Positions 1 to 64,000 are shown, counted from the first letter of the stretch. The stretch is DNA of 64,000 nucleotides from Rhodospirillales bacterium (GCA_018666775.1 JABIXC010000017.1:310001-374000), one strand, 5' to 3'. Notes: generated by a model not told the origin, from the sequence alone. Translations and numbers: made by a program.

Positions 1-2
1 AT

Positions 3-845
3 GCAGAAAAGCGCGGTGCGTTGAAACCGGGCGGTGTTGTGGTCGAAGGCACGGCTGGTAATACCGGCATTGGGCTGACGCTGGTGGGCAATGCCCGTGG
101 GTATCGCTCCGTTATTGTCATTGCCGACACCCAAAGTCAGGAAAAAAAGGACATGTTGCGCCTTTGTGGGGCGCAATTAGTGGAAGTTCCAGCCGTTCCC
201 TATTCTGATCCCAACAATTACGTCAAAGTATCCCAGCGTTTGGCCGATGAATTGAATAATTCGGAAGAAAATGGCGCCGTTTGGGCCAACCAATTCGATA
301 ATGTTGCCAACCGTGAAGCCCATATTCAGGGCACAGGGCCTGAAATTTGGGAACAAACCGATGGCAAAGTCGATGGCTTTACCTGCGCCATTGGCACCGG
401 CGGCACGTTGGCAGGTGTTGCCATGGCTCTGAAGGAGCGCAATCCCAATATCCAGATTGCCGCTGCTGATCCGGGCGGTGCGGCCATGTATGAATGGTTC
501 AAAAACGGCGAATTGCTGTCCGAAGGCACCTCTATCACCGAAGGCATTGGCCAAGGACGCGTTACGGGCAATCTGGAAGGCGCACCCATCGATACGGCTT
601 ACCGGGTCACGGACGAAGAAGCGTTGCCCATTGTGTTTGATCTTTTAAAGCATGAAGGGCTTTGCCTGGGTGGCAGCACCGGGATCAATGTTGGCGGTGC
701 CATTCAAATGGCCAAGGAAATGGGCCCGGGCCATACAATCGTGACGGTGCTAGCAGATTTTGGGCAGCGCTACATGTCAAAATTGTTTAATCCAGCCTTC
801 CTGAAAGAACGTAATCTTCCCATTCCAGAATGGCTTGATAAGTAA
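3..845 (+). CDS. cysK: Cysteine synthase (O-acetylserine sulfhydrylase), 5' end outside window
   Basis: PLP enzyme making L-cysteine from O-acetylserine and sulfide in the cytoplasm. The frame is open from base 3, so the gene begins upstream and the PLP-binding lysine of the N-terminal region is not in the window. Visible signatures are the substrate loop EGTAGNTGIG, the PLP-phosphate glycine loop GTGGTLAG and the C-terminal GGSTGIN serine motif that contacts the PLP ring nitrogen. The body has the longer WANQFDN.AN segment common in cysteine synthases of this subtype. A cystathionine beta-lyase gene follows 56 bp downstream on the same strand, which fits a sulfur amino-acid pair. Cystathionine beta-synthase is a close relative and cannot be fully excluded. 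Confidence 0.9.
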   Translation, partial: AEKRGALKPGGVVVEGTAGNTGIGLTLVGNARGYRSVIVIADTQSQEKKDMLRLCGAQLVEVPAVPYSDPNNYVKVSQRLADELNNSEENGAVWANQFDNVANREAHIQGTGPEIWEQTDGKVDGFTCAIGTGGTLAGVAMALKERNPNIQIAAADPGGAAMYEWFKNGELLSEGTSITEGIGQGRVTGNLEGAPIDTAYRVTDEEALPIVFDLLKHEGLCLGGSTGINVGGAIQMAKEMGPGHTIVTVLADFGQRYMSKLFNPAFLKERNLPIPEWLDK

Positions 846-901
846 TAAAAACAATGTCTTGTATTGTGTATCTTATCAATTAAATGAGGCTGTAAGGACC
901 T

Positions 902-2131
902 GTGGCCCAAGACAAAAAAAAGCGACCCGTTGCAAAAAAGAAGCGTGCCTCAAAAAAAAGGGTGAACCCTGCAACTGCGGTAACGCAGGTCGGGCGCGAT
1001 TCAACCGCCAATTTTGGCGTTGTTAATCCGCCAGTTTATCACGCATCGACCGTGCTGTTTCCAACGCTGGCTGACCTGGAACGCATTTCCAAAGAACCCT
1101 TTGATCATGTCTATTACGGTCGCCATGGCACCCCAACCTCTTTTGCTTTCGAACAAGCCGTGGCTGAATTGGAAGGGGGGCACCGAAGCATCGCCACGAA
1201 TTCCGGATTAGCAGCCATTACGGGGGCTTTGATGGCATTCGTTCGCACCGGCGATCATGTTTTGGTGCCAGATTCCGCCTACAGCCCAACACGCAAATTT
1301 TGCGACACCATTTTAAAGGGGTTTGGGGTTGAGACCACCTATTACGACCCCCTGATTGGCACTAAAATCAAGGGTTTTATCCAGAAAAACACCAAAGTTG
1401 TCTTCACCGAAGCGCCCGGCTCCCTCACCTTTGAAGTGTCTGACATTCCGGCCATTGCAAAGGCCGCACACGCGGCAAAGGCCGTGGTGATGATGGATAA
1501 CAGTTGGGCCACGCCGATTTATTTTGCACCCTTTGATCATGGGGTGGATGTTTCCATTCAGGCTGGCACCAAATATCTTGTTGGCCATTCCGATGCCATG
1601 ATTGGGTCTGTGACCACCAATTCAGAAACACTATACAAACGCATCAAAGCATCCGTGACGATGACCAGTGGTGCGCCGTCACCCGATGATTGTTATTTGG
1701 CGTTGCGCGGCATCCGCACCCTTGCGGTTCGTCTTGATCGGCATCAGGAAACCGGCCTAAAGCTTGCCCATTGGCTTAAACGCCGACCAGAAGTCTCGCG
1801 CATACTCCATCCTGCCTTTACCGATTGCCCCGGGCATAAGCTCTGGCTGCGTGATTTTACGGGCGCATCGGGCCTTTTTTCCATCGTGTTGGCCAAACAT
1901 CACCGCAAAAAGGCGTTGGCTGCCATGCTGGATAATATGGCGCTGTTCAAAATGGGCTATAGCTGGGGCGGCTTTGAAAGCTTAATCCTGCCGGCAAACC
2001 CGGAAACCATTCGCACGGCGTCACCATGGCAGGCCGATGGCACCCTGCTCCGGCTTCATGCGGGTCTGGAAGATCCCGATGACCTGATTGAGGACCTGGA
2101 TTGCGGTTTTGCACGTCTGAACCGCGCCTAA
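902..2131 (+). CDS. metC: Cystathionine beta-lyase (Cys/Met metabolism PLP enzyme)
   Basis: A 409-residue fold-type I PLP enzyme that would cleave cystathionine to homocysteine, pyruvate and ammonia. It carries YYGRHGTPT (71-79), the PLP-phosphate region SGLAAITGAL (101-110), the aspartate in MMDNSWATP (199) and the Schiff-base lysine K224 in AGTKYLVGHS. The start is a GTG preceded by AAGGA at a good distance. The first 20 or so residues are strongly basic (KKKRP, KKKRASKKR) and precede the usual family start, which is unusual. Cystathionine gamma-synthase and gamma-lyase are related, but the sequence reads as the beta-lyase subgroup. It follows the cysteine synthase gene directly. Confidence 0.88.
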   Translation: MAQDKKKRPVAKKKRASKKRVNPATAVTQVGRDSTANFGVVNPPVYHASTVLFPTLADLERISKEPFDHVYYGRHGTPTSFAFEQAVAELEGGHRSIATNSGLAAITGALMAFVRTGDHVLVPDSAYSPTRKFCDTILKGFGVETTYYDPLIGTKIKGFIQKNTKVVFTEAPGSLTFEVSDIPAIAKAAHAAKAVVMMDNSWATPIYFAPFDHGVDVSIQAGTKYLVGHSDAMIGSVTTNSETLYKRIKASVTMTSGAPSPDDCYLALRGIRTLAVRLDRHQETGLKLAHWLKRRPEVSRILHPAFTDCPGHKLWLRDFTGASGLFSIVLAKHHRKKALAAMLDNMALFKMGYSWGGFESLILPANPETIRTASPWQADGTLLRLHAGLEDPDDLIEDLDCGFARLNRA

Positions 2132-2165
2132 GCCAGTTCAAGGCCTGATTGCATATATTGACAGA

Positions 2166-2194
2166 CCCCCTAAAGCACTGTTCTAACAAGGGGG
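2166..2194. repeat. Inverted repeat in the metC-hisI gap
   Basis: CCCCCT at 2166-2171 pairs with AGGGGG at 2189-2194 across a 17-base loop, just upstream of hisI. There is no following T-run, so it is not an obvious intrinsic terminator. It may be an mRNA leader hairpin or chance. Confidence 0.3.
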
Positions 2195-2215
2195 AACCCT
2201 TATAGGCATGATCAA

Positions 2216-2665
2216 ATGACGCCAGATAAAGAAACAGAAGTCCGGGATTTGTCGGGCGCAAAAGATGCAATCATCGAAGCCATAACTTTCGATGATCGTG
2301 GTCTGGTGCCAGCCATTGCCCAGCAATTCAATACCGGTGAGGTGTTGATGATGGCCTGGATGAACCGTGAAGCGGTTGAGGCCTCACTGGATACGGGGTT
2401 AGCCCATTACTGGTCCCGGTCTCGGGGCAAGCTCTGGCAAAAAGGTGAAAGCTCTGGTCAGGTGCAAAAAATGCACGATTTTCGGATTGATTGTGACGGC
2501 GACACGGTCTTGCTTGCGGTTGATCAATTAGGCGTTGCTTGTCACACCGGACGGCACAATTGTTTTTTCCGCGCCCCAAGAGACGGGATCATTTCAGACA
2601 TACACCCCGTTTCCAAAGACCCGGCCACTCTGTATGGCGCCAAAGACAGCAAACAGAATGACTAA
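2216..2665 (+). CDS. hisI: Phosphoribosyl-AMP cyclohydrolase
   Basis: Third step of histidine synthesis: hydrolysis of the adenine ring of phosphoribosyl-AMP to ProFAR. The 149-residue protein has the family core MMAWMNREA, HYWSRSRGKLWQKGE.S and the metal site: Cys93 with Asp92/94/96 in DCDGD, Cys109 in ACHTGRHNC and Cys116. These match the zinc cysteines and magnesium aspartates known in the family. There is no fused HisE (pyrophosphohydrolase) domain, so HisE must be encoded elsewhere. The stop overlaps the modA start by 8 bp, so this biosynthetic gene appears transcriptionally joined to the molybdate operon. Confidence 0.93.
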   Translation: MTPDKETEVRDLSGAKDAIIEAITFDDRGLVPAIAQQFNTGEVLMMAWMNREAVEASLDTGLAHYWSRSRGKLWQKGESSGQVQKMHDFRIDCDGDTVLLAVDQLGVACHTGRHNCFFRAPRDGIISDIHPVSKDPATLYGAKDSKQND

Positions 2666-3446
2666 AGCCATGGGGCGCCCCCGAGGTGTGGTTACCCTTG
2701 TGCTTTTTTCTGTCCTTTGCCTTTTCCCTAATGCTGCAAAGGCAGAGGACACAAAAAGCATCCGTGTGTTTGCGGCCGCTTCGACCATTTCGGCACTGAC
2801 CAGGGTGGCAGCAGTTTATTCAAAATCAAACGCCATAAAAATAGTGCCGATTTTTGCATCAAGCGGTGCCTTGGCCCGCCATATCGATTCTGGCATGCCC
2901 GGGCATATCTTTTTGTCTGCCAATCAACACTGGATGAATTGGCTGACCAAACGGGGACGCATCAACAGGCCAAGCCGACGGGTGTTTCTGGAAAACCATC
3001 TTGTGATCGCGGTTCTGCGTAAAAGCACGTTAAAACTATCTCTGGTGGGGGGTGATTTTATCCGGGCGCTCGGAATGGGCCGCCTTGCCATGGCCGATCC
3101 CGATCATGTGCCCCTTGGGACCTATGGTCGTGCGGCATTAAAAAAACTTGGTGTTTGGAATGGGGTTAAAGACAGGGTTTTGCGACTGAGCGATGCGGCA
3201 AGGACCCGGGTGATTGTCGAGCGCGGCGAAGCCGTAGCCGGCATTTTATATGCCAGTGACATCAAGGGAAACCCGAAGCTGCGCGCAGCAGTTCGGTTTG
3301 ATACGCATGATCATCCGCCCATTCATTACGAAATTGCATTGCTTCAAAGGGCTGCAAACAATGCGGCAGCTTTGCGCTTTTTAAAATGGCTTAAAGGTGC
3401 TGCGGCGAAGCAAATTTTCACCAACGCGGGTTTTCAGGTAAAATAA
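2658..3446 (+). CDS. modA: Molybdate ABC transporter, periplasmic substrate-binding protein
   Basis: A 262-residue exported binding protein for molybdate or tungstate. The ATG at 2658, overlapping the hisI stop, gives a clean Sec signal peptide: basic MTKAMGRPR, a hydrophobic stretch and an AKA cleavage site near residue 29. The mature start IRVFAAASTISAL and the FASSGALARHI and HIFLSAN segments are typical of ModA. The longer open frame beginning at 2535 lies inside hisI and lacks this signal, so it is rejected as the start. modB and modC follow at 4 and 2 bp, giving one complete transporter operon. Confidence 0.92.
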   Translation: MTKAMGRPRGVVTLVLFSVLCLFPNAAKAEDTKSIRVFAAASTISALTRVAAVYSKSNAIKIVPIFASSGALARHIDSGMPGHIFLSANQHWMNWLTKRGRINRPSRRVFLENHLVIAVLRKSTLKLSLVGGDFIRALGMGRLAMADPDHVPLGTYGRAALKKLGVWNGVKDRVLRLSDAARTRVIVERGEAVAGILYASDIKGNPKLRAAVRFDTHDHPPIHYEIALLQRAANNAAALRFLKWLKGAAAKQIFTNAGFQVK

Positions 3447-3450
3447 ATCC

Positions 3451-4149
3451 ATGGATATCTTTGCCCTGAGCGCGGCTGAACTGGAAGCCTTGAAATTAAG
3501 CCTGCGCGTAGCACTTTGGTGTGTTGCTTTCAGCCTGCCGGCGGGCATTCTTGTTGCATGGGTTTTGGCGCGGCTAGATTTTCCGGGGTGCGCGTTGCTG
3601 GATGGCATTGTTCATCTGCCGCTTGTTTTGCCGCCTGTGGTGGTTGGTTATGGGTTGCTTTTAGTGTTGGGCCAGCAAGGGCCCGTTGGTAGCTGGTTGT
3701 ATGACACGTTCGGAATTACGGTCGCCTTTACATGGAAAGGTGCCGTTGTGGCATCGGCGATCATGGGGTTTCCCTTAATGGTGCGCGCCATCCGGCTTTC
3801 GATTGAGGCCGTTGACCCCGGTCTTGAAGCGGCCGCACGCACCCTTGGTGCCGGTCCCTTCAATACGTTCATGACGATCACCCTGCCCCTTGCCTGGCCG
3901 GGTATTTTGACGGGCATGGTTTTGGCTTTTGCTCGAAGCCTTGGTGAATTTGGCGCAACCATTACCTTTGTTTCCAACATTCCGGGCGAAACCCGAACCT
4001 TGCCCTTGGCATTGTTTGGATTGACCCAGGTCCCCGGCAGCGAAGATGCTGCCCTTCGATTGGTGGTCATTTCCATCGTTTTGGCCTTTGCCGCCCTGAT
4101 CGCATCGGAAGTGACCGCACGGCGTATCCGAAAACGGATGGGGGGCTAG
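3451..4149 (+). CDS. modB: Molybdate ABC transporter permease
   Basis: A 232-residue inner-membrane permease with about five membrane helices that forms the ModB dimer channel. The coupling-helix (EAA) motif is EAAARTLGAGPFNTFMTITL (residues ~126-145) and the downstream ARSLGEFGATITF stretch is diagnostic for ModB and CysT-like permeases. It lies 4 bp after modA and 2 bp before modC. The gene ends in TAG, which is useful here because it shows that UAG is an ordinary stop in this genome. Confidence 0.93.
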   Translation: MDIFALSAAELEALKLSLRVALWCVAFSLPAGILVAWVLARLDFPGCALLDGIVHLPLVLPPVVVGYGLLLVLGQQGPVGSWLYDTFGITVAFTWKGAVVASAIMGFPLMVRAIRLSIEAVDPGLEAAARTLGAGPFNTFMTITLPLAWPGILTGMVLAFARSLGEFGATITFVSNIPGETRTLPLALFGLTQVPGSEDAALRLVVISIVLAFAALIASEVTARRIRKRMGG

Positions 4150-4151
4150 GG

Positions 4152-5264
4152 ATGTTGGAGGCCCATTTCAAAAAGACCCTGGGGGATTTCACCCTTGATG
4201 CGCGTTTGTTTGCCGGTGCGGGTCAGGTGACAGCTCTGTTTGGGCCTTCAGGGGCCGGGAAAAGCACGTTGGCATCCTGTCTTGCGGGATTAATTGATCC
4301 AGATGAGGGCCATTTCAAGTTTGATGGCACCGTGTTGTATGATTCCAAAAGCAACACCCGGGTGCCCCCTGAACAGCGGCGCATTGGCACGGTGTTTCAG
4401 GATTCGCGTCTGTTTCCGCATTTAAGCGTCGCAGGCAACCTGAATTACGGGCTTTCCCGCACCCCAAAAGAACAGCGCCACGTCAAACTGGATCAGGTTG
4501 TGGATATTCTGGATATCAAAGATTTGCTGAACCGGCCGGTCAAAGCGCTTTCGGGGGGTGAAAAACAACGCATTGCCTTTGGCCGGGCCGTGCTAACCAG
4601 CCCCAGATTGTTAATTCTCGATGAGCCATTGGCGTCTTTGGACAGTGCCCGAAAGGCAGAAATCCTGCCCTTCATTGAACGTCTGCGCGATGAACTCTCC
4701 ATTCCCATGATCTATGTCAGTCACAGCATTGATGAAATCCTGCGCCTTGCCGATGATGTGGTGGTGTTAAACCGGGGCTCCGTTGTGCGCGCCGGCCCTG
4801 CCGTGGAAACCCTGAACAGCGAAACCATCGTTCATGGGGATAGGGCAAACAATGGGATTGAGCCCGGATCGGTGATTGAAGCCCGGGTTGAGACCGCAGA
4901 CAGCTACGATGGGCTGACGATCCTCAATGTTGAGGGCAAAGATGGCAAGGTTTCAGGCGGACAGCTATATGTCCCCCAATTCCAATGCAGCCCCGATGAT
5001 CGCATCCGGCTTCGCATTCGGGCCAGAGACGTCGCCCTTGCCACATCAAAGCCAAAAGACCTCAGCATTTTGAATGTTTTGGCCGGTAAAATCATGGCCA
5101 TTTCCCCCCAAGGCGATGCCCACAGCGATATTATGATCGATATCGGCGCTGACCTTTGGGCCAGAATTACCCGGCGCTCAACGAGCGAGCTATCTTTGAC
5201 AGTGGGACAAGTGGTCTATGTTTTGATAAAATCCGTCGCAATTGACCGCAGCACCAGCGGCTAA
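4152..5264 (+). CDS. modC: Molybdate ABC transporter ATP-binding protein
   Basis: A 370-residue ATPase of the molybdate importer. It shows Walker A GPSGAGKST (~residues 32-40), Q-loop TVFQDSRLFPHL, ABC signature LSGGEKQR, Walker B LLILDEP and the H-loop YVSHS. The C-terminal ~80 residues form a TOBE/Mop-type oxyanion-sensing region (SILNVLAGKI and onward), the usual length and order for full ModC. No ModE regulator gene or clear ModE box was seen, and expression probably comes from upstream of hisI. Confidence 0.93.
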   Translation: MLEAHFKKTLGDFTLDARLFAGAGQVTALFGPSGAGKSTLASCLAGLIDPDEGHFKFDGTVLYDSKSNTRVPPEQRRIGTVFQDSRLFPHLSVAGNLNYGLSRTPKEQRHVKLDQVVDILDIKDLLNRPVKALSGGEKQRIAFGRAVLTSPRLLILDEPLASLDSARKAEILPFIERLRDELSIPMIYVSHSIDEILRLADDVVVLNRGSVVRAGPAVETLNSETIVHGDRANNGIEPGSVIEARVETADSYDGLTILNVEGKDGKVSGGQLYVPQFQCSPDDRIRLRIRARDVALATSKPKDLSILNVLAGKIMAISPQGDAHSDIMIDIGADLWARITRRSTSELSLTVGQVVYVLIKSVAIDRSTSG

Positions 5265-5287
5265 AAACAATAAAACAGGGAGCAAGC

Positions 5288-6217
5288 ATGGCCTTACTGA
5301 TCAAGCCCGGACGGGATGCGGCAGAAAACTGGATTAAAACCATAACAGCAGCAATCCCCGATCTGGATTGTCGCATTTGGCCTGATATCGGTGATCCAGA
5401 AGAGGTCAAATACGTTTTGGCCAATGAATTGCCCGATGATGCCTTTGCGCAATTTCCCAACCTGAAATTTGTTGCAGGCACGGCCGTTGGGGTTGAACGA
5501 ATTTTGAAAAACAAGTCCCTGCCCGCCGATATTCCTGTCATCCGTGCCGCCAACCCCGAACGCGCGGCAACCATGACCGGCTGGGCGTTGCATCATGTGC
5601 TTCGCCATCACCGTCATTTTGCCCAGTATGAAGAAAATCAGACCGCCAAAGTTTGGGAACATCTGAAATATCTGCCACCCGAAGATGTGCGCATTGGTGT
5701 TATGGGACTTGGTAATCTTGGCGGCACCGTGGCCCGGACATTGGTTGACCTTCGCTATGATGTGGCTGGGTGGGCACGATCCAAAAAGGATATTCCGGGT
5801 ATTGAAAGCTTTGCCGGACCGGAAGCATTTGAAGATTTTCTCAAACGTTCAGACATTGTCATTTCTATTCTGCCCAATACCAAAGGCACGTTTAAGCTTT
5901 TGAACCGGGAACGATTGGCGCTTTTGCCAAAGGGGGCTTACGTCATCAATGCCGGGCGCGGCACATTGCTGGATGAAACTGCATTGATGGAGGCCATTGA
6001 TTCAGGCGCGCTTTCTGGCGCTGCATTGGATGTTTTGGAAGTGGAACCCCCTGCTGATGATCACCCGTTTTGGGATCATCCAAAGATCACATTGACCCCC
6101 CATTATGCCTGTGCCGGGCGCGCGGTCTATGGGGCCCAGGTGATCATTGATGCCATCAAGGATATGCGCGCGGGCAAGCCATTGGCCCGGGTTGTCGATA
6201 AGTCTGAGGGCTATTAA
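5288..6217 (+). CDS. ghrA: Glyoxylate/hydroxypyruvate reductase A-like 2-hydroxyacid dehydrogenase
   Basis: A 309-residue D-isomer-specific 2-hydroxyacid dehydrogenase, most like GhrA, reducing glyoxylate or hydroxypyruvate with NAD(P)H. The dinucleotide-binding turn is GLGNLGG (140-146), and the catalytic triad is visible as R224 (NAGRGTLLDE), E253 (EVEPP) and H272 (TPHYA). AGGGAG sits 6 bp before the ATG. It is 23 bp after modC and may be cotranscribed, although no functional link is evident. Its 3' end overlaps the convergent glycosyltransferase gene by 4 bp. Confidence 0.85.
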   Translation: MALLIKPGRDAAENWIKTITAAIPDLDCRIWPDIGDPEEVKYVLANELPDDAFAQFPNLKFVAGTAVGVERILKNKSLPADIPVIRAANPERAATMTGWALHHVLRHHRHFAQYEENQTAKVWEHLKYLPPEDVRIGVMGLGNLGGTVARTLVDLRYDVAGWARSKKDIPGIESFAGPEAFEDFLKRSDIVISILPNTKGTFKLLNRERLALLPKGAYVINAGRGTLLDETALMEAIDSGALSGAALDVLEVEPPADDHPFWDHPKITLTPHYACAGRAVYGAQVIIDAIKDMRAGKPLARVVDKSEGY

Positions 6218-7254
6218 CCGGTTGAAAAATGCGTGCCGCCGGACAGCAAATGTTCCAGAGCATCGAGCACGGTGGGCACGGCAATCAAGGCTGGATCAAC
6301 GCCTCCGAAATCTTTTGAATCGATAATCGCCAACCGGTCCACTGTGGGCGCATATTTGGCTGGGTTGTGCTTTGAAAACAAAGACACCAGCGGAACACCG
6401 CCCGCAGCCAGCATATGACCGGTCCCTGAATCATTGGAAACAGCAGCCTTTAGACGTTTAGCAAGGGCGATGGCCAACAGTGGCCCTCCCAGCGCATCAT
6501 TTTGGATTTCAGACTCCGGAAACAGCGCGTCAGGGACGCGGGCCTTGATTTGTTCGATCCATGTTTCTTCATCGGGGCCAAGAAAGAAAACCGCCACCCG
6601 CCCCTTTTCAACCTGATCACAGGCCACGGTCATAAAACGATCCAGTGGCCAAATTTTTGCCTTGTCCCCAGCGCCCGGTGCAAATCCCACATAATCTGGC
6701 CCTGCTGGCAACAAGTTAGCAGCCAATGCATCACGGGCTGCATCTGCCCCTAATTCCGGCAGGGCTGCGGTGTCTTTTGTTTCGGGGGTAACCCGGTCCA
6801 GAAGGCCGATCAGGCCTTTAACAAAGTTTACGGCGCGCGATGTAGAAGAAACCGGTGCCATATCTGAAAACCGGTCATTGGATGTGCCAGAGATAAACAC
6901 CCCATGGCGGATACGTTTCAAAATCAAGGTTCTGATCATTGCGCGTTGGGTATCGATGATCAGGTCAAAGCTTTCACCTGATAGCGGTCTGGTGGGAATC
7001 AGGAATTGTAAAACCCCCGTACCAATGCGGGCATTCTCAATCACCCGATCAATCAGGCCGGTCACCAGTGGTGCCAAAGCACCCGCGTAAGAACATGGGC
7101 CGATGCCCGCACACCATGTGATATGGGCATCCGGAAACCGGCAGCGCAATTCGCGGACAAAGGGCAGCTTGACCAATCCATCGCCCACAGTATCCATGCC
7201 GGTATAGATCAAGATGGTCTTGAAAGATGATTTATCGATTGTGGGAACACTCAT
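6214..7254 (-). CDS. Glycosyltransferase family 9 (heptosyltransferase-like)
   Basis: A 346-residue GT-B glycosyltransferase of the ADP-heptose:LPS heptosyltransferase family. Recognisable elements are the N-terminal ILIYTGMDTVGDGLVKLPF (the loop near the acceptor and catalytic Asp), GFAPGAGDKAKIWPLDRF at the start of the donor domain, and SNDSGTGHMLAAGGVPLVSLF, the donor-nucleotide motif. The ATG at 7254 is preferred. A TTG at 7287 would add 11 residues, and neither has a strong ribosome-binding site. It may act in LPS or other surface glycan synthesis. No other LPS genes flank it, so the sugar and acceptor are unknown. Confidence 0.78.
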   Translation of the reverse strand: MSVPTIDKSSFKTILIYTGMDTVGDGLVKLPFVRELRCRFPDAHITWCAGIGPCSYAGALAPLVTGLIDRVIENARIGTGVLQFLIPTRPLSGESFDLIIDTQRAMIRTLILKRIRHGVFISGTSNDRFSDMAPVSSTSRAVNFVKGLIGLLDRVTPETKDTAALPELGADAARDALAANLLPAGPDYVGFAPGAGDKAKIWPLDRFMTVACDQVEKGRVAVFFLGPDEETWIEQIKARVPDALFPESEIQNDALGGPLLAIALAKRLKAAVSNDSGTGHMLAAGGVPLVSLFSKHNPAKYAPTVDRLAIIDSKDFGGVDPALIAVPTVLDALEHLLSGGTHFSTG

Positions 7255-7331
7255 GGGATGGATTGTAGCGTTGAGCAAGCAACCCAATCAAGCATCCCAT
7301 CCTTCTGTATTCAAAGCGGCTATCGCCCGGC

Positions 7332-8648
7332 TTAGCCCGTGAGTGCGTGGGGGGGGTGAACCATGCCAATTGGCAGCACAGCACTGGTGAACACAGCACC
7401 GTTCCAGGTGGTTGAATCTGTTCTGGCGTCGGTCAGGATGGCGCTGGTCAGGTTTGCTTTGGTAAAATTGGCGTCATTAAGGTTGGCACCGGTAAGATCA
7501 ACCCCTGTCAAATCGGCCCCGGTGAGTTCCACGGATGACAGATTGGCGGGCCAAACACGGCCAGAGTATTTGCCATCATCGCCAATTAACTGGACAGGGA
7601 TGATGTTGGCACCAACCAACAACGTTTCCGACATGATTGCGCCGCGCAAATTAATGCCATCCAGAACGGCACCTGAAAAATCACAATCGCGAAGATCAGC
7701 CCCGGAAAGATCAGCCATGATTAAATGTGCCCCCCGAAGGTCTGCACCTTGCAGATTAACCCCGCGCAGGTTTGCACCATCAAGCAGTGCTGATTTCAAA
7801 TCATAATAAGACATATCGGCATTTTGTAGTTCGCACCGTTTTCCCGCACGGCCATCACTGTCCATCCAGATACGGTGATCATGAAGCGAGAGGTTTATCG
7901 CTTCATCTTGATTTCCGGTAGATTCTTCTTCTTCGGATGCATCGGTTATTTCTTGTCCCTTATCAATCCTGGCATTGGCCAAATTGGCCCCGGTTAAATC
8001 AACCGTGCTCAGATCATGACCTTCAAGGTTGCAACCAGACATATCGGCATTTCGAAAACTGGCACCCCTTATATCGGCCCGATCAAAGTCAGAATTATTA
8101 AGGTTGGCATTATTAAACATACTATTGCCCATGCGGGCGTTACTGAAATTACAATGATCCAGCAACGCGCCCTCACAATTTGCATCCATCAGGTTTGCGT
8201 CCGTGAAGTCTGCGCCAGTTGCCATGGCATCACACAGGGTGACCTTTTGTAAATCTGCCCCGATGAGATTTGCATTTTGGGATTTTGCCTTGTCCCCATC
8301 GGCATTCATCAGACTGCCCCGGCGGATATCAGCTTCGCGTAAATTCGCACCTTGCAAATTGGCACCCTTGAAATCAGCCCCCCTGAAATCAGCACGAATA
8401 CATTTGCTGTTGGTCATGTCTGCGCTACGAAAAGAAGCACTGAACGCATCGGCATTGCTGAGATCGGAATTGGAAATGTCACACCCATCCATCAAGGCAC
8501 CAACCAGTTTGGCAGACCCCATGTTGGACGTGTTGAAATCAAGGCCTTCTAGGGTTGCCATTGTAAGGTCTGCGCGCCTGGAACCCGTAATCCCTTTCAA
8601 CCATTTTCTATGGGATTTAAGAATGGTCACGAGTTCCTGCGGTGTCAT
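7332..8648 (-). CDS. Pentapeptide-repeat protein (copy 1)
   Basis: A 438-residue protein made almost entirely of A(D/N)LXX-type pentapeptide repeats, expected to fold as a right-handed quadrilateral beta-helix. It has two parallel halves. Each half opens with a cap motif of the form L..H..W...G..G.R..L: SHRKWLKGITGSRRADL near the N terminus and HDHRIWMDSDGRAGKRCEL near residue 265. A charged low-complexity linker (DASEEEESTGNQDE) separates them. There is no signal peptide or membrane segment. AGGGA precedes the ATG. The neighbouring gene at 8750..10069 is a close paralogue with the same architecture. Function is unknown; some family members mimic DNA and bind gyrase, but nothing here shows that. 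Confidence 0.85.
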   Translation of the reverse strand: MTPQELVTILKSHRKWLKGITGSRRADLTMATLEGLDFNTSNMGSAKLVGALMDGCDISNSDLSNADAFSASFRSADMTNSKCIRADFRGADFKGANLQGANLREADIRRGSLMNADGDKAKSQNANLIGADLQKVTLCDAMATGADFTDANLMDANCEGALLDHCNFSNARMGNSMFNNANLNNSDFDRADIRGASFRNADMSGCNLEGHDLSTVDLTGANLANARIDKGQEITDASEEEESTGNQDEAINLSLHDHRIWMDSDGRAGKRCELQNADMSYYDLKSALLDGANLRGVNLQGADLRGAHLIMADLSGADLRDCDFSGAVLDGINLRGAIMSETLLVGANIIPVQLIGDDGKYSGRVWPANLSSVELTGADLTGVDLTGANLNDANFTKANLTSAILTDARTDSTTWNGAVFTSAVLPIGMVHPPHALTG

Positions 8649-8749
8649 GTGTATTCCCTGAATTATTATCGTTGAATATTATGGTATGATTTTAAGGATG
8701 CTTCAGTGGTTTGACAGCGTCATCAAATCAAACTTGAATAAAATGTCCT

Positions 8750-10069
8750 TTATCCATGTCTGCTGGATTGTTCTTTATCTTTGATCCCAATGGGCACGGC
8801 GGCACCGGAAAGTTTGGCACCGGTCCAGATGGTCGACTCAGTCCTGGCTTCCATAAGGTTGGACCCAATCAGGTTGGCCTTCGTAAAATTGGCATCATTC
8901 AGATTGGCATAAGAAAGATCAGCATCGGTAAGGTTGGCTTCACTTAGGTCTGCTGAGGATAAATTTGCTGGCCAGGAACGCCCGGAAAGATTGCCATCAT
9001 TTTGAACCAGTTGCACCGGCACCAGGCTGGCCCCGGTAAGCGTGGCATTGGTCATGATGGCACCGCGTAAATTGATGCCGCTCATCACTGCATCCCGAAG
9101 GTCACATCCCCTGAGATCAGCACCGGAAAGATCGGCCATGGATAGCTGCGCACCATTCAGGTTTGCACCTTGTAAATTAATGCCGCGTAAATTTGCGCCA
9201 TCCAGATTGGCTCCTTTTAAATTGTAACCAGACATTTCGGCATTTTGTAGTTCGCACCGTTTGCCCAACCTGCCGTCACTGTCCATCCAGATGCGGTGAT
9301 CATGCAACGCGTAGGTGATTAATTCTTCATTGTTTACAGGTGCTGGCGGGTCACCGTCATTGCGGAAAAAGATTTGGCCTTCATCCACTTTTACGTTTTG
9401 AACCTCGGCCCCGGTGAAATCAATATTGGACAAATCATGGCCTTCAAGATTGCTGCCGGTCAGGTCTGCATTTTTGAAACTGACCCCCCTAAGATCAGCC
9501 TTTCTGAAATTCGCATTTTTAAGATTGGCATTATCAAATTTAACATTGCCCAACTGGGCATTGGAAAAATCGCAATGATCCATAAATGCGCCACTGCAAT
9601 CGGCATCCATCATGTTTGCAGATTCAAAAACCGCACCAGATGCCTGGGAATCACACAGGGTAACCTTTTGCAGGTCTGCATTGCTCAGGTCTGCGGGCTG
9701 GGATGTAACATCCTGGCCTTCGACATTCATCAGGTAGCCCCGGCGAATATCGGCTTCGCGTAGATTGGCACCTTGTAAATTGGCACCCTTGAAATTTACA
9801 CCCCGAAAATCGGCACGGTGGCATTTGCTGTTGGTTAAATCCGCGCCATGAAAGTCCGCGCCAAACGCATCAACACTGGAAAGATTGGAATTGGAAATGT
9901 CACATCCATTCATCAAGGCACCGGCCAGCTTGGCCGAATGTAGATTAATGGTGTTGAAATCCAGCCCCTCTAAGGATGCTACAGACAAATCCGCGCGCTT
10001 GGCTCCACTCACGCCATTGAGCCATTCTTCATGGGATGCAAGGGTCTCGACAAGTTCTTGGGGTGTCAT
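8750..10069 (-). CDS. Pentapeptide-repeat protein (copy 2, paralogue)
   Basis: A 439-residue paralogue of the adjacent protein, colinear along its length: MTPQELV start, SHEEWLNGVSGAKRADL cap, a first block of A(D/N)LXX repeats, a short linker (DGDPPAPVNNEEL), a second cap HDHRIWMDSDGRLGKRCEL and a second repeat block. The start at 10069 is chosen because it aligns with copy 1 and has GGAG upstream; an in-frame start at 10102 would add 11 unrelated residues. The two genes are 101 bp apart in the same orientation, consistent with tandem duplication and later divergence. Predicted cytoplasmic, function unknown. Confidence 0.85.
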   Translation of the reverse strand: MTPQELVETLASHEEWLNGVSGAKRADLSVASLEGLDFNTINLHSAKLAGALMNGCDISNSNLSSVDAFGADFHGADLTNSKCHRADFRGVNFKGANLQGANLREADIRRGYLMNVEGQDVTSQPADLSNADLQKVTLCDSQASGAVFESANMMDADCSGAFMDHCDFSNAQLGNVKFDNANLKNANFRKADLRGVSFKNADLTGSNLEGHDLSNIDFTGAEVQNVKVDEGQIFFRNDGDPPAPVNNEELITYALHDHRIWMDSDGRLGKRCELQNAEMSGYNLKGANLDGANLRGINLQGANLNGAQLSMADLSGADLRGCDLRDAVMSGINLRGAIMTNATLTGASLVPVQLVQNDGNLSGRSWPANLSSADLSEANLTDADLSYANLNDANFTKANLIGSNLMEARTESTIWTGAKLSGAAVPIGIKDKEQSSRHG

Positions 10070-10191
10070 GTGCGCTCCAATCCAATTCCTGAATAAGGGC
10101 ACCTAGCGTATCAAAGACAACAAAAACCACGAAGCAGTTACGCCTCAATTACATTTCAAATTGTATATAAAAAAACAGGGATTTATCCGGT

Positions 10192-11040
10192 TCACTTTCT
10201 ACCGGTGCCCCCCATGGTCAGCGCCCAAGGCTTGAGCTTCTCCTGATACTGATCGAAGTCATAGAGGGGCTCGTTGAACCCGGCGATAATGTTGATGTAG
10301 CGCCTGATATGGGGGGTCGGCTGGCGTTCGGTTACCCCATGTATCGCCATTGGCGAGTTGACGAACATAGCCAGCGTATTGGCACTATATTCTACAGTGT
10401 TAACCAGATCGGACTGTTCATCATGGATATGCGTGTTGGCTATCCCCTGCCCCGGAACATAGGGATTTTTAAACAGAGGCTCACCCCGCCAGCGGCAAAT
10501 TTCGAGGTCCCCGCCTATGGAATCGTCTTCGGGCGTAGGCAAGTAAAAAAGTCCCACGAACAGCTTGTTCGGATCATCAACATGACGTGCCCGCACGCGC
10601 GACGGTTCCCGGACGGGTGTATTGATGGAGAATTGGATGTCTACCCATAAATCGGCGCCCTTGTCCTCGATGTCTCGGTGCTGAAACGTCAGTTCTTCAA
10701 GGTTTTTCCCCAATCGCTGTTCCATATCCGGATAGCTCTGGCGAATGCCGTCGCCGAGAAGGTCAATGATTTGGCGAAAGAAGTCGTAGGAGTAGTGTAC
10801 ACGCAAGAATTCCTGCCACACGGGATCTATCAGCGTGTTGTCTTCAAAAGCGCGGATTCCCCCCATGTGCAGCAGAATGTTGCTTCTCCCAATTATTTGC
10901 TTGGGATCTTTGTATCCTTTCATGCTGAGGATATCAGAGTATGAAGGAAAACGGGCAGCCAGGGTTTCGTAATAGCTGGGTTCCAGCGCTTCAGTGGTGG
11001 TCAGATAGGGGTATGGTTCGCTTTTTAGTGACGTGGTCAA
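10192..11040 (-). CDS. Putative 2-oxoglutarate/Fe(II)-dependent oxygenase-like protein
   Basis: A 282-residue soluble protein. The C-terminal half has the layout of a double-stranded beta-helix 2OG-Fe(II) oxygenase: H153-V-D155 as the HXD iron motif, FVGLFYLPTPEDDSIGGDLE as the following strands with the GG(D/E)L turn, a distal histidine H234 in SPMAIHGVTER, and an arginine (R246 or R247) that could bind 2-oxoglutarate. The N-terminal half is not recognised. No signal peptide. It sits 122 bp upstream of the pentapeptide-repeat pair in the same orientation. The substrate is unknown, and the family assignment rests on motif spacing only. Confidence 0.6.
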   Translation of the reverse strand: MTTSLKSEPYPYLTTTEALEPSYYETLAARFPSYSDILSMKGYKDPKQIIGRSNILLHMGGIRAFEDNTLIDPVWQEFLRVHYSYDFFRQIIDLLGDGIRQSYPDMEQRLGKNLEELTFQHRDIEDKGADLWVDIQFSINTPVREPSRVRARHVDDPNKLFVGLFYLPTPEDDSIGGDLEICRWRGEPLFKNPYVPGQGIANTHIHDEQSDLVNTVEYSANTLAMFVNSPMAIHGVTERQPTPHIRRYINIIAGFNEPLYDFDQYQEKLKPWALTMGGTGRK

Positions 11041-11215
11041 GCAGGCTTGTCATTTGATTGCTACCGAAGTGGTTTGGTTCTTAGATAAACTTTACCCAAG
11101 CACAAATGAGAAGAACAGTTTTTTTGCCCCCTGATGCCACGAAGAGGCGTGCTTAAAGATGTCTGCAACTCAAGGAATTCAGGGTTACAGGCTGTCTGCG
11201 GTTTTGAAAGAGGTT

Positions 11216-11292
11216 TGGTGCGCCCTGGAGGATTCGAACCTCCGACCCACGGCTTAGAAAGCCGTTGCTCTATCCAGCTGAGCTAAGGGCGC
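11216..11292 (-). tRNA. tRNA-Arg (anticodon TCT)
   Basis: The minus strand folds as a complete cloverleaf of 77 nt. The acceptor stem is GCGCCCT/AGGGCGC, the D arm holds AGCTGGATA, the anticodon stem is ACGGC/GCCGT around loop TTTCTAA, and the T arm is GGAGG/CCTCC around TTCGAAT. The anticodon TCT reads AGA/AGG arginine codons. The 3' CCA is encoded in the DNA. Confidence 0.97.
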
Positions 11293-11328
11293 ATACCATA
11301 ACTGAGGGGTATCGGGGTAAGGGTCGGA

Positions 11329-11625
11329 TTAAATGACCCGGTCAAACCGAAAATTATCAGCGTAGCTTTTAATGCGCGGTCTTCGCTGTTGGGGTTCGAC
11401 CAATTTATAGGCGATATCGTTACGGGTGGCATAGGCCACGGCTTCTTCGCAGGTATCAAATTTCATGCGCAACTGGGCGCGGGCATCATCCGATGACGTC
11501 CACCCCATCAATTGGTCCTGTTCGCGCCGACCAGATGGCGCAAATTCCAACAGCCAATATTTTGTTTTGGCCAAGCCCTGCTGCATCGCAGTACGGCTGG
11601 GTTGATATATACGGGCATCAGGCAT
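11329..11625 (-). CDS. Complex I accessory subunit (NDUFS4-like, ETC complex I subunit)
   Basis: A 98-residue homologue of the mitochondrial NDUFS4 (18 kDa/AQDQ) subunit of NADH:ubiquinone oxidoreductase, an accessory subunit found in alphaproteobacteria. Diagnostic segments are ARIYQPSRTAMQQG.AKTKYW at the N terminus, MGWTSSDDARAQLRMKF in the centre, and the C-terminal KSYADNFRFDR. The ATG at 11625 matches the usual family start; upstream TTG and ATG codons at 11637 and 11631 would add two to four residues. It probably sits at the peripheral arm of complex I. It stands alone beside a tRNA gene, away from a nuo operon, as is common. Confidence 0.88.
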   Translation of the reverse strand: MPDARIYQPSRTAMQQGLAKTKYWLLEFAPSGRREQDQLMGWTSSDDARAQLRMKFDTCEEAVAYATRNDIAYKLVEPQQRRPRIKSYADNFRFDRVI

Positions 11626-11797
11626 TGTCATATCCAATAGAAAACAGGGTGATTCTTCGAGATATAGGTAAAGGGCGGATGATATTCCGTCAAGTCAGGG
11701 AATTTAAAAGGGCTACCAAATATAGATTTTCAGGCTACCATGGCACACGTTACCGAAACCCTTCCTATATGGCCGTGTTCAGGGCTTGAGATCACCA

Positions 11798-12907
11798 ATG
11801 GAATTAGATGAAGACCAATCGTTTAAAAACCGGTTGAGCCATTACCAGTCGCTGGACAGTATGGAGGGCGTTGAAGCCACCCCTGAAGCGGGGCCAACGA
11901 ATTGGTTTATGAAAACCCGCGTTGGTGGGCTTGTTTATTCCACCTACCCAGGTGTCCTTGCTGCGGGCACCATTGCCATTGCGGCCTCTTGGCTATCTAC
12001 TAATTATAATGCCCCGGTCATGCTATTTGCGCTTTTGCTTGGCATTGCTCTTGCCTTTTTGTCTGAAAATGAACGCTGTCGTCCGGGGATTAATTTTTCC
12101 TCACGAACGGTATTGCGCATCGGCGTTGCTTTGCTGGGGTTGCGCATATCCGGGGCGCAAATTGTTGATCTTGGGTTTATGCCGGTTGCAACCGTGGTCA
12201 TTGGCGTGATGACAACAATGGGTTTGGGCTTTCTGATTTCCAAAAAAATGAAGCTGGGGACTGAATTTGGCCTGTTAACCGGCGGTGCCGTGGCCATCTG
12301 CGGGGCCTCTGCTGCACTGGCGATTTCTTCTACCTTGCCCAAATACATCAAGAAAGAACGCGACACTGTTTTGACGGTGATTGGGGTGACATCGCTATCG
12401 ACCATTGCCATGGTTCTCTACCCGTCTCTCGCGGCATGGCTGGAGCTCACCCATACAGAAGCCGGCGTGTTTATTGGTGGCACCATCCATGATGTGGCCC
12501 AGGTGGTAGGGGCAGGCTATATCATCTCGAATGAAACGGGAGAGGTATCGACCTACGTTAAATTGCTCAGGGTCGGGTTATTGGTCCCCGTTGTGGTGCT
12601 TTTGTCGTTTGTTTATATGAAACGCCGCCAAGGCGAAGAAACGAAACGGACCACCATTTTGCCGTTCTTTCTCATCGCCTTTTGTGTGCTGGTGGCCTTG
12701 AACAGCTTTGTGGTTATTCCGGAATCCATCAAACAGGCCGCCACGACAACCTCAAGCTGGTGTCTGGTGACCGCCATATCTGCGTTGGGGATGAAAACAT
12801 CCTTCCGCGAACTGGCCAGTGTGGGGTGGAAACCTGTGGCGATGATGATCTCAGAAACGCTCTGGATTGCCGCCCTGGTGCTCGGCATCATCATCTTTAT
12901 CAAGTAA
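11798..12907 (+). CDS. YeiH/UPF0324 family permease (putative sulfate exporter family)
   Basis: A 369-residue integral membrane protein with about ten hydrophobic segments. Family hallmarks are LGIALAFL.ENERCRPGINFSS, RIGVALLGLRISGAQI, GAVAICGASAALA and GGTIHDVAQVVGAGY. Members are annotated as putative sulfate exporters, but substrate evidence is sparse and some are linked to taurine or cysteate catabolism. The ATG at 11798 is chosen over an upstream TTG at 11786. No LysR-type regulator or sulfonate gene is adjacent. Confidence 0.85.
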   Translation: MELDEDQSFKNRLSHYQSLDSMEGVEATPEAGPTNWFMKTRVGGLVYSTYPGVLAAGTIAIAASWLSTNYNAPVMLFALLLGIALAFLSENERCRPGINFSSRTVLRIGVALLGLRISGAQIVDLGFMPVATVVIGVMTTMGLGFLISKKMKLGTEFGLLTGGAVAICGASAALAISSTLPKYIKKERDTVLTVIGVTSLSTIAMVLYPSLAAWLELTHTEAGVFIGGTIHDVAQVVGAGYIISNETGEVSTYVKLLRVGLLVPVVVLLSFVYMKRRQGEETKRTTILPFFLIAFCVLVALNSFVVIPESIKQAATTTSSWCLVTAISALGMKTSFRELASVGWKPVAMMISETLWIAALVLGIIIFIK

Positions 12908-12910
12908 ACT

Positions 12911-12987
12911 TGGTCGGGGAGAGAGGATTCGAACCTCCGACCCCCTGCTCCCAAAGCAGGTGCGCTACCAGGCTGCGCTACTCCCCG
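12911..12987 (-). tRNA. tRNA-Pro (anticodon TGG)
   Basis: The minus strand gives a 77-nt cloverleaf. The acceptor stem is CGGGGAG paired with CTCCCCG, the anticodon stem is CCTGC/GCAGG around TTTGGGA, and the T loop is TTCGAAT. The anticodon TGG reads CCA/CCG proline codons. CCA is encoded at the 3' end. It lies 3 bp downstream of the convergent permease gene. Confidence 0.97.
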
Positions 12988-13128
12988 AATGCGCGCAATC
13001 TAGGCATGAAGCACCGCCCCTGCAAGGCGGAAACGACCCTATTATAATTAAATTATATTTAATTCATAAATATCAATTGGATATGATGGGTTCTTAAGTT
13101 ATTAAATACCCCAAAAAAGGGCGTTTTG

Positions 13129-13143
13129 TTAAACTATTTTTAA
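13129..13143. promoter_or_regulatory. CtrA-like box TTAA-N7-TTAA
   Basis: TTAA at 13129-13132 and TTAA at 13140-13143 are separated by exactly seven bases and followed by G, matching the alphaproteobacterial CtrA consensus. It is about 87 bp upstream of the small exported protein gene. The surrounding 100 bp is AT-rich, so a chance match is quite possible. Confidence 0.3.
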
Positions 13144-13229
13144 GCCCGATCCCCGAAAATATGTAGATACGGTGGCCTTTGCATGTTCATGAACAGGAAG
13201 TTCTGAAAGCAAGGCCGGGAGGTCGTATC

Positions 13230-13553
13230 ATGTTGAACAGAATGAACACCAAAATTTTGATGGCCATTATCATCGGCGGGCTATTTTTGCTGCCCACGAT
13301 GGAACCAAAAGCGGCCAATTCAGCATGTGACGCCCGAAACAAGGTTCTCAGCCAGTTATCCCATAAATTCAAAGAATCCCCCGTGGCCATGGGCCTTGCC
13401 AGCAATGGCGGGGTTATGGAACTGCTCCGTTCCCATGAGGGATCGACCTGGACGATGATCCTGACCATGCCCAACGGCACGGCGTGCTTGATTGCCGGCG
13501 GTGAAAACTGGGAACAGCTTATGCCCCGGTTGGCCAAAGGCCCAAGCATCTAG
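13230..13553 (+). CDS. Small exported protein of unknown function
   Basis: A 107-residue protein not recognised as a named family. GGGAGG lies 7 bp before the ATG at 13230 and fixes the start over the in-frame ATG at 13179. The N terminus (MNTKILMAIIIGGLFLLP, ending in EPKAANSA) looks like a Sec signal peptide with cleavage near residue 30. The mature part has two cysteines (SACDARNK and NGTACLIAGG) that could form a disulfide, and a conserved-looking C-terminal NGTACLIAGGENWE segment. It probably resides in the periplasm. It is followed by a hairpin shared with the convergent TctC-like gene. Confidence 0.7.
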   Translation: MLNRMNTKILMAIIIGGLFLLPTMEPKAANSACDARNKVLSQLSHKFKESPVAMGLASNGGVMELLRSHEGSTWTMILTMPNGTACLIAGGENWEQLMPRLAKGPSI

Positions 13554-13565
13554 GATAAAGACCAA

Positions 13566-13595
13566 GAAAAAGGCAGGGATATCGCTATCCCTGCC
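13566..13595 (-). terminator. Intrinsic terminator of the TctC-like gene
   Basis: A perfect 10-bp stem (13572-13581 with 13586-13595, loop TCGC) is followed on the minus strand by TTTTT, 22 bp past the stop of the TctC-like gene. On the plus strand no T-run follows, so termination of the small exported protein gene would be weaker. Confidence 0.85.
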
Positions 13596-13617
13596 CCATA
13601 TTCTATGTGTTGGAACG

Positions 13618-14916
13618 CTATTTACACGCCACAGATTGCGCCTCAGTACCAGCCTTGAGATAGGTAAAGGTACACGTCATGCCGGGTTTGATAGCTTTGC
13701 GTTTGGCTTTTTTGCCATTGAGCGTGACCTTTGTACGGGACCCAGAAACCTTGGCCTTCACTTCTTTGCCCTTGTACATAATGTAAATCCGGCGGCCACC
13801 GCGTTTGGTCTTGGTCACCTTTCCGGTGTGCTTGGCAAGTTTGATGGTCACTTTGACCTTTTTGCCCTTGTAGCGAATGAACCCCTTAAGCTTGTTGATG
13901 ATGTGTCTGGGGGCGGCGGCAACCGTTTTGATCATGTCCTGAATTTCTTCGCCCGTGACCACAACAATGTCGCGGTTTTGTTTTTTGGCACTGGCAAGGA
14001 ATGACGTGTCCTTGACCATGGCATTAAACGCGGTACGCACGAGCTTAACCCGCTTTGCTGGTACGCCCGGGCCCATGACATAGGGCCTGCCCATGACCTT
14101 TTGGGTCAACATCAACCGCCAATAGGTTTTGGCTTCTTCGACCGTGACACCGGGCACCACATGTTTGGCATCAAGATAGTCAAAAATCATCGGAACATTG
14201 GGGATTTTTGGATGTTTTTTCAGGGATAATTGAACCAGGAAATTATACTTCTGCTTCCAGTCAGGATGGCCCTGAATGGCAGACGAAAACGAATGGGATT
14301 CGCCAGAAACCTCACCCCGTTCAATGGCCAAATCAATGGCTGTTGAAGATGGGTAGCCTGAAATGATTTTGAATTTGGTGCCAATGGTGTTGTTCATCAG
14401 GGCCGGATAAACCTCTGAATCATTGGGACCGGATGATCCCATGATTACCGACGTTTTAAAGGCATCTTCCATGGTTTTGACAGGGCTGGAGTGCCATGTT
14501 TTGACAATCCCCGCTTCATTATTAAGGCTGCCAATCCACTGGAACTTGATGGGATCAAATTTTGGTCCCTTGTTACCAAGAATTTGCTCAAACGGCGCGC
14601 CGCGTTGTGGGGCGCCTAGAACCGTGCCGTCTTGTGGGGCGACATTGTAAACATAATTGGCCGAAATGATGGAACCAGCCCCCGGCATATTGCGAACAAT
14701 AAATTTGGGGTTTCCGGGCAAATGATCGCCCATGTGCTTTGCAACCAACCGGGCATAGGTATCAAACCCCCCACCCGGTGATGACCCCACAACCACGCTG
14801 ATGCGTTTACCCTTATAAAAATCAGCAGCACTTGCGCCAGAAACTGGCACCGCGCTGATTGCCAGGCCGATTGCTAAACCAGATAAAAGTGTTGTTGTTT
14901 TTCCTATTGATGACAT
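13618..14916 (-). CDS. TctC-like (tripartite tricarboxylate family) solute-binding protein with extra C-terminal domain
   Basis: A 432-residue exported protein. After the signal peptide (ending SGASAA) comes DFYKGKRISVVVGSSPGGGF, the start of the two-lobed TctC fold, with NMPGAGSIISAN and PQDGTVLGAPQRG as further signatures. The binding-protein body ends near residue 330, and about 90 more residues are rich in Lys/Arg. The final 65 contain TKRGGRRIYI, VSGSRTKVTLNGKKAKRK and two cysteines, ending in CK. The same terminal block occurs on the proteins at 53774 and 55123. The ATG at 14916 has a G-rich ribosome-binding site; an upstream TTG in frame is unlikely. No TctA/TctB membrane subunits are nearby. 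Ligand unknown, probably a carboxylate. Confidence 0.82.
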   Translation of the reverse strand: MSSIGKTTTLLSGLAIGLAISAVPVSGASAADFYKGKRISVVVGSSPGGGFDTYARLVAKHMGDHLPGNPKFIVRNMPGAGSIISANYVYNVAPQDGTVLGAPQRGAPFEQILGNKGPKFDPIKFQWIGSLNNEAGIVKTWHSSPVKTMEDAFKTSVIMGSSGPNDSEVYPALMNNTIGTKFKIISGYPSSTAIDLAIERGEVSGESHSFSSAIQGHPDWKQKYNFLVQLSLKKHPKIPNVPMIFDYLDAKHVVPGVTVEEAKTYWRLMLTQKVMGRPYVMGPGVPAKRVKLVRTAFNAMVKDTSFLASAKKQNRDIVVVTGEEIQDMIKTVAAAPRHIINKLKGFIRYKGKKVKVTIKLAKHTGKVTKTKRGGRRIYIMYKGKEVKAKVSGSRTKVTLNGKKAKRKAIKPGMTCTFTYLKAGTEAQSVACK

Positions 14917-15105
14917 TGCCCTACCCCCTTTTTTTAATTTTTTTAAAAAGCGTTCCAGCAATTCAAGAACGTATCCATTAGGGTTAATTCTGGGTTTGTT
15001 TTATTTAAAATGCAACAAGATTGCATGTTTGGGTGGTTATGGACGGGTGTAAATTCAAACCAACACGTATAAGAACCCATCGCAGATATTATTTGGATTG
15101 ATAAA

Positions 15106-16314
15106 GTGAACACAAAATCGAATACAGACTTTGATGCAATTATTATTGGCGCCGGGGCGGCCGGGCTATTTTGTGCCATGACGGCAGGTGCCAGGGGCTT
15201 GCGGGTTTTGGTTCTGGATCATGCAGACACACCGGGTAAAAAAATTCTAATATCGGGTGGCGGGCGATGTAATTTTACCAATCTTGAGAGTACCCCGGAC
15301 CGGTTTCTTTCAAAAAACCCGCACTTTTGCAAATCTGCATTGGCCCAATACACCCAATATGATTTCATAGACTTGGTTCAAAAACACAAAATTGCATACC
15401 ATGAGAAGACACTGGGCCAATTGTTTTGCGATGGATCTGCAAAATTGATCCTTCAAATGCTTTTGGGTGAATGCAAGGCGGCCTCCGTTGATCTTCGTTT
15501 GAACCATGTCATCACCGACATCACAAAGTCTGATCGCTTTCAAATTACCACCAATTACGGCACCTTTTCGGCCCGATCCTGCGTGCTGGCAACCGGTGGG
15601 TTATCCATTCCTAAAATGGGCGCGACCGGTTTCACCCATAAAATCGCAAAGCAGTTTAAACTATCCCAGACCCAGACCTATCCCGGACTGGTGCCACTGA
15701 CATTCAGCGATCAAGACCTTCAACTGATGACGCCGCTTAGCGGGATCGCTTTGAATGTGATCGCACGCGTTGGGGAAACTGCATTTCAGGAAAACATGCT
15801 GTTCACCCATCGTGGGTTATCTGGCCCGGCAATCCTTCAGGCATCAAACTATTGGCGAATAGGTGACCCATTACACATCGATCTGTTGCCTGGAATTGAT
15901 GCATCAACGTTTTTGCTGGCGCAGAAAAAATCAAACCCGAAATCAGAGCCAAAGACTGTTTTAACGGCCCATCTTCCAACCCGGCTCGCCCATGCCATAT
16001 CCATGGCACACCTTCCTGAATATGAAACACCCAGAATGATTGGCGAGATTGCAGACCGGGACCTGAACCATCTTGGCCTAACCATCAACCAATGGCTTTT
16101 GGAACCCTCCGGGTCAGAAGGCTACGCCAAGGCAGAAGTCACGGTCGGCGGCATTGATACGGCTGCGCTCTCATCAAAAACCATGGAAGCCAATGCGGTG
16201 CCCGGGCTTTACATTATTGGTGAAGCGGTCGATGTGACAGGGTGGCTTGGGGGATATAATTTTCAATGGGCATGGTCTAGCGGCTGGGTGGCCGGTCAGG
16301 CATTGGCAAATTAA
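15106..16314 (+). CDS. HI0933/BaiN-family FAD-dependent oxidoreductase
   Basis: A 402-residue flavoprotein of the HI0933 (YhiN/BaiN) family. It has an N-terminal dinucleotide-binding fold with IIGAGAAGLFCAMTAG (~12-27), the family tag GKKILISGGGRCNFTN (~45-60), ATGGLSIPKMGATG in the middle and a C-terminal GEAVDVTGWLGGYNFQWAWSSG that closes the FAD site. The start is GTG. Members are flavoproteins of mostly unknown substrate. Soluble, monocistronic, and converging on the small membrane protein gene 4 bp downstream. Confidence 0.88.
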   Translation: MNTKSNTDFDAIIIGAGAAGLFCAMTAGARGLRVLVLDHADTPGKKILISGGGRCNFTNLESTPDRFLSKNPHFCKSALAQYTQYDFIDLVQKHKIAYHEKTLGQLFCDGSAKLILQMLLGECKAASVDLRLNHVITDITKSDRFQITTNYGTFSARSCVLATGGLSIPKMGATGFTHKIAKQFKLSQTQTYPGLVPLTFSDQDLQLMTPLSGIALNVIARVGETAFQENMLFTHRGLSGPAILQASNYWRIGDPLHIDLLPGIDASTFLLAQKKSNPKSEPKTVLTAHLPTRLAHAISMAHLPEYETPRMIGEIADRDLNHLGLTINQWLLEPSGSEGYAKAEVTVGGIDTAALSSKTMEANAVPGLYIIGEAVDVTGWLGGYNFQWAWSSGWVAGQALAN

Positions 16315-16318
16315 CGTG

Positions 16319-16789
16319 CTACCCGCCATGCCCGCCAATGGTCGCACCCAGAACTGTGCCTAAGCTGATGATCAGCAAAACCCAATGCAGACGCTGGATC
16401 ATGCGAAAGGTTTCAATGGGATGGCTTTGGGCACGGGCCATGAAGAACCGGTGCAAAAACAGCGGCTCGGCAATAAACAACATGAATGAGAAAACCAGCC
16501 ATACAAACACCATGGCATGCATCCACCAATAATCGAGCGTCGAAAACCTTGATGCCAAATCCATGGTGTGGACCATGTAAAACCCGGTCAGGCCGACCAG
16601 CAAAGTCGTCCCCCGGGCTTGCCACGCGAACCGGCCCTCTATGATTTCAAATAAATCCACCGGGTTCCCGGTTTCGATGTTGCGCCGGATAGATGGCAAT
16701 AAAACAGTGGTCACAAAACCGACCCCGCCAATCCACAACACAACACCAAGCACATGGAGTGCACGGGCGATAATGACATCATCGGGCAT
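16319..16789 (-). CDS. Small integral membrane protein, CopD-like
   Basis: A 156-residue protein with four predicted membrane helices. Histidines lie in or next to the helices (ARALHVLGVVLWIGGVGF near the N terminus, MVHTM, WWMHAMVF, RLHWVLLI), as in CopD-like or haem-binding membrane proteins. A tail ATIGGHGG ends the protein. The exact family is not certain, and copper or haem binding is inference from the histidine pattern. It lies downstream of the sensor kinase gene in the same orientation, 31 bp away, but no functional link is shown. Confidence 0.6.
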   Translation of the reverse strand: MPDDVIIARALHVLGVVLWIGGVGFVTTVLLPSIRRNIETGNPVDLFEIIEGRFAWQARGTTLLVGLTGFYMVHTMDLASRFSTLDYWWMHAMVFVWLVFSFMLFIAEPLFLHRFFMARAQSHPIETFRMIQRLHWVLLIISLGTVLGATIGGHGG

Positions 16790-16820
16790 GAACTGATTCC
16801 TGCTTCATTTAATTGCGCAA

Positions 16821-19442
16821 TTACTGTACAGGCTTGTTCAGTATCATACGAATTTTTTGGGCAAGTTTTACCTTGGGAAAGGGTTTTTGAAGAAATTCCA
16901 CATCTTTATCAAAAAATTTCTGATCGATGTTTGCAAGATTGCTGTACCCCGAAGTGTAGAGCACCCTGATATTCGGGTTTAGCTTTTTAGCTTCAGCAAC
17001 AATTTCCGGCCCGCTCATCCCACCTGACAGAACAACATCTGTGATCAAAAGACTTTCTGGGTCCATTTTCTTAAATACTTGAAGGGCAGTATTGCCATCT
17101 GATGCTTCCATCGTTTGATAGCCCAAACTGTGTAAAATATTGACCGTCATAGCCCGAACGTCTGGGTCATCTTCAACAACCAAGATGGTTTCTCCACGCC
17201 CTTTGGGCATTTTTTCCGGAGTGGGCAATCCGTTTAATGAAATTTGTTCTGTTTGTGGCAGGTATATTTTTATGGTCGTCCCTTCGGATTCCACAGAATG
17301 CAATACCACGTGCCCCCCTGATTGCTTGATAAAGCCATAAACCATGGAAAGGCCAAGACCACTCCCCTCGCCCACCTCTTTTGTTGTAAAAAAGGGATCA
17401 AACGCGTGCTCTGCCACATCAGCTGGCATTCCCTTGCCCGTGTCGGTCACCATAACCATGACATAGTCACCTGGGGTAACCTCAGCCTCCATTGATGCAT
17501 CATCGGCAACCAGGGTTGCGTTGCTGGTATGTAAGCTCAATGTCCCCCCGCCCGGCATTGCATCCCGGGCATTGATGGCAAGGTTCAAGATAACATTTTC
17601 GAACAGGACAGGATCAACCAGACACTGACAAAGATTGCTATCGTTTGCGATCATAATTTCAATTGTTTCCCCAAGGGCACTACGCAACAAGCCCTGCATG
17701 TTATCAATCAATGCACCGGCATCGATCGCCTCTGTCTTCAATGTCTGTTTTCGTGAAAATGCCAACAGCTGATTGGTAAGAGATGCGCCCCGTTCACTGG
17801 CACGCATAATTGTTTTTAAATATGGGCGAACATCCCCCCCGGACTCTGCAATTTCATCGGCAAGTTCCAGATTGCCAATGCTGACGGCGAGTAAATTATT
17901 AAAATCATGGGCAATGCCCCCGGTTAACTGGCCAACGGCTTCCATTTTACTGGCTTGGCGAAGGTTTTCTTCTGTCTGTTTTTGTTCCGTAACATCCTCG
18001 AATGTATTCATGTACCCCCCATTGGGCATTGGGCGGCGATGATAGATAAAAGTCTTCCCGAAATGCGATTGGACTTCAATCCTTCGTTCAGCATTATTTT
18101 TAGACCGTAAAATTGCTTGCTTTGTGGCTTCCTGTACATCTGCATCCCCGTAATATCCAGATTCAGCACGGTACCGAATGATATCTTCATGTTTGATCCC
18201 AACTTTAAAAACTCCGGGTGGGAAGCCATAGAATTCATCCATTTTCTTGTTGAATGCAACCAGCCTGGTATCAGCATCATAAACAGCAATTCCCTGGTTC
18301 ATATTTTCAAATGTTGCCTCCAGCAGTTCTGATTGTTCTTTCATTAATCGGGCATTTTTTCGCTGTGTATAAATCCAGATGCCAAACCCTAAAACGAGAA
18401 GAATCAACAACATCCCAATACTTATTGTGAACGCCTTCTGCAAACGATCCTGGGCATACTTGTTAGGATCATAAATTGCCGCATTGGCATCGAAAGAATT
18501 TTTCACCAAACCAGAATCTTTAAGGGCCTTGTGCATCCTGCTCCAGCGTGCAGGATTGGTGTGGCCAAGCGTAATGACATTTTGTTTGATAAGGTTTTCT
18601 ACCGGTCCTACCTGAGCAAGATTAAATCCGACAGCATCTTTAAGGGGGATTTTACGGCGCAATTTTCCGGCAATTCGAACAGCAATTTCATCTGAATTCT
18701 GAAGTGCATATTTCCAACCTTGCAAGCTGGCACGGATAAACCCATCAACAACACCTGGACTTTCTTTGATCAAATCTTCGTGGGTAAAAATTGACCCGCC
18801 ATAGAAATCAACACCATAGGTTGAGGGACGCAGCATTGTTAATTTTAGCCCCAACTCCTTGGCCAACCAGCCTGCTGAAATTGTAAATCCGGCTGCAATA
18901 TCTGCATGCCCCAATGCGAGATCTCTAAGACCCAGTTTGTTACGGATTGGCTGCGTGTTGATGAATGTGGTGTTGATGTTTTCTGCCCGCAGCATCGCCA
19001 TCAGTTCAGGATAGGCGCGGCCAGTTTTTCCCCGGGTTGCAATGCGGTATCGCAACAAATCTGAGACAGATTGAACCCCGGTTTGGACACGGGAATAAAA
19101 TGCGACGGGGCTATGCTGAAAAACAGACGATAGAATAACAAGTGGGCTTCCGGCATCCCGGGCTTTCAGAATATCAATCGCGCCAACCCCGAAATCTGCA
19201 CGCCTGTTTGAAACTTCCTTGGCTGATTTGTGAAATTTGCCACCGGGCTCAAATGCTGAACGGATGGTTACATCCAACCCCTGTTTGGCATAATATCCTT
19301 TCCAAAGTGCGGCATAGTAACCTGCGAACTGGTACTGATGATCCCACTGCAATTGCAATGTGACTTTTTTATCCAGGGCTAAAGCTTTGAAGGGAAAAAA
19401 AGCAGCGAACAGTAAGGCGATCAGTCCTCTTGATAATTTCAC
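16821..19442 (-). CDS. Hybrid sensor histidine kinase with NMT1/THI5-like periplasmic sensor domain
   Basis: An 873-residue membrane hybrid kinase. Order: signal peptide; an NMT1/THI5-like substrate-binding domain (~25-320; VTLQLQWDHQYQFAGYYAA is a classic start, with YYAKQGLDVTI following); one membrane helix (SIGMLLILLVLGFGIWIY, ~340-357); a PAS domain (AVYDADTRLVAFNKKMDEFY); HisKA with phospho-histidine in GGIAHDFNNLL; HATPase with GDYVMVMVTDTGKGM and GEGSGLGLSMVYGF; and a C-terminal receiver (~752-873) with EDDPDVR, phospho-acceptor Asp in LLITDVVLSGG and LQKPF. It probably senses a pyrimidine- or thiamine-precursor-like or other small ligand. No cognate response regulator or phosphotransfer gene is adjacent. 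Confidence 0.88.
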   Translation of the reverse strand: MKLSRGLIALLFAAFFPFKALALDKKVTLQLQWDHQYQFAGYYAALWKGYYAKQGLDVTIRSAFEPGGKFHKSAKEVSNRRADFGVGAIDILKARDAGSPLVILSSVFQHSPVAFYSRVQTGVQSVSDLLRYRIATRGKTGRAYPELMAMLRAENINTTFINTQPIRNKLGLRDLALGHADIAAGFTISAGWLAKELGLKLTMLRPSTYGVDFYGGSIFTHEDLIKESPGVVDGFIRASLQGWKYALQNSDEIAVRIAGKLRRKIPLKDAVGFNLAQVGPVENLIKQNVITLGHTNPARWSRMHKALKDSGLVKNSFDANAAIYDPNKYAQDRLQKAFTISIGMLLILLVLGFGIWIYTQRKNARLMKEQSELLEATFENMNQGIAVYDADTRLVAFNKKMDEFYGFPPGVFKVGIKHEDIIRYRAESGYYGDADVQEATKQAILRSKNNAERRIEVQSHFGKTFIYHRRPMPNGGYMNTFEDVTEQKQTEENLRQASKMEAVGQLTGGIAHDFNNLLAVSIGNLELADEIAESGGDVRPYLKTIMRASERGASLTNQLLAFSRKQTLKTEAIDAGALIDNMQGLLRSALGETIEIMIANDSNLCQCLVDPVLFENVILNLAINARDAMPGGGTLSLHTSNATLVADDASMEAEVTPGDYVMVMVTDTGKGMPADVAEHAFDPFFTTKEVGEGSGLGLSMVYGFIKQSGGHVVLHSVESEGTTIKIYLPQTEQISLNGLPTPEKMPKGRGETILVVEDDPDVRAMTVNILHSLGYQTMEASDGNTALQVFKKMDPESLLITDVVLSGGMSGPEIVAEAKKLNPNIRVLYTSGYSNLANIDQKFFDKDVEFLQKPFPKVKLAQKIRMILNKPVQ

Positions 19443-19521
19443 AAAAACTCACCTCATCTATCGTACAAGATTCAACCTCATCATATATAAAGCCCATCGT
19501 TAAGCATAAAAATGAGTATGT

Positions 19522-19535
19522 GGTCAAAAGTGACC
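19522..19535. repeat. Short perfect palindrome upstream of the sensor kinase
   Basis: GGTCA-AAAG-TGACC lies 80 bp before the kinase start, in the 164-bp gap after the helicase gene. It could be an operator or a weak hairpin; no T-run follows directly. Nothing else clear was seen in this gap apart from an A-rich stretch near 19590. Confidence 0.25.
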
Positions 19536-19606
19536 GCTATGACTGCGAATCAGGGGTGATTGGCATATCATCATAATCATTTTGAATAAGTTAAAAAAAC
19601 TTGGGG

Positions 19607-21457
19607 CTAAGACGATACCGACGCCAATGATTTCAAATGATCGGCGGCATTGAAATAGGGCAAATTATCCTGAACTGAACAGCCAAGAATTGCCAACCGT
19701 TCAGCAATTTTGATGGCCTTTTGATATTTGCGTTCGCTTTCATCCAGGCTGTGGGTTTGAAAAACCGTGCCACAAAGTGATATGCCGTAATGGGCCTGCA
19801 AGGTTCGGATGATTCTACCGGCCAACATGCCATCGGCAATCAGGGAAAGATCAAAATCGGGTTGTTTAACAATCTGGATTTTGTTTTTGACTAAATAGCC
19901 ACGAATGCGCGCTTCGGCCGCCAGGGCTTCATCCCAATAATCTGATTCAGATTGCGTCGGATCGCCAGAGACTTCTACAAATGCCATACAGAACGCAAGA
20001 AAGACCTGTTCTTTTGCATTGGCCGATTTCCATGCTGTGCCACCAAGACGTGTCCAAACCGACAGGTCCATTTCATCGAAAACCCTTGGCACCCGTTCAA
20101 AGAACAAACGATGCAGCCCGTTTTCATTTAACAGACTATCGAGCTTTTGTTCCTTGTAAATATCGATGGCGGCATAGGTACCGCAAACCGGACAGGTGTC
20201 ATCTTCATAGGCATTCTTTTTATAAATATGTGAACACCGTGTACCAGATGGCAGTTTGTTGTTGCACAGCAGATAAATTTCTTTGGCGTCTTCATCATCT
20301 TGCTGTTGGCCAATCCAGTTGAAACGGTTCATGAATTGAAGATAAGACCCCCGGTGGCTCCAGAGACTCCATTCCAGCTTTTCTACCGGCCCAAATGTGC
20401 TCCAATTGGAGCTGACATCAATAACAACGCATTTGTCTTTTCCGGGTGCTGACCGCAACCCACGGCCCACCGATTGTCCCCACAAAACCTTTGATAAGGT
20501 CGGACGCAGGTGAACGATAATATTGCAATGGGGATTGTCCCAGCCTTCAGCAAGCACGCCAACAGACACCATGGCTTCGACCTCACCATCTTCGTGTTGC
20601 TTCAGTAATTTCATTCGCTGTTTGATCGGGGTCTGGGCCGTAACGATGGCCGCATTGATGCCCAGTTTTTGAATGCAGTTAAGCGTTGCCTCGGCAACAC
20701 TGACATCTGCACAGAACCAGGCAGATACAGGCGGGATGCCGAGCTTCTCGCGCTCTTCCATGTAGCTCCAGGTGGCATAATCAATCATTGAAGATTTGAT
20801 AATTGCCGGGGCCAGTTTTGCGACTGGAAAGTCACCTGAACTGATATCAATGCCCTTCAAATTAAGGTCGTGGACAAAATGCGGGCGGTAAACTGGCTGC
20901 ACCAAAACGCCTTCTTCGATCAGGTTTTCAATATTGGCGCAATCAATAATGGCATCGAAGGCCAAATTGAGCTGGTCCCGCTGATCACCCGTGCGACGCT
21001 CCGGCGAAGCCGTTAACCCCATGAACTGGGCTTCTGGTTTACCGTTTTCTTTGAAATCATCGATAATGCGTTTGTAGCCCCTGCCATTTGGCGATACCCG
21101 GTGGGCTTCATCGACGATAATAAGATCGGCCTTTGGCACAGCATCCGACAAAACGTCTTTTGCCCGCATATTAGTTGAAAGCAAAATGTCATAATCTTTA
21201 AAGGCGGGGCCTTTATCTGAAACTGTCAGCTTTCTGACTTTATGCTTCTTGCGCAATGCGGCTTCCAGCTGTTCCAGTAGAACAAGCCGGTGGCAAAGCA
21301 CGATAATCTTCTTGTTCTTGTAAAACCGCTCGATGATTTCACTAGCAAGCACGGTCTTCCCGGCACCGGTGGGCGCTTTTAGGATAAACCGACGGTTTTT
21401 TTGAACGATCGACGGAAAGGTGTCGATGATTTCTTGTTGCCAATTTCTGAGTTGCAT
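19607..21457 (-). CDS. Superfamily 2 DEAD/DEAH-box helicase (type III restriction res-subunit-like)
   Basis: A 616-residue helicase. Walker A is APTGAGKT (28-35), DEAH is at 116-119, motif III is GLTASPERR, and motif VI is GQSVGRGLRS, so both RecA-like lobes are complete. After the lobes comes a four-cysteine zinc-ribbon-like element (CNNKLPSGTRC then CPVCG) and a C-terminal region of about 170 residues that is not recognised. It resembles the Res-subunit/SSL2-type helicases found in restriction, DNA repair and phage defence. No methyltransferase or nuclease gene is adjacent, so it appears to be an orphan. Role not determined. Confidence 0.82.
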   Translation of the reverse strand: MQLRNWQQEIIDTFPSIVQKNRRFILKAPTGAGKTVLASEIIERFYKNKKIIVLCHRLVLLEQLEAALRKKHKVRKLTVSDKGPAFKDYDILLSTNMRAKDVLSDAVPKADLIIVDEAHRVSPNGRGYKRIIDDFKENGKPEAQFMGLTASPERRTGDQRDQLNLAFDAIIDCANIENLIEEGVLVQPVYRPHFVHDLNLKGIDISSGDFPVAKLAPAIIKSSMIDYATWSYMEEREKLGIPPVSAWFCADVSVAEATLNCIQKLGINAAIVTAQTPIKQRMKLLKQHEDGEVEAMVSVGVLAEGWDNPHCNIIVHLRPTLSKVLWGQSVGRGLRSAPGKDKCVVIDVSSNWSTFGPVEKLEWSLWSHRGSYLQFMNRFNWIGQQQDDEDAKEIYLLCNNKLPSGTRCSHIYKKNAYEDDTCPVCGTYAAIDIYKEQKLDSLLNENGLHRLFFERVPRVFDEMDLSVWTRLGGTAWKSANAKEQVFLAFCMAFVEVSGDPTQSESDYWDEALAAEARIRGYLVKNKIQIVKQPDFDLSLIADGMLAGRIIRTLQAHYGISLCGTVFQTHSLDESERKYQKAIKIAERLAILGCSVQDNLPYFNAADHLKSLASVSS

Positions 21458-21546
21458 CGAGGGGTTATATCAAAGAATGGAAGCCTGTACAGTACAAGGC
21501 TCTGGATATTCCAAAATAATTCGTTATTTCTCTTCAAGCGCGGCGT

Positions 21547-22521
21547 TTAGGGCCTGTTTCGATACCAACGCCAGGCATCTTCTATGATTGTGCCTATATC
21601 CTGTCGAGCGGGTTCCCAGCCCAGAACCTTGCGGGCAAGGCTGCAATCAGCAACCAACCGAGGAGGATCACCGGCGCGGCGCGGCGCATGGGTTAGGGGA
21701 ATGTCACATCCCGTCACTTCACCTGTTTTGTCGATCACTTCACGCACGGAATAACCCTGCCCGGTACCTAGGTTAAAAACACCCCCTTCAAATCCTGAAA
21801 GAAGCTTTTTAAGGGCCAAAACATGGGCATCGGCCAAGTCAGTGACGTGAATATAATCGCGGATACAGGTGCCATCGGGGGTGTCGTAATCATCACCAAA
21901 GACTGAAATGCCATCAGACTTTTGAGATGCGGCATCAAATATCAGAGGAATAAGGTGGCTTTCAGGGTCATGGGCCTCGCCTATTTCCCCGTCCCCATCG
22001 GCACCTGCAGCATTAAAATACCGTAGGCTGACCGATCGCAAACCAAAGGCAGCACCGTAATCACCAAGCATGTCTTCGATCATCAATTTGCTGCGCCCAT
22101 AGGGATTAATGGGCGCTTTTGGGTGATCTTCGGTTATGGGAACCGTCTCGGGCTCGCCAAAAATGGCGCAGGTACTGGAAAAAACAAACTTATCAATGCC
22201 CGTATCCTTAACCGCACCAAGCAGGCTCATGGAGCCCCCAACATTATTGCGATAATAAAGGTCAGGCTGCGATACTGATTCGCCAACATACGCAAAGGCT
22301 GCAAAATGTAATACGGCCACCGGGTCATGGCGCCCGATAACATCGCGCAACCGATCACCATCTAAGATATCGCCTTCTTCCAATGGCCCCCATTTGACGG
22401 CCCAGCGGTGACCCCGGCTAAGATTATCATAGCAAACAGGGGTGAACCCGGCTTTGGCAAGCGCTTTACAGGCATGGCTCCCGACATAGCCAGCACCACC
22501 TGTAACCAGAATGTTCGGCAT
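21547..22521 (-). CDS. galE: UDP-glucose 4-epimerase
   Basis: A 324-residue extended short-chain dehydrogenase that interconverts UDP-glucose and UDP-galactose. It shows the NAD motif TGGAGYVGSHACKAL at the N terminus, FSSTCAIFGE with the catalytic Ser/Thr, the YGRSK active-site Tyr/Lys pair and RYFNAAGADGDGEIGE, all standard for GalE. Its start is 2 bp after the gmd stop, so fcl, gmd and galE form one transcription unit for activated sugars of surface glycan. Confidence 0.92.
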   Translation of the reverse strand: MPNILVTGGAGYVGSHACKALAKAGFTPVCYDNLSRGHRWAVKWGPLEEGDILDGDRLRDVIGRHDPVAVLHFAAFAYVGESVSQPDLYYRNNVGGSMSLLGAVKDTGIDKFVFSSTCAIFGEPETVPITEDHPKAPINPYGRSKLMIEDMLGDYGAAFGLRSVSLRYFNAAGADGDGEIGEAHDPESHLIPLIFDAASQKSDGISVFGDDYDTPDGTCIRDYIHVTDLADAHVLALKKLLSGFEGGVFNLGTGQGYSVREVIDKTGEVTGCDIPLTHAPRRAGDPPRLVADCSLARKVLGWEPARQDIGTIIEDAWRWYRNRP

Positions 22522-22523
22522 CT

Positions 22524-23591
22524 CTAATCCGCCCGATCAATTCGGTTTTGTTCCATGGCCACTATTTCTAAATCCCCGGCCACCATTTCCTTCACCAATT
22601 CAGAAAAAGTCGTCTTGTGTTGCCAACCAAGAATTTTCTTGGCCTTGCTGGGGTCCCCAAGCAAGGATTCAACCTCTGTTGGGCGGAAATAACGCTGATC
22701 AATACGAACCAGGACATCGCCGGTTGCGGCATCGACACCGGTTTCATCAACCCCTTTTCCCTGCCATTCAATTTTGCGATCAATTTCTAAAAATGCACAC
22801 TCTACAAATTCTCGAACAGAATGTGTTTCGCCTGTTGCCAACACATAATCATCGGCAACATCTTGTTGAACCATCTGCCACATGCCTTCGACATAATCAC
22901 GGGCATGCCCCCAATCGCGGGTCGCGTCCATATTCCCCAAATAAAGGGTATCTTGCATCCCCAAAGACATGGCCGCAACGGCGCGGGTGATTTTGCGGGT
23001 TACGAATGTTTCACCCCGGATCGGACTTTCGTGATTAAACAAAATGCCGTTGGATGCATGCATGCCATAGGCTTCGCGATAATTCACCGTTGTCCAATAA
23101 GCATAAAGTTTAGCTGATCCATAAGGGGAACGCGGCCGGAACGGGGTGGTTTCACTTTGCGGGGTTTCCTAAACCTGCCCATAAAGTTCAGAGGTTGATG
23201 CCTGATAAAAACGGGTCTTTTCTTCCAGCTTCAATATGCGCATGGCTTCCAGCAGTCGGAGCGCGCCTAACCCATCGGCATTGGCCGTGTATTCAGGGGT
23301 TTCAAAACTAACTTGAACATGACTTTGGGCTGCCAAATTATAAATTTCGTCGGGTTCCGTTTCCTGAACAACACGGATCAAATTGGTTGCATCGGTCATA
23401 TCACCGTAGACCATGCGAAAATTCTGGGAATCCTGATGCGGGTCAAGGTAAAGGTGATCCACCCTTGCCGTATTAAATGAAGATGAACGCCGTTTAATGC
23501 CCCAAACTTCGTAGCCTTTGGCCAAAAGAAATTCCGCCAAATAAGCCCCGTCTTGGCCTGTGATACCCGTGATCAATGCGCGTTTTGTCAT
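22524..23591 (-). pseudogene. gmd: GDP-mannose 4,6-dehydratase interrupted by one in-frame amber codon
   Basis: Full-length gmd (355 codons plus stop) in a single frame, broken only by TAG at 23171-23169 (minus strand). Before it lies the N-terminal 140 residues with [39 protein letters not shown] and STSELYGQV. Directly after it the frame continues with [35 protein letters not shown] (the YxxxK active site was just crossed) and [17 protein letters not shown]. In intact homologues the position after ELYG.V is Gln, so CAG to TAG is the simplest change. Without readthrough, neither fragment would be active and GDP-fucose could not be made by this pathway. Neighbours fcl and galE are intact. Confidence 0.88.
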
Positions 23592-23607
23592 CTAATTTAT
23601 CCCAGAA

Positions 23608-24558
23608 TTATCTTTCACGAAGCACGTGTTCATTTTCAAGATACCACCCGTAGTATTTTTCCAAACCGTCCTTAAGGGACGTCGGTGCTGTCCACCCCAA
23701 AGCTGTCAGTCGAGAAACATCCAGAAGCTTTTGAGGCGACCCGTCGGGCCGGGTAGCATCAAATTCTAGGTTTCCCTTAAAGCCAACAACGGCCGCAATC
23801 ATTTCAGAAAATTCACGAATTGTAACATCGCGTCCCTGACCAATATTGAGGTGCACATCACCGGAATAATTTTTCATCAAGAAAATACAGGCATCGGCCA
23901 AATCATCCGCCCATAAGAATTCGCGCCGCGGCGTGCCTGATCCCCAGACAGAAACCGTGGCATCGTTTGCCAGTTTTGCCTCATGGAAACGATGCAACAG
24001 GGCTGCAGCAACATGGCTGTTGGAAGGATGAAAATTATCCCCGATACCGAATAAATTAGTCGGCATCACCGTGATGAAATCGCATTCGAATTGTTGGCGG
24101 TAGGCCTGGCATAATTTTATGCCTGCAATCTTGGCGATGGCATACCATTGGTTTGTCGATTCCAGCGGACCCGTCAGCAGCGATTCTTCTTGTATAGGCT
24201 GAGGCGCTTCGCGGGGATAAATGCAGCTTGAACCCAGAAAAAGAAGTTTTTCAACACCAATGCTTTTGGCACCGTGAATGACGTTCATTTCCATCGCAAG
24301 ATTGTCATAAAGAAAATCTGCCGGATAGGTCGAATTGGCATGAATGCCGCCAACCCTGCCCGCTGCAACAAAAATAGCATCTGGTTTATTGTGTGCCATC
24401 CATGTTTCAACATCGGCTTGCCTGCGCAGATCCAGTTTGTCATGACCAACGGTCAATATCTCACAGGGTTCTGATTGCAGGCCGCGCATAATTGCCGAAC
24501 CCGCCATGCCGGTATGCCCCGCGACCCAGACGCGTTTGCCAGAAAGATTAAAAGACAT
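23608..24558 (-). CDS. fcl: GDP-L-fucose synthase
   Basis: A 316-residue short-chain dehydrogenase family enzyme converting the Gmd product GDP-4-keto-6-deoxymannose to GDP-L-fucose (epimerase and reductase). It has the NADP motif AGHTGMAGSAI (~13-23), the catalytic Ser/Cys region LFLGSSCIYPREAPQPI and the Tyr/Lys pair in WYAIAKIAG. The length is normal and all motifs are intact. It is first in the fcl-gmd-galE operon, 16 bp before gmd. Its substrate should not be available if the amber codon in gmd abolishes that enzyme. Confidence 0.92.
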   Translation of the reverse strand: MSFNLSGKRVWVAGHTGMAGSAIMRGLQSEPCEILTVGHDKLDLRRQADVETWMAHNKPDAIFVAAGRVGGIHANSTYPADFLYDNLAMEMNVIHGAKSIGVEKLLFLGSSCIYPREAPQPIQEESLLTGPLESTNQWYAIAKIAGIKLCQAYRQQFECDFITVMPTNLFGIGDNFHPSNSHVAAALLHRFHEAKLANDATVSVWGSGTPRREFLWADDLADACIFLMKNYSGDVHLNIGQGRDVTIREFSEMIAAVVGFKGNLEFDATRPDGSPQKLLDVSRLTALGWTAPTSLKDGLEKYYGWYLENEHVLRER

Positions 24559-24599
24559 AATTTATACCCCACCCATTGCCACGACAGTTGCCTGCATAT

Positions 24600-25115
24600 T
24601 TATCTAACGCCATTGGGCGCCTTTGTACCAGCGACTTTGACTATAACCCTGTCACCCGGTTTAAAGCCAAGACGCGATGCAGACCCACCGATCAGTTCCA
24701 ATACATAACTGGCTTGTCTGCTTGATGAAATGATGCGCTTTGAGCCAGGGACCGCACGTTCATGGATATGTGTGATAACCCCGGAGTCGTTAATAAAAAG
24801 CATATCCAAGGGGATCAGCGTATTCGCCATCCACATATTGATCATTTGTTCACGGCCATAAATGAACAACATCCCACGATCAGGTGCAAGAGAGCGTCGA
24901 AACATCAACCCTTGGCGTCTTTGGGGCTCACTTTTTGCTATTTCGACGGTGAAGCGGTGTTGTTTCCCATCAGAGCGCACCCAAAGGGGGGCCGTATCAA
25001 AGCCTTGCCCTAAAGACTTGTTATTATCGACAACAGCCAATGCAGCAAACATCACGCATGGCGCAATGAGTGCAACCAACAAACGGCGAAAAAAGGGTTT
25101 GGCACGAAAAATCAT
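24600..25115 (-). CDS. DUF192 family exported protein
   Basis: A protein of about 171 residues with an N-terminal hydrophobic anchor (LLVALIAPCVMFAALAVV) and a C-terminal DUF192 domain: F.VEIAKSEPQRRQGLMFRRSL, DRGMLFIYG, MWMANTLIPLDMLFI and AVPGSKRII. The conserved MFR and M.M.NT.IPLDM elements are unmistakable. Family function is not established. The frame is open to 25187 and a start there would add 24 hydrophobic residues; neither start has a good ribosome-binding site, so the N terminus is uncertain. It lies between the nucleotide-sugar operon and the cold-shock gene. Confidence 0.8.
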   Translation of the reverse strand: MIFRAKPFFRRLLVALIAPCVMFAALAVVDNNKSLGQGFDTAPLWVRSDGKQHRFTVEIAKSEPQRRQGLMFRRSLAPDRGMLFIYGREQMINMWMANTLIPLDMLFINDSGVITHIHERAVPGSKRIISSSRQASYVLELIGGSASRLGFKPGDRVIVKVAGTKAPNGVR

Positions 25116-25220
25116 TTGGAAAGAATAGAGCGGATTGATGGGCAATAAAATTAATAAAAAACCCCGCACGCCAACAACCATTGGCATGCAATAACGGCAT
25201 CCCCGCAGAATGCCCCCTGT

Positions 25221-25736
25221 TTAGCCGGCCTGTATTTCGGTCGCTTGTGGTCCTTTAGGACCATCGGCAACACGAACCCTGACATTTTGGCCCTCTTCAA
25301 GTTCTCCCAGACCGGAACGGCGCAAGGTTACCATATGGACAAAAACATCGCGTTCGACTCCATTTTGGCAAACAAACCCATACCCTTTATCTGCGTTGAA
25401 CCATTTGACCGTTGCATCGGTAAAATCATCGCCTGGGCCTAAATCTGGTTGTTCAATCGCATTTGGGTCCTCGGCGACAGCCGTGCTTTCGTCAACTTCC
25501 AGAATTTTGGTGACTTGCAACCCCTTGGCACGGTCCTCAATAAGAACTTGCACGGTGGTCCCGGGAAGAAGGTTTTCATAACCCGCATCACGTAATACAG
25601 AAAGGTGGAGAAAAGCATCCGCCATACTGTCTGCTACGGTTACAAAACCAAATCCTTTAACAACATTGAGCCACTTTATGACGCCACTTATTTCGCGTTC
25701 TTCACAGGGCTCTTGATCGACATGACTATCACTCAT
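25221..25736 (-). CDS. Cold-shock protein with two CSD domains
   Basis: A 171-residue protein with two tandem cold-shock domains. Domain 1 (~18-80) has [17 protein letters not shown] and DAFLHLSVL; domain 2 (~105-170) has [17 protein letters not shown] and DVFVHMVTL. The RNP1-like KG(F/Y)GFV and RNP2-like (F/V)(L/V)H segments are intact in domain 2, and domain 1 has FLHLS. Such double-CSD proteins are typical of alphaproteobacteria and bind single-stranded nucleic acid as RNA chaperones. Upstream, 25745-25770 contains an imperfect inverted repeat (CTAAC...GTTAG), possibly in a long leader. Confidence 0.9.
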
Positions 25737-26023
25737 TGTCTAACTGGCCTCCCTACTGACTAACTAGTTGCGAAACGTTAGCATCTTTTTTCAGAACTGA
25801 CAAACCTTCCACCATAGGTTTATAAATCAAGCCACATTGAGAGGCGAAACCGTTAATTATTTAACTTTTTGAAACCCGGTGATGCACTCGGACAACGCCA
25901 ATATTGGGCCCTTAAAGTAAAGGCTGCCACGGGGCTTGACTGGGGACGGGCAAATTTGTATCCCCTATTCAGGTGCCAACAATCAAAAAATGGCACAAAA
26001 ACAGGTGAAGGCATCAAAAACCG
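25737..26023. other. Divergent intergenic region, no gene seen
   Basis: A 287-bp region between the cold-shock gene (minus) and the antiporter operon (plus) that must hold both promoters. I see an imperfect inverted repeat around 25748-25769 but no confident -35/-10 pair, RNA gene or coding frame with support. Confidence 0.5.
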
Positions 26024-26515
26024 GTGAAAAACGGCACCTCTATCACGCATGCAATTGGCCTGGGGCTTTCTATGTTTGTCCTGTGGCTTTTGTTATCAGG
26101 ACACTATACCCCCCTGATTCTCGGGTTTGGGGTCGCATCCTGCGTGGTTATTGTCATGATTGGCATGCGCCTTGACTTCATTGATCACGAAGCCGTTCCC
26201 CTTCACATCAGTTTTGGATGGTTCGCTTATACGGCTTGGTTGGGAAAAGAAATATTCAAAGCCAACATTGATGTCGCCCGCATCATTTTAGCCCCTAAAT
26301 TGCCTATCAGCCCTGTCATGGTGCGTGTCCCTGCAACGCAGAGCACCGACATGGGAAAGGTGATCTATGCCAATTCTATCACCCTGACACCCGGCACCAT
26401 TTCTGTAGAAGTCGAACCCCACGAAATTCTGGTCCATGCCATTACCCGCGATGCAGCCGCTGGCCTTGCGGATGGCGATATGGACCGCCGCGTTGATGCG
26501 ATCGAAACACGATGA
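26024..26515 (+). CDS. mnhE: Mrp-type Na+(K+)/H+ antiporter subunit E
   Basis: A 163-residue membrane protein of the MnhE/MrpE family. It has two or three N-terminal membrane helices (GLGLSMFVLWLLLSGHYTPL) followed by a cytoplasmic domain with YANSITLTPGTISVEV, the family signature. The start is taken as a GTG at 26024; an earlier start is possible because the frame upstream is AT-rich and unclear. First gene of a compact operon in which most stops and starts overlap. In Mrp complexes subunit E is small and does not carry the proton-channel residues. Confidence 0.9.
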   Translation: MKNGTSITHAIGLGLSMFVLWLLLSGHYTPLILGFGVASCVVIVMIGMRLDFIDHEAVPLHISFGWFAYTAWLGKEIFKANIDVARIILAPKLPISPVMVRVPATQSTDMGKVIYANSITLTPGTISVEVEPHEILVHAITRDAAAGLADGDMDRRVDAIETR

Positions 26516-26814
26516 GCATGTTCGCCGCCGCCGCAATTGCTTTAATCATAGCCATGGTACTGGCCATGGCACGGCTTTATGCCGGCCCCACCCTGTATGA
26601 CCGGGTATTGGCCGCAAATTCATTCGGGACAAAAACAGTGCTTTTGATCGGGGTTATGGGTTTTCTGACCGAACGCCCGGATTTTCTCGACATATCCTTG
26701 CTCTATGCCCTGTTGAATTTCATTGGCACCATCGCTGTCTTGAAATTCTTTAGATACCGCACCCTGGGGGATCACATTGAACCACCCTCTGTTTCTTCAG
26801 GGGACGATCAATGA
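26512..26814 (+). CDS. mnhF: Mrp-type antiporter subunit F
   Basis: A 100-residue protein with three membrane helices and the MnhF signature: RLYAGPTLYDRVLAANSFGTKTV followed by DISLLYALLNFIGTIAVLKFFRY. The gene overlaps mnhE by 4 bp (ATGA) and mnhG by 4 bp, consistent with translational coupling in the antiporter operon. Confidence 0.92.
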   Translation: MSMFAAAAIALIIAMVLAMARLYAGPTLYDRVLAANSFGTKTVLLIGVMGFLTERPDFLDISLLYALLNFIGTIAVLKFFRYRTLGDHIEPPSVSSGDDQ

Positions 26815-27146
26815 TCCAGCTCATCATCGATAGCTTTAGCTGGGCACTTTTGATGGGCGGGGCATTTTTTGTCCTGATCGGCGCCACGGGGCTCATCCGT
26901 CTACCCGATTTTTATACCCGGATGCATGGGGCCGGCATCACAGATACATTGGGCGCAGACCTTATCTTGCTTGGCTTAATGTTGCAGGCGGGCTTCACAC
27001 TGGTGACGGTTAAACTGTTCCTGATCGGGGCATTCCTGTTGATCACCAGCCCGTCATCCAGCCATGCCATTGCCAATGCGGCCTTTACGGCGGGCCTGAA
27101 CCCACAGGTAGCCCCCGATGATGGGCCAGATGGAGACGGGTCATAG
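26811..27146 (+). CDS. mnhG: Mrp-type antiporter subunit G
   Basis: A 111-residue subunit with three membrane helices. Family signatures are GAFFVLIGATGLIRLPDFYTRMHGAGITDTLGADL and LLITSPSSSHAIANAAF. It overlaps mnhF by 4 bp and ends with TAG at 27144-27146, inside the probable translation start region of the next gene. The C-terminal tail is short, acidic and cytoplasmic. Confidence 0.92.
   Translation: MIQLIIDSFSWALLMGGAFFVLIGATGLIRLPDFYTRMHGAGITDTLGADLILLGLMLQAGFTLVTVKLFLIGAFLLITSPSSSHAIANAAFTAGLNPQVAPDDGPDGDGS
27132..27145 (+). promoter_or_regulatory. Ribosome-binding site pointing to a non-ATG start (ATA 27143) for the subunit B gene
   Basis: GGAG at 27132-27135 is spaced 7 bases from ATA at 27143, which overlaps the mnhG stop as ATAG. 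From ATA the frame of the next gene is open with no other start codon until TTG at 27170. The spacing suggests initiation at or near 27143; whether AUA is used is inference. Confidence 0.4.
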
Positions 27147-27169
27147 AAAACGCCATTAACATTGCACTT

Positions 27170-28129
27170 TTGCTGTTTCTGGGACTAACCGCCTTTGCTA
27201 TTTTGCGGCTGCGCGCCCTGTTTGCCGTGGTGATGTTGTCCAGTGTCTATTCACTGGTGTCAGCGGCCCTTTTGGTTCATCTCGATGCTGTCGATGTCGC
27301 CTTTACAGAAGCAGCCGTGGGTGCGGGCATCTCAACAGTCTTGATGCTGGCGACCCTGGCCCTGACCACGCGCCATGAAAAAGAGCCAACCCACACCAGT
27401 CTGCTGCCCCTTGTTGTTGTATTTCTGACAGGAATTGCTCTGGTTTATGGCACGCTGGATATGCCCCGTTTCGGGGACCCATCAGCCCCCATCCATCACC
27501 ATGTCGCCCCTAAATATATCAATGATACCGGCAGCGAAATTGGCATGCCTAATATTGTCACCGCAATTTTGGCCAGCTACCGTGGTTTTGATACGCTGGG
27601 CGAAGTAACCGTGATCTTTACCGCAGGCATTGGTGTTTTGCTTCTGATAGGCGCCTTTATCCGCGAACCAGATGGCAACACGATCCAGACAATGGAACAT
27701 CATCTAGTGTTGCGCCTGGTGACGAAGCTTCTGATTGGCCCAATTTTATTGTTTGCCCTTTATGTTCAATTCCATGGTGACTATGGCCCTGGTGGGGGCT
27801 TTCAGGCAGGGGTCATTTTTGCAGCGGCCTTTATCATTTACGCCCTTGTCTTTGGTCTTGAAACAGCCAGGCGGGTCGTTCCCGGACGGGTCATCCGAAT
27901 TATGTTGGCTGCCGGCGTCCTTCTTTATGGCGGCGTTGGAGTAATCAGCCTGTTTTTTGGCCAAAACTATCTCAATTACAGCGTCCTGGGCTCCACTGCT
28001 GTTGCCGGCCAGCATCTTGGCATTCTACTGGTTGAATTCGGGGTTGGCATGACGGTCGCAGCCGTCATGGTTTCGACCTATTACGTCTTCTCAGGACAAA
28101 TTCCTCCCATTAGCGATGAGGAATGGTGA
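27170..28129 (+). CDS. mnhB: Mrp-type antiporter subunit B with fused DUF4040 (MrpA C-terminal-like) domain
   Basis: At least 319 residues. The N-terminal part (VVMLSSVYSLVSAALLV, DVAFTEAAVGAGISTVLM) is a DUF4040 domain, equivalent to the region near the C terminus of MrpA. The second half is MnhB proper (FALYVQFHGDYGPGGGFQAGVIFA). It therefore carries part of what MrpA carries in Bacillus-type operons, while a full-length MrpA is absent here. The first TTG is at 27170, but the family start and a good ribosome-binding site suggest initiation near 27143 at an ATA codon, giving 328 residues. About eight membrane helices. Confidence 0.88.
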   Translation: MLFLGLTAFAILRLRALFAVVMLSSVYSLVSAALLVHLDAVDVAFTEAAVGAGISTVLMLATLALTTRHEKEPTHTSLLPLVVVFLTGIALVYGTLDMPRFGDPSAPIHHHVAPKYINDTGSEIGMPNIVTAILASYRGFDTLGEVTVIFTAGIGVLLLIGAFIREPDGNTIQTMEHHLVLRLVTKLLIGPILLFALYVQFHGDYGPGGGFQAGVIFAAAFIIYALVFGLETARRVVPGRVIRIMLAAGVLLYGGVGVISLFFGQNYLNYSVLGSTAVAGQHLGILLVEFGVGMTVAAVMVSTYYVFSGQIPPISDEEW

Positions 28130-28524
28130 TGAACTGGAACGACGTCCTTGGGTTATTCAATTACTGGATGGTCATCATTTTGATGATGATGGGCCTGTAT
28201 ATTGTTGTGTCACGCGGCAATCTTGTCAAAAAGATCGTCGGGCTCAACATCTTCCAGACCTCAGTTTTTCTCCTCTATATCTCTATGGGCAAGGTTTCTG
28301 GTGGCACGGCCCCAATCTTGACCGGAAAACCAGAAGTGTTTTCAAACCCCCTGCCCCATGTCTTGATCCTGACAGCCATTGTCGTTGGCATTGCCACCAC
28401 GGCATTGGGGTTGGCTTTGGTGGTGCGGATCAAACAGTCCTACGACACCATCGAAGAAGACGAAATTCAGAAAGCCGATGAAGAAATGGAATTTGGCAAA
28501 CCAAGCGGGGATTCCAAGCCGTGA
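28129..28524 (+). CDS. mnhC: Mrp-type antiporter subunit C (NuoK-like)
   Basis: A 131-residue NuoK homologue with three membrane helices: NYWMVIILMMMGLYIVVSRG, KIVGLNIFQTSVFLLYIS and HVLILTAIVVGIATTALGLAL. The TAIVVG.A.TA motif matches the MnhC/NuoK core. The ATG at 28129 overlaps the mnhB stop (TGATG) and has GAGGAA upstream, so it is preferred over the ATG at 28123. The C terminus is a charged cytoplasmic tail (EEDEIQKADEEME). Confidence 0.92.
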   Translation: MNWNDVLGLFNYWMVIILMMMGLYIVVSRGNLVKKIVGLNIFQTSVFLLYISMGKVSGGTAPILTGKPEVFSNPLPHVLILTAIVVGIATTALGLALVVRIKQSYDTIEEDEIQKADEEMEFGKPSGDSKP

Positions 28525-30005
28525 TTTCAGCCCATCTTCCCATTCTCCAAATTGTTGTGCCCTTGCTGGCCGCGCCCATCAGTGTGTTTTTTCGCCGCGC
28601 GGCCATTGTTTGGTATCTGACGCTGATCGTCAGCATCATTACGCTTGCCATTTCCATCACCCTTTTGGCACAAACCCTGGATCAGGGCGTCATTTCGTAC
28701 GCGCTTGGTAACTGGGCGGCACCCTTTGGCATTGAATACAGAATTGATGCCGTTAACGCCTTTGTGCTGGTGATCATCTCTGCCATTGGTACCATTGTCC
28801 TGCCCTACGCCCGGGTCAGTGTTGCCAATGAAATTGAGCCACACAACCAATCCCTGTTTTATACCTGCTACCTTTTATGCTTCACCGGATTGCTGGGCAT
28901 GGTGATCACGGGCGATGCCTTTAATATTTTTGTGTTTCTGGAAATATCATCCCTTTCCACCTATGTGCTGGTTGCCCTTGGGGCAAAACAAGACCGCCGT
29001 GCGCTGACCGCGTCTTATAATTATCTGGTCATGGGGACCATCGGGGCCACCTTCTTTGTGATCGGTGTCGGGCTTCTTTATATGATGACCGGAACTCTGA
29101 ACATGGCTGATCTGGCCCAGAAGATTCCTGCTATTGGCTCAAACCGGACAGTGGTTGTGGCCTTTGCCTTCATCGTTACCGGGCTTGGCCTGAAACTGGC
29201 GATGTTCCCGCTGCATTTGTGGTTGCCCAATGCCTATGCCTATGCGCCATCGGCGGTGACCGTCTTTCTGGCAGCAACGGCAACAAAGGCTGCGGCCTAC
29301 TTGTTGCTGCGTTTCCTGTTTACCGTTTTTGGTGCCGATTTCCCCATTCTTGGTCCAACGCTCACCTATTTGTTGATGCCTCTGGCCATCATTGCCATGT
29401 TTGCAGCATCCACCGTCGCCATCTTTCAGGTCGATATCAAACGGATGCTGGCGTATTCGTCCTTAGGACAATTGGGCTACATGGTGCTGGGCATCAGTTT
29501 TGCATCCGTTGCTGGTCTGACAGCCACCATCATTCACCTGTTTAATCACGCGTTGATGAAGGGTGCCCTGTTTATGGCGCTGGGTGCCATTGTGTTGCGC
29601 CTTGGCACCGCCAGCATCGATAGCATGCGGGGTCTTGGCCGCCAGATGCCCTGGACCATGGCAGCCTTTGTTGTCGGTGGTTTAAGCTTAATTGGGGTGC
29701 CGCTAACAGTCGGGTTTATCAGCAAATGGTATTTAATCGTCGCAGCACTGGAAGCTGGATATTGGCCCATTGCGGTTGCGATTGTCGCGAGCTCCCTATT
29801 GGCGGTCATCTATATCTGGCGCGTCGTCGAAGCCGCTTACTTTGAGGAAGCCCCTGAGGGCAGTAACGTTGAAGAAGCCCCACTTTCTATGTTGATCCCA
29901 ACATGGACACTGATCGGCGCCAATGTTTATTTCGGAATTGATGCCAGTCTGACCACATCCGTTGCCGGACAAGCAGCACGTATTTTGCTGAAGGTTGGAT
30001 CATGA
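28521..30005 (+). CDS. mnhD: Mrp-type antiporter subunit D (NuoM/N-like), first copy
   Basis: A 494-residue member of the NuoL/M/N proton-channel family with about fourteen membrane helices. Key elements are FVFLEISSLSTYVLVALGA, with the conserved membrane glutamate, KLAMFPLHLWLPNAYAYAPSAVTVFLAATATK and IKRMLAYSSLGQLGYM plus HLFNHALMKGALFM, containing the conserved lysines and histidine of the channel. It overlaps mnhC by 4 bp and the next homologue by 4 bp. Confidence 0.92.
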   Translation: MISAHLPILQIVVPLLAAPISVFFRRAAIVWYLTLIVSIITLAISITLLAQTLDQGVISYALGNWAAPFGIEYRIDAVNAFVLVIISAIGTIVLPYARVSVANEIEPHNQSLFYTCYLLCFTGLLGMVITGDAFNIFVFLEISSLSTYVLVALGAKQDRRALTASYNYLVMGTIGATFFVIGVGLLYMMTGTLNMADLAQKIPAIGSNRTVVVAFAFIVTGLGLKLAMFPLHLWLPNAYAYAPSAVTVFLAATATKAAAYLLLRFLFTVFGADFPILGPTLTYLLMPLAIIAMFAASTVAIFQVDIKRMLAYSSLGQLGYMVLGISFASVAGLTATIIHLFNHALMKGALFMALGAIVLRLGTASIDSMRGLGRQMPWTMAAFVVGGLSLIGVPLTVGFISKWYLIVAALEAGYWPIAVAIVASSLLAVIYIWRVVEAAYFEEAPEGSNVEEAPLSMLIPTWTLIGANVYFGIDASLTTSVAGQAARILLKVGS

Positions 30006-31477
30006 CCATCTCCCTTGCCCTGATGCTTTCTTTGGCTATTCCCATGGCTGGCGCTGTGCTGATTGCCTTCAATGGCAAACGCCAAAATATTCGGGAATCC
30101 ATCACACTGGTAACAGCCGTGTTGTTGTTTATCGATGTGTTGTGGATTTTACAGCCCTTTTTGGCCGGCCATGAAATGGCGTTAACGTTGGGCCAGGTGA
30201 TGCCCGGGTTAAACATCGCCCTTCGCATTGAACCGCTGGGGATGATGTTTGCGCTGATTGCATCAGGATTGTGGATTGTTAATTCGATCTATTCCATCGG
30301 CTACATGCGCGCCAACAATGAACAAAATCAAACACGGTTTTATGTCTGTTTTGCCATTGCCATTTTTTCGGCTATCGGCATTGCCTTTGCGGCCAATATG
30401 TTCACCCTGTTTATTTTCTACGAAGTCCTGACCATCTCCACCTATCCGCTTGTCACCCACAAAGGCAACGACGAAGCACGACGCAGCGGGCGCATTTATC
30501 TAGGGCTTTTGATTGGCACTTCCATTGGCCTGCAGATGACAGCCATCATCTGGACATGGTTGGCGACCGGCACCCTTGATTTCACCAAGGGCGGCATTAT
30601 CAACGGCCATGTATCGGCAAGCGTGATGCCCATCCTTCTTGGGCTCTATATGTTTGGCATTGGCAAGGCAGCACTCATGCCTTTCCATCGCTGGCTGCCC
30701 GCAGCCATGGTTGCCCCAACCCCTGTCAGCGCGCTGCTTCATGCCGTGGCCGTGGTGAAGGCCGGTGTCTTTACGGTCATGAAAGTGGCCGTCTACATCT
30801 TTGGCATTGATACCTTGTCAAAGACCGGTGCGTCACAATGGCTGATCTGGGTGGCGGCCTTTACGCTGGTTACGGCGTCTGTCATTGCGTTAACAAAGAA
30901 CAATTTGAAAGCAAGGCTGGCCTATTCAACCATCAGCCAGTTGGCCTATGTAACGCTGGGGGCTGCCATGGCAACGTCCATGGGAGTCATTGGTGGGTCC
31001 ATGCACATCGCCATGCACGCCATGGGCAAAATCACGCTGTTTTTCTGTGCCGGTGCCATTTACACCGCCGTTCACAAAACCGAAATTTCAGATATGGATG
31101 GCCTTGGAAGGATCATGCCCTTCACCTATGGGGCATTTTTAATCGGGGCACTTTCCATTATTGGCCTGCCCCCCATGGGCGGTTCATGGTCAAAGTGGTA
31201 TCTGATGATGGGTGCCGCTGATACGGATCAATACATCCTGATTGGCATCTTGATGTTAAGCTCGTTGCTGAATGTGGCCTACCTGTTGCCCATCATTGGA
31301 CGTGGCTTCTTTATCAGCAACAAAGAATTTGAAGCCCAGGGCACAGGTCTCGGCAGCATTAGGGAAGCACCTCTGTTTTGCGTCATCCCGCCCATGCTCA
31401 CAGCGGCAGGTTGTTTAGCCCTGTTCTTTTATGCAGACAAGCTCTATCGGTTGCTCGAGCCTATGGTGCGGCCTTAA
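30002..31477 (+). CDS. Proton-channel subunit of the antiporter (NuoM/MnhD-like), second copy
   Basis: A 491-residue NuoL/M-like subunit distinct from the preceding gene. It has FTLFIFYEVLTISTYPLVTHKG, with the membrane glutamate, AALMPFHRWLPAAMVAPTPVSALLHAVAVVKAG, typical of the NuoL/MrpA line, and ARLAYSTISQLAYVTLG with MHIAMHAMGKITLFFCAG. The APTPVSALLHA.AVVKAG pattern is closer to the MrpA/NuoL side than the first copy, so this may serve as the MrpA core. It is about 490 residues, much shorter than full MrpA (~800), and lacks the MrpA C-terminal part. Confidence 0.85.
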   Translation: MTISLALMLSLAIPMAGAVLIAFNGKRQNIRESITLVTAVLLFIDVLWILQPFLAGHEMALTLGQVMPGLNIALRIEPLGMMFALIASGLWIVNSIYSIGYMRANNEQNQTRFYVCFAIAIFSAIGIAFAANMFTLFIFYEVLTISTYPLVTHKGNDEARRSGRIYLGLLIGTSIGLQMTAIIWTWLATGTLDFTKGGIINGHVSASVMPILLGLYMFGIGKAALMPFHRWLPAAMVAPTPVSALLHAVAVVKAGVFTVMKVAVYIFGIDTLSKTGASQWLIWVAAFTLVTASVIALTKNNLKARLAYSTISQLAYVTLGAAMATSMGVIGGSMHIAMHAMGKITLFFCAGAIYTAVHKTEISDMDGLGRIMPFTYGAFLIGALSIIGLPPMGGSWSKWYLMMGAADTDQYILIGILMLSSLLNVAYLLPIIGRGFFISNKEFEAQGTGLGSIREAPLFCVIPPMLTAAGCLALFFYADKLYRLLEPMVRP

Positions 31478-31487
31478 GGATGAAACG

Positions 31488-31742
31488 ATGACCAACGGCA
31501 AAGAACAACCTAGCTGGTTCGAACGCAAAGAAAACATCACCCGCATCTATCGTGGTGTTTGGGTCATTTGCGGGCTCCTGGCCTTAACCGATTTTCTGTA
31601 CCACAAGCACATAGTTTTTAAGGTCGAAGGTTTCCCGGCCTTTTATGGACTCTATGGTTTCATTGTCTGCGTCGGACTCGTTCTCGGTGCAAAAGAGCTC
31701 CGCAAGGTTCTGAAACAGGATGAGAATTACTATGATCGCTGA
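31488..31742 (+). CDS. Small two-helix membrane protein in the antiporter operon
   Basis: An 84-residue protein with AAGGA 8 bp before the ATG at 31488. It has two hydrophobic helices (GVWVICGLLALTDFLY and FYGLYGFIVCVGLVLGAKEL) and charged ends. Not one of the named Mrp subunits. Its position between two proton-channel homologues and an 11-bp overlap with the next gene suggest it is a complex-specific accessory subunit. Proteins of this kind recur beside alphaproteobacterial Mrp-like operons as far as I recall, but I do not recognise a characterised family. Confidence 0.75.
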   Translation: MTNGKEQPSWFERKENITRIYRGVWVICGLLALTDFLYHKHIVFKVEGFPAFYGLYGFIVCVGLVLGAKELRKVLKQDENYYDR

Positions 31743-33423
31743 TCTCCCACCCGGCCTGATTTTAATCATAGGTGCGTTGGTGATCCCGTTCCTAAAGTTG
31801 CGCCTGCGCCCCTATTTCATGCTCGCACTACCGGTGCTGTCCCTTATCCACCTGCTGCTGTTGCCTGATGGCAACCAAGCCCAAGTCGATATGTTTGGCC
31901 ATACACTCGTATTCCTGAGAGTTGATAGCCTTTCCTTCATTTTTGGCCTGATTTTTCTAATTGCTACCACTCTCAACGTTATTTATGGCTGGCATGAACC
32001 AGACCCGGTTCAACAAGTGTCCAGCTTGATCTATGCAGGTGCGGGGGTGGGCGCTGTGTTCGTCGGCGATCTGATTTCGCTGTTCATCTTTTGGGAACTC
32101 ACCGCTATTGCCTCTGTTTTTCTGATCTGGGCAAGCCGTAATGAGCGCGCCTTTCGGGCTGGCATGCGCTATTTGGTAATCCAAATTGGTTCCGGCGTCA
32201 TTCTGTTAGCTGGCGTGATCTTGCATTATCAGGCCACTGGCTCGATTGCCTTTGATAATCTCGGCCTTGTCAGCTTCCCAACGGCACTGATCTTTATTGC
32301 CTTTGGAATCAAATGCGCATTTCCCTTACTCCACAATTGGCTACAGGACGCCTACCCAGAAGCTACCGTGGTTGGCACTGTGGTCCTGTCGGCCTTCACC
32401 ACCAAACTGGCTATTTATGCACTGGCACGTGGCTTCCCAGGCACAGATATATTGATTGTGATTGGCGCCACCATGGCAGCCTTCCCGATCTTCTACGCGG
32501 TGATCGAAAATGACCTCAGGCGCGTGCTGGCCTATAGCCTCAACAACCAACTGGGATTCATGGTCGTCGGTATTGGCATTGGTACGCCCATGGCACTTAA
32601 TGGCACTGTAGCCCATGCTTTCTGTCATATTCTTTACAAGGGGCTGTTGTTCATGAGCATGGGGGCGGTTCTATATAGAACCGGCACGGCAAAAGGATCC
32701 GAACTGGGTGGCCTATGGAAGTCAATGCCTTGGACGGCGAGCTTTTGCATTGTTGGCGCCGCTTCCATTTCAGCCTTCCCGCTGTTTTCGGGCTTTATCT
32801 CCAAGTCCCTTATTATTGCCGCTGCTGCAGATGAAGGTCATTGGATCACCTGGCTTGTACTATTGTTTGCCTCTGCTGGCGTATTCCATCATTCAGGAAT
32901 CAAAATTCCCTTCTTTGCTTTCTTTGCTCATGATTCAGGCATCCGCTGTAAAGAGGCCCCGAGGAATATGCTCATCGCCATGGGAATTGCAGCCTTTCTA
33001 TGTATTGCGATTGGTGTCTATCCGGCTGCACTTTACGCCATCTTGCCCAATCAGGTTGGTTTTGAGCCCTATACAACGACCCATGTGATCACCCAATTGC
33101 AGCTACTAATGTTCTCAGCACTCGCATTTTCGGTACTTATGCGTCACGGCCTTTATCCGCCGGAACTCAAATCCACAAACATTGACAGCGACTGGATTTA
33201 TCGGCGCGCCCTGCCCGCTTTATTAACATGGGCGTCGGGGATCATTACCCACTTGCATCTGCGCACGTTAATGCGTGCACAAGTGCGCTTACAGCGCTTC
33301 ATCACTTCCGTTCACCGACACCACGGCCCCCAGGGCACGCTGGCACGCACCTGGCCTATTGGGTCCATGGTTCTGTGGATCGCTATTATGCTGTGTGTGA
33401 TGTTGGTATTCTATTACCTGTAG
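31732..33423 (+). CDS. Proton-channel subunit of the antiporter (NuoM/MnhD-like), third copy
   Basis: A 563-residue NuoL/M/N-type membrane protein. Motifs: GDLISLFIFWELTAIASVFLIW (membrane Glu), KCAFPLLHNWLQDAYPEATVVGTVVLSAFTTK (Lys and His) and LRRVLAYSLNNQLGFM with HAFCHILYKGLLFMSMG. The C-terminal extension after the channel fold (about 100 residues with RRALPALLTWASGI and a last helix VLWIAIMLCVMLVFYYL) makes it longer than copies 1 and 2. The ATG at 31732 is chosen; one at 31720 is also possible. Third such subunit in one operon, last gene before the convergent liv genes. Confidence 0.88.
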   Translation: MIADLPPGLILIIGALVIPFLKLRLRPYFMLALPVLSLIHLLLLPDGNQAQVDMFGHTLVFLRVDSLSFIFGLIFLIATTLNVIYGWHEPDPVQQVSSLIYAGAGVGAVFVGDLISLFIFWELTAIASVFLIWASRNERAFRAGMRYLVIQIGSGVILLAGVILHYQATGSIAFDNLGLVSFPTALIFIAFGIKCAFPLLHNWLQDAYPEATVVGTVVLSAFTTKLAIYALARGFPGTDILIVIGATMAAFPIFYAVIENDLRRVLAYSLNNQLGFMVVGIGIGTPMALNGTVAHAFCHILYKGLLFMSMGAVLYRTGTAKGSELGGLWKSMPWTASFCIVGAASISAFPLFSGFISKSLIIAAAADEGHWITWLVLLFASAGVFHHSGIKIPFFAFFAHDSGIRCKEAPRNMLIAMGIAAFLCIAIGVYPAALYAILPNQVGFEPYTTTHVITQLQLLMFSALAFSVLMRHGLYPPELKSTNIDSDWIYRRALPALLTWASGIITHLHLRTLMRAQVRLQRFITSVHRHHGPQGTLARTWPIGSMVLWIAIMLCVMLVFYYL

Positions 33424-33424
33424 C

Positions 33425-34288
33425 TCAGCCGCCGAGGAACAACCGCCCGACATCATCGCTTTCTAAAAGCGCATCGCCCTTATCTGCCATGGCCAACTCG
33501 CCTGAGACCAGAACGTAGCCAATATCGGCAAATTCGAGACCCTTTTTGGCGTTCTGTTCGACCATGATGATGGTCTTGCCTTCTTGTTTCTGAAGATCAT
33601 CCAGAATTTCAAAAACCATATCAATAAAGCGCGGCTCCAGCCCGATACTGGGTTCATCAACCAATAGAACATCGGGGTTCATCATCAACGCGCGTGATAT
33701 TTCCAAAAGCCTGCGTTCCCCTCCTGATAACACCCCTGCCCTTTGGTTGCGGCGTTCTGCCAGACGCGGGTATTTATCAAAGACACGTTCCGCTGCTTGT
33801 TTGGCTGCGGCGCGGTCGTTCAGCAAAAAACCACCCATCAAAAGGTTTTCAGTGACGGTCATGTCAGGAAAAACAGAATTGTCCTGAAGAATGTAGGCAA
33901 TGCCAGCGGCTTTTAATTTCTGACTGGGAGTAAGGCTGGTTACATCACGACCGTCCACCATGATGGAACCAGACCAAATTCGGGTGAAGCCAAAGATAGA
34001 ATGGAGCACCGTCGATTTGCCCGCACCATTGGGGCCAATCAAACAAAGCGATTGGCTTTTGGCTACAGAAAGCGAAAATCCGTACAGGATTTCCATTTCG
34101 CCATATCCGGCAACAAGATTTTCAATCTTCACAAAAGGCACGTCATTACTAAGGCTGGATATCTTTTCGGGTGGTACGGTTTCTTTCAGGCGCTGGGCTT
34201 CACGGGTGACATCATCGACAGACATCACAACATCAGCTGTGCCTTCGCCGTAACCCCGGATGCCAGGTTTTTTGTCATCTGTCATCAA
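33425..34288 (-). CDS. livF: Branched-chain amino acid-type ABC transporter ATPase LivF
   Basis: A 287-residue ATPase. Walker A GPNGAGKST, ABC signature LSGGERRLLEISRAL, Walker B LLVDEPSIGLEP and H-loop MVEQNA are all LivF-type. It begins with about 50 residues before the ATPase domain (GTADVVMSVDDVTREAQRL and on to FVKIENLVAGYG), whereas typical LivF is ~235 residues and starts at the domain. It overlaps livG by 4 bp and is last in the operon. The ligand of the system is unknown; many such systems carry urea, amides or aromatic compounds rather than leucine. Confidence 0.9.
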   Translation of the reverse strand: MMTDDKKPGIRGYGEGTADVVMSVDDVTREAQRLKETVPPEKISSLSNDVPFVKIENLVAGYGEMEILYGFSLSVAKSQSLCLIGPNGAGKSTVLHSIFGFTRIWSGSIMVDGRDVTSLTPSQKLKAAGIAYILQDNSVFPDMTVTENLLMGGFLLNDRAAAKQAAERVFDKYPRLAERRNQRAGVLSGGERRLLEISRALMMNPDVLLVDEPSIGLEPRFIDMVFEILDDLQKQEGKTIIMVEQNAKKGLEFADIGYVLVSGELAMADKGDALLESDDVGRLFLGG

Positions 34289-35028
34289 GATGCCCCCAGA
34301 TAGGCTTCGATGACGCGGCGGTCATCTTTGATTGCCTCAGGGCTGCCGTCTGCCAGAATTTCGCCATGGGCCAGACAATAAATATGATCCGCCAAATTCA
34401 TGATCACGCGCATGTTGTGTTCAATAACAAACAAAGTAATGCCGATTTCTTTGTTGGCGCGTTTCAATCGATCGATTAAGCCATTGATCAGGGTTGGGTT
34501 GATGCCAGCGGTGGGTTCATCGAGCAATAGAATCTTTGGTTTGTTCATCAAGGCCATGGCAAATTCCAAAAGCTTTTGCTGGCCAAAAGAAAGATCGCCG
34601 GCCATCAAAAAACGCTTTTCATAAAGGCCAACAAAATCCAGCAACCGTTCTGCTTCTTCTTGTTCTTCGGCACTGTGGCGTGACAGCATTGAAAGCAGGC
34701 CCGCACTTGTATCGGGGGTACTGATCAGCATGTTACGCATGCAATCCATCTGGCCATAAATGCGCGTTTGCTGAAAGGTTCGCAACAGACCGCTGCGCGC
34801 AATTTCTGATACTCGTAATTTGGAAATTTCATTGCCCTGAAAAAGAATAGACCCGCTATCAATGGCGTGCTGACCAACAATGGAAGAAAACAGGGTTGTC
34901 TTACCAGACCCATTGGGGCCGATTAATCCAATAATGGCACCTTCGGGCACATTGAGGGAGACATTGGCATTGGCAACAACGCCGCCAAACCGTTTTGATA
35001 CCCCCCTGACCTCCAGAAGTGCGGTCAT
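34285..35028 (-). CDS. livG: Branched-chain amino acid-type ABC transporter ATPase LivG
   Basis: A 247-residue ATPase with Walker A GPNGSGKTT, the LivG-specific RTFQQTRIYGQMD Q-loop region, signature LSFGQQKLLEFAMAL (LSFGQ rather than LSGGQ), Walker B ILLLDEPTAGINP and H-loop VIEHNM. Standard length. It overlaps livF and livM by 4 bp each, which suggests translational coupling and equal stoichiometry of the two ATPases. Confidence 0.92.
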   Translation of the reverse strand: MTALLEVRGVSKRFGGVVANANVSLNVPEGAIIGLIGPNGSGKTTLFSSIVGQHAIDSGSILFQGNEISKLRVSEIARSGLLRTFQQTRIYGQMDCMRNMLISTPDTSAGLLSMLSRHSAEEQEEAERLLDFVGLYEKRFLMAGDLSFGQQKLLEFAMALMNKPKILLLDEPTAGINPTLINGLIDRLKRANKEIGITLFVIEHNMRVIMNLADHIYCLAHGEILADGSPEAIKDDRRVIEAYLGAS

Positions 35029-35987
35029 TGTTCCGATCCCCCCGAAGTGGACATGGTGCGCCGTTCACGCAACCAGCCCAGAATACCCGTTGGAAAGAAA
35101 ACGACGATCACAACAATCAAAAGCCCAAGGGCAACCCGTTGCCACCCCAATAAATAGGTCCAGAATAATTCCTGGGTAATGTGGAATACCAAAGCGCCAA
35201 GCACCGGCCCCCATAACGTGCCCTTGCCGCCAAGGATTGCCATTAAAACCATCCAGACGCCAAAGGTGACACCGGCAAAAGCAACGTCACGGGGATCAAT
35301 GAAGCCAATCATGTTGCCCGCCGCCGCGCCACACATGGCAACAAAGAATGCCGATATACACCAAGCGACGATCTTGTAGCGTGTGGTTCGAAGCCCCATG
35401 GCTTCGGCCTTGTCTTCATCGTCACGGATAGCATTGATGGCCAGGCCGAACCGGCCAGAATAAACCCGTTTAAGCGTGAAAAAACACACCAGCGCCAAGG
35501 TCAGAAACAGATAATTAAAGAACATCTCTCGCATACCCAATGCGCCCGGAAATAATGGCGGAGACAAGCCTGATCCGGCACCGATGTAATCCCAACCCGA
35601 TGCTATTTCGCCGCCTGCAATGCCAAGACCAAGGGTACAAATGGCAAAATACTGGCCGCGCAACCCTAGAATGCCAGCCCCCAAAATGGCGGCACAGAGT
35701 ACACCCAAGATGGCGGCTGCGCCAAAGCCCAAGAAGAAAGCGACATACCAATCAAGGCCAGAATCGCGCTGGATCACGGCACACACATAGGCACCGATGC
35801 CAAAGAAAAAGATATTGCCGAAGGAATTATATCCCATCTGGCCGCCCATGATGTCCCAGCAAAGGGCAAACACCACCATCATCCATAAAAAGGCGATTTG
35901 GGTTGTCATGAAGGGGAGAAAAATTGGCGCACCAAATGCAGCAATCAGGCCCATGCCCCAAATGATGTTTTTTTCTAATTTGCTCAT
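35025..35987 (-). CDS. livM: Branched-chain amino acid-type ABC transporter permease LivM
   Basis: A 320-residue inner-membrane permease with about nine helices. The LivM pattern is visible in GQMGYNSFGNIFFFGIGAY, LRGQYFAICTLGLGIAGGE (family T.G.A), and RYKIVAWCISAFFVAMCGAAAG followed by GGKGTLWGPVLGA. It pairs with LivH to form the channel. The gene lies 2 bp after livH and overlaps livG. Confidence 0.92.
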   Translation of the reverse strand: MSKLEKNIIWGMGLIAAFGAPIFLPFMTTQIAFLWMMVVFALCWDIMGGQMGYNSFGNIFFFGIGAYVCAVIQRDSGLDWYVAFFLGFGAAAILGVLCAAILGAGILGLRGQYFAICTLGLGIAGGEIASGWDYIGAGSGLSPPLFPGALGMREMFFNYLFLTLALVCFFTLKRVYSGRFGLAINAIRDDEDKAEAMGLRTTRYKIVAWCISAFFVAMCGAAAGNMIGFIDPRDVAFAGVTFGVWMVLMAILGGKGTLWGPVLGALVFHITQELFWTYLLGWQRVALGLLIVVIVVFFPTGILGWLRERRTMSTSGGSEQ

Positions 35988-35989
35988 CG

Positions 35990-36889
35990 TTATTTCAGAT
36001 ACCGTCGCTGCAAGCCAAGACGCCAGTTGCGCCAGACCAAAATGACGACCAAAAGTGAGAAGACAAACGCTGCTTGATATTCTGCACCCAGCACAAAGCC
36101 TGCAATATTTTCAGCAGTGCCAAGCCCAAGGCCCGCCAGGATCACGCCCATAAGATTGCCAAGCCCGGCCACCACGACGATCATGAAGGAACGCACGGTG
36201 TAGGTCAGGCCAAGATAGGGGTGAATAACCCAGGTCATGGCCACCAATGCCCCGGCGGCACCACAGATGGCGGCATTCAAGCCATAGGTCACGGCATAAA
36301 CGGAATTGGTATCAATCCCCATAATGCGTGCGGCCCGTGCATTTTGTGCCGTTGCACGGATGGCCTGGCCCAATTGGGAACTGCGCAGAAACAGCCACAA
36401 CCCCCCGCCCAATGCAAAGGCCAGGAAAAATGAAAGCAGCTTTATCTGGGAAATGGTTATATTTCCATCCAGAAAAGACATTGTCACAAGGCCGGATTCG
36501 GCCGTGCGGACATCGGCCCCAAAAACCTGATTGGCCAATTGCTGTAACAAAATTGAAAGACCAAAGGTAGCCAGAATTGAAATAAACAAATCCCGGTCAA
36601 CCACCCTGAAAATTACAAGGCGGTATAAAACCCAGCCGACACAAAAAAGGATCATGGCAGCCAAGGGCACGCCCAAAAGGGGCGAATACCCGGCATCGGC
36701 AATTAAAATCGCGACGTAACCCCCCAGCATGACAAATTCGCCCTGGGCAATGTTGATGATTTTCATCACCCCCCAGACCAGCGCCAAGCCATAGGCCGAC
36801 AAAGCAAAAACAGACCCAACAAGGATGCCGTCAACAATGATTTGAAGCAGACGAACGGGCTGCTCTATGAAAATAGAAAGACCTTCCAT
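35990..36889 (-). CDS. livH: Branched-chain amino acid-type ABC transporter permease LivH
   Basis: A 299-residue permease with about eight membrane helices. Signatures: GSVFALSAYGLALVWGVMKIINIAQGEFVMLG and AIRATAQNARAARIMGIDTNSVYAVTYGLNAAICGAAGAL, the LivH coupling region. It follows the binding-protein gene by 76 bp, a gap that holds a GC-rich hairpin likely to lower downstream expression. Confidence 0.92.
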   Translation of the reverse strand: MEGLSIFIEQPVRLLQIIVDGILVGSVFALSAYGLALVWGVMKIINIAQGEFVMLGGYVAILIADAGYSPLLGVPLAAMILFCVGWVLYRLVIFRVVDRDLFISILATFGLSILLQQLANQVFGADVRTAESGLVTMSFLDGNITISQIKLLSFFLAFALGGGLWLFLRSSQLGQAIRATAQNARAARIMGIDTNSVYAVTYGLNAAICGAAGALVAMTWVIHPYLGLTYTVRSFMIVVVAGLGNLMGVILAGLGLGTAENIAGFVLGAEYQAAFVFSLLVVILVWRNWRLGLQRRYLK

Positions 36890-36923
36890 CTAGCCCCCAG
36901 CTACAAAACGTAAAGAAAATACA

Positions 36924-36952
36924 GGGGCCGCCCAATACTTTGGAACGGCCCC
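36924..36952 (-). terminator. Hairpin between the binding-protein gene and livH
   Basis: GGGGCCG (36924-36930) pairs with CGGCCCC (36946-36952). On the minus strand it lies just past the binding-protein stop and is followed by a T-rich run (TGTATTTTCTTT). It would act as an attenuator or mRNA-stabilising stem giving excess binding protein over permease. Confidence 0.55.
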
Positions 36953-36965
36953 CGCAAATCAACCC

Positions 36966-38210
36966 TTAGCGTTTATCCCAACTAGGTGTTGGATGAACAA
37001 TCTTGGCACCCGCCCACTTAAGCGGCGCCACCACTTTGTATTTGCCACCCTGTATTTGGTAAAGAACCATGGGCTTGGCAATGTTTTTACCAGAGGCATC
37101 AAATTTGATGTTTCCGTAGAACGTCTGCATCTTTGTGGTGGTCAAAGCATCCCGAACTTTTGCAGGGTCCAGAGTCCCCGCCCGCTGGAAAGCATCTGCA
37201 AACACCTGCACCGAAGCCGCAGATTCTGCGGATTGATAAGGGGGTGAGTATTTGTAGGTCTTTTCATAAAGCAGGGCAAAATCTTCGGCGCTGCCAAACA
37301 AGGAATCCTTATAGCTTAACCCACGATCCCACTGGGATGCGCAGAGGGTATATTCAGATTTTGCCTTGAACTTTTTAATGACCTTGGCCGAATCGCAATG
37401 GGTTAAGGCCAGCATGGGTACATTAACCTTCATGTCTGCAATCTGGCGAACTGCCAATGCGGCCCCTTTGGCATGGCCTGACACGATCAATACATCAGGT
37501 TTAAGCGCCTTCACCTTGGTCAGGGTCACCGACATATCATTCAGATCCGGTGGCAATTTATCGTCCACAACGATCTGCATGCCATAGCGTTTGGCGTCTT
37601 CAACAACCCCTGCCCGGACATCCTGGGAAAAGGGGTCATTTTCAAAGGCCAACGCCACTTTCAAGGTCTTTGGATCGATACCCGCTAATTTTGCCTGAGT
37701 AGCGGCCAGATTGACGGCTTCTTTCAGATAAAACTGGGTGGTCGATAAAACCGCAAAAAGGTGTTTGTAACCCTTTTTGAACAAAGACAGCGAGGCACCA
37801 TTACCTTCAACCATCGGCACCTTGTACTTTTCCGTAACGGGTGCGATGGCCTTGGTCAGACCGGAAGAATATGGGCCAAGCATATATTTGACGCCGTCTT
37901 GCTTGATCAAACGTTCTGCAAGCTGGGCGCCACGCGCTGGCGTCGATTCATCATCATAATAAATTATTTTGATCTTGTATGATCGATCCCCGACCTTAAC
38001 ACCACCATTGGCATTGATCTTTAAAACAGCAAGGTCATAGCCATTTTTGGTATGTGAACCGTTGGTCGAATATTTGCCTGTTAGGCTAATGGCCGCGCCC
38101 AAAACAATGGTGTCGGTGTCTTTTTTTGCACCCTGTAAATAAAAATATCCGCCTGCTGCAACCGCGATAGCCACAAGGGCCGTCAAAAAAACCTTGAACT
38201 GAGATGACAT
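36966..38210 (-). CDS. livK: Branched-chain amino acid-type ABC transporter substrate-binding protein
   Basis: A 414-residue periplasmic binding protein (peripla_BP_6 family). The N terminus is a signal or anchor (VFLTALVAIAVAAGGYFYL) and the mature domain starts DTIVLGAAISLTGKYSTNG. Other marks are NGGVKVGDRSYKIKIIYYDD and MLGPYSSGLTKAIAPV. AGGAGAGG precedes the ATG. First gene of livKHMGF. The name reflects family position and not a proven leucine ligand. Confidence 0.88.
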   Translation of the reverse strand: MSSQFKVFLTALVAIAVAAGGYFYLQGAKKDTDTIVLGAAISLTGKYSTNGSHTKNGYDLAVLKINANGGVKVGDRSYKIKIIYYDDESTPARGAQLAERLIKQDGVKYMLGPYSSGLTKAIAPVTEKYKVPMVEGNGASLSLFKKGYKHLFAVLSTTQFYLKEAVNLAATQAKLAGIDPKTLKVALAFENDPFSQDVRAGVVEDAKRYGMQIVVDDKLPPDLNDMSVTLTKVKALKPDVLIVSGHAKGAALAVRQIADMKVNVPMLALTHCDSAKVIKKFKAKSEYTLCASQWDRGLSYKDSLFGSAEDFALLYEKTYKYSPPYQSAESAASVQVFADAFQRAGTLDPAKVRDALTTTKMQTFYGNIKFDASGKNIAKPMVLYQIQGGKYKVVAPLKWAGAKIVHPTPSWDKR

Positions 38211-38358
38211 AAGCCTCTCCTGTCAGTTGTTATTGTTTTTAAATTTTGGTTTGCTGGTGAACGTCTTTTCCCCCGATAATGACGTTGCGCGAAAAATGAT
38301 ATCACCACTTTCGTCAATAGGTTGAGTTTATCGCGATTACTTCTGAGAACAAGACTAA

Positions 38359-39411
38359 ATGCACCATAGCCAAATCTCGCCCCCACCCCAGTCTCGGCTT
38401 CTTATTCGGCTTGCCATTATATTTGGGCTGGTACCGGTTTTGTTTGGCTGTGCCCTGCCTAATCAGGGGCCTAATCATTGGCAAAACAACTGGCAAAGCC
38501 CGCTCAGCCATAACCATCCACTGGCCGGAAAGATATGGATCACGTCTGAAAACCGCTATGTCAGCCCCGAAAACCTTCTAAAGCGGCTTGAAGGGCAGCG
38601 CCATATCCTGATCGGCGAAAAACACAACAACCCCGATCACCACCGCATTCAGGCCTGGATTACGTCACGCCTGATCAATGCCGGTGAACGCCGGGCCATG
38701 GTTCTGGAAATGATCCGAATGGACCAGCAAGACACGGTTGATCAATATGTAAAGACCAAGCCTGGCGTATCTTCAAGCGCAGGTCTTGGCAATGCCCTGA
38801 AGTGGTCAACGTCCGGCTGGGGGGCGTGGGGTCACTATGAAGCCATTTTAAAGCCTGCTTTGGCCAAAAACCTGCCAATTTATGGGGCAAATTTAGGCTT
38901 TTCAAAGATGCGGGCCATTGCCCGATCAGGATTGCCTGCCCTTAAACTTGAAACCCTGAAAGCCTTGCGGCTTGGAACTGATAGCCCGCCAATGAAAGCG
39001 CCCATCATGGGGGCCATGGAAGCTGAGATTGTTCAGGCCCATTGCGGGATGATAAAACCGGGGCGTGCGGGCAATTTTGCCCTTATCCAGCTGGTTCGTG
39101 ACGCAAGTTTTGCGCATATCATGGAAAAGAGTGCCAAGAACATGGATGGCACCATCTTGATCGCAGGTGCGGGCCATGTTCGGAAAGACCGAGGCGTTCC
39201 CATGCACCTGAGGCGCCTTGCTAACACCAAGCCCAACACCTTACCTATTACCATTTTTACCATTGCTGCCATTGAAGTGGCCCACGGCCTGGACCACCCT
39301 GAAAAATATGGCGAAATTTATGGCGCGCCAACGCCCCCCTTTGACGCCATCTGGTTTACCCCAAGGATGAGCAATCGCAACCCGTGTGATCGGTTCAAGA
39401 AAAAGAACTAA
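38359..39411 (+). CDS. ChaN-family lipoprotein
   Basis: A 350-residue lipoprotein. The signal peptide ends in a lipobox LFGC (Cys ~31). The body is a ChaN/haem-binding uptake (Tiki/EreA-like) domain with HILIGEKHNNPDHHRIQAWI, the conserved E.H..P.H motif, MVLEMIRMDQQ, the mid-domain WGHYEAIL and the C-terminal IAGAGHVRKDRGVPMHLRR. ChaN in Campylobacter binds haem dimers; some homologues are proteases. Membrane anchored, probably outer-membrane periplasmic face. Starts divergently 148 bp from the liv operon and stands alone. Confidence 0.82.
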   Translation: MHHSQISPPPQSRLLIRLAIIFGLVPVLFGCALPNQGPNHWQNNWQSPLSHNHPLAGKIWITSENRYVSPENLLKRLEGQRHILIGEKHNNPDHHRIQAWITSRLINAGERRAMVLEMIRMDQQDTVDQYVKTKPGVSSSAGLGNALKWSTSGWGAWGHYEAILKPALAKNLPIYGANLGFSKMRAIARSGLPALKLETLKALRLGTDSPPMKAPIMGAMEAEIVQAHCGMIKPGRAGNFALIQLVRDASFAHIMEKSAKNMDGTILIAGAGHVRKDRGVPMHLRRLANTKPNTLPITIFTIAAIEVAHGLDHPEKYGEIYGAPTPPFDAIWFTPRMSNRNPCDRFKKKN

Positions 39412-39429
39412 TAAACTGATTTAAATATT

Positions 39430-39451
39430 AAAAAAGGAGGGCAAGCCCTCC
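39430..39451 (-). terminator. Intrinsic terminator of the 181-residue unknown gene
   Basis: GGAGGG-CAAG-CCCTCC (39436-39451) is followed on the minus strand by TTTTTT, 27 bp past the stop of the unknown gene at 39478. On the plus strand there is no T-run after the stem. Confidence 0.8.
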
Positions 39452-39477
39452 GGGTAAACATTAAAAAATATATTGAT

Positions 39478-40023
39478 CTACATCTGTTTGCTATAGATCA
39501 CGCCTGGCATCAGACCTTCCCGTGTACCACCACTCGCCTGCTGCCTTGATGCATACGCATTGGCTGCACGTCCATGGGCCGAAACAGCGCTAATTTCCAT
39601 GGCATCGGTTGCTTCTATAGGGTCATGATCAATGTCTGCATTCGGAGCGGCCATATCCGAAACGCCAAGTTCGTCCAAAAGACCACAAATGGCTGAATTA
39701 CTATATCCATCCCCAATCAACTGCTTTGCGACCACGGCACGGGCACCAGAACTGATATCCACGACATCCATCATGTCTTCAAGGGATGGTTGATCCCCTG
39801 TCCGCTCATCGCCAACCCATTCGCTGCCGAGAATGACTTCGTCCTGCTCATCACGACGTTCTTCACCACTACGGCGTTCCAGGCCATCGTAGTTCTTGCC
39901 AGAAGCAGTGCGCCGATCAGCAAGCCTTGACGAACTGGCCTCGACACCGTTGGTCGCACCAAGTTCACCAAATTTGGCGGCACTGGCTAAGGGCGACTGC
40001 ATTGGTTTAATCGAATCAATCAC
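39478..40023 (-). CDS. Protein of unknown function, 181 residues
   Basis: Not recognised. No signal peptide or membrane segment. The N-terminal third is low complexity with a strongly charged stretch (DRRTASGKNYDGLERRSGEE, ~37-56) of a type (ERRSG.ERR) often seen at the N termini of bacterial signalling proteins. The centre (DVVDISSGARAVVAKQLIGD then AICGLLDELGVSD) may form a short helical domain. The C terminus is Ala/Gln rich. Coding is supported by length, a clear terminator downstream and a clean intergenic region upstream. Cytoplasmic, function unknown. Confidence 0.6.
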   Translation of the reverse strand: MIDSIKPMQSPLASAAKFGELGATNGVEASSSRLADRRTASGKNYDGLERRSGEERRDEQDEVILGSEWVGDERTGDQPSLEDMMDVVDISSGARAVVAKQLIGDGYSNSAICGLLDELGVSDMAAPNADIDHDPIEATDAMEISAVSAHGRAANAYASRQQASGGTREGLMPGVIYSKQM

Positions 40024-40138
40024 TAAATGCTCCGTACAAACTTTTGATTTCTGAACAGATGCATTAGGTCAAGATTCAAAATTGGGCTCAACAATTAGCG
40101 TTTTACATTTATCTAAAATTACCCGGGCATTTACTTAA

Positions 40139-40157
40139 AGTTTTATCCTTTAAAACT
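40139..40157. promoter_or_regulatory. Inverted repeat in a divergent intergenic region
   Basis: AGTTTTA-TCCTT-TAAAACT lies in the 229-bp AT-rich region between two divergent genes. It could be an operator shared by both; no confident promoter elements were identified. Confidence 0.3.
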
Positions 40158-40252
40158 CGGTTGAATAACTGATTGATTTTATTGTATAATTACTGACGGA
40201 TCATTTCCTTATTGCGTATTCTAAATACATCAAATAGCGGGAAATTGATAAA

Positions 40253-40678
40253 ATGCCATCTATTATAAGGTTTACACCTAGGTTTGGGCGATTGTGTCTG
40301 GCCTTGGTTGCGACATTTATTTGCTTCTCAAATCCAAATGATTCGGGATTAGCATCAGCACAAAGCAAATATCAGGCACCGGCAGACGCCTACCAAAAGG
40401 GCGATTTTTCAACGGCTTTCACGCTCTGGATACGCTTGGCGGAAGAAGGCAATCGTGGGTCTTATTACAATCTTGGCAATCTTTATCTCAAGGGTCGCGG
40501 GGTACGGCTGAATTTATTGGAAGCCTACAAGTGGTTTTTGCTGGCAGACCGGGCGGGCTTGCCACAGGCCAAGGTAGCGCTCAGACGGATGAATAAAGTC
40601 ATGACACCGGCAGACAAAAAAGAGGCCAATTTAAGGGTGCTGCGTTGGTATGACCTGCACCCAAAGACAAGGCGTTAG
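40253..40678 (+). CDS. Exported Sel1-repeat protein
   Basis: A 141-residue protein with a signal peptide (LCLALVATFICFSNP, cleavage near ASA|Q ~37) and about two Sel1-type repeats: KGDFSTAFTLWIRLAEEGN then YYNLGNLYLKGRGVRLNLLEAYKWFLLADRAG. The A.yN.G.lY..G.Gv..n..eAykWf pattern is classical. Periplasmic, probably a protein-protein interaction module. Its stop overlaps the radical SAM gene convergently by 4 bp. Confidence 0.8.
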   Translation: MPSIIRFTPRFGRLCLALVATFICFSNPNDSGLASAQSKYQAPADAYQKGDFSTAFTLWIRLAEEGNRGSYYNLGNLYLKGRGVRLNLLEAYKWFLLADRAGLPQAKVALRRMNKVMTPADKKEANLRVLRWYDLHPKTRR

Positions 40679-41643
40679 GAACACGCTCCCCCACCAAGCA
40701 CACAAAATTGGGCACAATGGGGATGGTTTAGCGCGATTGGCCCAAGCGATTCAGCCAGACTTGGCCCAAATTCAAAACCATCATCATAGGGAATGAGCGT
40801 ACAAGCCAGCACTCTTGGGGCAACATCGCCCTTGCGCAAAACCACCATGCGCGAACTGGCACACATAATATCTGCGGGATTTTTATTTAAAATTTTCCAG
40901 CAGCTTTCGGTAATTTCCGGAACGCTCTGGCTTTCCTGTTGGTCGGGCGCGATTTCAGGAAACAGCACAAGGCATTGTCTATCAGCACAATCAATCTGAA
41001 TTCCGGCACCCGACAAGACTTGTTCATAATTTTCACGCATTGGGCCATCTTCTTCGCCCCACAATGTCCGCCCGGCGATATGGGTGCAAAAGCCTTCATC
41101 AACCAACCATTTCAAGCCACTTAAGGTCGGTGCCCAGCTGTTGGGGCCGCGTTCTTCCTCATGATGCTTAGCAGTGTAGTGATCTAGGGACACCCGAATG
41201 ACCAATTGATTGCCATAAAGGTCGCGCAATTGTTTTAACCCGGACTTCTTATGGGCCATGGGCAACATGGCATTGGTAAGCACCAAAGCCCGAAACCCAC
41301 GGGCCAGAACAAGTTCCAGCATGGCAAGCATATCGGGGTTCATAAACGGCTCACCGCCTGTAAAGCCAATTTCCGTCGTCTTCAGGCCTAGATCAGCAAT
41401 TTCATCAAGATATTTCGTCAAATCGGTCTGTCGGAAATAAGCCAACCTGTCATTGGTCGGGCTCGATTCGATATAGCAATGGGCGCAAGTGATATTACAA
41501 AGGGTGCCGGTATTGACCCAAAGCGTCTCAAGGTCCCCTATCAAGGGGACTTGGGCACGGACTGCGCCTGTATCGGTATAGACAGGGTCTTGAAATTTGC
41601 CATTTAGCCCAATAGGGCCCCCTGAATTAGAGGTATTTGCCAT
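40675..41643 (-). CDS. Radical SAM enzyme with C-terminal cysteine cluster
   Basis: A 322-residue radical SAM protein. The CX3CX2C cluster is C49, C53, C56 (CNITCAHCY), followed by the GFTGGEPFMNP SAM-binding strand. The C terminus is cysteine rich (CADRQC in the middle and HCAQFCVLGGGACS at the very end), which may ligate an auxiliary 4Fe-4S cluster as in SPASM/twitch enzymes. GGGGAG lies 6 bp before the ATG. Substrate unknown; no precursor peptide gene was recognised beside it. Confidence 0.85.
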   Translation of the reverse strand: MANTSNSGGPIGLNGKFQDPVYTDTGAVRAQVPLIGDLETLWVNTGTLCNITCAHCYIESSPTNDRLAYFRQTDLTKYLDEIADLGLKTTEIGFTGGEPFMNPDMLAMLELVLARGFRALVLTNAMLPMAHKKSGLKQLRDLYGNQLVIRVSLDHYTAKHHEEERGPNSWAPTLSGLKWLVDEGFCTHIAGRTLWGEEDGPMRENYEQVLSGAGIQIDCADRQCLVLFPEIAPDQQESQSVPEITESCWKILNKNPADIMCASSRMVVLRKGDVAPRVLACTLIPYDDGFEFGPSLAESLGPIALNHPHCAQFCVLGGGACS

Positions 41644-41791
41644 TATAACTCCCCTAGTGACCCCCTAAGTTTCAGAGATTTTTACAGACAATGGCAGGTT
41701 CCGCCAACTAACTTTTGCGTGAACAAAAAACCTGCTTAATGGGCCTTTTCTGTTTCCCCTTGCCTGTGCTATGTTCCGGGCCACACGGCCA

Positions 41792-41797
41792 TATAAT
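41792..41797 (+). promoter_or_regulatory. Possible -10 element (TATAAT) before the cupin genes
   Basis: A perfect TATAAT lies 66 bp before the first cupin gene, within the 219-bp gap after the divergent radical SAM gene. No matching -35 box at the normal distance was found, so this is weak. Confidence 0.25.
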
Positions 41798-41862
41798 GGT
41801 GGCTATCTATAGGATTACACCCCGTAGCGGATCGCTTCGGGACATTTAGGGGAAGAAAAGAC

Positions 41863-42459
41863 ATGGCCGACGATAAGACAACGGATACAACAGGAACCGA
41901 CGCCCAACATGGCGAACCCGGCCACAATGCCCCAAAAGAAGTGGTCTGGGACCGCTGGCAGAAGAAACGCACCTTTGTGCGCGCCCTGGAAGGCACGTAT
42001 GGAGAGGTTTACAAAAGCCTCTATGCCCAGCCCCGGATTTATTCTCATGGTGATTGGGAATGGAAGGGCGGCCCACAGATGTATGGCAAAGCCTTGATCA
42101 ACCCCCAGGCCGTTGAAATTGCGCAGTCCATCGAATGCCACCTCAATGTATTCTCACCCCACGGCTATGGCCAAAAGCACGGCCACATGAATTCTGCCGT
42201 TTTCTATATCCTGACCGGCAAAGGCCATGACGAACATGATGGGGTCCATCTGCCCTATGAAGCAGGCGATGCCTGTATCGTTGAAAACGGTTGCGTCCAT
42301 CAGCATTTCAATGATGGTGACGAAGAAATGGGTGCCTTGGTGATGAAGGCCAAGCCTTTATTCCTGTTCATGCACATGATTTTTCAGAAAATGGTCGATT
42401 ACCCACCCAAAGAACCATCTGTTGGTGGCGAAGACTACGTTCCTTCTGACCATCTCTAG
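41863..42459 (+). CDS. Cupin protein, three-histidine type (copy 1 of 3)
   Basis: A 198-residue single-domain cupin. Motif 1 reads KHGHMNSAVFYILTGKG with H106 and H108 but Ala/Val where the usual Glu sits; motif 2 reads ENGCVHQHFN with H146 and H148. The HXH...SA pattern without Glu resembles gentisate/salicylate 1,2-dioxygenase-type cupins that bind Fe(II) through three histidines. The N-terminal KKRTFVRALEGTYGEVYKSL is near-identical in all three copies. No signal peptide. Copy 2 starts 3 bp downstream. An oxygenase role on an aromatic acid is plausible but not shown. Confidence 0.8.
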   Translation: MADDKTTDTTGTDAQHGEPGHNAPKEVVWDRWQKKRTFVRALEGTYGEVYKSLYAQPRIYSHGDWEWKGGPQMYGKALINPQAVEIAQSIECHLNVFSPHGYGQKHGHMNSAVFYILTGKGHDEHDGVHLPYEAGDACIVENGCVHQHFNDGDEEMGALVMKAKPLFLFMHMIFQKMVDYPPKEPSVGGEDYVPSDHL

Positions 42460-42462
42460 GCA

Positions 42463-43035
42463 ATGACCTCAGGCAAGGATAACGATCCCGGAGTCGGCCA
42501 TAACCAGCCCGATAAGGGAGAGATTGTCTGGGATTTCTGGCAAAAGAAACGCACCTTTGTGCGCGCGCTCGAAGGCACGTATGGCGAGGTTTACAAAAGC
42601 CTCTATGCCCAACCGCGAATTTATCCATGCGCCGATACCGAATGGCATGGTGGCCCCCAGTTCTGGGCCAAGGCGGTTATCAACCCCGGTGCGGTCCAAA
42701 TTGCCCAGTCCATCGAATGCCATATCAATCTGTTGGCCCCAAAAGCGGTTAGCCAAAAACACGGCCATATGAATTCTGCCGTGTTGTTGATTCTCAATGG
42801 CAGTGGGTGTGACATCCATGACGGGGTTGAGCACCCCTATGAAGCCGGTGATGCCTGCATTGTTGAAAATGGCTGCGTGCACCAACACATCAACACTGCC
42901 GATACCCAACAGGTGGCCTTGGTGATGAAAGCCAAACCTTTGTTCCTGTTTATGCACATGCTGTTTCAGAAAATCGTGGAATACCCATCACAAGACCCCG
43001 TGCCCGGCCACGAAGATTATTGCCCGCCCGAATAA
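42463..43035 (+). CDS. Cupin protein, three-histidine type (copy 2 of 3)
   Basis: A 190-residue paralogue of the preceding gene with the same block order: IVWDFWQKKRTFVRALEGTY, motif 1 KHGHMNSAVLLILNGSG and motif 2 ENGCVHQHIN. The middle region differs (PCADTEWHGGPQFWAKAVIN), so the copies may have different substrates or form a hetero-oligomer. It sits 3 bp after copy 1, so the two are surely cotranscribed. Confidence 0.8.
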   Translation: MTSGKDNDPGVGHNQPDKGEIVWDFWQKKRTFVRALEGTYGEVYKSLYAQPRIYPCADTEWHGGPQFWAKAVINPGAVQIAQSIECHINLLAPKAVSQKHGHMNSAVLLILNGSGCDIHDGVEHPYEAGDACIVENGCVHQHINTADTQQVALVMKAKPLFLFMHMLFQKIVEYPSQDPVPGHEDYCPPE

Positions 43036-43134
43036 CGCAATCTCCCTACTCCCTCCCGCATCGCCAGAATATCTTGTTCCGTTTCTTCATGCGGAGTACC
43101 ATTAACCAATCAAACACGCTTAAAGGCACAGTAA

Positions 43135-43707
43135 ATGAGTGACAACGAAACAACAGACCAGGAAACACCCGCTGGCCATAACCAGCCGGTCTGGGACCGC
43201 TGGCAGAAAAAACGCACCTTTGTCCGTGCGCTCGAAGGCACTTACGGCGAGGTTTACAAAAGCCTTTATAACCAGCCGAGAATCATTGCAGGTGCGGACA
43301 TAGACTGGAGTGGCGGACCTGCTTATTTTCACAAAATTGCCATCAGCCCCCAGAATGTCCAGATTGCCCAATCCATTGAATGCCATGTTGATTGCTTTGG
43401 CCCCGAAGCGGCCGGCCAAAAACATGGCCATATGAACACCGCTGTGTTTTTTATCCTTTCAGGTCGCGGCTATGACGTTCACGATGGACGTCGCATTGAA
43501 TACACTGCGGGCGATGCATCCATTGTTGAAACCGCTTGTGTCCATCAGCATTTCAATGCCTCAAAAGATGAACAAATGGTCTGTTTGGTAATGAAGGCAA
43601 AACCGCTGTTTTTGTTTATGCATATGGTTTTCCAAAAAACAGTCGATTTCCCATCCGATACCCTGCCCAAGGGTTTTGAGGATTTCACACCACCCACAAA
43701 TATCTGA
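43135..43707 (+). CDS. Cupin protein, three-histidine type (copy 3 of 3)
   Basis: A 190-residue paralogue, about 100 bp after copy 2. Motif 1 is KHGHMNTAVFFILSGRG and motif 2 is ETACVHQHFN, so the histidines are retained and the motif-1 Glu is again absent. The N-terminal KKRTFVRALEGTYGEVYKSL block is identical in sense to the other copies. It is followed 44 bp later by a dihaem cytochrome c gene, which could supply or remove electrons in the same pathway. Cytoplasmic. Confidence 0.8.
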   Translation: MSDNETTDQETPAGHNQPVWDRWQKKRTFVRALEGTYGEVYKSLYNQPRIIAGADIDWSGGPAYFHKIAISPQNVQIAQSIECHVDCFGPEAAGQKHGHMNTAVFFILSGRGYDVHDGRRIEYTAGDASIVETACVHQHFNASKDEQMVCLVMKAKPLFLFMHMVFQKTVDFPSDTLPKGFEDFTPPTNI

Positions 43708-43751
43708 TCGGGAATAACAAAAACTGACACCACTAAATCAGGAGTATGACT

Positions 43752-44552
43752 ATGGCCAGATTAATACCCGCCATCATCCAGGGTTTCCTGATTTCAGTTT
43801 TTGCATTTGCCTTTCTTATTGTCCCACAGATCGCACCTGCTGCTGAACGCAGTACAGCAGAGTCGCGCAAATCTGAAATGATGGCCAATTGGCCAAAGTC
43901 GCCCAGTGAATCATGGTCCATCACCATTGGTGGGAGGCTTTATGACAACTGGGCCACGGTTCAGGGCATTGACCTTCCCAAAGATACCCATCCCACCTAT
44001 CCCAAAGGTCTGAAGCGAAAAGGTGGCAGCACCTGGCGGTGCAAGGAATGTCACGGGTGGGATTACCGGGGAGACAAGGGCGCGTACGCAACGGGGTCAC
44101 ATTTTTCCGGCATCAAAGGCGTTGCCAGACTTTCAGGCCACCCGCCCGCCAAGATTGCCCGGGCCATCAAACGAGGCTTTCATAAATACGACGCTTCGAT
44201 GTTACCTGATTATTTGATCAACAAAATTGCCCTGTTCATTTCCAAGGGCCAAGTCCACATGCCTGATTTTATTGATTTCAAAACCAAAAAAGCAAAAGGG
44301 AACTCCAAGGAAGGGCGCGGTCCGTACCAAAATTTCTGTGCTAATTGTCATGGGTTTGATGGTCGGACCATCAATTTTAAATCAGAAAAGAAACCCGAAT
44401 TCATCGGCACCGTTGCCCGCAAATCCCCATGGGAATTGCTACACAAGGTTATCAATGGGCATCCGGCATCGCAAATGCCCGCCCTCAGGGATTTCCCGGA
44501 TGTTTACCTGAAAAACATCCTGAGCTACACCCAAACACTTCCTAAAAAATAA
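43752..44552 (+). CDS. Dihaem c-type cytochrome, exported
   Basis: A 266-residue protein with a Sec signal peptide (FLISVFAFAFLIVPQIAPAAE) and two CXXCH haem sites: CKECH (97-101) and CANCH (196-200). Possible axial methionines are in SMLPDY and QMPALRDF. GGAG lies 7 bp before the ATG at 43752, so this start is better than the ATG at 43746. Periplasmic electron carrier. Located directly after the triple cupin set on the same strand; partner dehydrogenase unknown. Confidence 0.88.
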   Translation: MARLIPAIIQGFLISVFAFAFLIVPQIAPAAERSTAESRKSEMMANWPKSPSESWSITIGGRLYDNWATVQGIDLPKDTHPTYPKGLKRKGGSTWRCKECHGWDYRGDKGAYATGSHFSGIKGVARLSGHPPAKIARAIKRGFHKYDASMLPDYLINKIALFISKGQVHMPDFIDFKTKKAKGNSKEGRGPYQNFCANCHGFDGRTINFKSEKKPEFIGTVARKSPWELLHKVINGHPASQMPALRDFPDVYLKNILSYTQTLPKK

Positions 44553-44557
44553 CTTTA

Positions 44558-45139
44558 TTATTTAGGATGGGCCATCCCTGCCTTAACCCCGGGGCGTTCC
44601 CCTACTTCGCTAATCCAGCGTGAAACATTTTTGTATTCGCTGATTGGGAACATAGCTTCGTCAAATCCGGCAATGCGCGGATACAAACAAAGATCAGCGA
44701 TAGAAAATGAATTTGTGAAAAACTGATTGTTCGCAAGATGATCATCGATCACCTTCATCACCCTTTCACATTCAGGTATCAAGGTTGGATGCCTTTTCAG
44801 CGCACCCAAAAATGCCACCGATCCATTCATGTGCAACATGAACCATTTTTGAACCTCTACCCGTTCAGATGCATCCTGGCCATACAGCTTTCCAGATTTA
44901 TCTGCGGCATACAGCAATATCGCGCCAGATTCAAAAACTGTCGTGGCTTTGCCGCCGGGGCCATCAGAATCAATGATGACCGGAATCTTTCCATATGGAT
45001 TACGCGCAAGGTGTTCCGGGGTTTGTTGTTCTTTTTTCTGCAAGTTAATGGGGTGGACTGTGTATTCAAGCCCAGCCTCTTCCAACCCGATCGAAGCCCG
45101 GCGTGAATTAGTTGTTGCCCACATATAAAGATCAATCAT
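44558..45139 (-). CDS. Glutathione S-transferase (YfcG-like)
   Basis: A 193-residue cytosolic GST. The thioredoxin-like N-terminal domain has TTNSRRASIGLEEAG, NPYGKIPVI with the cis-Pro and FESGAILLYAA; the helical C-terminal domain ends SIADLCLYPRIAGFDEAMF, the usual N-capping box region. Resembles the YfcG/Ure2-like class of disulfide-bond oxidoreductases. Last gene of a probable minus-strand operon (TAXI-like, DUF120, Fe-S protein, GST), 16 bp after the Fe-S protein gene. Confidence 0.87.
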   Translation of the reverse strand: MIDLYMWATTNSRRASIGLEEAGLEYTVHPINLQKKEQQTPEHLARNPYGKIPVIIDSDGPGGKATTVFESGAILLYAADKSGKLYGQDASERVEVQKWFMLHMNGSVAFLGALKRHPTLIPECERVMKVIDDHLANNQFFTNSFSIADLCLYPRIAGFDEAMFPISEYKNVSRWISEVGERPGVKAGMAHPK

Positions 45140-45155
45140 CTAAATTCCCTGTATC

Positions 45156-46067
45156 CTAAACTGTTTCTTTTGGTGTCTTGTAACCCAGTTTTTTGCGATC
45201 CCGCATAAAGGCGATGTAATCATCGCGGTGGTTGTCTGCATTGTACGGACAAACATCAACGCACAAGTGACAGTATTCTTTGCGCAGCCGTGAATAGGGG
45301 TAACATTTTTCTGTATCAATCACCCAACGCTTGATCCCTTCGGTCATGATCGGGGTATCAACAATGGCATCACCCGGACAATTTTTGAGACAGACCTGAC
45401 ACACCGTGCAGCGTTCCTGAACCCCAAAGGACATTGGCGCATCGTAAGCCACGGGTAAATCGGTCGTAATAAATGATGGCCTGAAACTGGCACTGATATC
45501 GGGATTAATCAGACTGCCATTTTTTCCCAATTCCCCCCAGCCACATTGCCACATGACCGGGATTGCCTGAACGTAGCTGCCTGCATTGTGATGGGCGACG
45601 GCATCCCAACCTAGTTCTTCCCTGATCCACAACACCATTTCAGTCGCAATTTTGGCGACGGTATAATACGCGCGATGCGCTTCATCGCTGACAAATTGGG
45701 GGCCTTTCAGAACTTCGTCATAGCTTTCATGGTGGCCAAAGGCGATGACGTTGGTGTATTTGCAATCAACCCCTTCGTCAATCATCACCGGCGATATTTT
45801 GCACATGCCGACCAGATCGGCACCGCATTCTTTGGCGCGCTCACGGATACGATCTGACATTTCTTCTTTGTCTCTAACATCCAGTCGCGCAGGCCCCACG
45901 GGGCCTTCCAGATGTTGGCCCATGTCCTCAATGGCATTGCGAAAGCTTATGCGCTTTTCTGATTGGTGTTTGTAAAGCGGCACTTCGGTAATGCCCATCT
46001 GATCCATGACTTTTTTTAACAAAGGGTCATTGGGGCCTTGTATCCGTCTTTTGGTTATTCCCATCAT
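45156..46067 (-). CDS. Double [4Fe-4S] QueG/reductive-dehalogenase-like protein
   Basis: A 303-residue soluble iron-sulfur protein. The C-terminal ferredoxin part has C220, C223, C226, C230 and C255, C266, C269, C273, enough for two 4Fe-4S clusters. Before it is a region like the cobalamin-binding fold of RdhA/QueG (WGELGKNGSLINPDISASFR then FITTDLPV). No Tat signal, so unlike respiratory dehalogenases it should be cytoplasmic. This makes it a candidate for a corrinoid- or flavin-linked reductase rather than a respiratory RdhA. It lies between a DUF120 gene and a GST gene in one operon. Exact substrate unknown. Confidence 0.75.
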   Translation of the reverse strand: MMGITKRRIQGPNDPLLKKVMDQMGITEVPLYKHQSEKRISFRNAIEDMGQHLEGPVGPARLDVRDKEEMSDRIRERAKECGADLVGMCKISPVMIDEGVDCKYTNVIAFGHHESYDEVLKGPQFVSDEAHRAYYTVAKIATEMVLWIREELGWDAVAHHNAGSYVQAIPVMWQCGWGELGKNGSLINPDISASFRPSFITTDLPVAYDAPMSFGVQERCTVCQVCLKNCPGDAIVDTPIMTEGIKRWVIDTEKCYPYSRLRKEYCHLCVDVCPYNADNHRDDYIAFMRDRKKLGYKTPKETV

Positions 46068-46088
46068 GATTAATAGCCTATTCAGAAA

Positions 46089-46505
46089 TTATGCTTCAGG
46101 GGTATCACTGGATGTAAAAACCGTCACTTCCACTAAATCACCATCTTTTAATTCAAGGCTGTCGCGTAAATTTACAGGCGCGATAATTTCCACCTTGTCG
46201 GATGGATAATCAGCGACCTTTGGCAAAACGATGGTGCCAACCTGTTTCAAACCCACAACAGCTGGGAAAAGTTTTACAGCACACTCTGACCCATCATGTG
46301 CAGCCATTTCCATGGCAACCGATGCCTGGACCGATTCCCATGCCACAATGTCTTTGGATTCTGTCAATTGAAGGTTAAGGGTACCGGGCCAGGGATCAAA
46401 AAAGACCAGTTCCTTGAAAGCATTCTTTGCCCATGGTTCCGCCACAAAAGAAGCGGCTTCACCCTTACCCACGACCAGAATGCCTGAAAATGTAATATCA
46501 GCCAT
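46089..46505 (-). CDS. DUF120 protein, homologue of CTP-dependent riboflavin kinase
   Basis: A 138-residue protein matching the archaeal CTP-dependent riboflavin kinase (RibK, DUF120) fold in order: GKGEAASF (13-20), PWPGTLNLQL (39-48) and EIIAPVNLRDSLELKDGD (106-123). In archaea these regions bind CTP and riboflavin. In bacteria riboflavin kinase is normally RibF, so the role here (FMN formation, phosphorylation of a flavin analogue, or binding only) is open. Located 6 bp after a TAXI-like gene and 21 bp before the double-Fe-S protein gene. Small and soluble. Confidence 0.72.
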   Translation of the reverse strand: MADITFSGILVVGKGEAASFVAEPWAKNAFKELVFFDPWPGTLNLQLTESKDIVAWESVQASVAMEMAAHDGSECAVKLFPAVVGLKQVGTIVLPKVADYPSDKVEIIAPVNLRDSLELKDGDLVEVTVFTSSDTPEA

Positions 46506-46511
46506 TGGCGC

Positions 46512-47411
46512 CTACGAAAGAAGACCCGCTTCACGAAACGCGGCAAGGGCGCCCGGATGAAGCGGTGTGTTATCGGGTGCCAATGCGTCCTGGCCCTTAA
46601 CGCGCGCGCCCTGAAGCAGGGCTGTTAGGCCCCTGAACAAGGCATTACGGGTGGCCAGATCATCGGTATGGCGAATATAGGCTGCGACAAAATCGTGAAC
46701 AAAGTCTGGATCACAGTCTGCTGCGCTAACAATCACATTTAAAACCCCAACGGTCGCGATATCGTTGTTCATGGTTGGGACGTGTTCAGCGGGGATGTTT
46801 GCCGGAAAATAAAACGGGATGGCATCACATAATGTTTTGATCTCATCATCAGAGAAAGCCAAAACCTTGATCGGCATCATGTCACACAGCGCCTTGAAAT
46901 GGGTGCTGGGAATGGGTGCTTGAAGCTGGGCATCGATTTCACCACTGGCCAATGCATTGCCGCCATCAAAGGTCGATATGAAGGAAAATTCAACACCCCC
47001 ATCGCCCCACCCCAAGGTGCGAACGAAATTATAGGCATGTTGGGCCATCCCGGAATCTGCGTGTCCAACCGCGATCCGCTTGCCTTTAAGGTCCGAAAAA
47101 GTCTTTAGGGGCGAATCTTCGGGGCAGACGAAAAACAAAGGCCCGGTATTCAAAGGCGTGGCAATGGCCACAGGCACGGGTGCGGTGAAGGGGGCTGAAC
47201 CAGAAACAGCCCGGGGTACCCAGTTTGACGCCATAAAGCCAATTTCTGCATCACCAGACACCGTTCTTTCGGCGTTCATGACGCTGCCGGTTGATTCCAT
47301 AACCTCAACCTCTGTTGCCAGGCCTTCTTCAACCAAAACATCGCCGATATCGCGGGCCTGGGTATAAAACGTGCTGAGCAGGTCGGAAGAGGTAATTCTA
47401 ATTTTTGTCAT
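46512..47411 (-). CDS. TAXI/NMT1-like solute-binding protein lacking a signal peptide
   Basis: A 299-residue protein with the two-lobe fold of TAXI-family TRAP and NMT1-like receptors: ITSSDLLSTFYTQARDIGDVL, GEAEIGF-like (GDAEIGFMASN), FSDLKGKRIAVGHADSGMAQHAYN and ALASGEIDAQLQAPIPSTHF. The ATG at 47411 is chosen; a TTG at 47426 would add only 5 residues. Neither start yields a signal peptide, so the protein would remain cytoplasmic unless a distant start exists. No TRAP membrane subunits are present. First in a four-gene operon. Confidence 0.75.
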   Translation of the reverse strand: MTKIRITSSDLLSTFYTQARDIGDVLVEEGLATEVEVMESTGSVMNAERTVSGDAEIGFMASNWVPRAVSGSAPFTAPVPVAIATPLNTGPLFFVCPEDSPLKTFSDLKGKRIAVGHADSGMAQHAYNFVRTLGWGDGGVEFSFISTFDGGNALASGEIDAQLQAPIPSTHFKALCDMMPIKVLAFSDDEIKTLCDAIPFYFPANIPAEHVPTMNNDIATVGVLNVIVSAADCDPDFVHDFVAAYIRHTDDLATRNALFRGLTALLQGARVKGQDALAPDNTPLHPGALAAFREAGLLS

Positions 47412-47556
47412 TTCTGAACCATTCAATAATCAAATGAAAGGGGGCGCTCCCCCCCAACAATTGAGGGACGCCAGCTTTCGTTATAGGCCATTCAAGGGCA
47501 TCAAGAAAGGTTCTTACACGGCCATATGGCCTTGAAATTGGCCATTCCCTTGGCTT

Positions 47557-47967
47557 TTAGTGCAAAACTCTGGGCGGTGTTGGTTCGGGGGCACTTTTGG
47601 GGACGTGTTCTGTCAACCCCGCTTGATGGTGCAACATTTTCCAACCGTCTGTTTCGCGGACGAACAAATTGGTCGCCACAAGATAGCTGTCTCCAATTGC
47701 CTCAAAACAGATGACATAAGCGAGATCACCCTCGATCTCCACGGTTGCTTCCAAGGGGTGAATGCCGGGTTCTGGCGGTGTGGCAAGAATGCCTTCCCAG
47801 GCCAGCATGACCTTGGTATGTCCTCGCACCGGTGGCCAGCCCGGGTGGATACAAGCGACACAATCGCGATCCGACCAAAGGGACTTCATCGCCGTAAAAT
47901 CACCTGCCGAAAATGACCTGTAAAAGGCTTCGTTAATGGCTAAAACGGCATCTGAGTCGTTTTCCAA
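47557..47967 (-). CDS. SnoaL/NTF2-like protein (DUF4440 type)
   Basis: A 136-residue NTF2-fold protein: AINEAFYRSFSAGDFTAMKSLW, CIHPGWPPVRGHTKVMLAWE and ATNLFVRETDGWKMLHHQAG are typical of the SnoaL-like/DUF4440 group. Small soluble protein; catalysis not predictable. It is divergent from the DMT permease gene and separated by 146 bp from the TAXI-like gene, so is probably monocistronic. Confidence 0.82.
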   Translation of the reverse strand: MENDSDAVLAINEAFYRSFSAGDFTAMKSLWSDRDCVACIHPGWPPVRGHTKVMLAWEGILATPPEPGIHPLEATVEIEGDLAYVICFEAIGDSYLVATNLFVRETDGWKMLHHQAGLTEHVPKSAPEPTPPRVLH

Positions 47968-48102
47968 TGCTATCCCCTCTCACTGGTCTGATCTTTTTCA
48001 TTGGCATGTATCTGTCCCAAGGCTAGCATGCCCGCGCCTTCAGGTCGCCCATTGTGGTCTGTGAACAATTCCGGCCTTTCACACCGCAATCAGGGAAAAT
48101 AT

Positions 48103-49068
48103 ATGTTCATTAATGAAACTGTGTCGAAAACAATTTCACCCTTGATTGATCGTTACTGGCGGGGATTACCCGGAAATTTTCGGGGCGCATTCTGGATGAT
48201 GCTATCAGCACTGGCTTTCATTGCTGTGCAGTCGGTTTCAAAGGAATTGGGCGGCAAGTTTGACAGCTTTCAGATCGCATTTTTCAGGGCCTTCTTTGGT
48301 GGCCTGGCTGTGTTGCCCTTTCTCTATTCACGCGGGTTTTCTGCCTATAAGACTTCCAACCTGCCCTTTCATATCGGCCGGGGTGTCTTTGGTGCCATTG
48401 CCATCTATTTGATGGTTTATGCCGTCATACACATGCCACTGGCCGATGCCACGGTAATCGGTTTTACCCGCACCTTCTTCATGATTATTTTTGCGGTGAT
48501 CTTTTTAGGCGAAATGGTTCGTTGGCGGCGCTGGGCAGCCACGGCAGTTGGGTTTTCTGGTGTTCTATTGATGCTGCGCCCCGGCGATGAGACGTTTCAA
48601 ATGGCCGCCCTTGCTGCGGTTGGCGCATCCGTGTGTTTCGCATCTGCCCATGTCTGTATCAAGAAATGCACTACCCGCAAAGACCACCCCATGACGATCC
48701 AGACCTATTACTGGACCATTGCGACCATCGTTACCTTCGTGCCTGCCCTTCTGGTTTGGGTTAACCCAACAGCCCACGATATGATGCTGATGGTTTTGGT
48801 TGGCCTGCTGTCTGGCATCGCCCAGACCCTTTTGGTCTATTCCCTCAATGCCGGGGAAGCCACCTTTGTGCATCCGTTTGATTTCACCCGCCTGATCTGG
48901 GCGGCATTGGCAGGTTGGCTGATCTTTTCCGAACCGCTCAGCATCATTACCATTGCCGGTGCAGCCATCATCATATCTTCCAATGTCTATATTGCCCGCA
49001 GGCAATTAAAAGAAAACAAGGAAAAGGCAGCGGCTGAGGCTGCAAAAGAATCAGGCGAAAAAGCCTGA
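48103..49068 (+). CDS. EamA/DMT-family permease
   Basis: A 321-residue protein with ten membrane helices in two EamA repeats: GAFWMMLSALAFIAVQSVSKEL..FF RAFFGGLAVLPFL (N half), and VGASVCFASAHVCIKK...YYWTIATIVTFVPALL (C half). AGGGA lies about 6 bp before the ATG at 48103, and the longer open frame from 48001 has no support. Drug/metabolite exporter superfamily, substrate unknown. C-terminal tail is charged and cytoplasmic. Confidence 0.88.
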   Translation: MFINETVSKTISPLIDRYWRGLPGNFRGAFWMMLSALAFIAVQSVSKELGGKFDSFQIAFFRAFFGGLAVLPFLYSRGFSAYKTSNLPFHIGRGVFGAIAIYLMVYAVIHMPLADATVIGFTRTFFMIIFAVIFLGEMVRWRRWAATAVGFSGVLLMLRPGDETFQMAALAAVGASVCFASAHVCIKKCTTRKDHPMTIQTYYWTIATIVTFVPALLVWVNPTAHDMMLMVLVGLLSGIAQTLLVYSLNAGEATFVHPFDFTRLIWAALAGWLIFSEPLSIITIAGAAIIISSNVYIARRQLKENKEKAAAEAAKESGEKA

Positions 49069-49074
49069 ACGAAT

Positions 49075-50037
49075 TTAAGGATTAATGACCCGGATGGGCT
49101 CGCCTTTTAGCCAGGCATCGATGTCTTCAATGCCTTGGTCGAAAAAGACCTTGTAGCCTTCATGACAGACATAACCCAGATGCGGCGTCGCAACGATGTT
49201 ATCATTGCTGCGGTATGGGTGATCCAAAGGAAGCGGTTCAATATCAAAAACATCCAGCCCGGCACCGGCAAGGTGGCCGCTGTTCACGGCATCAATCAAG
49301 GGCTGTTCCTTCACAATGGGGCCACGGGACGCATTGATTAAATAAGCCCCCTGTTTCATCCATTGCAGCTCTTTTGCACCGATTAAACCTCGGGTGCGGT
49401 CTGATAAAATAGTGTTGATAGAAACCACATCTGATTGCCCAAGCAAGGCTTCAAGGCTGTCAGCAAAACGCACGCCTTTTTCTTCACAGCGCGCATTCGT
49501 CAGGTTTTTGCTCCACGCAACCACATCCATATCAAATGCTTGTGCGTATCGGGCCATATAAGACCCCTGGCGCCCCAAGCCAATAATGCCAAGGGTTTTG
49601 CCCGTCAAAACATTGCCCAACCCCAACTGCCAACCGCCTTCGCGCACGGCTTGGACCTGTTGGGGGATGCGCCGCATGGTGGCCATCAACAACGCCCATG
49701 TCATTTCTGCGGCCGAATAGCCAATGGCCTCTGTGCCACACACAGGAATGCCACATGCCTTGGCCGCATCCATATCAATGCCAAGGTTGCGCATGTTCCC
49801 GGTCACCAAAAGTTTTAGATTGGGAAGCCGTGATATCAGCGATTTTGGAAAAGGTGTGCGTTCACGCATCACCACGATGATGTCGAATTCAGCCAACCGG
49901 TCGACAATGGCATCTTCTTCAAACAAATGATCCTTAAAGACCGTTATAACGCCGCGATCTTCCAGGACTGACCAATCAGAGACCTCGCGTACGACGCCCT
50001 GATAATCATCAAGAACAGCAATTTTCATTTTGGGCAT
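49075..50037 (-). CDS. D-2-hydroxyacid dehydrogenase
   Basis: A 320-residue D-isomer-specific 2-hydroxyacid dehydrogenase. It has the NAD motif LGIIGLGRQGSYMA, the catalytic Arg in INASRGPIVKEQPL, Glu in DVFDIEPLP and His in ATPHLGYV. Substrate might be a 2-oxo or 2-hydroxy acid from the upstream genes. Last gene of the probable operon running from the cupin at 56927, starting 2 bp after the VOC gene. It is unrelated in detail to the GhrA-like gene at 5288. Confidence 0.88.
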   Translation of the reverse strand: MPKMKIAVLDDYQGVVREVSDWSVLEDRGVITVFKDHLFEEDAIVDRLAEFDIIVVMRERTPFPKSLISRLPNLKLLVTGNMRNLGIDMDAAKACGIPVCGTEAIGYSAAEMTWALLMATMRRIPQQVQAVREGGWQLGLGNVLTGKTLGIIGLGRQGSYMARYAQAFDMDVVAWSKNLTNARCEEKGVRFADSLEALLGQSDVVSINTILSDRTRGLIGAKELQWMKQGAYLINASRGPIVKEQPLIDAVNSGHLAGAGLDVFDIEPLPLDHPYRSNDNIVATPHLGYVCHEGYKVFFDQGIEDIDAWLKGEPIRVINP

Positions 50038-50039
50038 AC

Positions 50040-50867
50040 CTATTCGTCCGTGACGTCAATCCAATTGCCATCAGGATCTGCTAATTGCATTTTTCCCAAC
50101 GCACAGTCCGCCAAAAGCAACCGGCGGGTTTCTGATTCCTGACTGCTGCCACCCAATGGCCGTGCTGCAAGATAGGTGTTTTTTTCACCCACCCGCGTCA
50201 ATTCCTTTTTGAAGGCTTCGAGATCAGGAACCTTAATGCCAATGTGGTCGGGGCCGGGACGTTTAATAGACATGCCTGAAAAGTTTTTGATATCCCATTG
50301 CATGATCGACAACGTGACCCGCCCATCGGTTAGATGATAACTGCCATTAGAATCGGTGACATTGGCGCGTTGCAATTCGAACACGTCTTCATAGAATTCG
50401 GCGCATGCTTCGGCATTTACCGTGCGAATGGCAAACCGGCGAAGCTGGCATTCATTTTGGTCTTTCCATTCGTCTTCTTTTTGATCGGCATAGACATCTT
50501 TCAAATTGTCGCCTTTGCGTTCCGCCAGATCAAAAACATTGCCATCAGGGTCATGGCCGGAATAGGCCGCAAAAGGCCGATAGCTTGGCCGTTTGACCAC
50601 ATTGGTCTTTGGATGCTTTTTCTGCATCCGTTCCAAAACGTCATCTATGGAATCAACAACCAAACCGAAATGATCAAACCCACCGGTGTAACCATCGCGT
50701 CTTGGTAAAATGTTTAACCCAACATAACCATCCCCAACCACGCAAGATGCTTCCGCATCATGATCGGCACGCCCTGAGGTCTTTAACTTGAAAATAGACC
50801 GATAGAACCGTTCCAAAATTGGGTATTGATGGCTGATCATGGCCATATGGTTAAGTTGGGCAAACAT
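50040..50867 (-). CDS. Two-domain VOC protein (extradiol dioxygenase-like), copy A
   Basis: A 275-residue protein of two vicinal-oxygen-chelate domains. Domain 1 has LNHMAMISHQYPILERFY, FDHFGLVVDS and GHDPDGNVFDLAE; domain 2 has FAIRTVNAEACAEFYEDVF, GPDHIGIKVPD and DPDGNWIDVTDE. The first metal-ligand histidine expected at the start of domain 2 is Arg here (RRFAIRT), whereas copies B and C keep His. At the usual Glu site of both domains Asp appears. Overall similar to ring-cleavage dioxygenases or glyoxalase-type enzymes. Paralogous to the genes at 52055 and 52920. Confidence 0.82.
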   Translation of the reverse strand: MFAQLNHMAMISHQYPILERFYRSIFKLKTSGRADHDAEASCVVGDGYVGLNILPRRDGYTGGFDHFGLVVDSIDDVLERMQKKHPKTNVVKRPSYRPFAAYSGHDPDGNVFDLAERKGDNLKDVYADQKEDEWKDQNECQLRRFAIRTVNAEACAEFYEDVFELQRANVTDSNGSYHLTDGRVTLSIMQWDIKNFSGMSIKRPGPDHIGIKVPDLEAFKKELTRVGEKNTYLAARPLGGSSQESETRRLLLADCALGKMQLADPDGNWIDVTDE

Positions 50868-50905
50868 GTCTTACTCCTTAAAGCGATTTGGTTTTTTCAG
50901 AAGAA

Positions 50906-52018
50906 CTAGCTTCTTTTCTTCTTCTTTTTCTTCTTTTTGTTCTTACAGTTTTTCGGATCCGTAAAGGTCTTGCACTTGATCGTGCCACGACGCTTCATTG
51001 CAGCCTTGGCCTTTTTAACCAGTTCCGGGGAAATACCAACAATGTCGTTCACCGATTGGCTTAAAGCCTGCCAGGTGGTGGGATAGAGATCAAATTTTCG
51101 CTTCTTTTGTTCCTTGACGAATTTAGGATCAGCAATCGTCGCTGCAAAGGCTTTGCGCAATGCTGCCAGCCTGTCTGCGGGCACACCCGGCGTGGTCAGA
51201 TACGGCCGACCAAGGGCCACGGAGCCGGAAAACAATTTGAAAATTTCACGCTGTTTTTTGTTTTTTGCAAGATCAACCAACAACGGCACACCGGCAGGAC
51301 CACGGGCGCGATCAAGACCGACCTGGACCAAAAGATTGACCTTGTTGCTGCGCAACCAATCGGGGTGGTTAAGCGCAAGCGAGCCATATGAATAACCGCT
51401 CCGGGCCATCACTTCGCCCCGTTCCATGGCAAGATCAATATTACCGGCCCGGCGATAGCCAATAACAATCTTGAACTTTGTGCCCAAAATATTATTCATC
51501 AATGTTGGGTAAACCACGGTGCCTGATCCGCTGCCTGTACCGCCAGAAATGACAGTCATTTTTTTGGCGTCTTCAATGGTCTTCACACCAGCTTTGTGCC
51601 ACACGGCCGTCATCAAGTTGCTGATGCCGGTTGAGCCAAGCCAATTGAATTTGCGGGCATCAAAACGAACGCCCTTGCCATTAATGGCCTGATGCAGGGG
51701 GATGGAATTGCCGATGGTGGCAATATAAGTGCCGTCCTTCGCTGCCCTGGTGTACATGAAATTTGATGCCCGAACATGGCCCGCACCCGGCATGTTTTTA
51801 ACGATCATCGTGGGAGAACCACCCAAATGATTGGGCATGTGGCGTGCAATGGTGCGCGCGATCAAGGTGTAGGTGCCGCCGCCCGCACTAACGATCAAGG
51901 TAACGACCTTACCCTTATAGAACTTAGAGATGGCATCTGCATGCGCACCCGGCACCATTGAAACTGCCAACCCGGCAGCGATCATGGCACACGTTGCTAT
52001 TTTCTTCACATGTATCAT
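50906..52018 (-). CDS. TctC-like solute-binding protein with poly-lysine tail
   Basis: A 370-residue exported protein: signal peptide ending GAHADA, then ISKFYKGKVVTLIVSAGGGT, NMPGAGHVRASN and RAAKDGTYIATIGNSIPLH, as in tripartite-tricarboxylate SBPs. AGGGAG is 6 bp before the ATG at 52018. The tail is unlike the other TctC copies: CKTFTDPKNC followed by a run of nine lysines and ending RS. No TctAB subunits are nearby. It sits between two VOC genes in the operon. Periplasmic; ligand probably an organic acid. Confidence 0.82.
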   Translation of the reverse strand: MIHVKKIATCAMIAAGLAVSMVPGAHADAISKFYKGKVVTLIVSAGGGTYTLIARTIARHMPNHLGGSPTMIVKNMPGAGHVRASNFMYTRAAKDGTYIATIGNSIPLHQAINGKGVRFDARKFNWLGSTGISNLMTAVWHKAGVKTIEDAKKMTVISGGTGSGSGTVVYPTLMNNILGTKFKIVIGYRRAGNIDLAMERGEVMARSGYSYGSLALNHPDWLRSNKVNLLVQVGLDRARGPAGVPLLVDLAKNKKQREIFKLFSGSVALGRPYLTTPGVPADRLAALRKAFAATIADPKFVKEQKKRKFDLYPTTWQALSQSVNDIVGISPELVKKAKAAMKRRGTIKCKTFTDPKNCKNKKKKKKKKRS

Positions 52019-52054
52019 CGTGGTCTCCCTGTGCATTTCAAAAAATGGATTTTT

Positions 52055-52861
52055 CTATTCTTCGTTAAGGTGAATATAGACGCCCTCAATATCGGTCAAA
52101 TGACCGGTGCCAAGGGGGCATTTTTTAAACATATCCAATCGTGCTTCACCTTCCATCCCGTACCCAATAGAGCGGGCCCGAAGATGCGGGTTTTGGCCTG
52201 TCAGGTCATCAAGGTCTTCCATGACCTTATCGACGCTTTCAACCTTGAAGCCAATGTGATCGGGGCCAAGACGCTGTGGGTCCATATCGGCAAAGTCTTC
52301 CATTTTCCATTGCAAAATGGCCAGAGTCATATTCCCATCGGTCAGATAATAATTATCGTCATCGAATTTTTTATTGAGAGGAGTCATATCAAACACCTCG
52401 CTATAAAATTGGGCGCACCGTTCGCCATGCAGGGTGCGCAGGGCAAAATGGTCAAAATGACGTGTGGTTGGCTCTAGTTTTTCGGCATAAACATCTTCCT
52501 GAAAACCGATGCCCCGTTGCGAAATATCAAAAATATTTGCATCTGGGTCATGGCCTGAAAATGCAGCATAAGGCCGCACGGGGGGACGTTTGATGGCCAC
52601 CAGTGATGAATCAAACTTGGTAATCTTGTCGATTGTGTCTTCGATGTCTTCAACTTCAAAACCGAAATGATCCAACCCAGAACAGCGACCATCACGCCGT
52701 GGCACGATGTTCATCCCAACCACACCATCACTGACGACTTGGGCGCGGGCGGGACGAAAATTCTTGGCGGCCCTTAAGCCAAAAAGCGCCTGATAATAGA
52801 GGGCATTCATTGCGTAATAATCAGAGGCAATGGCGATATGGTTCAGCTTTGCTGTTCCCAT
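52055..52861 (-). CDS. Two-domain VOC protein (extradiol dioxygenase-like), copy B
   Basis: A 268-residue paralogue of copy A. Domain 1: LNHIAIASDYYAMNALYYQ, LDHFGFEVED and GHDPDANIFDISQ. Domain 2: FDHFALRTLHGERCAQFYSEVF and GPDHIGFKVES, ending VYIHLNEE. Histidines at ligand-like positions are present in both domains. Between the VOC gene copy C (57 bp upstream) and the TctC-like gene. Possibly a ring-cleaving or lyase/isomerase activity with a divalent metal. Confidence 0.82.
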   Translation of the reverse strand: MGTAKLNHIAIASDYYAMNALYYQALFGLRAAKNFRPARAQVVSDGVVGMNIVPRRDGRCSGLDHFGFEVEDIEDTIDKITKFDSSLVAIKRPPVRPYAAFSGHDPDANIFDISQRGIGFQEDVYAEKLEPTTRHFDHFALRTLHGERCAQFYSEVFDMTPLNKKFDDDNYYLTDGNMTLAILQWKMEDFADMDPQRLGPDHIGFKVESVDKVMEDLDDLTGQNPHLRARSIGYGMEGEARLDMFKKCPLGTGHLTDIEGVYIHLNEE

Positions 52862-52919
52862 GATTTGGTACTCCTTTAAACTTTTACTAATTGGTGACTG
52901 TTGTTAAACAGGTCAGAAT

Positions 52920-53711
52920 TTATTCGACGATATCGAGCAATATTCCGTCAGGGTCAGACATATGGAAAGAACCAATGGATGTTCGTTGCAACATTTCCAG
53001 ACGCTTTGCACCTTCTGGCCCTGTGCCAATTGGTGCAGGTGCGATCAATGGATTGTTATCCGCAATGTCTTGGACTTCTGCCTTGAAGGCTTTCATGTCT
53101 TTAACCTTGAAGCCGATGTAATCAAGACCCGGGCCAACAATGCCGCCGCCGGCATAATCATTCAAATCCCACTGCAAGATGATCAAGGTCATCCGGCCAT
53201 CGGTCAGGCCATAAGCGCCTTCAGGAACCTGATTTGACGGTTTTAAATCAAACACTTCTGCATAGAATTCTGCCATTTTTTCGGCATTCATCGTGCGCAG
53301 GCCAATGTGGCTAATGGTGCGTTCCTGATCCCAATCATTGTGGGTGTAAACATCTTTCATGTTCGCCCCACCCGCCTCGGTCAGGTCAAAAACATTGCCG
53401 TCGGGGTCATGGGTCGAATAAGCAGCAAAGGGGCGCGTGTCAGGGCGCTTCAAAACGGTCAGGCCACGGCTTTCCAAATCCTTTACCTTGGATGCAAGTT
53501 CATCCACCTGAATACCGAAATGATCCAAACGAGCGGGCCGACCAGCACGCCGGGGATTGATGTTCATGCCAACATAGCCATCACCAATACTGACCGCGCG
53601 GGTAGGACGCGCTTTTGGTGAATTTTTCATACCGAACATGGATTCATAAAACTTTGATTCAAGCGCGTAATTGCCGCTCATGATCGCAACATGATTAATT
53701 AGGGATGGCAT
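52920..53711 (-). CDS. Two-domain VOC protein (extradiol dioxygenase-like), copy C
   Basis: A 263-residue paralogue: domain 1 with INHVAIMSGNYALESKFYES, LDHFGIQVDEL and THDPDGNVFDLTE; domain 2 with ISHIGLRTMNAEKMAEFYAEVF and GPGLDYIGFKVKD, where the second ligand histidine of domain 2 is replaced (LDYIGF), and DPDGILLDIVE at the end. A GGAGG ribosome-binding site precedes the ATG. 62 bp after a TctC-like gene. All three VOC copies share the architecture and probably arose by duplication. Confidence 0.82.
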   Translation of the reverse strand: MPSLINHVAIMSGNYALESKFYESMFGMKNSPKARPTRAVSIGDGYVGMNINPRRAGRPARLDHFGIQVDELASKVKDLESRGLTVLKRPDTRPFAAYSTHDPDGNVFDLTEAGGANMKDVYTHNDWDQERTISHIGLRTMNAEKMAEFYAEVFDLKPSNQVPEGAYGLTDGRMTLIILQWDLNDYAGGGIVGPGLDYIGFKVKDMKAFKAEVQDIADNNPLIAPAPIGTGPEGAKRLEMLQRTSIGSFHMSDPDGILLDIVE

Positions 53712-53773
53712 ATTCGTTCCTCCTTGCGGGGCCAGTTTTGGGGCACCATTGTGTTTGCTGTGGGCTGATTGCC

Positions 53774-55078
53774 CTATTTACATTTAACTGATTTGGCCTC
53801 CGCGCCATTGCCGGCATAGGTGACGGCGCACTTCATACCGACCTTTAAATTCTTTCGTTTGGTTTTCTTTCCGCCGAGAAATACTTTTGTCCGGCTGCCT
53901 GAAACCTTAACCTTGTGGGCCGCACCTTTGACCTTAAAGAACAGGCGGCGGCCGCCCCGCTTTGTTCCAGTCAGGGTTATATCGACCGTTTTAAGGCTCG
54001 ATTTTTTAACCGTGACCTTGGTCTTTGATGTCCGTTTGGTCACCTGTCCTGCGGATTCAATAATATCTTTCGGCGTTGCATAAATGCGGACCAGCAGGTC
54101 TTCGATTTTTTTGCCTGGCATCGAATCGACACCCAAACCAATGGTCGTCATCTGTTTCACAAATGCCTTGTCTCTCACAGTAGCATCAAACGCCTTACGC
54201 AGGGCTGCTACCCTCGTCTTGGGAATGCCCGGAGGCGCCAGAATTGGGCGACCCATCAACTGAGCCGCCAAAAGAAGCTCAAGGATTTGTTTGTCACGCT
54301 TGTTCTTTACAAAATCCATAATCAGCGGGATGCCGGGCACGGCTCCAGATTTTTTGAGACCAATTTCCAGCAGGAATTTGATTTTTTTATCCCTGAGCCA
54401 CGGCCCACGGGTCGCCCGAATAGACCCGATTGACCATGAACACCGACCATCAATTTCACCGCGTTCCATCGCCAGATTGATCGCGTCCCCTGACCCATAA
54501 CCCGTAATCAACTGAATTTTGGTACCGAACATATTGTTCAAAAGATGCGAAAAAATATCCGTATTGGCACCCGGGCCAAGGCCCCCTGCGACAAAGGTAA
54601 CTTTTTTCAAATCATTCGCCGTATTCAAAGCTGAGGTATGCCAGGCAACGCAAAAACTTGATGACGTATCAATGGAGCCAAGCCAGGTGAACTTTGACGG
54701 GTCATATTTAATGCCCCCGCCCTTATGGTAAAGCGGCACCGTCGAAACAGCACCCCGATGGATCATCCCCATCACCGTGCCATCGCGTTTCGCCCGGTTA
54801 AACATATGATTGGCTGCAACAATACCGCCCGCACCCTGCATATGGGTGGGCCGGATCGTCGGGTTCCCCGGCATATGGTTTTTCATGTAGTGAATAAAGG
54901 TGCGGGAATAGGTCGAATACCCCCCACCCGTACCGGCGGAAATAATAAAGGTTACCCGCTTGCTCTTATAAAAATCAGCAACAGGATCAGCAATGGCCGT
55001 GCCAGAGACGGACAGCGAAGCCCCGGTTAAAGCCAGCGCGGCAACGCCCGCAAATAATTGCTTCTTTAAAACCTTCAT
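53774..55078 (-). CDS. TctC-like solute-binding protein with extra C-terminal domain
   Basis: A 434-residue exported protein: signal peptide ending GTAIA, mature start DPVADFYKSKRVTFIISAGTGGGYSTYSR, then HMQGAGGIVAANHMFN and KRDGTVMGMIHRGAV. The SBP core ends near residue 330. The tail contains VTVKKSSLKTV, TKRGGRRLFFKVKG and VSGSRTKVFLGGKKTKRKNL, with two cysteines at the end (GMKCAVTY and VKCK). GGAGAG precedes the ATG. Close relative of the next gene at 55123 (tandem duplication). No membrane transporter partner in the window. Confidence 0.83.
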   Translation of the reverse strand: MKVLKKQLFAGVAALALTGASLSVSGTAIADPVADFYKSKRVTFIISAGTGGGYSTYSRTFIHYMKNHMPGNPTIRPTHMQGAGGIVAANHMFNRAKRDGTVMGMIHRGAVSTVPLYHKGGGIKYDPSKFTWLGSIDTSSSFCVAWHTSALNTANDLKKVTFVAGGLGPGANTDIFSHLLNNMFGTKIQLITGYGSGDAINLAMERGEIDGRCSWSIGSIRATRGPWLRDKKIKFLLEIGLKKSGAVPGIPLIMDFVKNKRDKQILELLLAAQLMGRPILAPPGIPKTRVAALRKAFDATVRDKAFVKQMTTIGLGVDSMPGKKIEDLLVRIYATPKDIIESAGQVTKRTSKTKVTVKKSSLKTVDITLTGTKRGGRRLFFKVKGAAHKVKVSGSRTKVFLGGKKTKRKNLKVGMKCAVTYAGNGAEAKSVKCK

Positions 55079-55122
55079 ACGTTCACTCTCCAATTATGTT
55101 TAACCTGTTTGATGAATGCTGG

Positions 55123-56430
55123 TTACGGGCATTTAACAGAAGCGGCTTCACTGCCATTACCTTTGTAGATGAACGTGCATTTCATGCCGACTTTCAGGTT
55201 TTTCCGTTTGGTCTTCTTGCCTTTGATAAAGACTTTCGTGCGGCTGCCGGAAACCTTAACCTTGTGGGTCTTGCCGTCTTTACCCTTGAAGAACAGACGA
55301 CGTCCGCCCCGCTTCGTGGCTGTCAATTTGGTGGTACGCTTTAAAACCGGGTTCATCTTGACGGTGGTGTGAAGCCGGTCCATGCGCGACAGGGCTTCTT
55401 GAGCAGATGCCACAACATTTTTTGGAATGGCATACAGCTTCGTAATCAAGGCTTCGATTTCTTTGCCCGACAATGGATTAATGTCGACCCTGCGCTTTTT
55501 GGCATCGGCCAAAAGCTTGGGGTCAACCATGGCCGCGCTAAAGGCAGCTTGGAGGGCTGCCAAACGGTCGGCTGGAACACCAGGAGGTGCCAGGAAAGGC
55601 CGACCCATCGCCTGGGGTGCCAGAACCAGTTCAAGAATGGCGCGCTGTTCCTTGGTGGTTGCGTAATCTGTGATGATGGGGGTTTTGGAAAGACTGGGGT
55701 GCTTGTTAAGTGCCACCTGCGTCATCAGCGTCAGTTTGCCGTCACGCAGCCAATCGGGCTGGGTTGCGGTGATCGATGACCAGGACCAACCACAACGACC
55801 CTGAACCTCACCCCGTTCCATGGCCAGATTAATGGCTTGGCCTGAAGAATAACCCGTGATCATCTTGAACTTGCTGCCGAAAATATTGTTGAAGATGCGC
55901 GGATAAATATCCGTGTCCGAACCCGCAGCAATACCGCCAACAATCAAAGGCTGTTTCAAGACATCATCAAATGTCTTCACCTTCTGGGTGTGCCAGGCAA
56001 CACAGAGGCTGACGGATTGGTTCATGGATCCGATCCATTTAAACTTGGTCGGATCATATCGCACGTTTTTGGAACTGAAAATTGGCAGGGTGGAAATAGC
56101 ACCGCGATGAATCAGCGCGATCACCGTGCCATCCTTGGGGGCCTTGTGATAGAGCCAGTTGGCCGCAACCAGTCCCCCCGCACCTTGGCGGTGCTGCTTG
56201 ATGAATTTTGGGTGACCCGGGATATGACGCCCCATATTGCGCGTCAAAATACCAGAGAATGTGGAATAACCACCACCGGGACCGGCACTCAAGATCACCT
56301 TGATGACCTTGCCCTTATAAAAATCCGCAACAGAACCAGCGGATGCCTGAACGGAGGATAAGGCCGATATGCCAGTTGCCAGAACAATGGCTGAACTGGT
56401 CGCTGCAATGTTTCGGATGAGCGTTTTCAT
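55123..56430 (-). CDS. TctC-like solute-binding protein with extra C-terminal domain
   Basis: A 435-residue exported protein: signal peptide ending SVQASA, then DFYKGKVIKVILSAGPGGGYSTFS, HRQGAGGLVAANWLYH and KDGTVIALIHRGAISTLP. The C-terminal ~65 residues have TKRGGRRLFFKGKDG and VSGSRTKVFIKGKKTKRKNL, ending in SVKCP. The domain boundary is the same as in its neighbour at 53774. The ATG overlaps the upstream cupin gene stop by 4 bp, so the two are translationally coupled. Ligand unknown. Confidence 0.83.
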   Translation of the reverse strand: MKTLIRNIAATSSAIVLATGISALSSVQASAGSVADFYKGKVIKVILSAGPGGGYSTFSGILTRNMGRHIPGHPKFIKQHRQGAGGLVAANWLYHKAPKDGTVIALIHRGAISTLPIFSSKNVRYDPTKFKWIGSMNQSVSLCVAWHTQKVKTFDDVLKQPLIVGGIAAGSDTDIYPRIFNNIFGSKFKMITGYSSGQAINLAMERGEVQGRCGWSWSSITATQPDWLRDGKLTLMTQVALNKHPSLSKTPIITDYATTKEQRAILELVLAPQAMGRPFLAPPGVPADRLAALQAAFSAAMVDPKLLADAKKRRVDINPLSGKEIEALITKLYAIPKNVVASAQEALSRMDRLHTTVKMNPVLKRTTKLTATKRGGRRLFFKGKDGKTHKVKVSGSRTKVFIKGKKTKRKNLKVGMKCTFIYKGNGSEAASVKCP

Positions 56431-56927
56431 CGTTTCGGGTCCCTTGTAATGGTGCCGCCTTCATCAACATAGCGTTCACCAGATGTAATGTTATAGCGCT
56501 GGGGTTCGCAATCGGTGCGCCCGCTGGATTTCGTTTCCGGGGCAAAAGCACCAATTTGAAGAAGCTCAAGTTCTTCATCGCTACAGCTTTCAAACCAATA
56601 GCGGGTATAGGCCGGGGTGATGATGCCTTCCTGGGGACCAAATTCGCCCAGCACTTCATCGTTTACGCCGTAAAAGCGCACCCTGCCCTTTAAAACCATC
56701 CAGAAGCTATCGGCATCGGTGTGGTAATGAAGGTTGTTTTCACCGCCTGATTTCACATTCTGAACCACGCCGCGAACGTTGCCGCCCCGACCCAATTCAA
56801 TGCGCGCCTTATCGGTGCCAATGCCTTCTGGTTTTTTGTAAGAAAAAACCTTGATGTCTTTTTCCGCGTTTTCAATACGCGCAAGCAAATCGGGATCAAG
56901 GTTATAAATTGCTGCACTATCAGCCAT
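56427..56927 (-). CDS. Cupin-domain protein
   Basis: A 166-residue single cupin, unrelated in detail to the triple set at 42-43 kb. Motif 1 is NLHYHTDADSFWMVLKGRV (HXH with Asp at the usual acidic position) followed by GEFGPQEGIITPAY and FESCSDEELELLQIGAF. Conventional metal-site spacing. First gene of the 49-57 kb minus-strand operon and coupled by a 4-bp overlap to the TctC-like gene. Might be a sensor or a small enzyme on the imported compound. Confidence 0.78.
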   Translation of the reverse strand: MADSAAIYNLDPDLLARIENAEKDIKVFSYKKPEGIGTDKARIELGRGGNVRGVVQNVKSGGENNLHYHTDADSFWMVLKGRVRFYGVNDEVLGEFGPQEGIITPAYTRYWFESCSDEELELLQIGAFAPETKSSGRTDCEPQRYNITSGERYVDEGGTITRDPKR

Positions 56928-57156
56928 GACTGCCTCCCATAATGGCCCTTTTGAGCCATAAACCTTTTATCAGGTTCATTAGATTTCTTATTAAGAATTC
57001 TATACGCCTGTGCTTTGCACCGCAATACCTACACAGAAAGCAGGATCAATATGTTCCTTAATCATTATGAGGCTTTAATGCGCCTGTAGTTGCACAAAGC
57101 ATCCAAGAAGCTATGCTCAAGATCGCAGTTTCCATACCTAAAGGACCCTCATAATC
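56928..57156. other. Divergent intergenic region, no gene seen
   Basis: A 229-bp region between the cupin-led operon (minus) and the MFS gene (plus). It probably contains both promoters. No clear operator, RNA gene or terminator was identified. Confidence 0.5.
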
Positions 57157-58464
57157 GTGAATACCCCTGTTAAACTGGTCCCTGCCAAATCAGGTAATTT
57201 CTTCATGACGTCCGTTCGGGAAAATCCCGGTGGTTGGGTTGTTGTCTTCGTTATGTTTCTGGCCCTTTCAATGGTGTCTGCAACCAGAGCCTCCATAGGG
57301 CTTGCCATGCCTAGTCTTGAACTGGAAATGGGCTGGTCCCGCAGTTACATTTCCACCATTGTCGCTTGGTCCCTGATTGCCATGGCAATCACCAGCCCCT
57401 TTGTTGGCAATCTTTTAGACCGGTTTGGTCCGCGCAATATTTTGCTGGCAGGGTTGATCTTGGTCGCCATCGCACTTGGCATGACATCACGAATCACATC
57501 GGCGTGGCAGTTCATGCTGTCCTACTCACTGCTTGCTGGAATCAGTTTTGGCATTGTTTCCAAAAATGTGGCATCGGCCACCATTGCGCGGCACTTCACT
57601 GAAAATCGCGGTTTTGCGGTTGGCGTTGCCAATGCGGGCGCCACTGCCGGCCACATTGCATTACTGCCCGTCATGGCATTGATATTGACGTTCTTTGGCT
57701 GGCGTTATGGCTATTTGTTTTTGGCCTTTGCAGCCCTTGCCCTGTTGCCGGTGGTTTGGTTCCTGATCAAACCTGACAAAGACGCCCAAAGTGCCCGAAA
57801 AAGCGCTGAATTGGTCAGCGGAAGTCTTGGGCTTCGTTTGAAAATACTGTTTAAAAACAAAACGTTCCTTGCTTTATTGGGCAGTTACACCATTTGTGGA
57901 TTCACCGCCACCGGCATGATTGATACCCACTTTTTACCTTATGCAATATCTTGTGGTATTCCCATTGTTGTGGGGGCATCGGCTTACGGCGTCTTGGCGG
58001 CATTCAACATGGGGGGCATGGCCTTATCGGGCTATTTATCAGACCGCATTAACCGGCCCATTTTGCTGGCTGTCATCTACATCATGCGCGGGCTTTCCTA
58101 TATTCTTTTGCTGCTGATCCCAACATATGATGTCAACCTGATCTGGGTGTTTGCCGTTGTCTTTGGCATTTTCGATTATTCCACCATTCCCGTAACCACA
58201 TCTTTGGTGGCGACCCATGTTGGCCTAAAAACAATCGGGTTGTCCCTTGGGGTATTGGCGATGTTCCATGCTGCAGGTGGGGCGCTGGGTGCTTTCCTTG
58301 GGGGCTATCTTTACGACATGTTCCAAAAATATGATGGGGTTTGGGTGGCAGCTATATCTGTTGCAATGATCGCAGGCGTGCTGGTATTGACGATTAAGGA
58401 AAACAGAGGCCCTGCCCCTGATACTGAAATTACACCGGATCCAGCAGGCGCACCGGCTCAATAA
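57157..58464 (+). CDS. MFS transporter (OxlT/monocarboxylate-like)
   Basis: A 435-residue major facilitator with twelve helices. MGWSRSYISTIVAWSLIAMAI and GNLLDRFGPRN in the first half, LAGISFGIVSKNVASATIARHF (helix 4-5) and GALGAFLGGYLYD later are typical of the oxalate/formate and monocarboxylate-like MFS groups. The start is GTG at 57157. Divergent from the SBP/VOC operon and likely to import or export a related organic acid. It is followed 11 bp later by a GcvR-like ACT protein gene. Confidence 0.86.
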   Translation: MNTPVKLVPAKSGNFFMTSVRENPGGWVVVFVMFLALSMVSATRASIGLAMPSLELEMGWSRSYISTIVAWSLIAMAITSPFVGNLLDRFGPRNILLAGLILVAIALGMTSRITSAWQFMLSYSLLAGISFGIVSKNVASATIARHFTENRGFAVGVANAGATAGHIALLPVMALILTFFGWRYGYLFLAFAALALLPVVWFLIKPDKDAQSARKSAELVSGSLGLRLKILFKNKTFLALLGSYTICGFTATGMIDTHFLPYAISCGIPIVVGASAYGVLAAFNMGGMALSGYLSDRINRPILLAVIYIMRGLSYILLLLIPTYDVNLIWVFAVVFGIFDYSTIPVTTSLVATHVGLKTIGLSLGVLAMFHAAGGALGAFLGGYLYDMFQKYDGVWVAAISVAMIAGVLVLTIKENRGPAPDTEITPDPAGAPAQ

Positions 58465-58475
58465 GGGTGACAACC

Positions 58476-58991
58476 ATGAACGCGACATATCTTGTATCCG
58501 TATCGTGTCCGGACCGAACCGGTCTGGTTGCGGCCATTACCGCCCGGTTGTTTGATCTTGGTGGCAATCTTGGGGACACAACCTTTGCCGTCTATGGCAC
58601 AGAGGCCGAATTTACGACCCTCGTGGACATGCCAGACAGCCCAGGCGCTGATAAATTAAGATCAGAACTGGCCGACCTGGATCAGACCAAGGGTGCCACC
58701 ATTAACGTGACCCCATTCGATCGATCGACCGATCATGGGGCTTTAACGCGCGGCACACACACGATTACCATCAGTGGGGGCGATCAACCGGGCTTTATCG
58801 CCCGTATAACAGAGGTTTTCGTGGAATTCCGGGCTAATATCATCCATTTGGAGGCCTTTCGTGACCAAAACCGTTACACAACCCGGTTTTCAGTCGCTAT
58901 TTCGGCTAAAAATGCCGATAAATGCCTTGCCACTGTCGCCAATACTGCGGAATCGCTCGACCTGACCTGCGGCACAGAACAAATTAATTAA
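58476..58991 (+). CDS. GcvR-like protein with two ACT domains
   Basis: A 171-residue protein of two tandem ACT domains: VSVSCPDRTGLVAAITARLFDLGGN in the first and TITISGGDQPGFIARITEVFVEFRANI in the second, the arrangement in the glycine cleavage system repressor GcvR and related sensors. AAGGG about 8 bp before the ATG at 58476 supports this start over GTG at 58467. It would bind an amino acid and may control its neighbours or a partner protein; no GcvA homologue is nearby. Confidence 0.8.
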   Translation: MNATYLVSVSCPDRTGLVAAITARLFDLGGNLGDTTFAVYGTEAEFTTLVDMPDSPGADKLRSELADLDQTKGATINVTPFDRSTDHGALTRGTHTITISGGDQPGFIARITEVFVEFRANIIHLEAFRDQNRYTTRFSVAISAKNADKCLATVANTAESLDLTCGTEQIN

Positions 58992-59045
58992 TTACCTTAA
59001 TAAAGTTTTATAATTAGCTGTTTTTAATTATTAAATATCATTTCA

Positions 59046-60383
59046 ATGAACCTGATATTCTTTTTGATTGTCGCTGTATCCTTCTTCGTAACCGGGTTGC
59101 GTGAACTGCTATGGCATGGCGCGCCTGCGGGTGCTGTTGGCAAAGCGGCCTTGTCGCCAATGTCTGCTTTAGGCCAGGGCATGGTCGATCAGGCCGGAGC
59201 ATCGGTAACCCTTGCCATTGGGCTTATTGGGGTCATGGCTTTGTTTTTGGGGCTGATGAAAGTGGCCGAGGCCGGTGGCTTATTGGTCATCATTGCCCGC
59301 ACCATACGCCCCCTTATGACCCGCCTTTTCCCTGATGTCCCCGCAGATCACCCGGCAATGGGTGCGATGATCCTGAATTTTTCTGCCAATATTCTGGGAT
59401 TGGGCAATGCCGCAACGCCTTTTGGCATTCGCGCCATGCAGGAACTGGATCGCCTGAACCCGGTCAAAGGCACGGCCACCAACGCTATGGTGCTTTTTCT
59501 GGCCATCAACACGTCATCCATCACGATCTTGCCAACCGGCGTCATTGCTTTGCGTGCAGCGGCTGGTTCCACAGACCCCGCAGCCATCGTGCCCACCACC
59601 CTGTTTGCGACCATTTGCTCCACTGCCATCGCCATCTTTGCGACCAAACTGTATCAGCGCTGGTCGCCGGTAACAGAGCCCGAAGCCGGGGACCTGCCAA
59701 CAGCACCAGCCCTTGGCGACCCTGATCCGGCCCAAAGCCCCGAAATAGATGGTTTTGATGACTCTATGGCCACCCATGCTGGCTATCCCACCTGGGTATC
59801 TGTTTTAGCATTGGGATTTATTATCGCCCTGGTGCCCATCACCATTTTCTGGGGCCGCGCCATATCGCCGTGGATCATTCCCGGTATTATGCTGACCCTT
59901 TTGTCCTTTGGCTTCTTCCGTGGGGTCAGGGTTTATGAATCCTTTGTCGATGGGGCCAAAGACGGGTTCAGCGTTGCGGTTCGGATCATCCCCTATCTGG
60001 TGGCAATTTTGGTTGCCGTTTCCATGCTGCGATCATCGGGCGCGCTGGAAATGTTTATTTCCCTGATCAGCCCCTATTCCGGTGCCGTGGGACTGCCTGC
60101 AGAAGCCCTGCCCATGGCATTGTTAAGGCCGCTTTCGGGGTCCGGGGCGTATGGCATTTTGGCATCCATCATCAACGATCCAGCCATTGGCCCAGATTCA
60201 TATGCCGGATTGCTGGTCAGCACTTTGCAAGGTTCCACCGAAACCACATTCTATGTTTTGGCCGTTTATTTCGGGGCTGTCCAAATACGCCGCATTCGCC
60301 ACGGGCTTGCCGCTGGTCTGACCGCAGATGCGGCAGGGATTGCAGCGGCCGTTATTATTTGCATGCTGCTGTTCACACCCTGA
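59046..60383 (+). CDS. SpmA-SpmB-like fusion with two Gate/nucleoside-recognition domains
   Basis: A 445-residue membrane protein that joins SpmA-like and SpmB-like halves. First half: LGLMKVAEAGGLLVIIARTIRPLMTRLFPDVP and MGAMILNFSANILGLGNAATPFGIRAMQELDRLN, the SpmA Gate-domain signature. Second half: SVAVRIIPYLVAILVAVSMLRSSGALEMFI and LPMALLRPLSGSGAYGILASI, SpmB-like. The two are separated by an acidic loop (~225-245). In Bacillus these genes are separate and linked to spore maturation; Gram-negative fusions are presumably transporters. 54 bp after the ACT gene. Confidence 0.85.
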   Translation: MNLIFFLIVAVSFFVTGLRELLWHGAPAGAVGKAALSPMSALGQGMVDQAGASVTLAIGLIGVMALFLGLMKVAEAGGLLVIIARTIRPLMTRLFPDVPADHPAMGAMILNFSANILGLGNAATPFGIRAMQELDRLNPVKGTATNAMVLFLAINTSSITILPTGVIALRAAAGSTDPAAIVPTTLFATICSTAIAIFATKLYQRWSPVTEPEAGDLPTAPALGDPDPAQSPEIDGFDDSMATHAGYPTWVSVLALGFIIALVPITIFWGRAISPWIIPGIMLTLLSFGFFRGVRVYESFVDGAKDGFSVAVRIIPYLVAILVAVSMLRSSGALEMFISLISPYSGAVGLPAEALPMALLRPLSGSGAYGILASIINDPAIGPDSYAGLLVSTLQGSTETTFYVLAVYFGAVQIRRIRHGLAAGLTADAAGIAAAVIICMLLFTP

Positions 60384-60435
60384 TCGGCCTGCTAAATTCA
60401 TTTCAACAAAAACACTTAAAACAGGGAGTAACTCC

Positions 60436-61161
60436 ATGGCATTTTCCAGCTGGCGCGGCGTCGTAGGCATGATCAACCCCACCATGCGTCCAGGCATGAC
60501 CGAAGAGGTCATCCGCCTGTTGCCCGAAGGCATCGGTATCATTCCGCTGTTCATCGACATCACCAAGGGCACGCGCGAAGAATTTGAGACCGTCATGGCG
60601 GGCTATGAAGAACAGATTGAACGCCTTGTTCCCCATGAACCGGACTTCATTCACCCCAACGGCGCGCCGCCCTTCATGGTCCACGGCCTTGCAGGGGAAG
60701 CAAAGATTGTTGATGACTGGGAAAAGAAATACAAAATTCCCATCTTTACCGCCGGTCAGAACCACATTGCCGCCATGCATGCTTTGGGCATCAAATCCTT
60801 TGTCGGGGCCACCTATTTTTCAGGTGAGATCAACAACACCTTCAGCACCTATTTCACCGATGCCGGCTTTAATGTCCAAGCCATGGCCGGGATTGATGTG
60901 CCCTTTAACAAGGTTCAGGAACTGTCTGGTGAAATGATCTACAGCCACATCAAAAAGGAATTTCTGGCCCAGACCTCTGCCGATGCGATTTACATGCTGG
61001 GCTCAGGCTGGCGAACACTCGACATCATTGAATTGCTGGAAGAAGACCTGTCAGTGCCCGTGATTCATCCGGTTACAGCGCGTGTTTGGGAATTCCAGAA
61101 ACGCCTTCACGTCCATGAACCCCGTGAAGGCTATGGGTATTTACTCTCAGAATTGCCCTAA
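60436..61161 (+). CDS. Asp/Glu racemase superfamily protein (maleate isomerase/arylmalonate decarboxylase-like) without cysteine
   Basis: A 241-residue protein aligned by pattern with the maleate cis-trans isomerase/arylmalonate decarboxylase group: GVVGMINPTMRPGM near the start, FIHPNGAPPFMVHG where the first catalytic Cys usually lies, GIKSFVGATYFSGEINNTF in the middle and IYMLGSGWRTLDII where the second lies. I count no cysteine at all in the protein, so the normal Cys-based mechanism cannot operate. GGGAG is 8 bp before the ATG; the longer open frame from 60328 overlaps the previous gene and is rejected. Soluble; substrate unknown. Confidence 0.75.
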   Translation: MAFSSWRGVVGMINPTMRPGMTEEVIRLLPEGIGIIPLFIDITKGTREEFETVMAGYEEQIERLVPHEPDFIHPNGAPPFMVHGLAGEAKIVDDWEKKYKIPIFTAGQNHIAAMHALGIKSFVGATYFSGEINNTFSTYFTDAGFNVQAMAGIDVPFNKVQELSGEMIYSHIKKEFLAQTSADAIYMLGSGWRTLDIIELLEEDLSVPVIHPVTARVWEFQKRLHVHEPREGYGYLLSELP

Positions 61162-62360
61162 TGTGTAAGGCGTTTTTCTTCTCGCCCAATCAAGATTGAG
61201 AACAAAAAAGCCCCTGCCCCACAGATCGCAAACACCCAGGCACCGCCCTGCCAACCGCCTGCCATGAAAACGACGGCGGCGATTAAGGGCGGGCCGATGA
61301 ATTGGCCCAAATGCGATCCCTGTACCAAAAGACCGTTGGTGGTGCCAATTTGGCGCGGGCTGGGCGCGAACACTGGCGCGCCACCCAAAACCCCGGCGGG
61401 TAACATCCCCACCAACCCGGAATAGACCAGACAGGCCATAAATCGCGCGCCATCGGGCAAAACATCGAGGAAAATGGCAGGACCGGCGATACATAAAACA
61501 ATCGCTGAAACGCCGATGATGCGGGCGCGTTCAACGCCTTTATGCAAAAGCCAGCCCCCCAAAAGGTTTCCGGGTAAATTGATGACAACCACCAGAACCG
61601 TCATCAAGGCCGCCGTTGCAACGGGCAGTCCCCGTTGTTCGACCAGAAAAGTTGGCAGCCACACCATCAGAGCAATCCAGGCGAGGGTATAGAAAGAAAA
61701 ACAGATGGCCAAAAGCCAAGGCCCACGGGTCTTGAGTGTGATTGCCATATTGCGCAGCAAATCCTCCGGGGGTGCTTTGTTGGCACCATTCCCACCCCGC
61801 ATCGCCACAGCCATCACCAAAAGCCACAATGCACTAATGCCCGCCATCACCAGCCAACTGCCGCGCCAACCGTAAGCACCCTGAATATAGGGCGATAGAA
61901 ACAGCATCAGCCCAACACCGGTTGGCATAAATGCCCCCCACATCCCCGTCGCCAGGGGGCGGTCTTTGGGGGTTGTGGCAGATGCGATGATGGAAGGGGC
62001 CGTTATCACCGTGATCAAAAAGCCAAAGCCTTCGATAAAGCGGGTCAGAAGAAGCACAAAGGCGCTTTCGGTATAGGCACCAGCCAGCGCACCAAGCGCC
62101 ATCAGGGCCATTCCCAAAAGGGCAGGCCTAATATGTCCCAAACGGTCTGAAACCAGACCAACAGCCATGCCGAAAATCATGCCGGTGGCCGAAAAAATAG
62201 AAACCACCCAGCCAGCCCGCACCATATCCATGGCAAATTCCACGCGCATGGCAGGCAAGGCCGCAGGCACCTTGCCAATATGGGCCGCGCCAATGATGCC
62301 GGCACCAAAGGCCGCAATAACGGCGAACCAGCGGGTCGCCTCAGAAGTTTGTTGGTTCAT
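61158..62360 (-). CDS. MFS transporter (CynX/NarK-like)
   Basis: A 400-residue major facilitator with twelve helices. AHIGKVPAALPAMRVEFAMD, GMAVGLVSDRLGHIRPALL and RFIEGFGFLITVITAPSII in the first half, and PVATAALMTVLVVVINLPGNLLGGWLLHKG in the second, fit the cyanate/nitrate-like MFS subgroup. Convergent with the racemase-like gene, overlapping by 4 bp at the stops. Substrate unknown. Confidence 0.87.
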   Translation of the reverse strand: MNQQTSEATRWFAVIAAFGAGIIGAAHIGKVPAALPAMRVEFAMDMVRAGWVVSIFSATGMIFGMAVGLVSDRLGHIRPALLGMALMALGALAGAYTESAFVLLLTRFIEGFGFLITVITAPSIIASATTPKDRPLATGMWGAFMPTGVGLMLFLSPYIQGAYGWRGSWLVMAGISALWLLVMAVAMRGGNGANKAPPEDLLRNMAITLKTRGPWLLAICFSFYTLAWIALMVWLPTFLVEQRGLPVATAALMTVLVVVINLPGNLLGGWLLHKGVERARIIGVSAIVLCIAGPAIFLDVLPDGARFMACLVYSGLVGMLPAGVLGGAPVFAPSPRQIGTTNGLLVQGSHLGQFIGPPLIAAVVFMAGGWQGGAWVFAICGAGAFLFSILIGREEKRLTH

Positions 62361-62396
62361 GGCGATCTTATTTGGCCGCTTTTTGCATGGGCTCCA

Positions 62397-63389
62397 CTAG
62401 ATATTAACCGCCGCCATTTGGCGTTCTGGGTAGCGGGTTCCGGCGGCTGCACCGGGGGGGCAAATTTCGCCAATCAATGCCAATTCTTCGGCACTGAACT
62501 GAACCTCCATTGCCGCCAGATTGTCTTCCAGATGATTGCGCGATTTTGACGATGGAATGGGAATGATGTCATCGCCTTGATGCAACAACCAGGCAATGGA
62601 AAGGCATGGCAGGGAGATGCCCTTGGACTTGGCAATGTCATTCAACTTGTTCAAAAGAACGGCGTTGTGTTCCATGTTTTCACCCTGATAGCGCGGGCTT
62701 TCACGCCGGCGATCATCTTCGGGAATATCATCGACCTTGAAAAACTGGCCCGAAAGAATGCCCCGGCCCAAAGGCGCATAAGCCATAAAGCCCATGCCAT
62801 GTTTGCGCACCGCATCGATGTTGCCAAATTCTTCTGGATCGCGGGTAAACAGGGAATATTCGATCTGCAACGATGCTATCGGGTGCACCGCCCATGCCCG
62901 TTTAATGGATTCTGGTGATGCTTCGGAAAGGGCGATGTAGCGGGTTTTGCCCTCTTTCACCATTTCCGCCAATGTGCCCACGGAATCTTCAATCGGGACA
63001 GAGGGGTCCACCCGTGACATGCACAGCACGTCCAGGCAGTCTATCTTCAGGCGCTGGAGGCTTTCTTCGCAGGTTTTGCGCAAATAATCCGCCGTCCCGG
63101 AACCGGATTTATCGCCCGGGTCCTTGGAACGCATGGAGCCGGTTTTGGAATGGATCACGACCTGATCGCGCTTTCCGGCAATGGCCTTGCCGATCAGGGT
63201 CTGGTTGTGCCCTTCGCCATATGAATGAGAGGTATCCAGGAAATTCACCCCCATATCCATGGCCCGATGAATGGTTGCAATGCATTCATCATCATCCTGG
63301 GCACCGTAACACCCAGACATAGACATGCAGCCAAGGCCCATGCGGGAAACCTGATAATCGGTGACACTGCCAAAGGGGATCATTTTCAT
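62397..63389 (-). CDS. Aldo/keto reductase
   Basis: A 330-residue TIM-barrel NADPH-dependent oxidoreductase. It has GLGCMSMSGCYG, NFLDTSHSYGEGHNQTLIGKA with the catalytic Asp and Tyr, HSKTGSMRS with the catalytic Lys, RIDPSVPIED-like (SRVDPSVPIEDSVGTL), and QIEYSLFTRDPE, typical of AKR11/AKR13-type YajO/IolS-like enzymes. The ATG at 63389 follows AGAGG at a usual distance; the ORF extends upstream without a site. Adjacent to the MFS gene by 36 bp and possibly cotranscribed. Confidence 0.87.
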   Translation of the reverse strand: MKMIPFGSVTDYQVSRMGLGCMSMSGCYGAQDDDECIATIHRAMDMGVNFLDTSHSYGEGHNQTLIGKAIAGKRDQVVIHSKTGSMRSKDPGDKSGSGTADYLRKTCEESLQRLKIDCLDVLCMSRVDPSVPIEDSVGTLAEMVKEGKTRYIALSEASPESIKRAWAVHPIASLQIEYSLFTRDPEEFGNIDAVRKHGMGFMAYAPLGRGILSGQFFKVDDIPEDDRRRESPRYQGENMEHNAVLLNKLNDIAKSKGISLPCLSIAWLLHQGDDIIPIPSSKSRNHLEDNLAAMEVQFSAEELALIGEICPPGAAAGTRYPERQMAAVNI

Positions 63390-63475
63390 AAAAATTTGCC
63401 TCTCAAATTTCGGACGCGGTTTGCGATGTGGCAAAACCCTATCCTGCCAGCAGAACCAAGGCAAGATGACTGATC

Positions 63476-64000
63476 TTATCGCCGTTTTTTACCCGTAATC
63501 ATGGACCAGATCAGGTTTTCGCCATGAAGCAGAGACGAAAGGATCACCCCACAAAAATGAATAGCAATCAGTGCCAGAAAACCACTGGCCAGCACCTCAT
63601 GGACCTCCAAAAGGGCTTTGCCAAGCGAGCGCCCGAAAATCGCTTTCAAAAACCCGAAAGGCCCGGCACCCCAGCTCATGCCGTAACCGATCACACCACT
63701 GCCCACGACCAAACAGAGGCCAAACAGCAGGACCATAATCATGGCCCCGGCTAAAGGGCTATGGCCCATGGTGTGGGCCGGCTTCAATGCCACCGTATCT
63801 TTCAAGTCATTGATCACCACCGTTGGGCCATGAACAAAATCTGTAAAACGGGCATGAACCGGGCCGATAAAGCCCCAACCAACGCGCAGCGCAACCAAAA
63901 GGCCAATGAAATAACCTGACCACACATGGGCCAGCATATAATGGTCTTCAGTGAACCAGGCGACCGTAAACAAAATTACAACCGTCCAATGGGAAAACCG
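63476..64000 (-). CDS. Cytochrome b561-family protein, 5' end outside window
   Basis: Frame open from the right edge of the window to 63476, 174 codons visible. Reads RFSHWTVVILF at the edge (first haem-ligand histidine), then HVWSGYFIGLLVALRVGWGFIG, GHSPLAGAMIMVLLFGLCLV and EVHEVLASGFLALIAIHFCGVI with further histidines, the pattern of Ni/Fe-hydrogenase-type b561 cytochromes. Four membrane helices bind two haems b. It likely pairs with a cytochrome c or dehydrogenase gene beyond the window. Ends in KKRR on the cytoplasmic side. Confidence 0.85.
   Translation of the reverse strand, partial: RFSHWTVVILFTVAWFTEDHYMLAHVWSGYFIGLLVALRVGWGFIGPVHARFTDFVHGPTVVINDLKDTVALKPAHTMGHSPLAGAMIMVLLFGLCLVVGSGVIGYGMSWGAGPFGFLKAIFGRSLGKALLEVHEVLASGFLALIAIHFCGVILSSLLHGENLIWSMITGKKRR

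Follow-up and report, generated by a model that had tools for sequence, protein, structure and literature searches.

A conserved alphaproteobacterial gene cluster joins permease-less TctC-like receptors to two-domain VOC proteins and probably serves uptake and catabolism of carboxylated compounds

What is the function of a putative operon that interleaves genes for solute-binding proteins with genes for VOC proteins, and that encodes no permease? Such an operon occupies positions 49075–56927 of a 64,000-nucleotide stretch of Rhodospirillales DNA (the window), which belongs to an alphaproteobacterial assembly of 2.41 Mb in 19 contigs that is 98% complete. ORF calls place eight genes on its minus strand in the order cupin, TctC1, TctC2, VOC1, VOC2, TctC3, VOC3 and D-2-hydroxyacid dehydrogenase. 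The intergenic distances in that order are −4, 44, 62, 58, 36, 38 and 2 bp; they were derived from the gene coordinates, with the probable ATG start codons placed at 55078 for TctC2 and 52018 for TctC3. The initial annotation had described eight genes in one direction, with short gaps or 4-bp overlaps and without TctA, TctB or another permease, and both points are borne out by the ORF and Pfam analyses. The cluster is a combination of known protein families for which the open-access literature searched contains no description. It is real and conserved, and it is most likely catabolic; its probable role is the uptake and breakdown of carboxylated, possibly aromatic, compounds that are captured by permease-less receptors.

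The outermost genes encode recognisable families. The cupin gene (56427–56927, minus strand) encodes a single Cupin_2 domain with an HxH motif (NLHYH), and the position of the late metal-binding histidine appears to be a tyrosine (TRYWFE). The final gene (49075–50037, minus strand) encodes a D-2-hydroxyacid dehydrogenase with both 2-Hacid_dh domains above their Pfam cut-offs (PF02826, 185.7 bits; PF00389, 35.8 bits), and this protein reaches none of the NCBIfam equivalog cut-offs. Directly after the final gene comes a hairpin that resembles a terminator and has a T-rich tail (49051–49068, minus strand); it is weak evidence for an operon end, because shuffled sequence gives such hairpins about as often.

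The gene order is conserved well beyond the source genome. The core VOC1–VOC2–TctC3–VOC3 is kept in seven genomes from three genera, and the dehydrogenase, cupin and TctC1 accompany it in most of them. Six related loci, from four g4 genomes and two g5 genomes (L069–L074), carry the MFS gene, TctC1/cupin, VOC1, VOC2, TctC3 and VOC3 in the layout of the window, and the dehydrogenase follows where the contig extends far enough. The divergent gene for an MFS transporter of the monocarboxylate or oxalate–formate antiporter type (57157–58464, plus strand) adjoins the operon in all six, which strengthens the link to the block proposed for it in the initial annotation. Conservation extends to both flanks. 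Beyond the MFS gene lie genes for an ACT-domain protein, a Gate-domain membrane protein and an AMDase-like protein (58467–61161, plus strand; the last at 60328–61161), and the opposite flank (44558–49068) holds GST, reductive-dehalogenase-like, DUF120, TAXI-like, SnoaL and EamA genes. The whole conserved block begins at the GST gene (44558), ends at MFSb (62360) and includes the divergent MFS gene; it spans about 18 kb, and its orthologues are mostly 55–80% identical.

General high synteny is rejected as the cause of this order by a small baseline of two window genes. One (21547–22521) occurs in none of the g4 genomes and, where a relative does have it, stands without its neighbours; the other (7332–8648) is missing from g3, g4 and g5. 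The window is thus not generally syntenic with its relatives. The initial annotation had proposed an undescribed, conserved catabolic/uptake cluster and had named the absence of conserved order in any other genome as evidence to the contrary. Order was instead found in seven genomes, in support of the proposal.

Full-length VOC1 relatives occur in 9 of the 11 genomes of the host's family, the source genome included, whose records carry the labels Rhodospirillales, Rhodospirillaceae or Alphaproteobacteria. A search of 85 genomes from the rest of the class returned only two marginal partial matches, and a VOC search in genus g2 gave no match. Genus g3 has a cluster of the same ingredients in a different order (L079, L080). 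Relative to the window, the cupin and TctC1 are reversed in order in the relatives, and a TctC2 counterpart was found at the equivalent place in none of the six g4 and g5 loci. TctC1 is not beside the operon in G007, and neither TctC1 nor the cupin is beside it in G003. These absences of TctC1 and cupin count against the reading as a catabolic-uptake operon.

VOC1 (52920–53711), VOC2 (52055–52861) and VOC3 (50040–50867), all on the minus strand, each contain two Glyoxalase/VOC domains and score above the PF00903 cut-off. They are about 40% identical among themselves, in comparison with 69–78% to their own orthologues. In the tree, V1, V2 and V3 form three separate clades, each with seven family orthologues and full support, and V2 and V3 join sequences from other taxa before they join each other. 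A recent triplication of the VOC genes is accordingly rejected, and the triplication suggested in the initial annotation gives way to three old clades.

An alignment of 62 VOC proteins reveals a conserved putative metal site in the N-terminal domain. The pattern H/H/D is present in 61 of the 62, and corresponds in VOC1 to H7, H64 and D109, counted from the start Met. R88, P89, R92, D101, P102 and D108 are invariant in all 62 (alignment numbering, one less than the Met-counted numbering). In the C-terminal domain, H/H/[DE] is found in 41 of the 62, and the pattern follows the clades: H/Y/D in all V1 proteins, R/H/D in all V3 proteins and H/H/D in V2, except for the window protein. The window proteins VOC1, VOC2 and VOC3 thus carry H/Y/D, H/H/H and R/H/D, respectively.

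In line with the ring cleavage suggested in the initial annotation, these proteins could be extradiol dioxygenases that open the rings of catechol- or gentisate-like substrates. Type I extradiol dioxygenases bind their metal through His-His-Glu ligands located in the C-terminal domain. Enzymes of this type, such as BphC and catechol 2,3-dioxygenase, resemble the window proteins in belonging to the VOC superfamily and in having a tandem pair of VOC domains, and some relatives of the window proteins are encoded near meta-cleavage-type hydrolases. However, the C-terminal His-His-Glu triad is found in none of the three window proteins, whose best-kept metal pattern is that of the N-terminal domain, with Asp as its last residue. 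The extradiol signature PS00082 matched 0 of the 62 VOC proteins, even when Glu was relaxed to Glu/Asp, and membership of the type I extradiol family is rejected on this basis. Matches to catechol 2,3-dioxygenase in the PDB reach only an E-value of about 0.1. The two-domain VOC identity assigned in the initial annotation stands; ring cleavage, given the 2-His-1-Asp N-terminal pattern, the invariant arginines and the missing signature, is unproven. Despite the shared architecture and the genes discussed below, dioxygenase activity of this kind is unlikely; ring cleavage is only a guess, one option among several, because the signature is absent.

The best PDB profile matches of the VOC proteins are instead glyoxalase I, methylmalonyl-CoA epimerase and FosA, at marginal E-values of 1e-4 to 1e-3; the matches are weak and span one domain or less. 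The H-H-acid pattern of the N-terminal domain aligns with FosA, including both of the metal-binding histidine positions of FosA. The VOC proteins differ from FosA and glyoxalase I in having two tandem domains, in the conserved motifs KRPxxRPF and HDPDGNxFDL, and in a catabolic rather than a resistance context. These nearest profiles suggest another reading, in which the VOC proteins would be non-redox metal enzymes (isomerases, epimerases or lyases of hydroxy- or oxo-acids) that process non-aromatic acids together with the dehydrogenase and the AMDase-like protein. The dehydrogenase fits this chemistry, as do the AMDase-like gene and the lactate/oxalate-type MFS genes of the conserved flanks. 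The marginal PDB matches and the aromatic-acid genes near VOC relatives elsewhere argue against it, and it remains rather doubtful. A search for a member of the VOC subfamily with a known reaction found none, which counts against the catabolic-operon reading, as does the lack of a meta-cleavage hydrolase or ring hydroxylase gene in the window operon itself.

Evidence on the substrate comes from VOC genes outside the host's family. A contig scan identified 58 such loci, chosen by VOC similarity, in Xanthobacteraceae, Beijerinckiaceae, other Hyphomicrobiales, Betaproteobacteria, Binatia, Eremiobacterota and others, and their neighbour genes were identified by profile searches. The loci are not fully independent, because several come from one genome. 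In 28 of the 58, the VOC gene has a TctC gene no more than 600 bp away, mostly 3–200 bp downstream on the same strand, so VOC and TctC constitute a recurring pair. TctC genes become scarcer with distance from the VOC gene: the first kilobase (103 flanks) has 33 and the second (95 flanks) 9, followed by 4, 3, 4, 4, 2 and 1 in kilobases 3–8. The pair is seen repeatedly in Proteobacteria and Binatia, at the least; three Binatia loci (L147, L148, L160) have the order VOC, TctC, TctA-like protein, the last recognised by eye. The open-access literature searched contained nothing relevant on VOC proteins paired with TctC.

Some VOC relatives at these loci lie near genes of aromatic-acid metabolism, in agreement with the aromatic link made in the initial annotation. 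A gentisate 1,2-dioxygenase (480.7 bits, against a cut-off of 442.1) and a UbiD decarboxylase exceed their curated cut-offs. An alpha/beta hydrolase with best matches to HsaD and BphD and a 3-hydroxybenzoate 6-monooxygenase-like protein fall below theirs; two further neighbours are a ThDP enzyme and a Rieske protein whose C-terminal domain is of LigXa type. The hydrolase beside some VOC relatives, and the gentisate and hydroxybenzoate genes in other loci, are, with the two-domain architecture, the points in favour of the extradiol proposal. For the operon itself, the neighbours support carboxylated, often aromatic, substrates and do not thereby show the VOC reaction. The neighbour families vary among the outside loci, and this variety counts against the reading as a catabolic-uptake operon.

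The three binding proteins of the operon are all encoded on the minus strand: TctC1 (55123–56430; 435 residues), TctC2 (53774–55078; ATG at 55078 chosen over TTG at 55093) and TctC3 (50906–52018), which is the TctC common to all seven operon genomes. Their N-termini resemble signal peptides, as judged by eye. The Pfam E-values for PF03401 are 4.6e-7 for TctC3, 1.1e-5 for TctC2 and 4.5e-4 for TctC1, and only TctC3 (30.1 bits) passes the cut-off of 27 bits, the other two scoring 25.6 and 20.3. Among solved structures, a profile of this group finds TctC and Bug proteins at E-values down to 7e-19, and chains of a terephthalate-binding protein are also matched.

A complete TTT transporter (TctCBA) is not encoded here, as the block contains no membrane subunit. 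The source genome has 12 TctA genes elsewhere, fewer than its TctC genes. Similarly, Bordetella and Rhodoplanes have many TctC-family receptors and few membrane subunits, and their receptors are mostly orphans (PMC5994714). The present case differs in that 35 TctC-like proteins carry a C-terminal (CT) module, described below, and in that the operon couples TctC with VOC. This coupling ties permease-less receptors, a puzzle since the Bug proteins of Bordetella, to a defined enzyme family, so that the substrates of receptors and enzymes can be tested together.

AMDase clusters with TTT receptors also place an AMDase-family gene near TctC genes, which are often orphans (PMC4996985). By contrast, the AMDase-like protein of the window lacks any cysteine downstream of its likely start, and hence cannot use the AMDase catalytic cysteine. 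The word 'glyoxalase' is absent from that paper. For the divergent MFS protein, the highest scores are to carriers of lactate, bile salts and oxalate/formate, all of them below cut-off.

From these assignments we infer a route for the favoured catabolic-uptake reading. In the periplasm, the orphan TctC-type receptors would capture a single carboxylate, possibly an aromatic one, or a small set of related compounds of this kind. Entry into the cytoplasm may proceed via the divergent MFS carrier or via a TctAB permease encoded elsewhere, for which the 12 TctA genes could serve in trans. In the cytoplasm, three specialised two-domain VOC metalloenzymes, with a putative 2-His-1-Asp site in the N-terminal domain, would work on the substrate or on intermediates formed from it, and the dehydrogenase would take an oxo- or hydroxyacid product.

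Orphan receptors might alternatively sense or sequester a compound without catabolism, with the TctC proteins as signalling receptors and the VOC proteins as FosA-type binders or detoxifiers. The N-terminal alignment to FosA at both metal histidine positions is compatible with such a role, and orphan TctC proteins are able to take part in signalling, as cited for BctC (PMC5994714, PMC4996985). ORF and Pfam analyses, however, revealed neither a sensor kinase nor a regulator within the block, and the long association of three VOC clades with a dehydrogenase points to a pathway, making a purely sensory or sequestering function very unlikely.

The least expected finding concerns the C-termini of the binding proteins. 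TctC1 and TctC2 end in a basic module of about 70 residues (the CT module; 55129–55341, 71 residues, in TctC1 and 53777–53986 in TctC2, minus strand) with two invariant cysteines, many Lys and Arg residues and a mean pI of 11.0. The source genome contains 43 matches to it, assigned to 41 reading frames: 35 TctC-like, five of SBP_bac_6/8 type and one lone frame of 105 residues. The profiles that assign these frames were built partly from the same proteins; the five non-TctC carriers were placed in SBP_bac families independently, by Pfam. In every frame the module ends 0–2 residues short of the stop codon; two proteins have two copies. It occurs in 11 of 11 family genomes, with 7 to 64 matches each, in ten of 385 sampled genomes of the class, from three families, and only in the source genome among a sample of 398 genomes of the phylum.

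Comparison of 24 members with Pfam gave only weak, scattered matches (B3, OB-fold, CusF), the PDB yielded no match below an E-value of 0.89, and no description was found in the open-access literature searched. Identity with a known domain is thus rejected, as neither database holds a convincing relative. Docking to one type of permease is unlikely, since the module is carried by two unrelated receptor types, TctC and SBP_bac_6/8, a distribution that would favour a common localisation role. Tentatively, the module, or in TctC3 a Cys-Cys-polylysine tail, may be a lineage-specific device that anchors or routes dozens of receptors to one envelope site. It would then be a common feature for the handling of about 40 receptors in one family, whatever their transporter class. 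TctC3 lacks the CT module, and its tail (CKTFTDPKNCKNKKKKKKKKRS; 50909–50974, minus strand), kept in six of six g4 and g5 orthologues, contains two cysteines followed by about 8–12 mostly lysine residues. The CT module was overlooked in the initial annotation and is perhaps the most unusual part of the operon.

The basic C-terminal module that ends the first two TctC-like binding proteins of the operon (TctC1 and TctC2) comprises 70 residues, contains two invariant cysteines and has no Pfam entry. It was found in 41 reading frames of the window's own genome (loci L009–L037 and L196–L207), where it forms the ends of 35 TctC-like and five SBP_bac_6/8-type proteins; within the window it also occurs at 13618–14961. 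Across the class sample, only three families carry the module. At locus L205 (G000:C17:464400–466000), it makes up most of a lone 105-residue frame, which is either what is left of a disrupted gene or a module that stands on its own. The third binding protein, TctC3, ends in a Cys...Cys-polylysine tail (50909–50974) that is kept in six orthologues.

Among the flanking genes, the conserved block retains a 4Fe-4S protein (45156–46067), which scored 98.5 bits against the reductive dehalogenase family, under the cut-off of 160 bits, and a DUF120/CTP-dependent riboflavin-kinase-like protein (46089–46505), whose family is known mainly from archaea. No signal peptide was seen by eye on the TAXI-type TRAP binding protein (46512–47426), which may therefore be cytoplasmic. 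The AMDase-family protein (60328–61161) has no cysteine from its likely start near 60433 onward, and so is not one of the family's Cys-dependent enzymes. Adjoining the block are three tandem cupin genes (41863–43707), whose products of 190–198 amino acids have only one match in the related locus L073.
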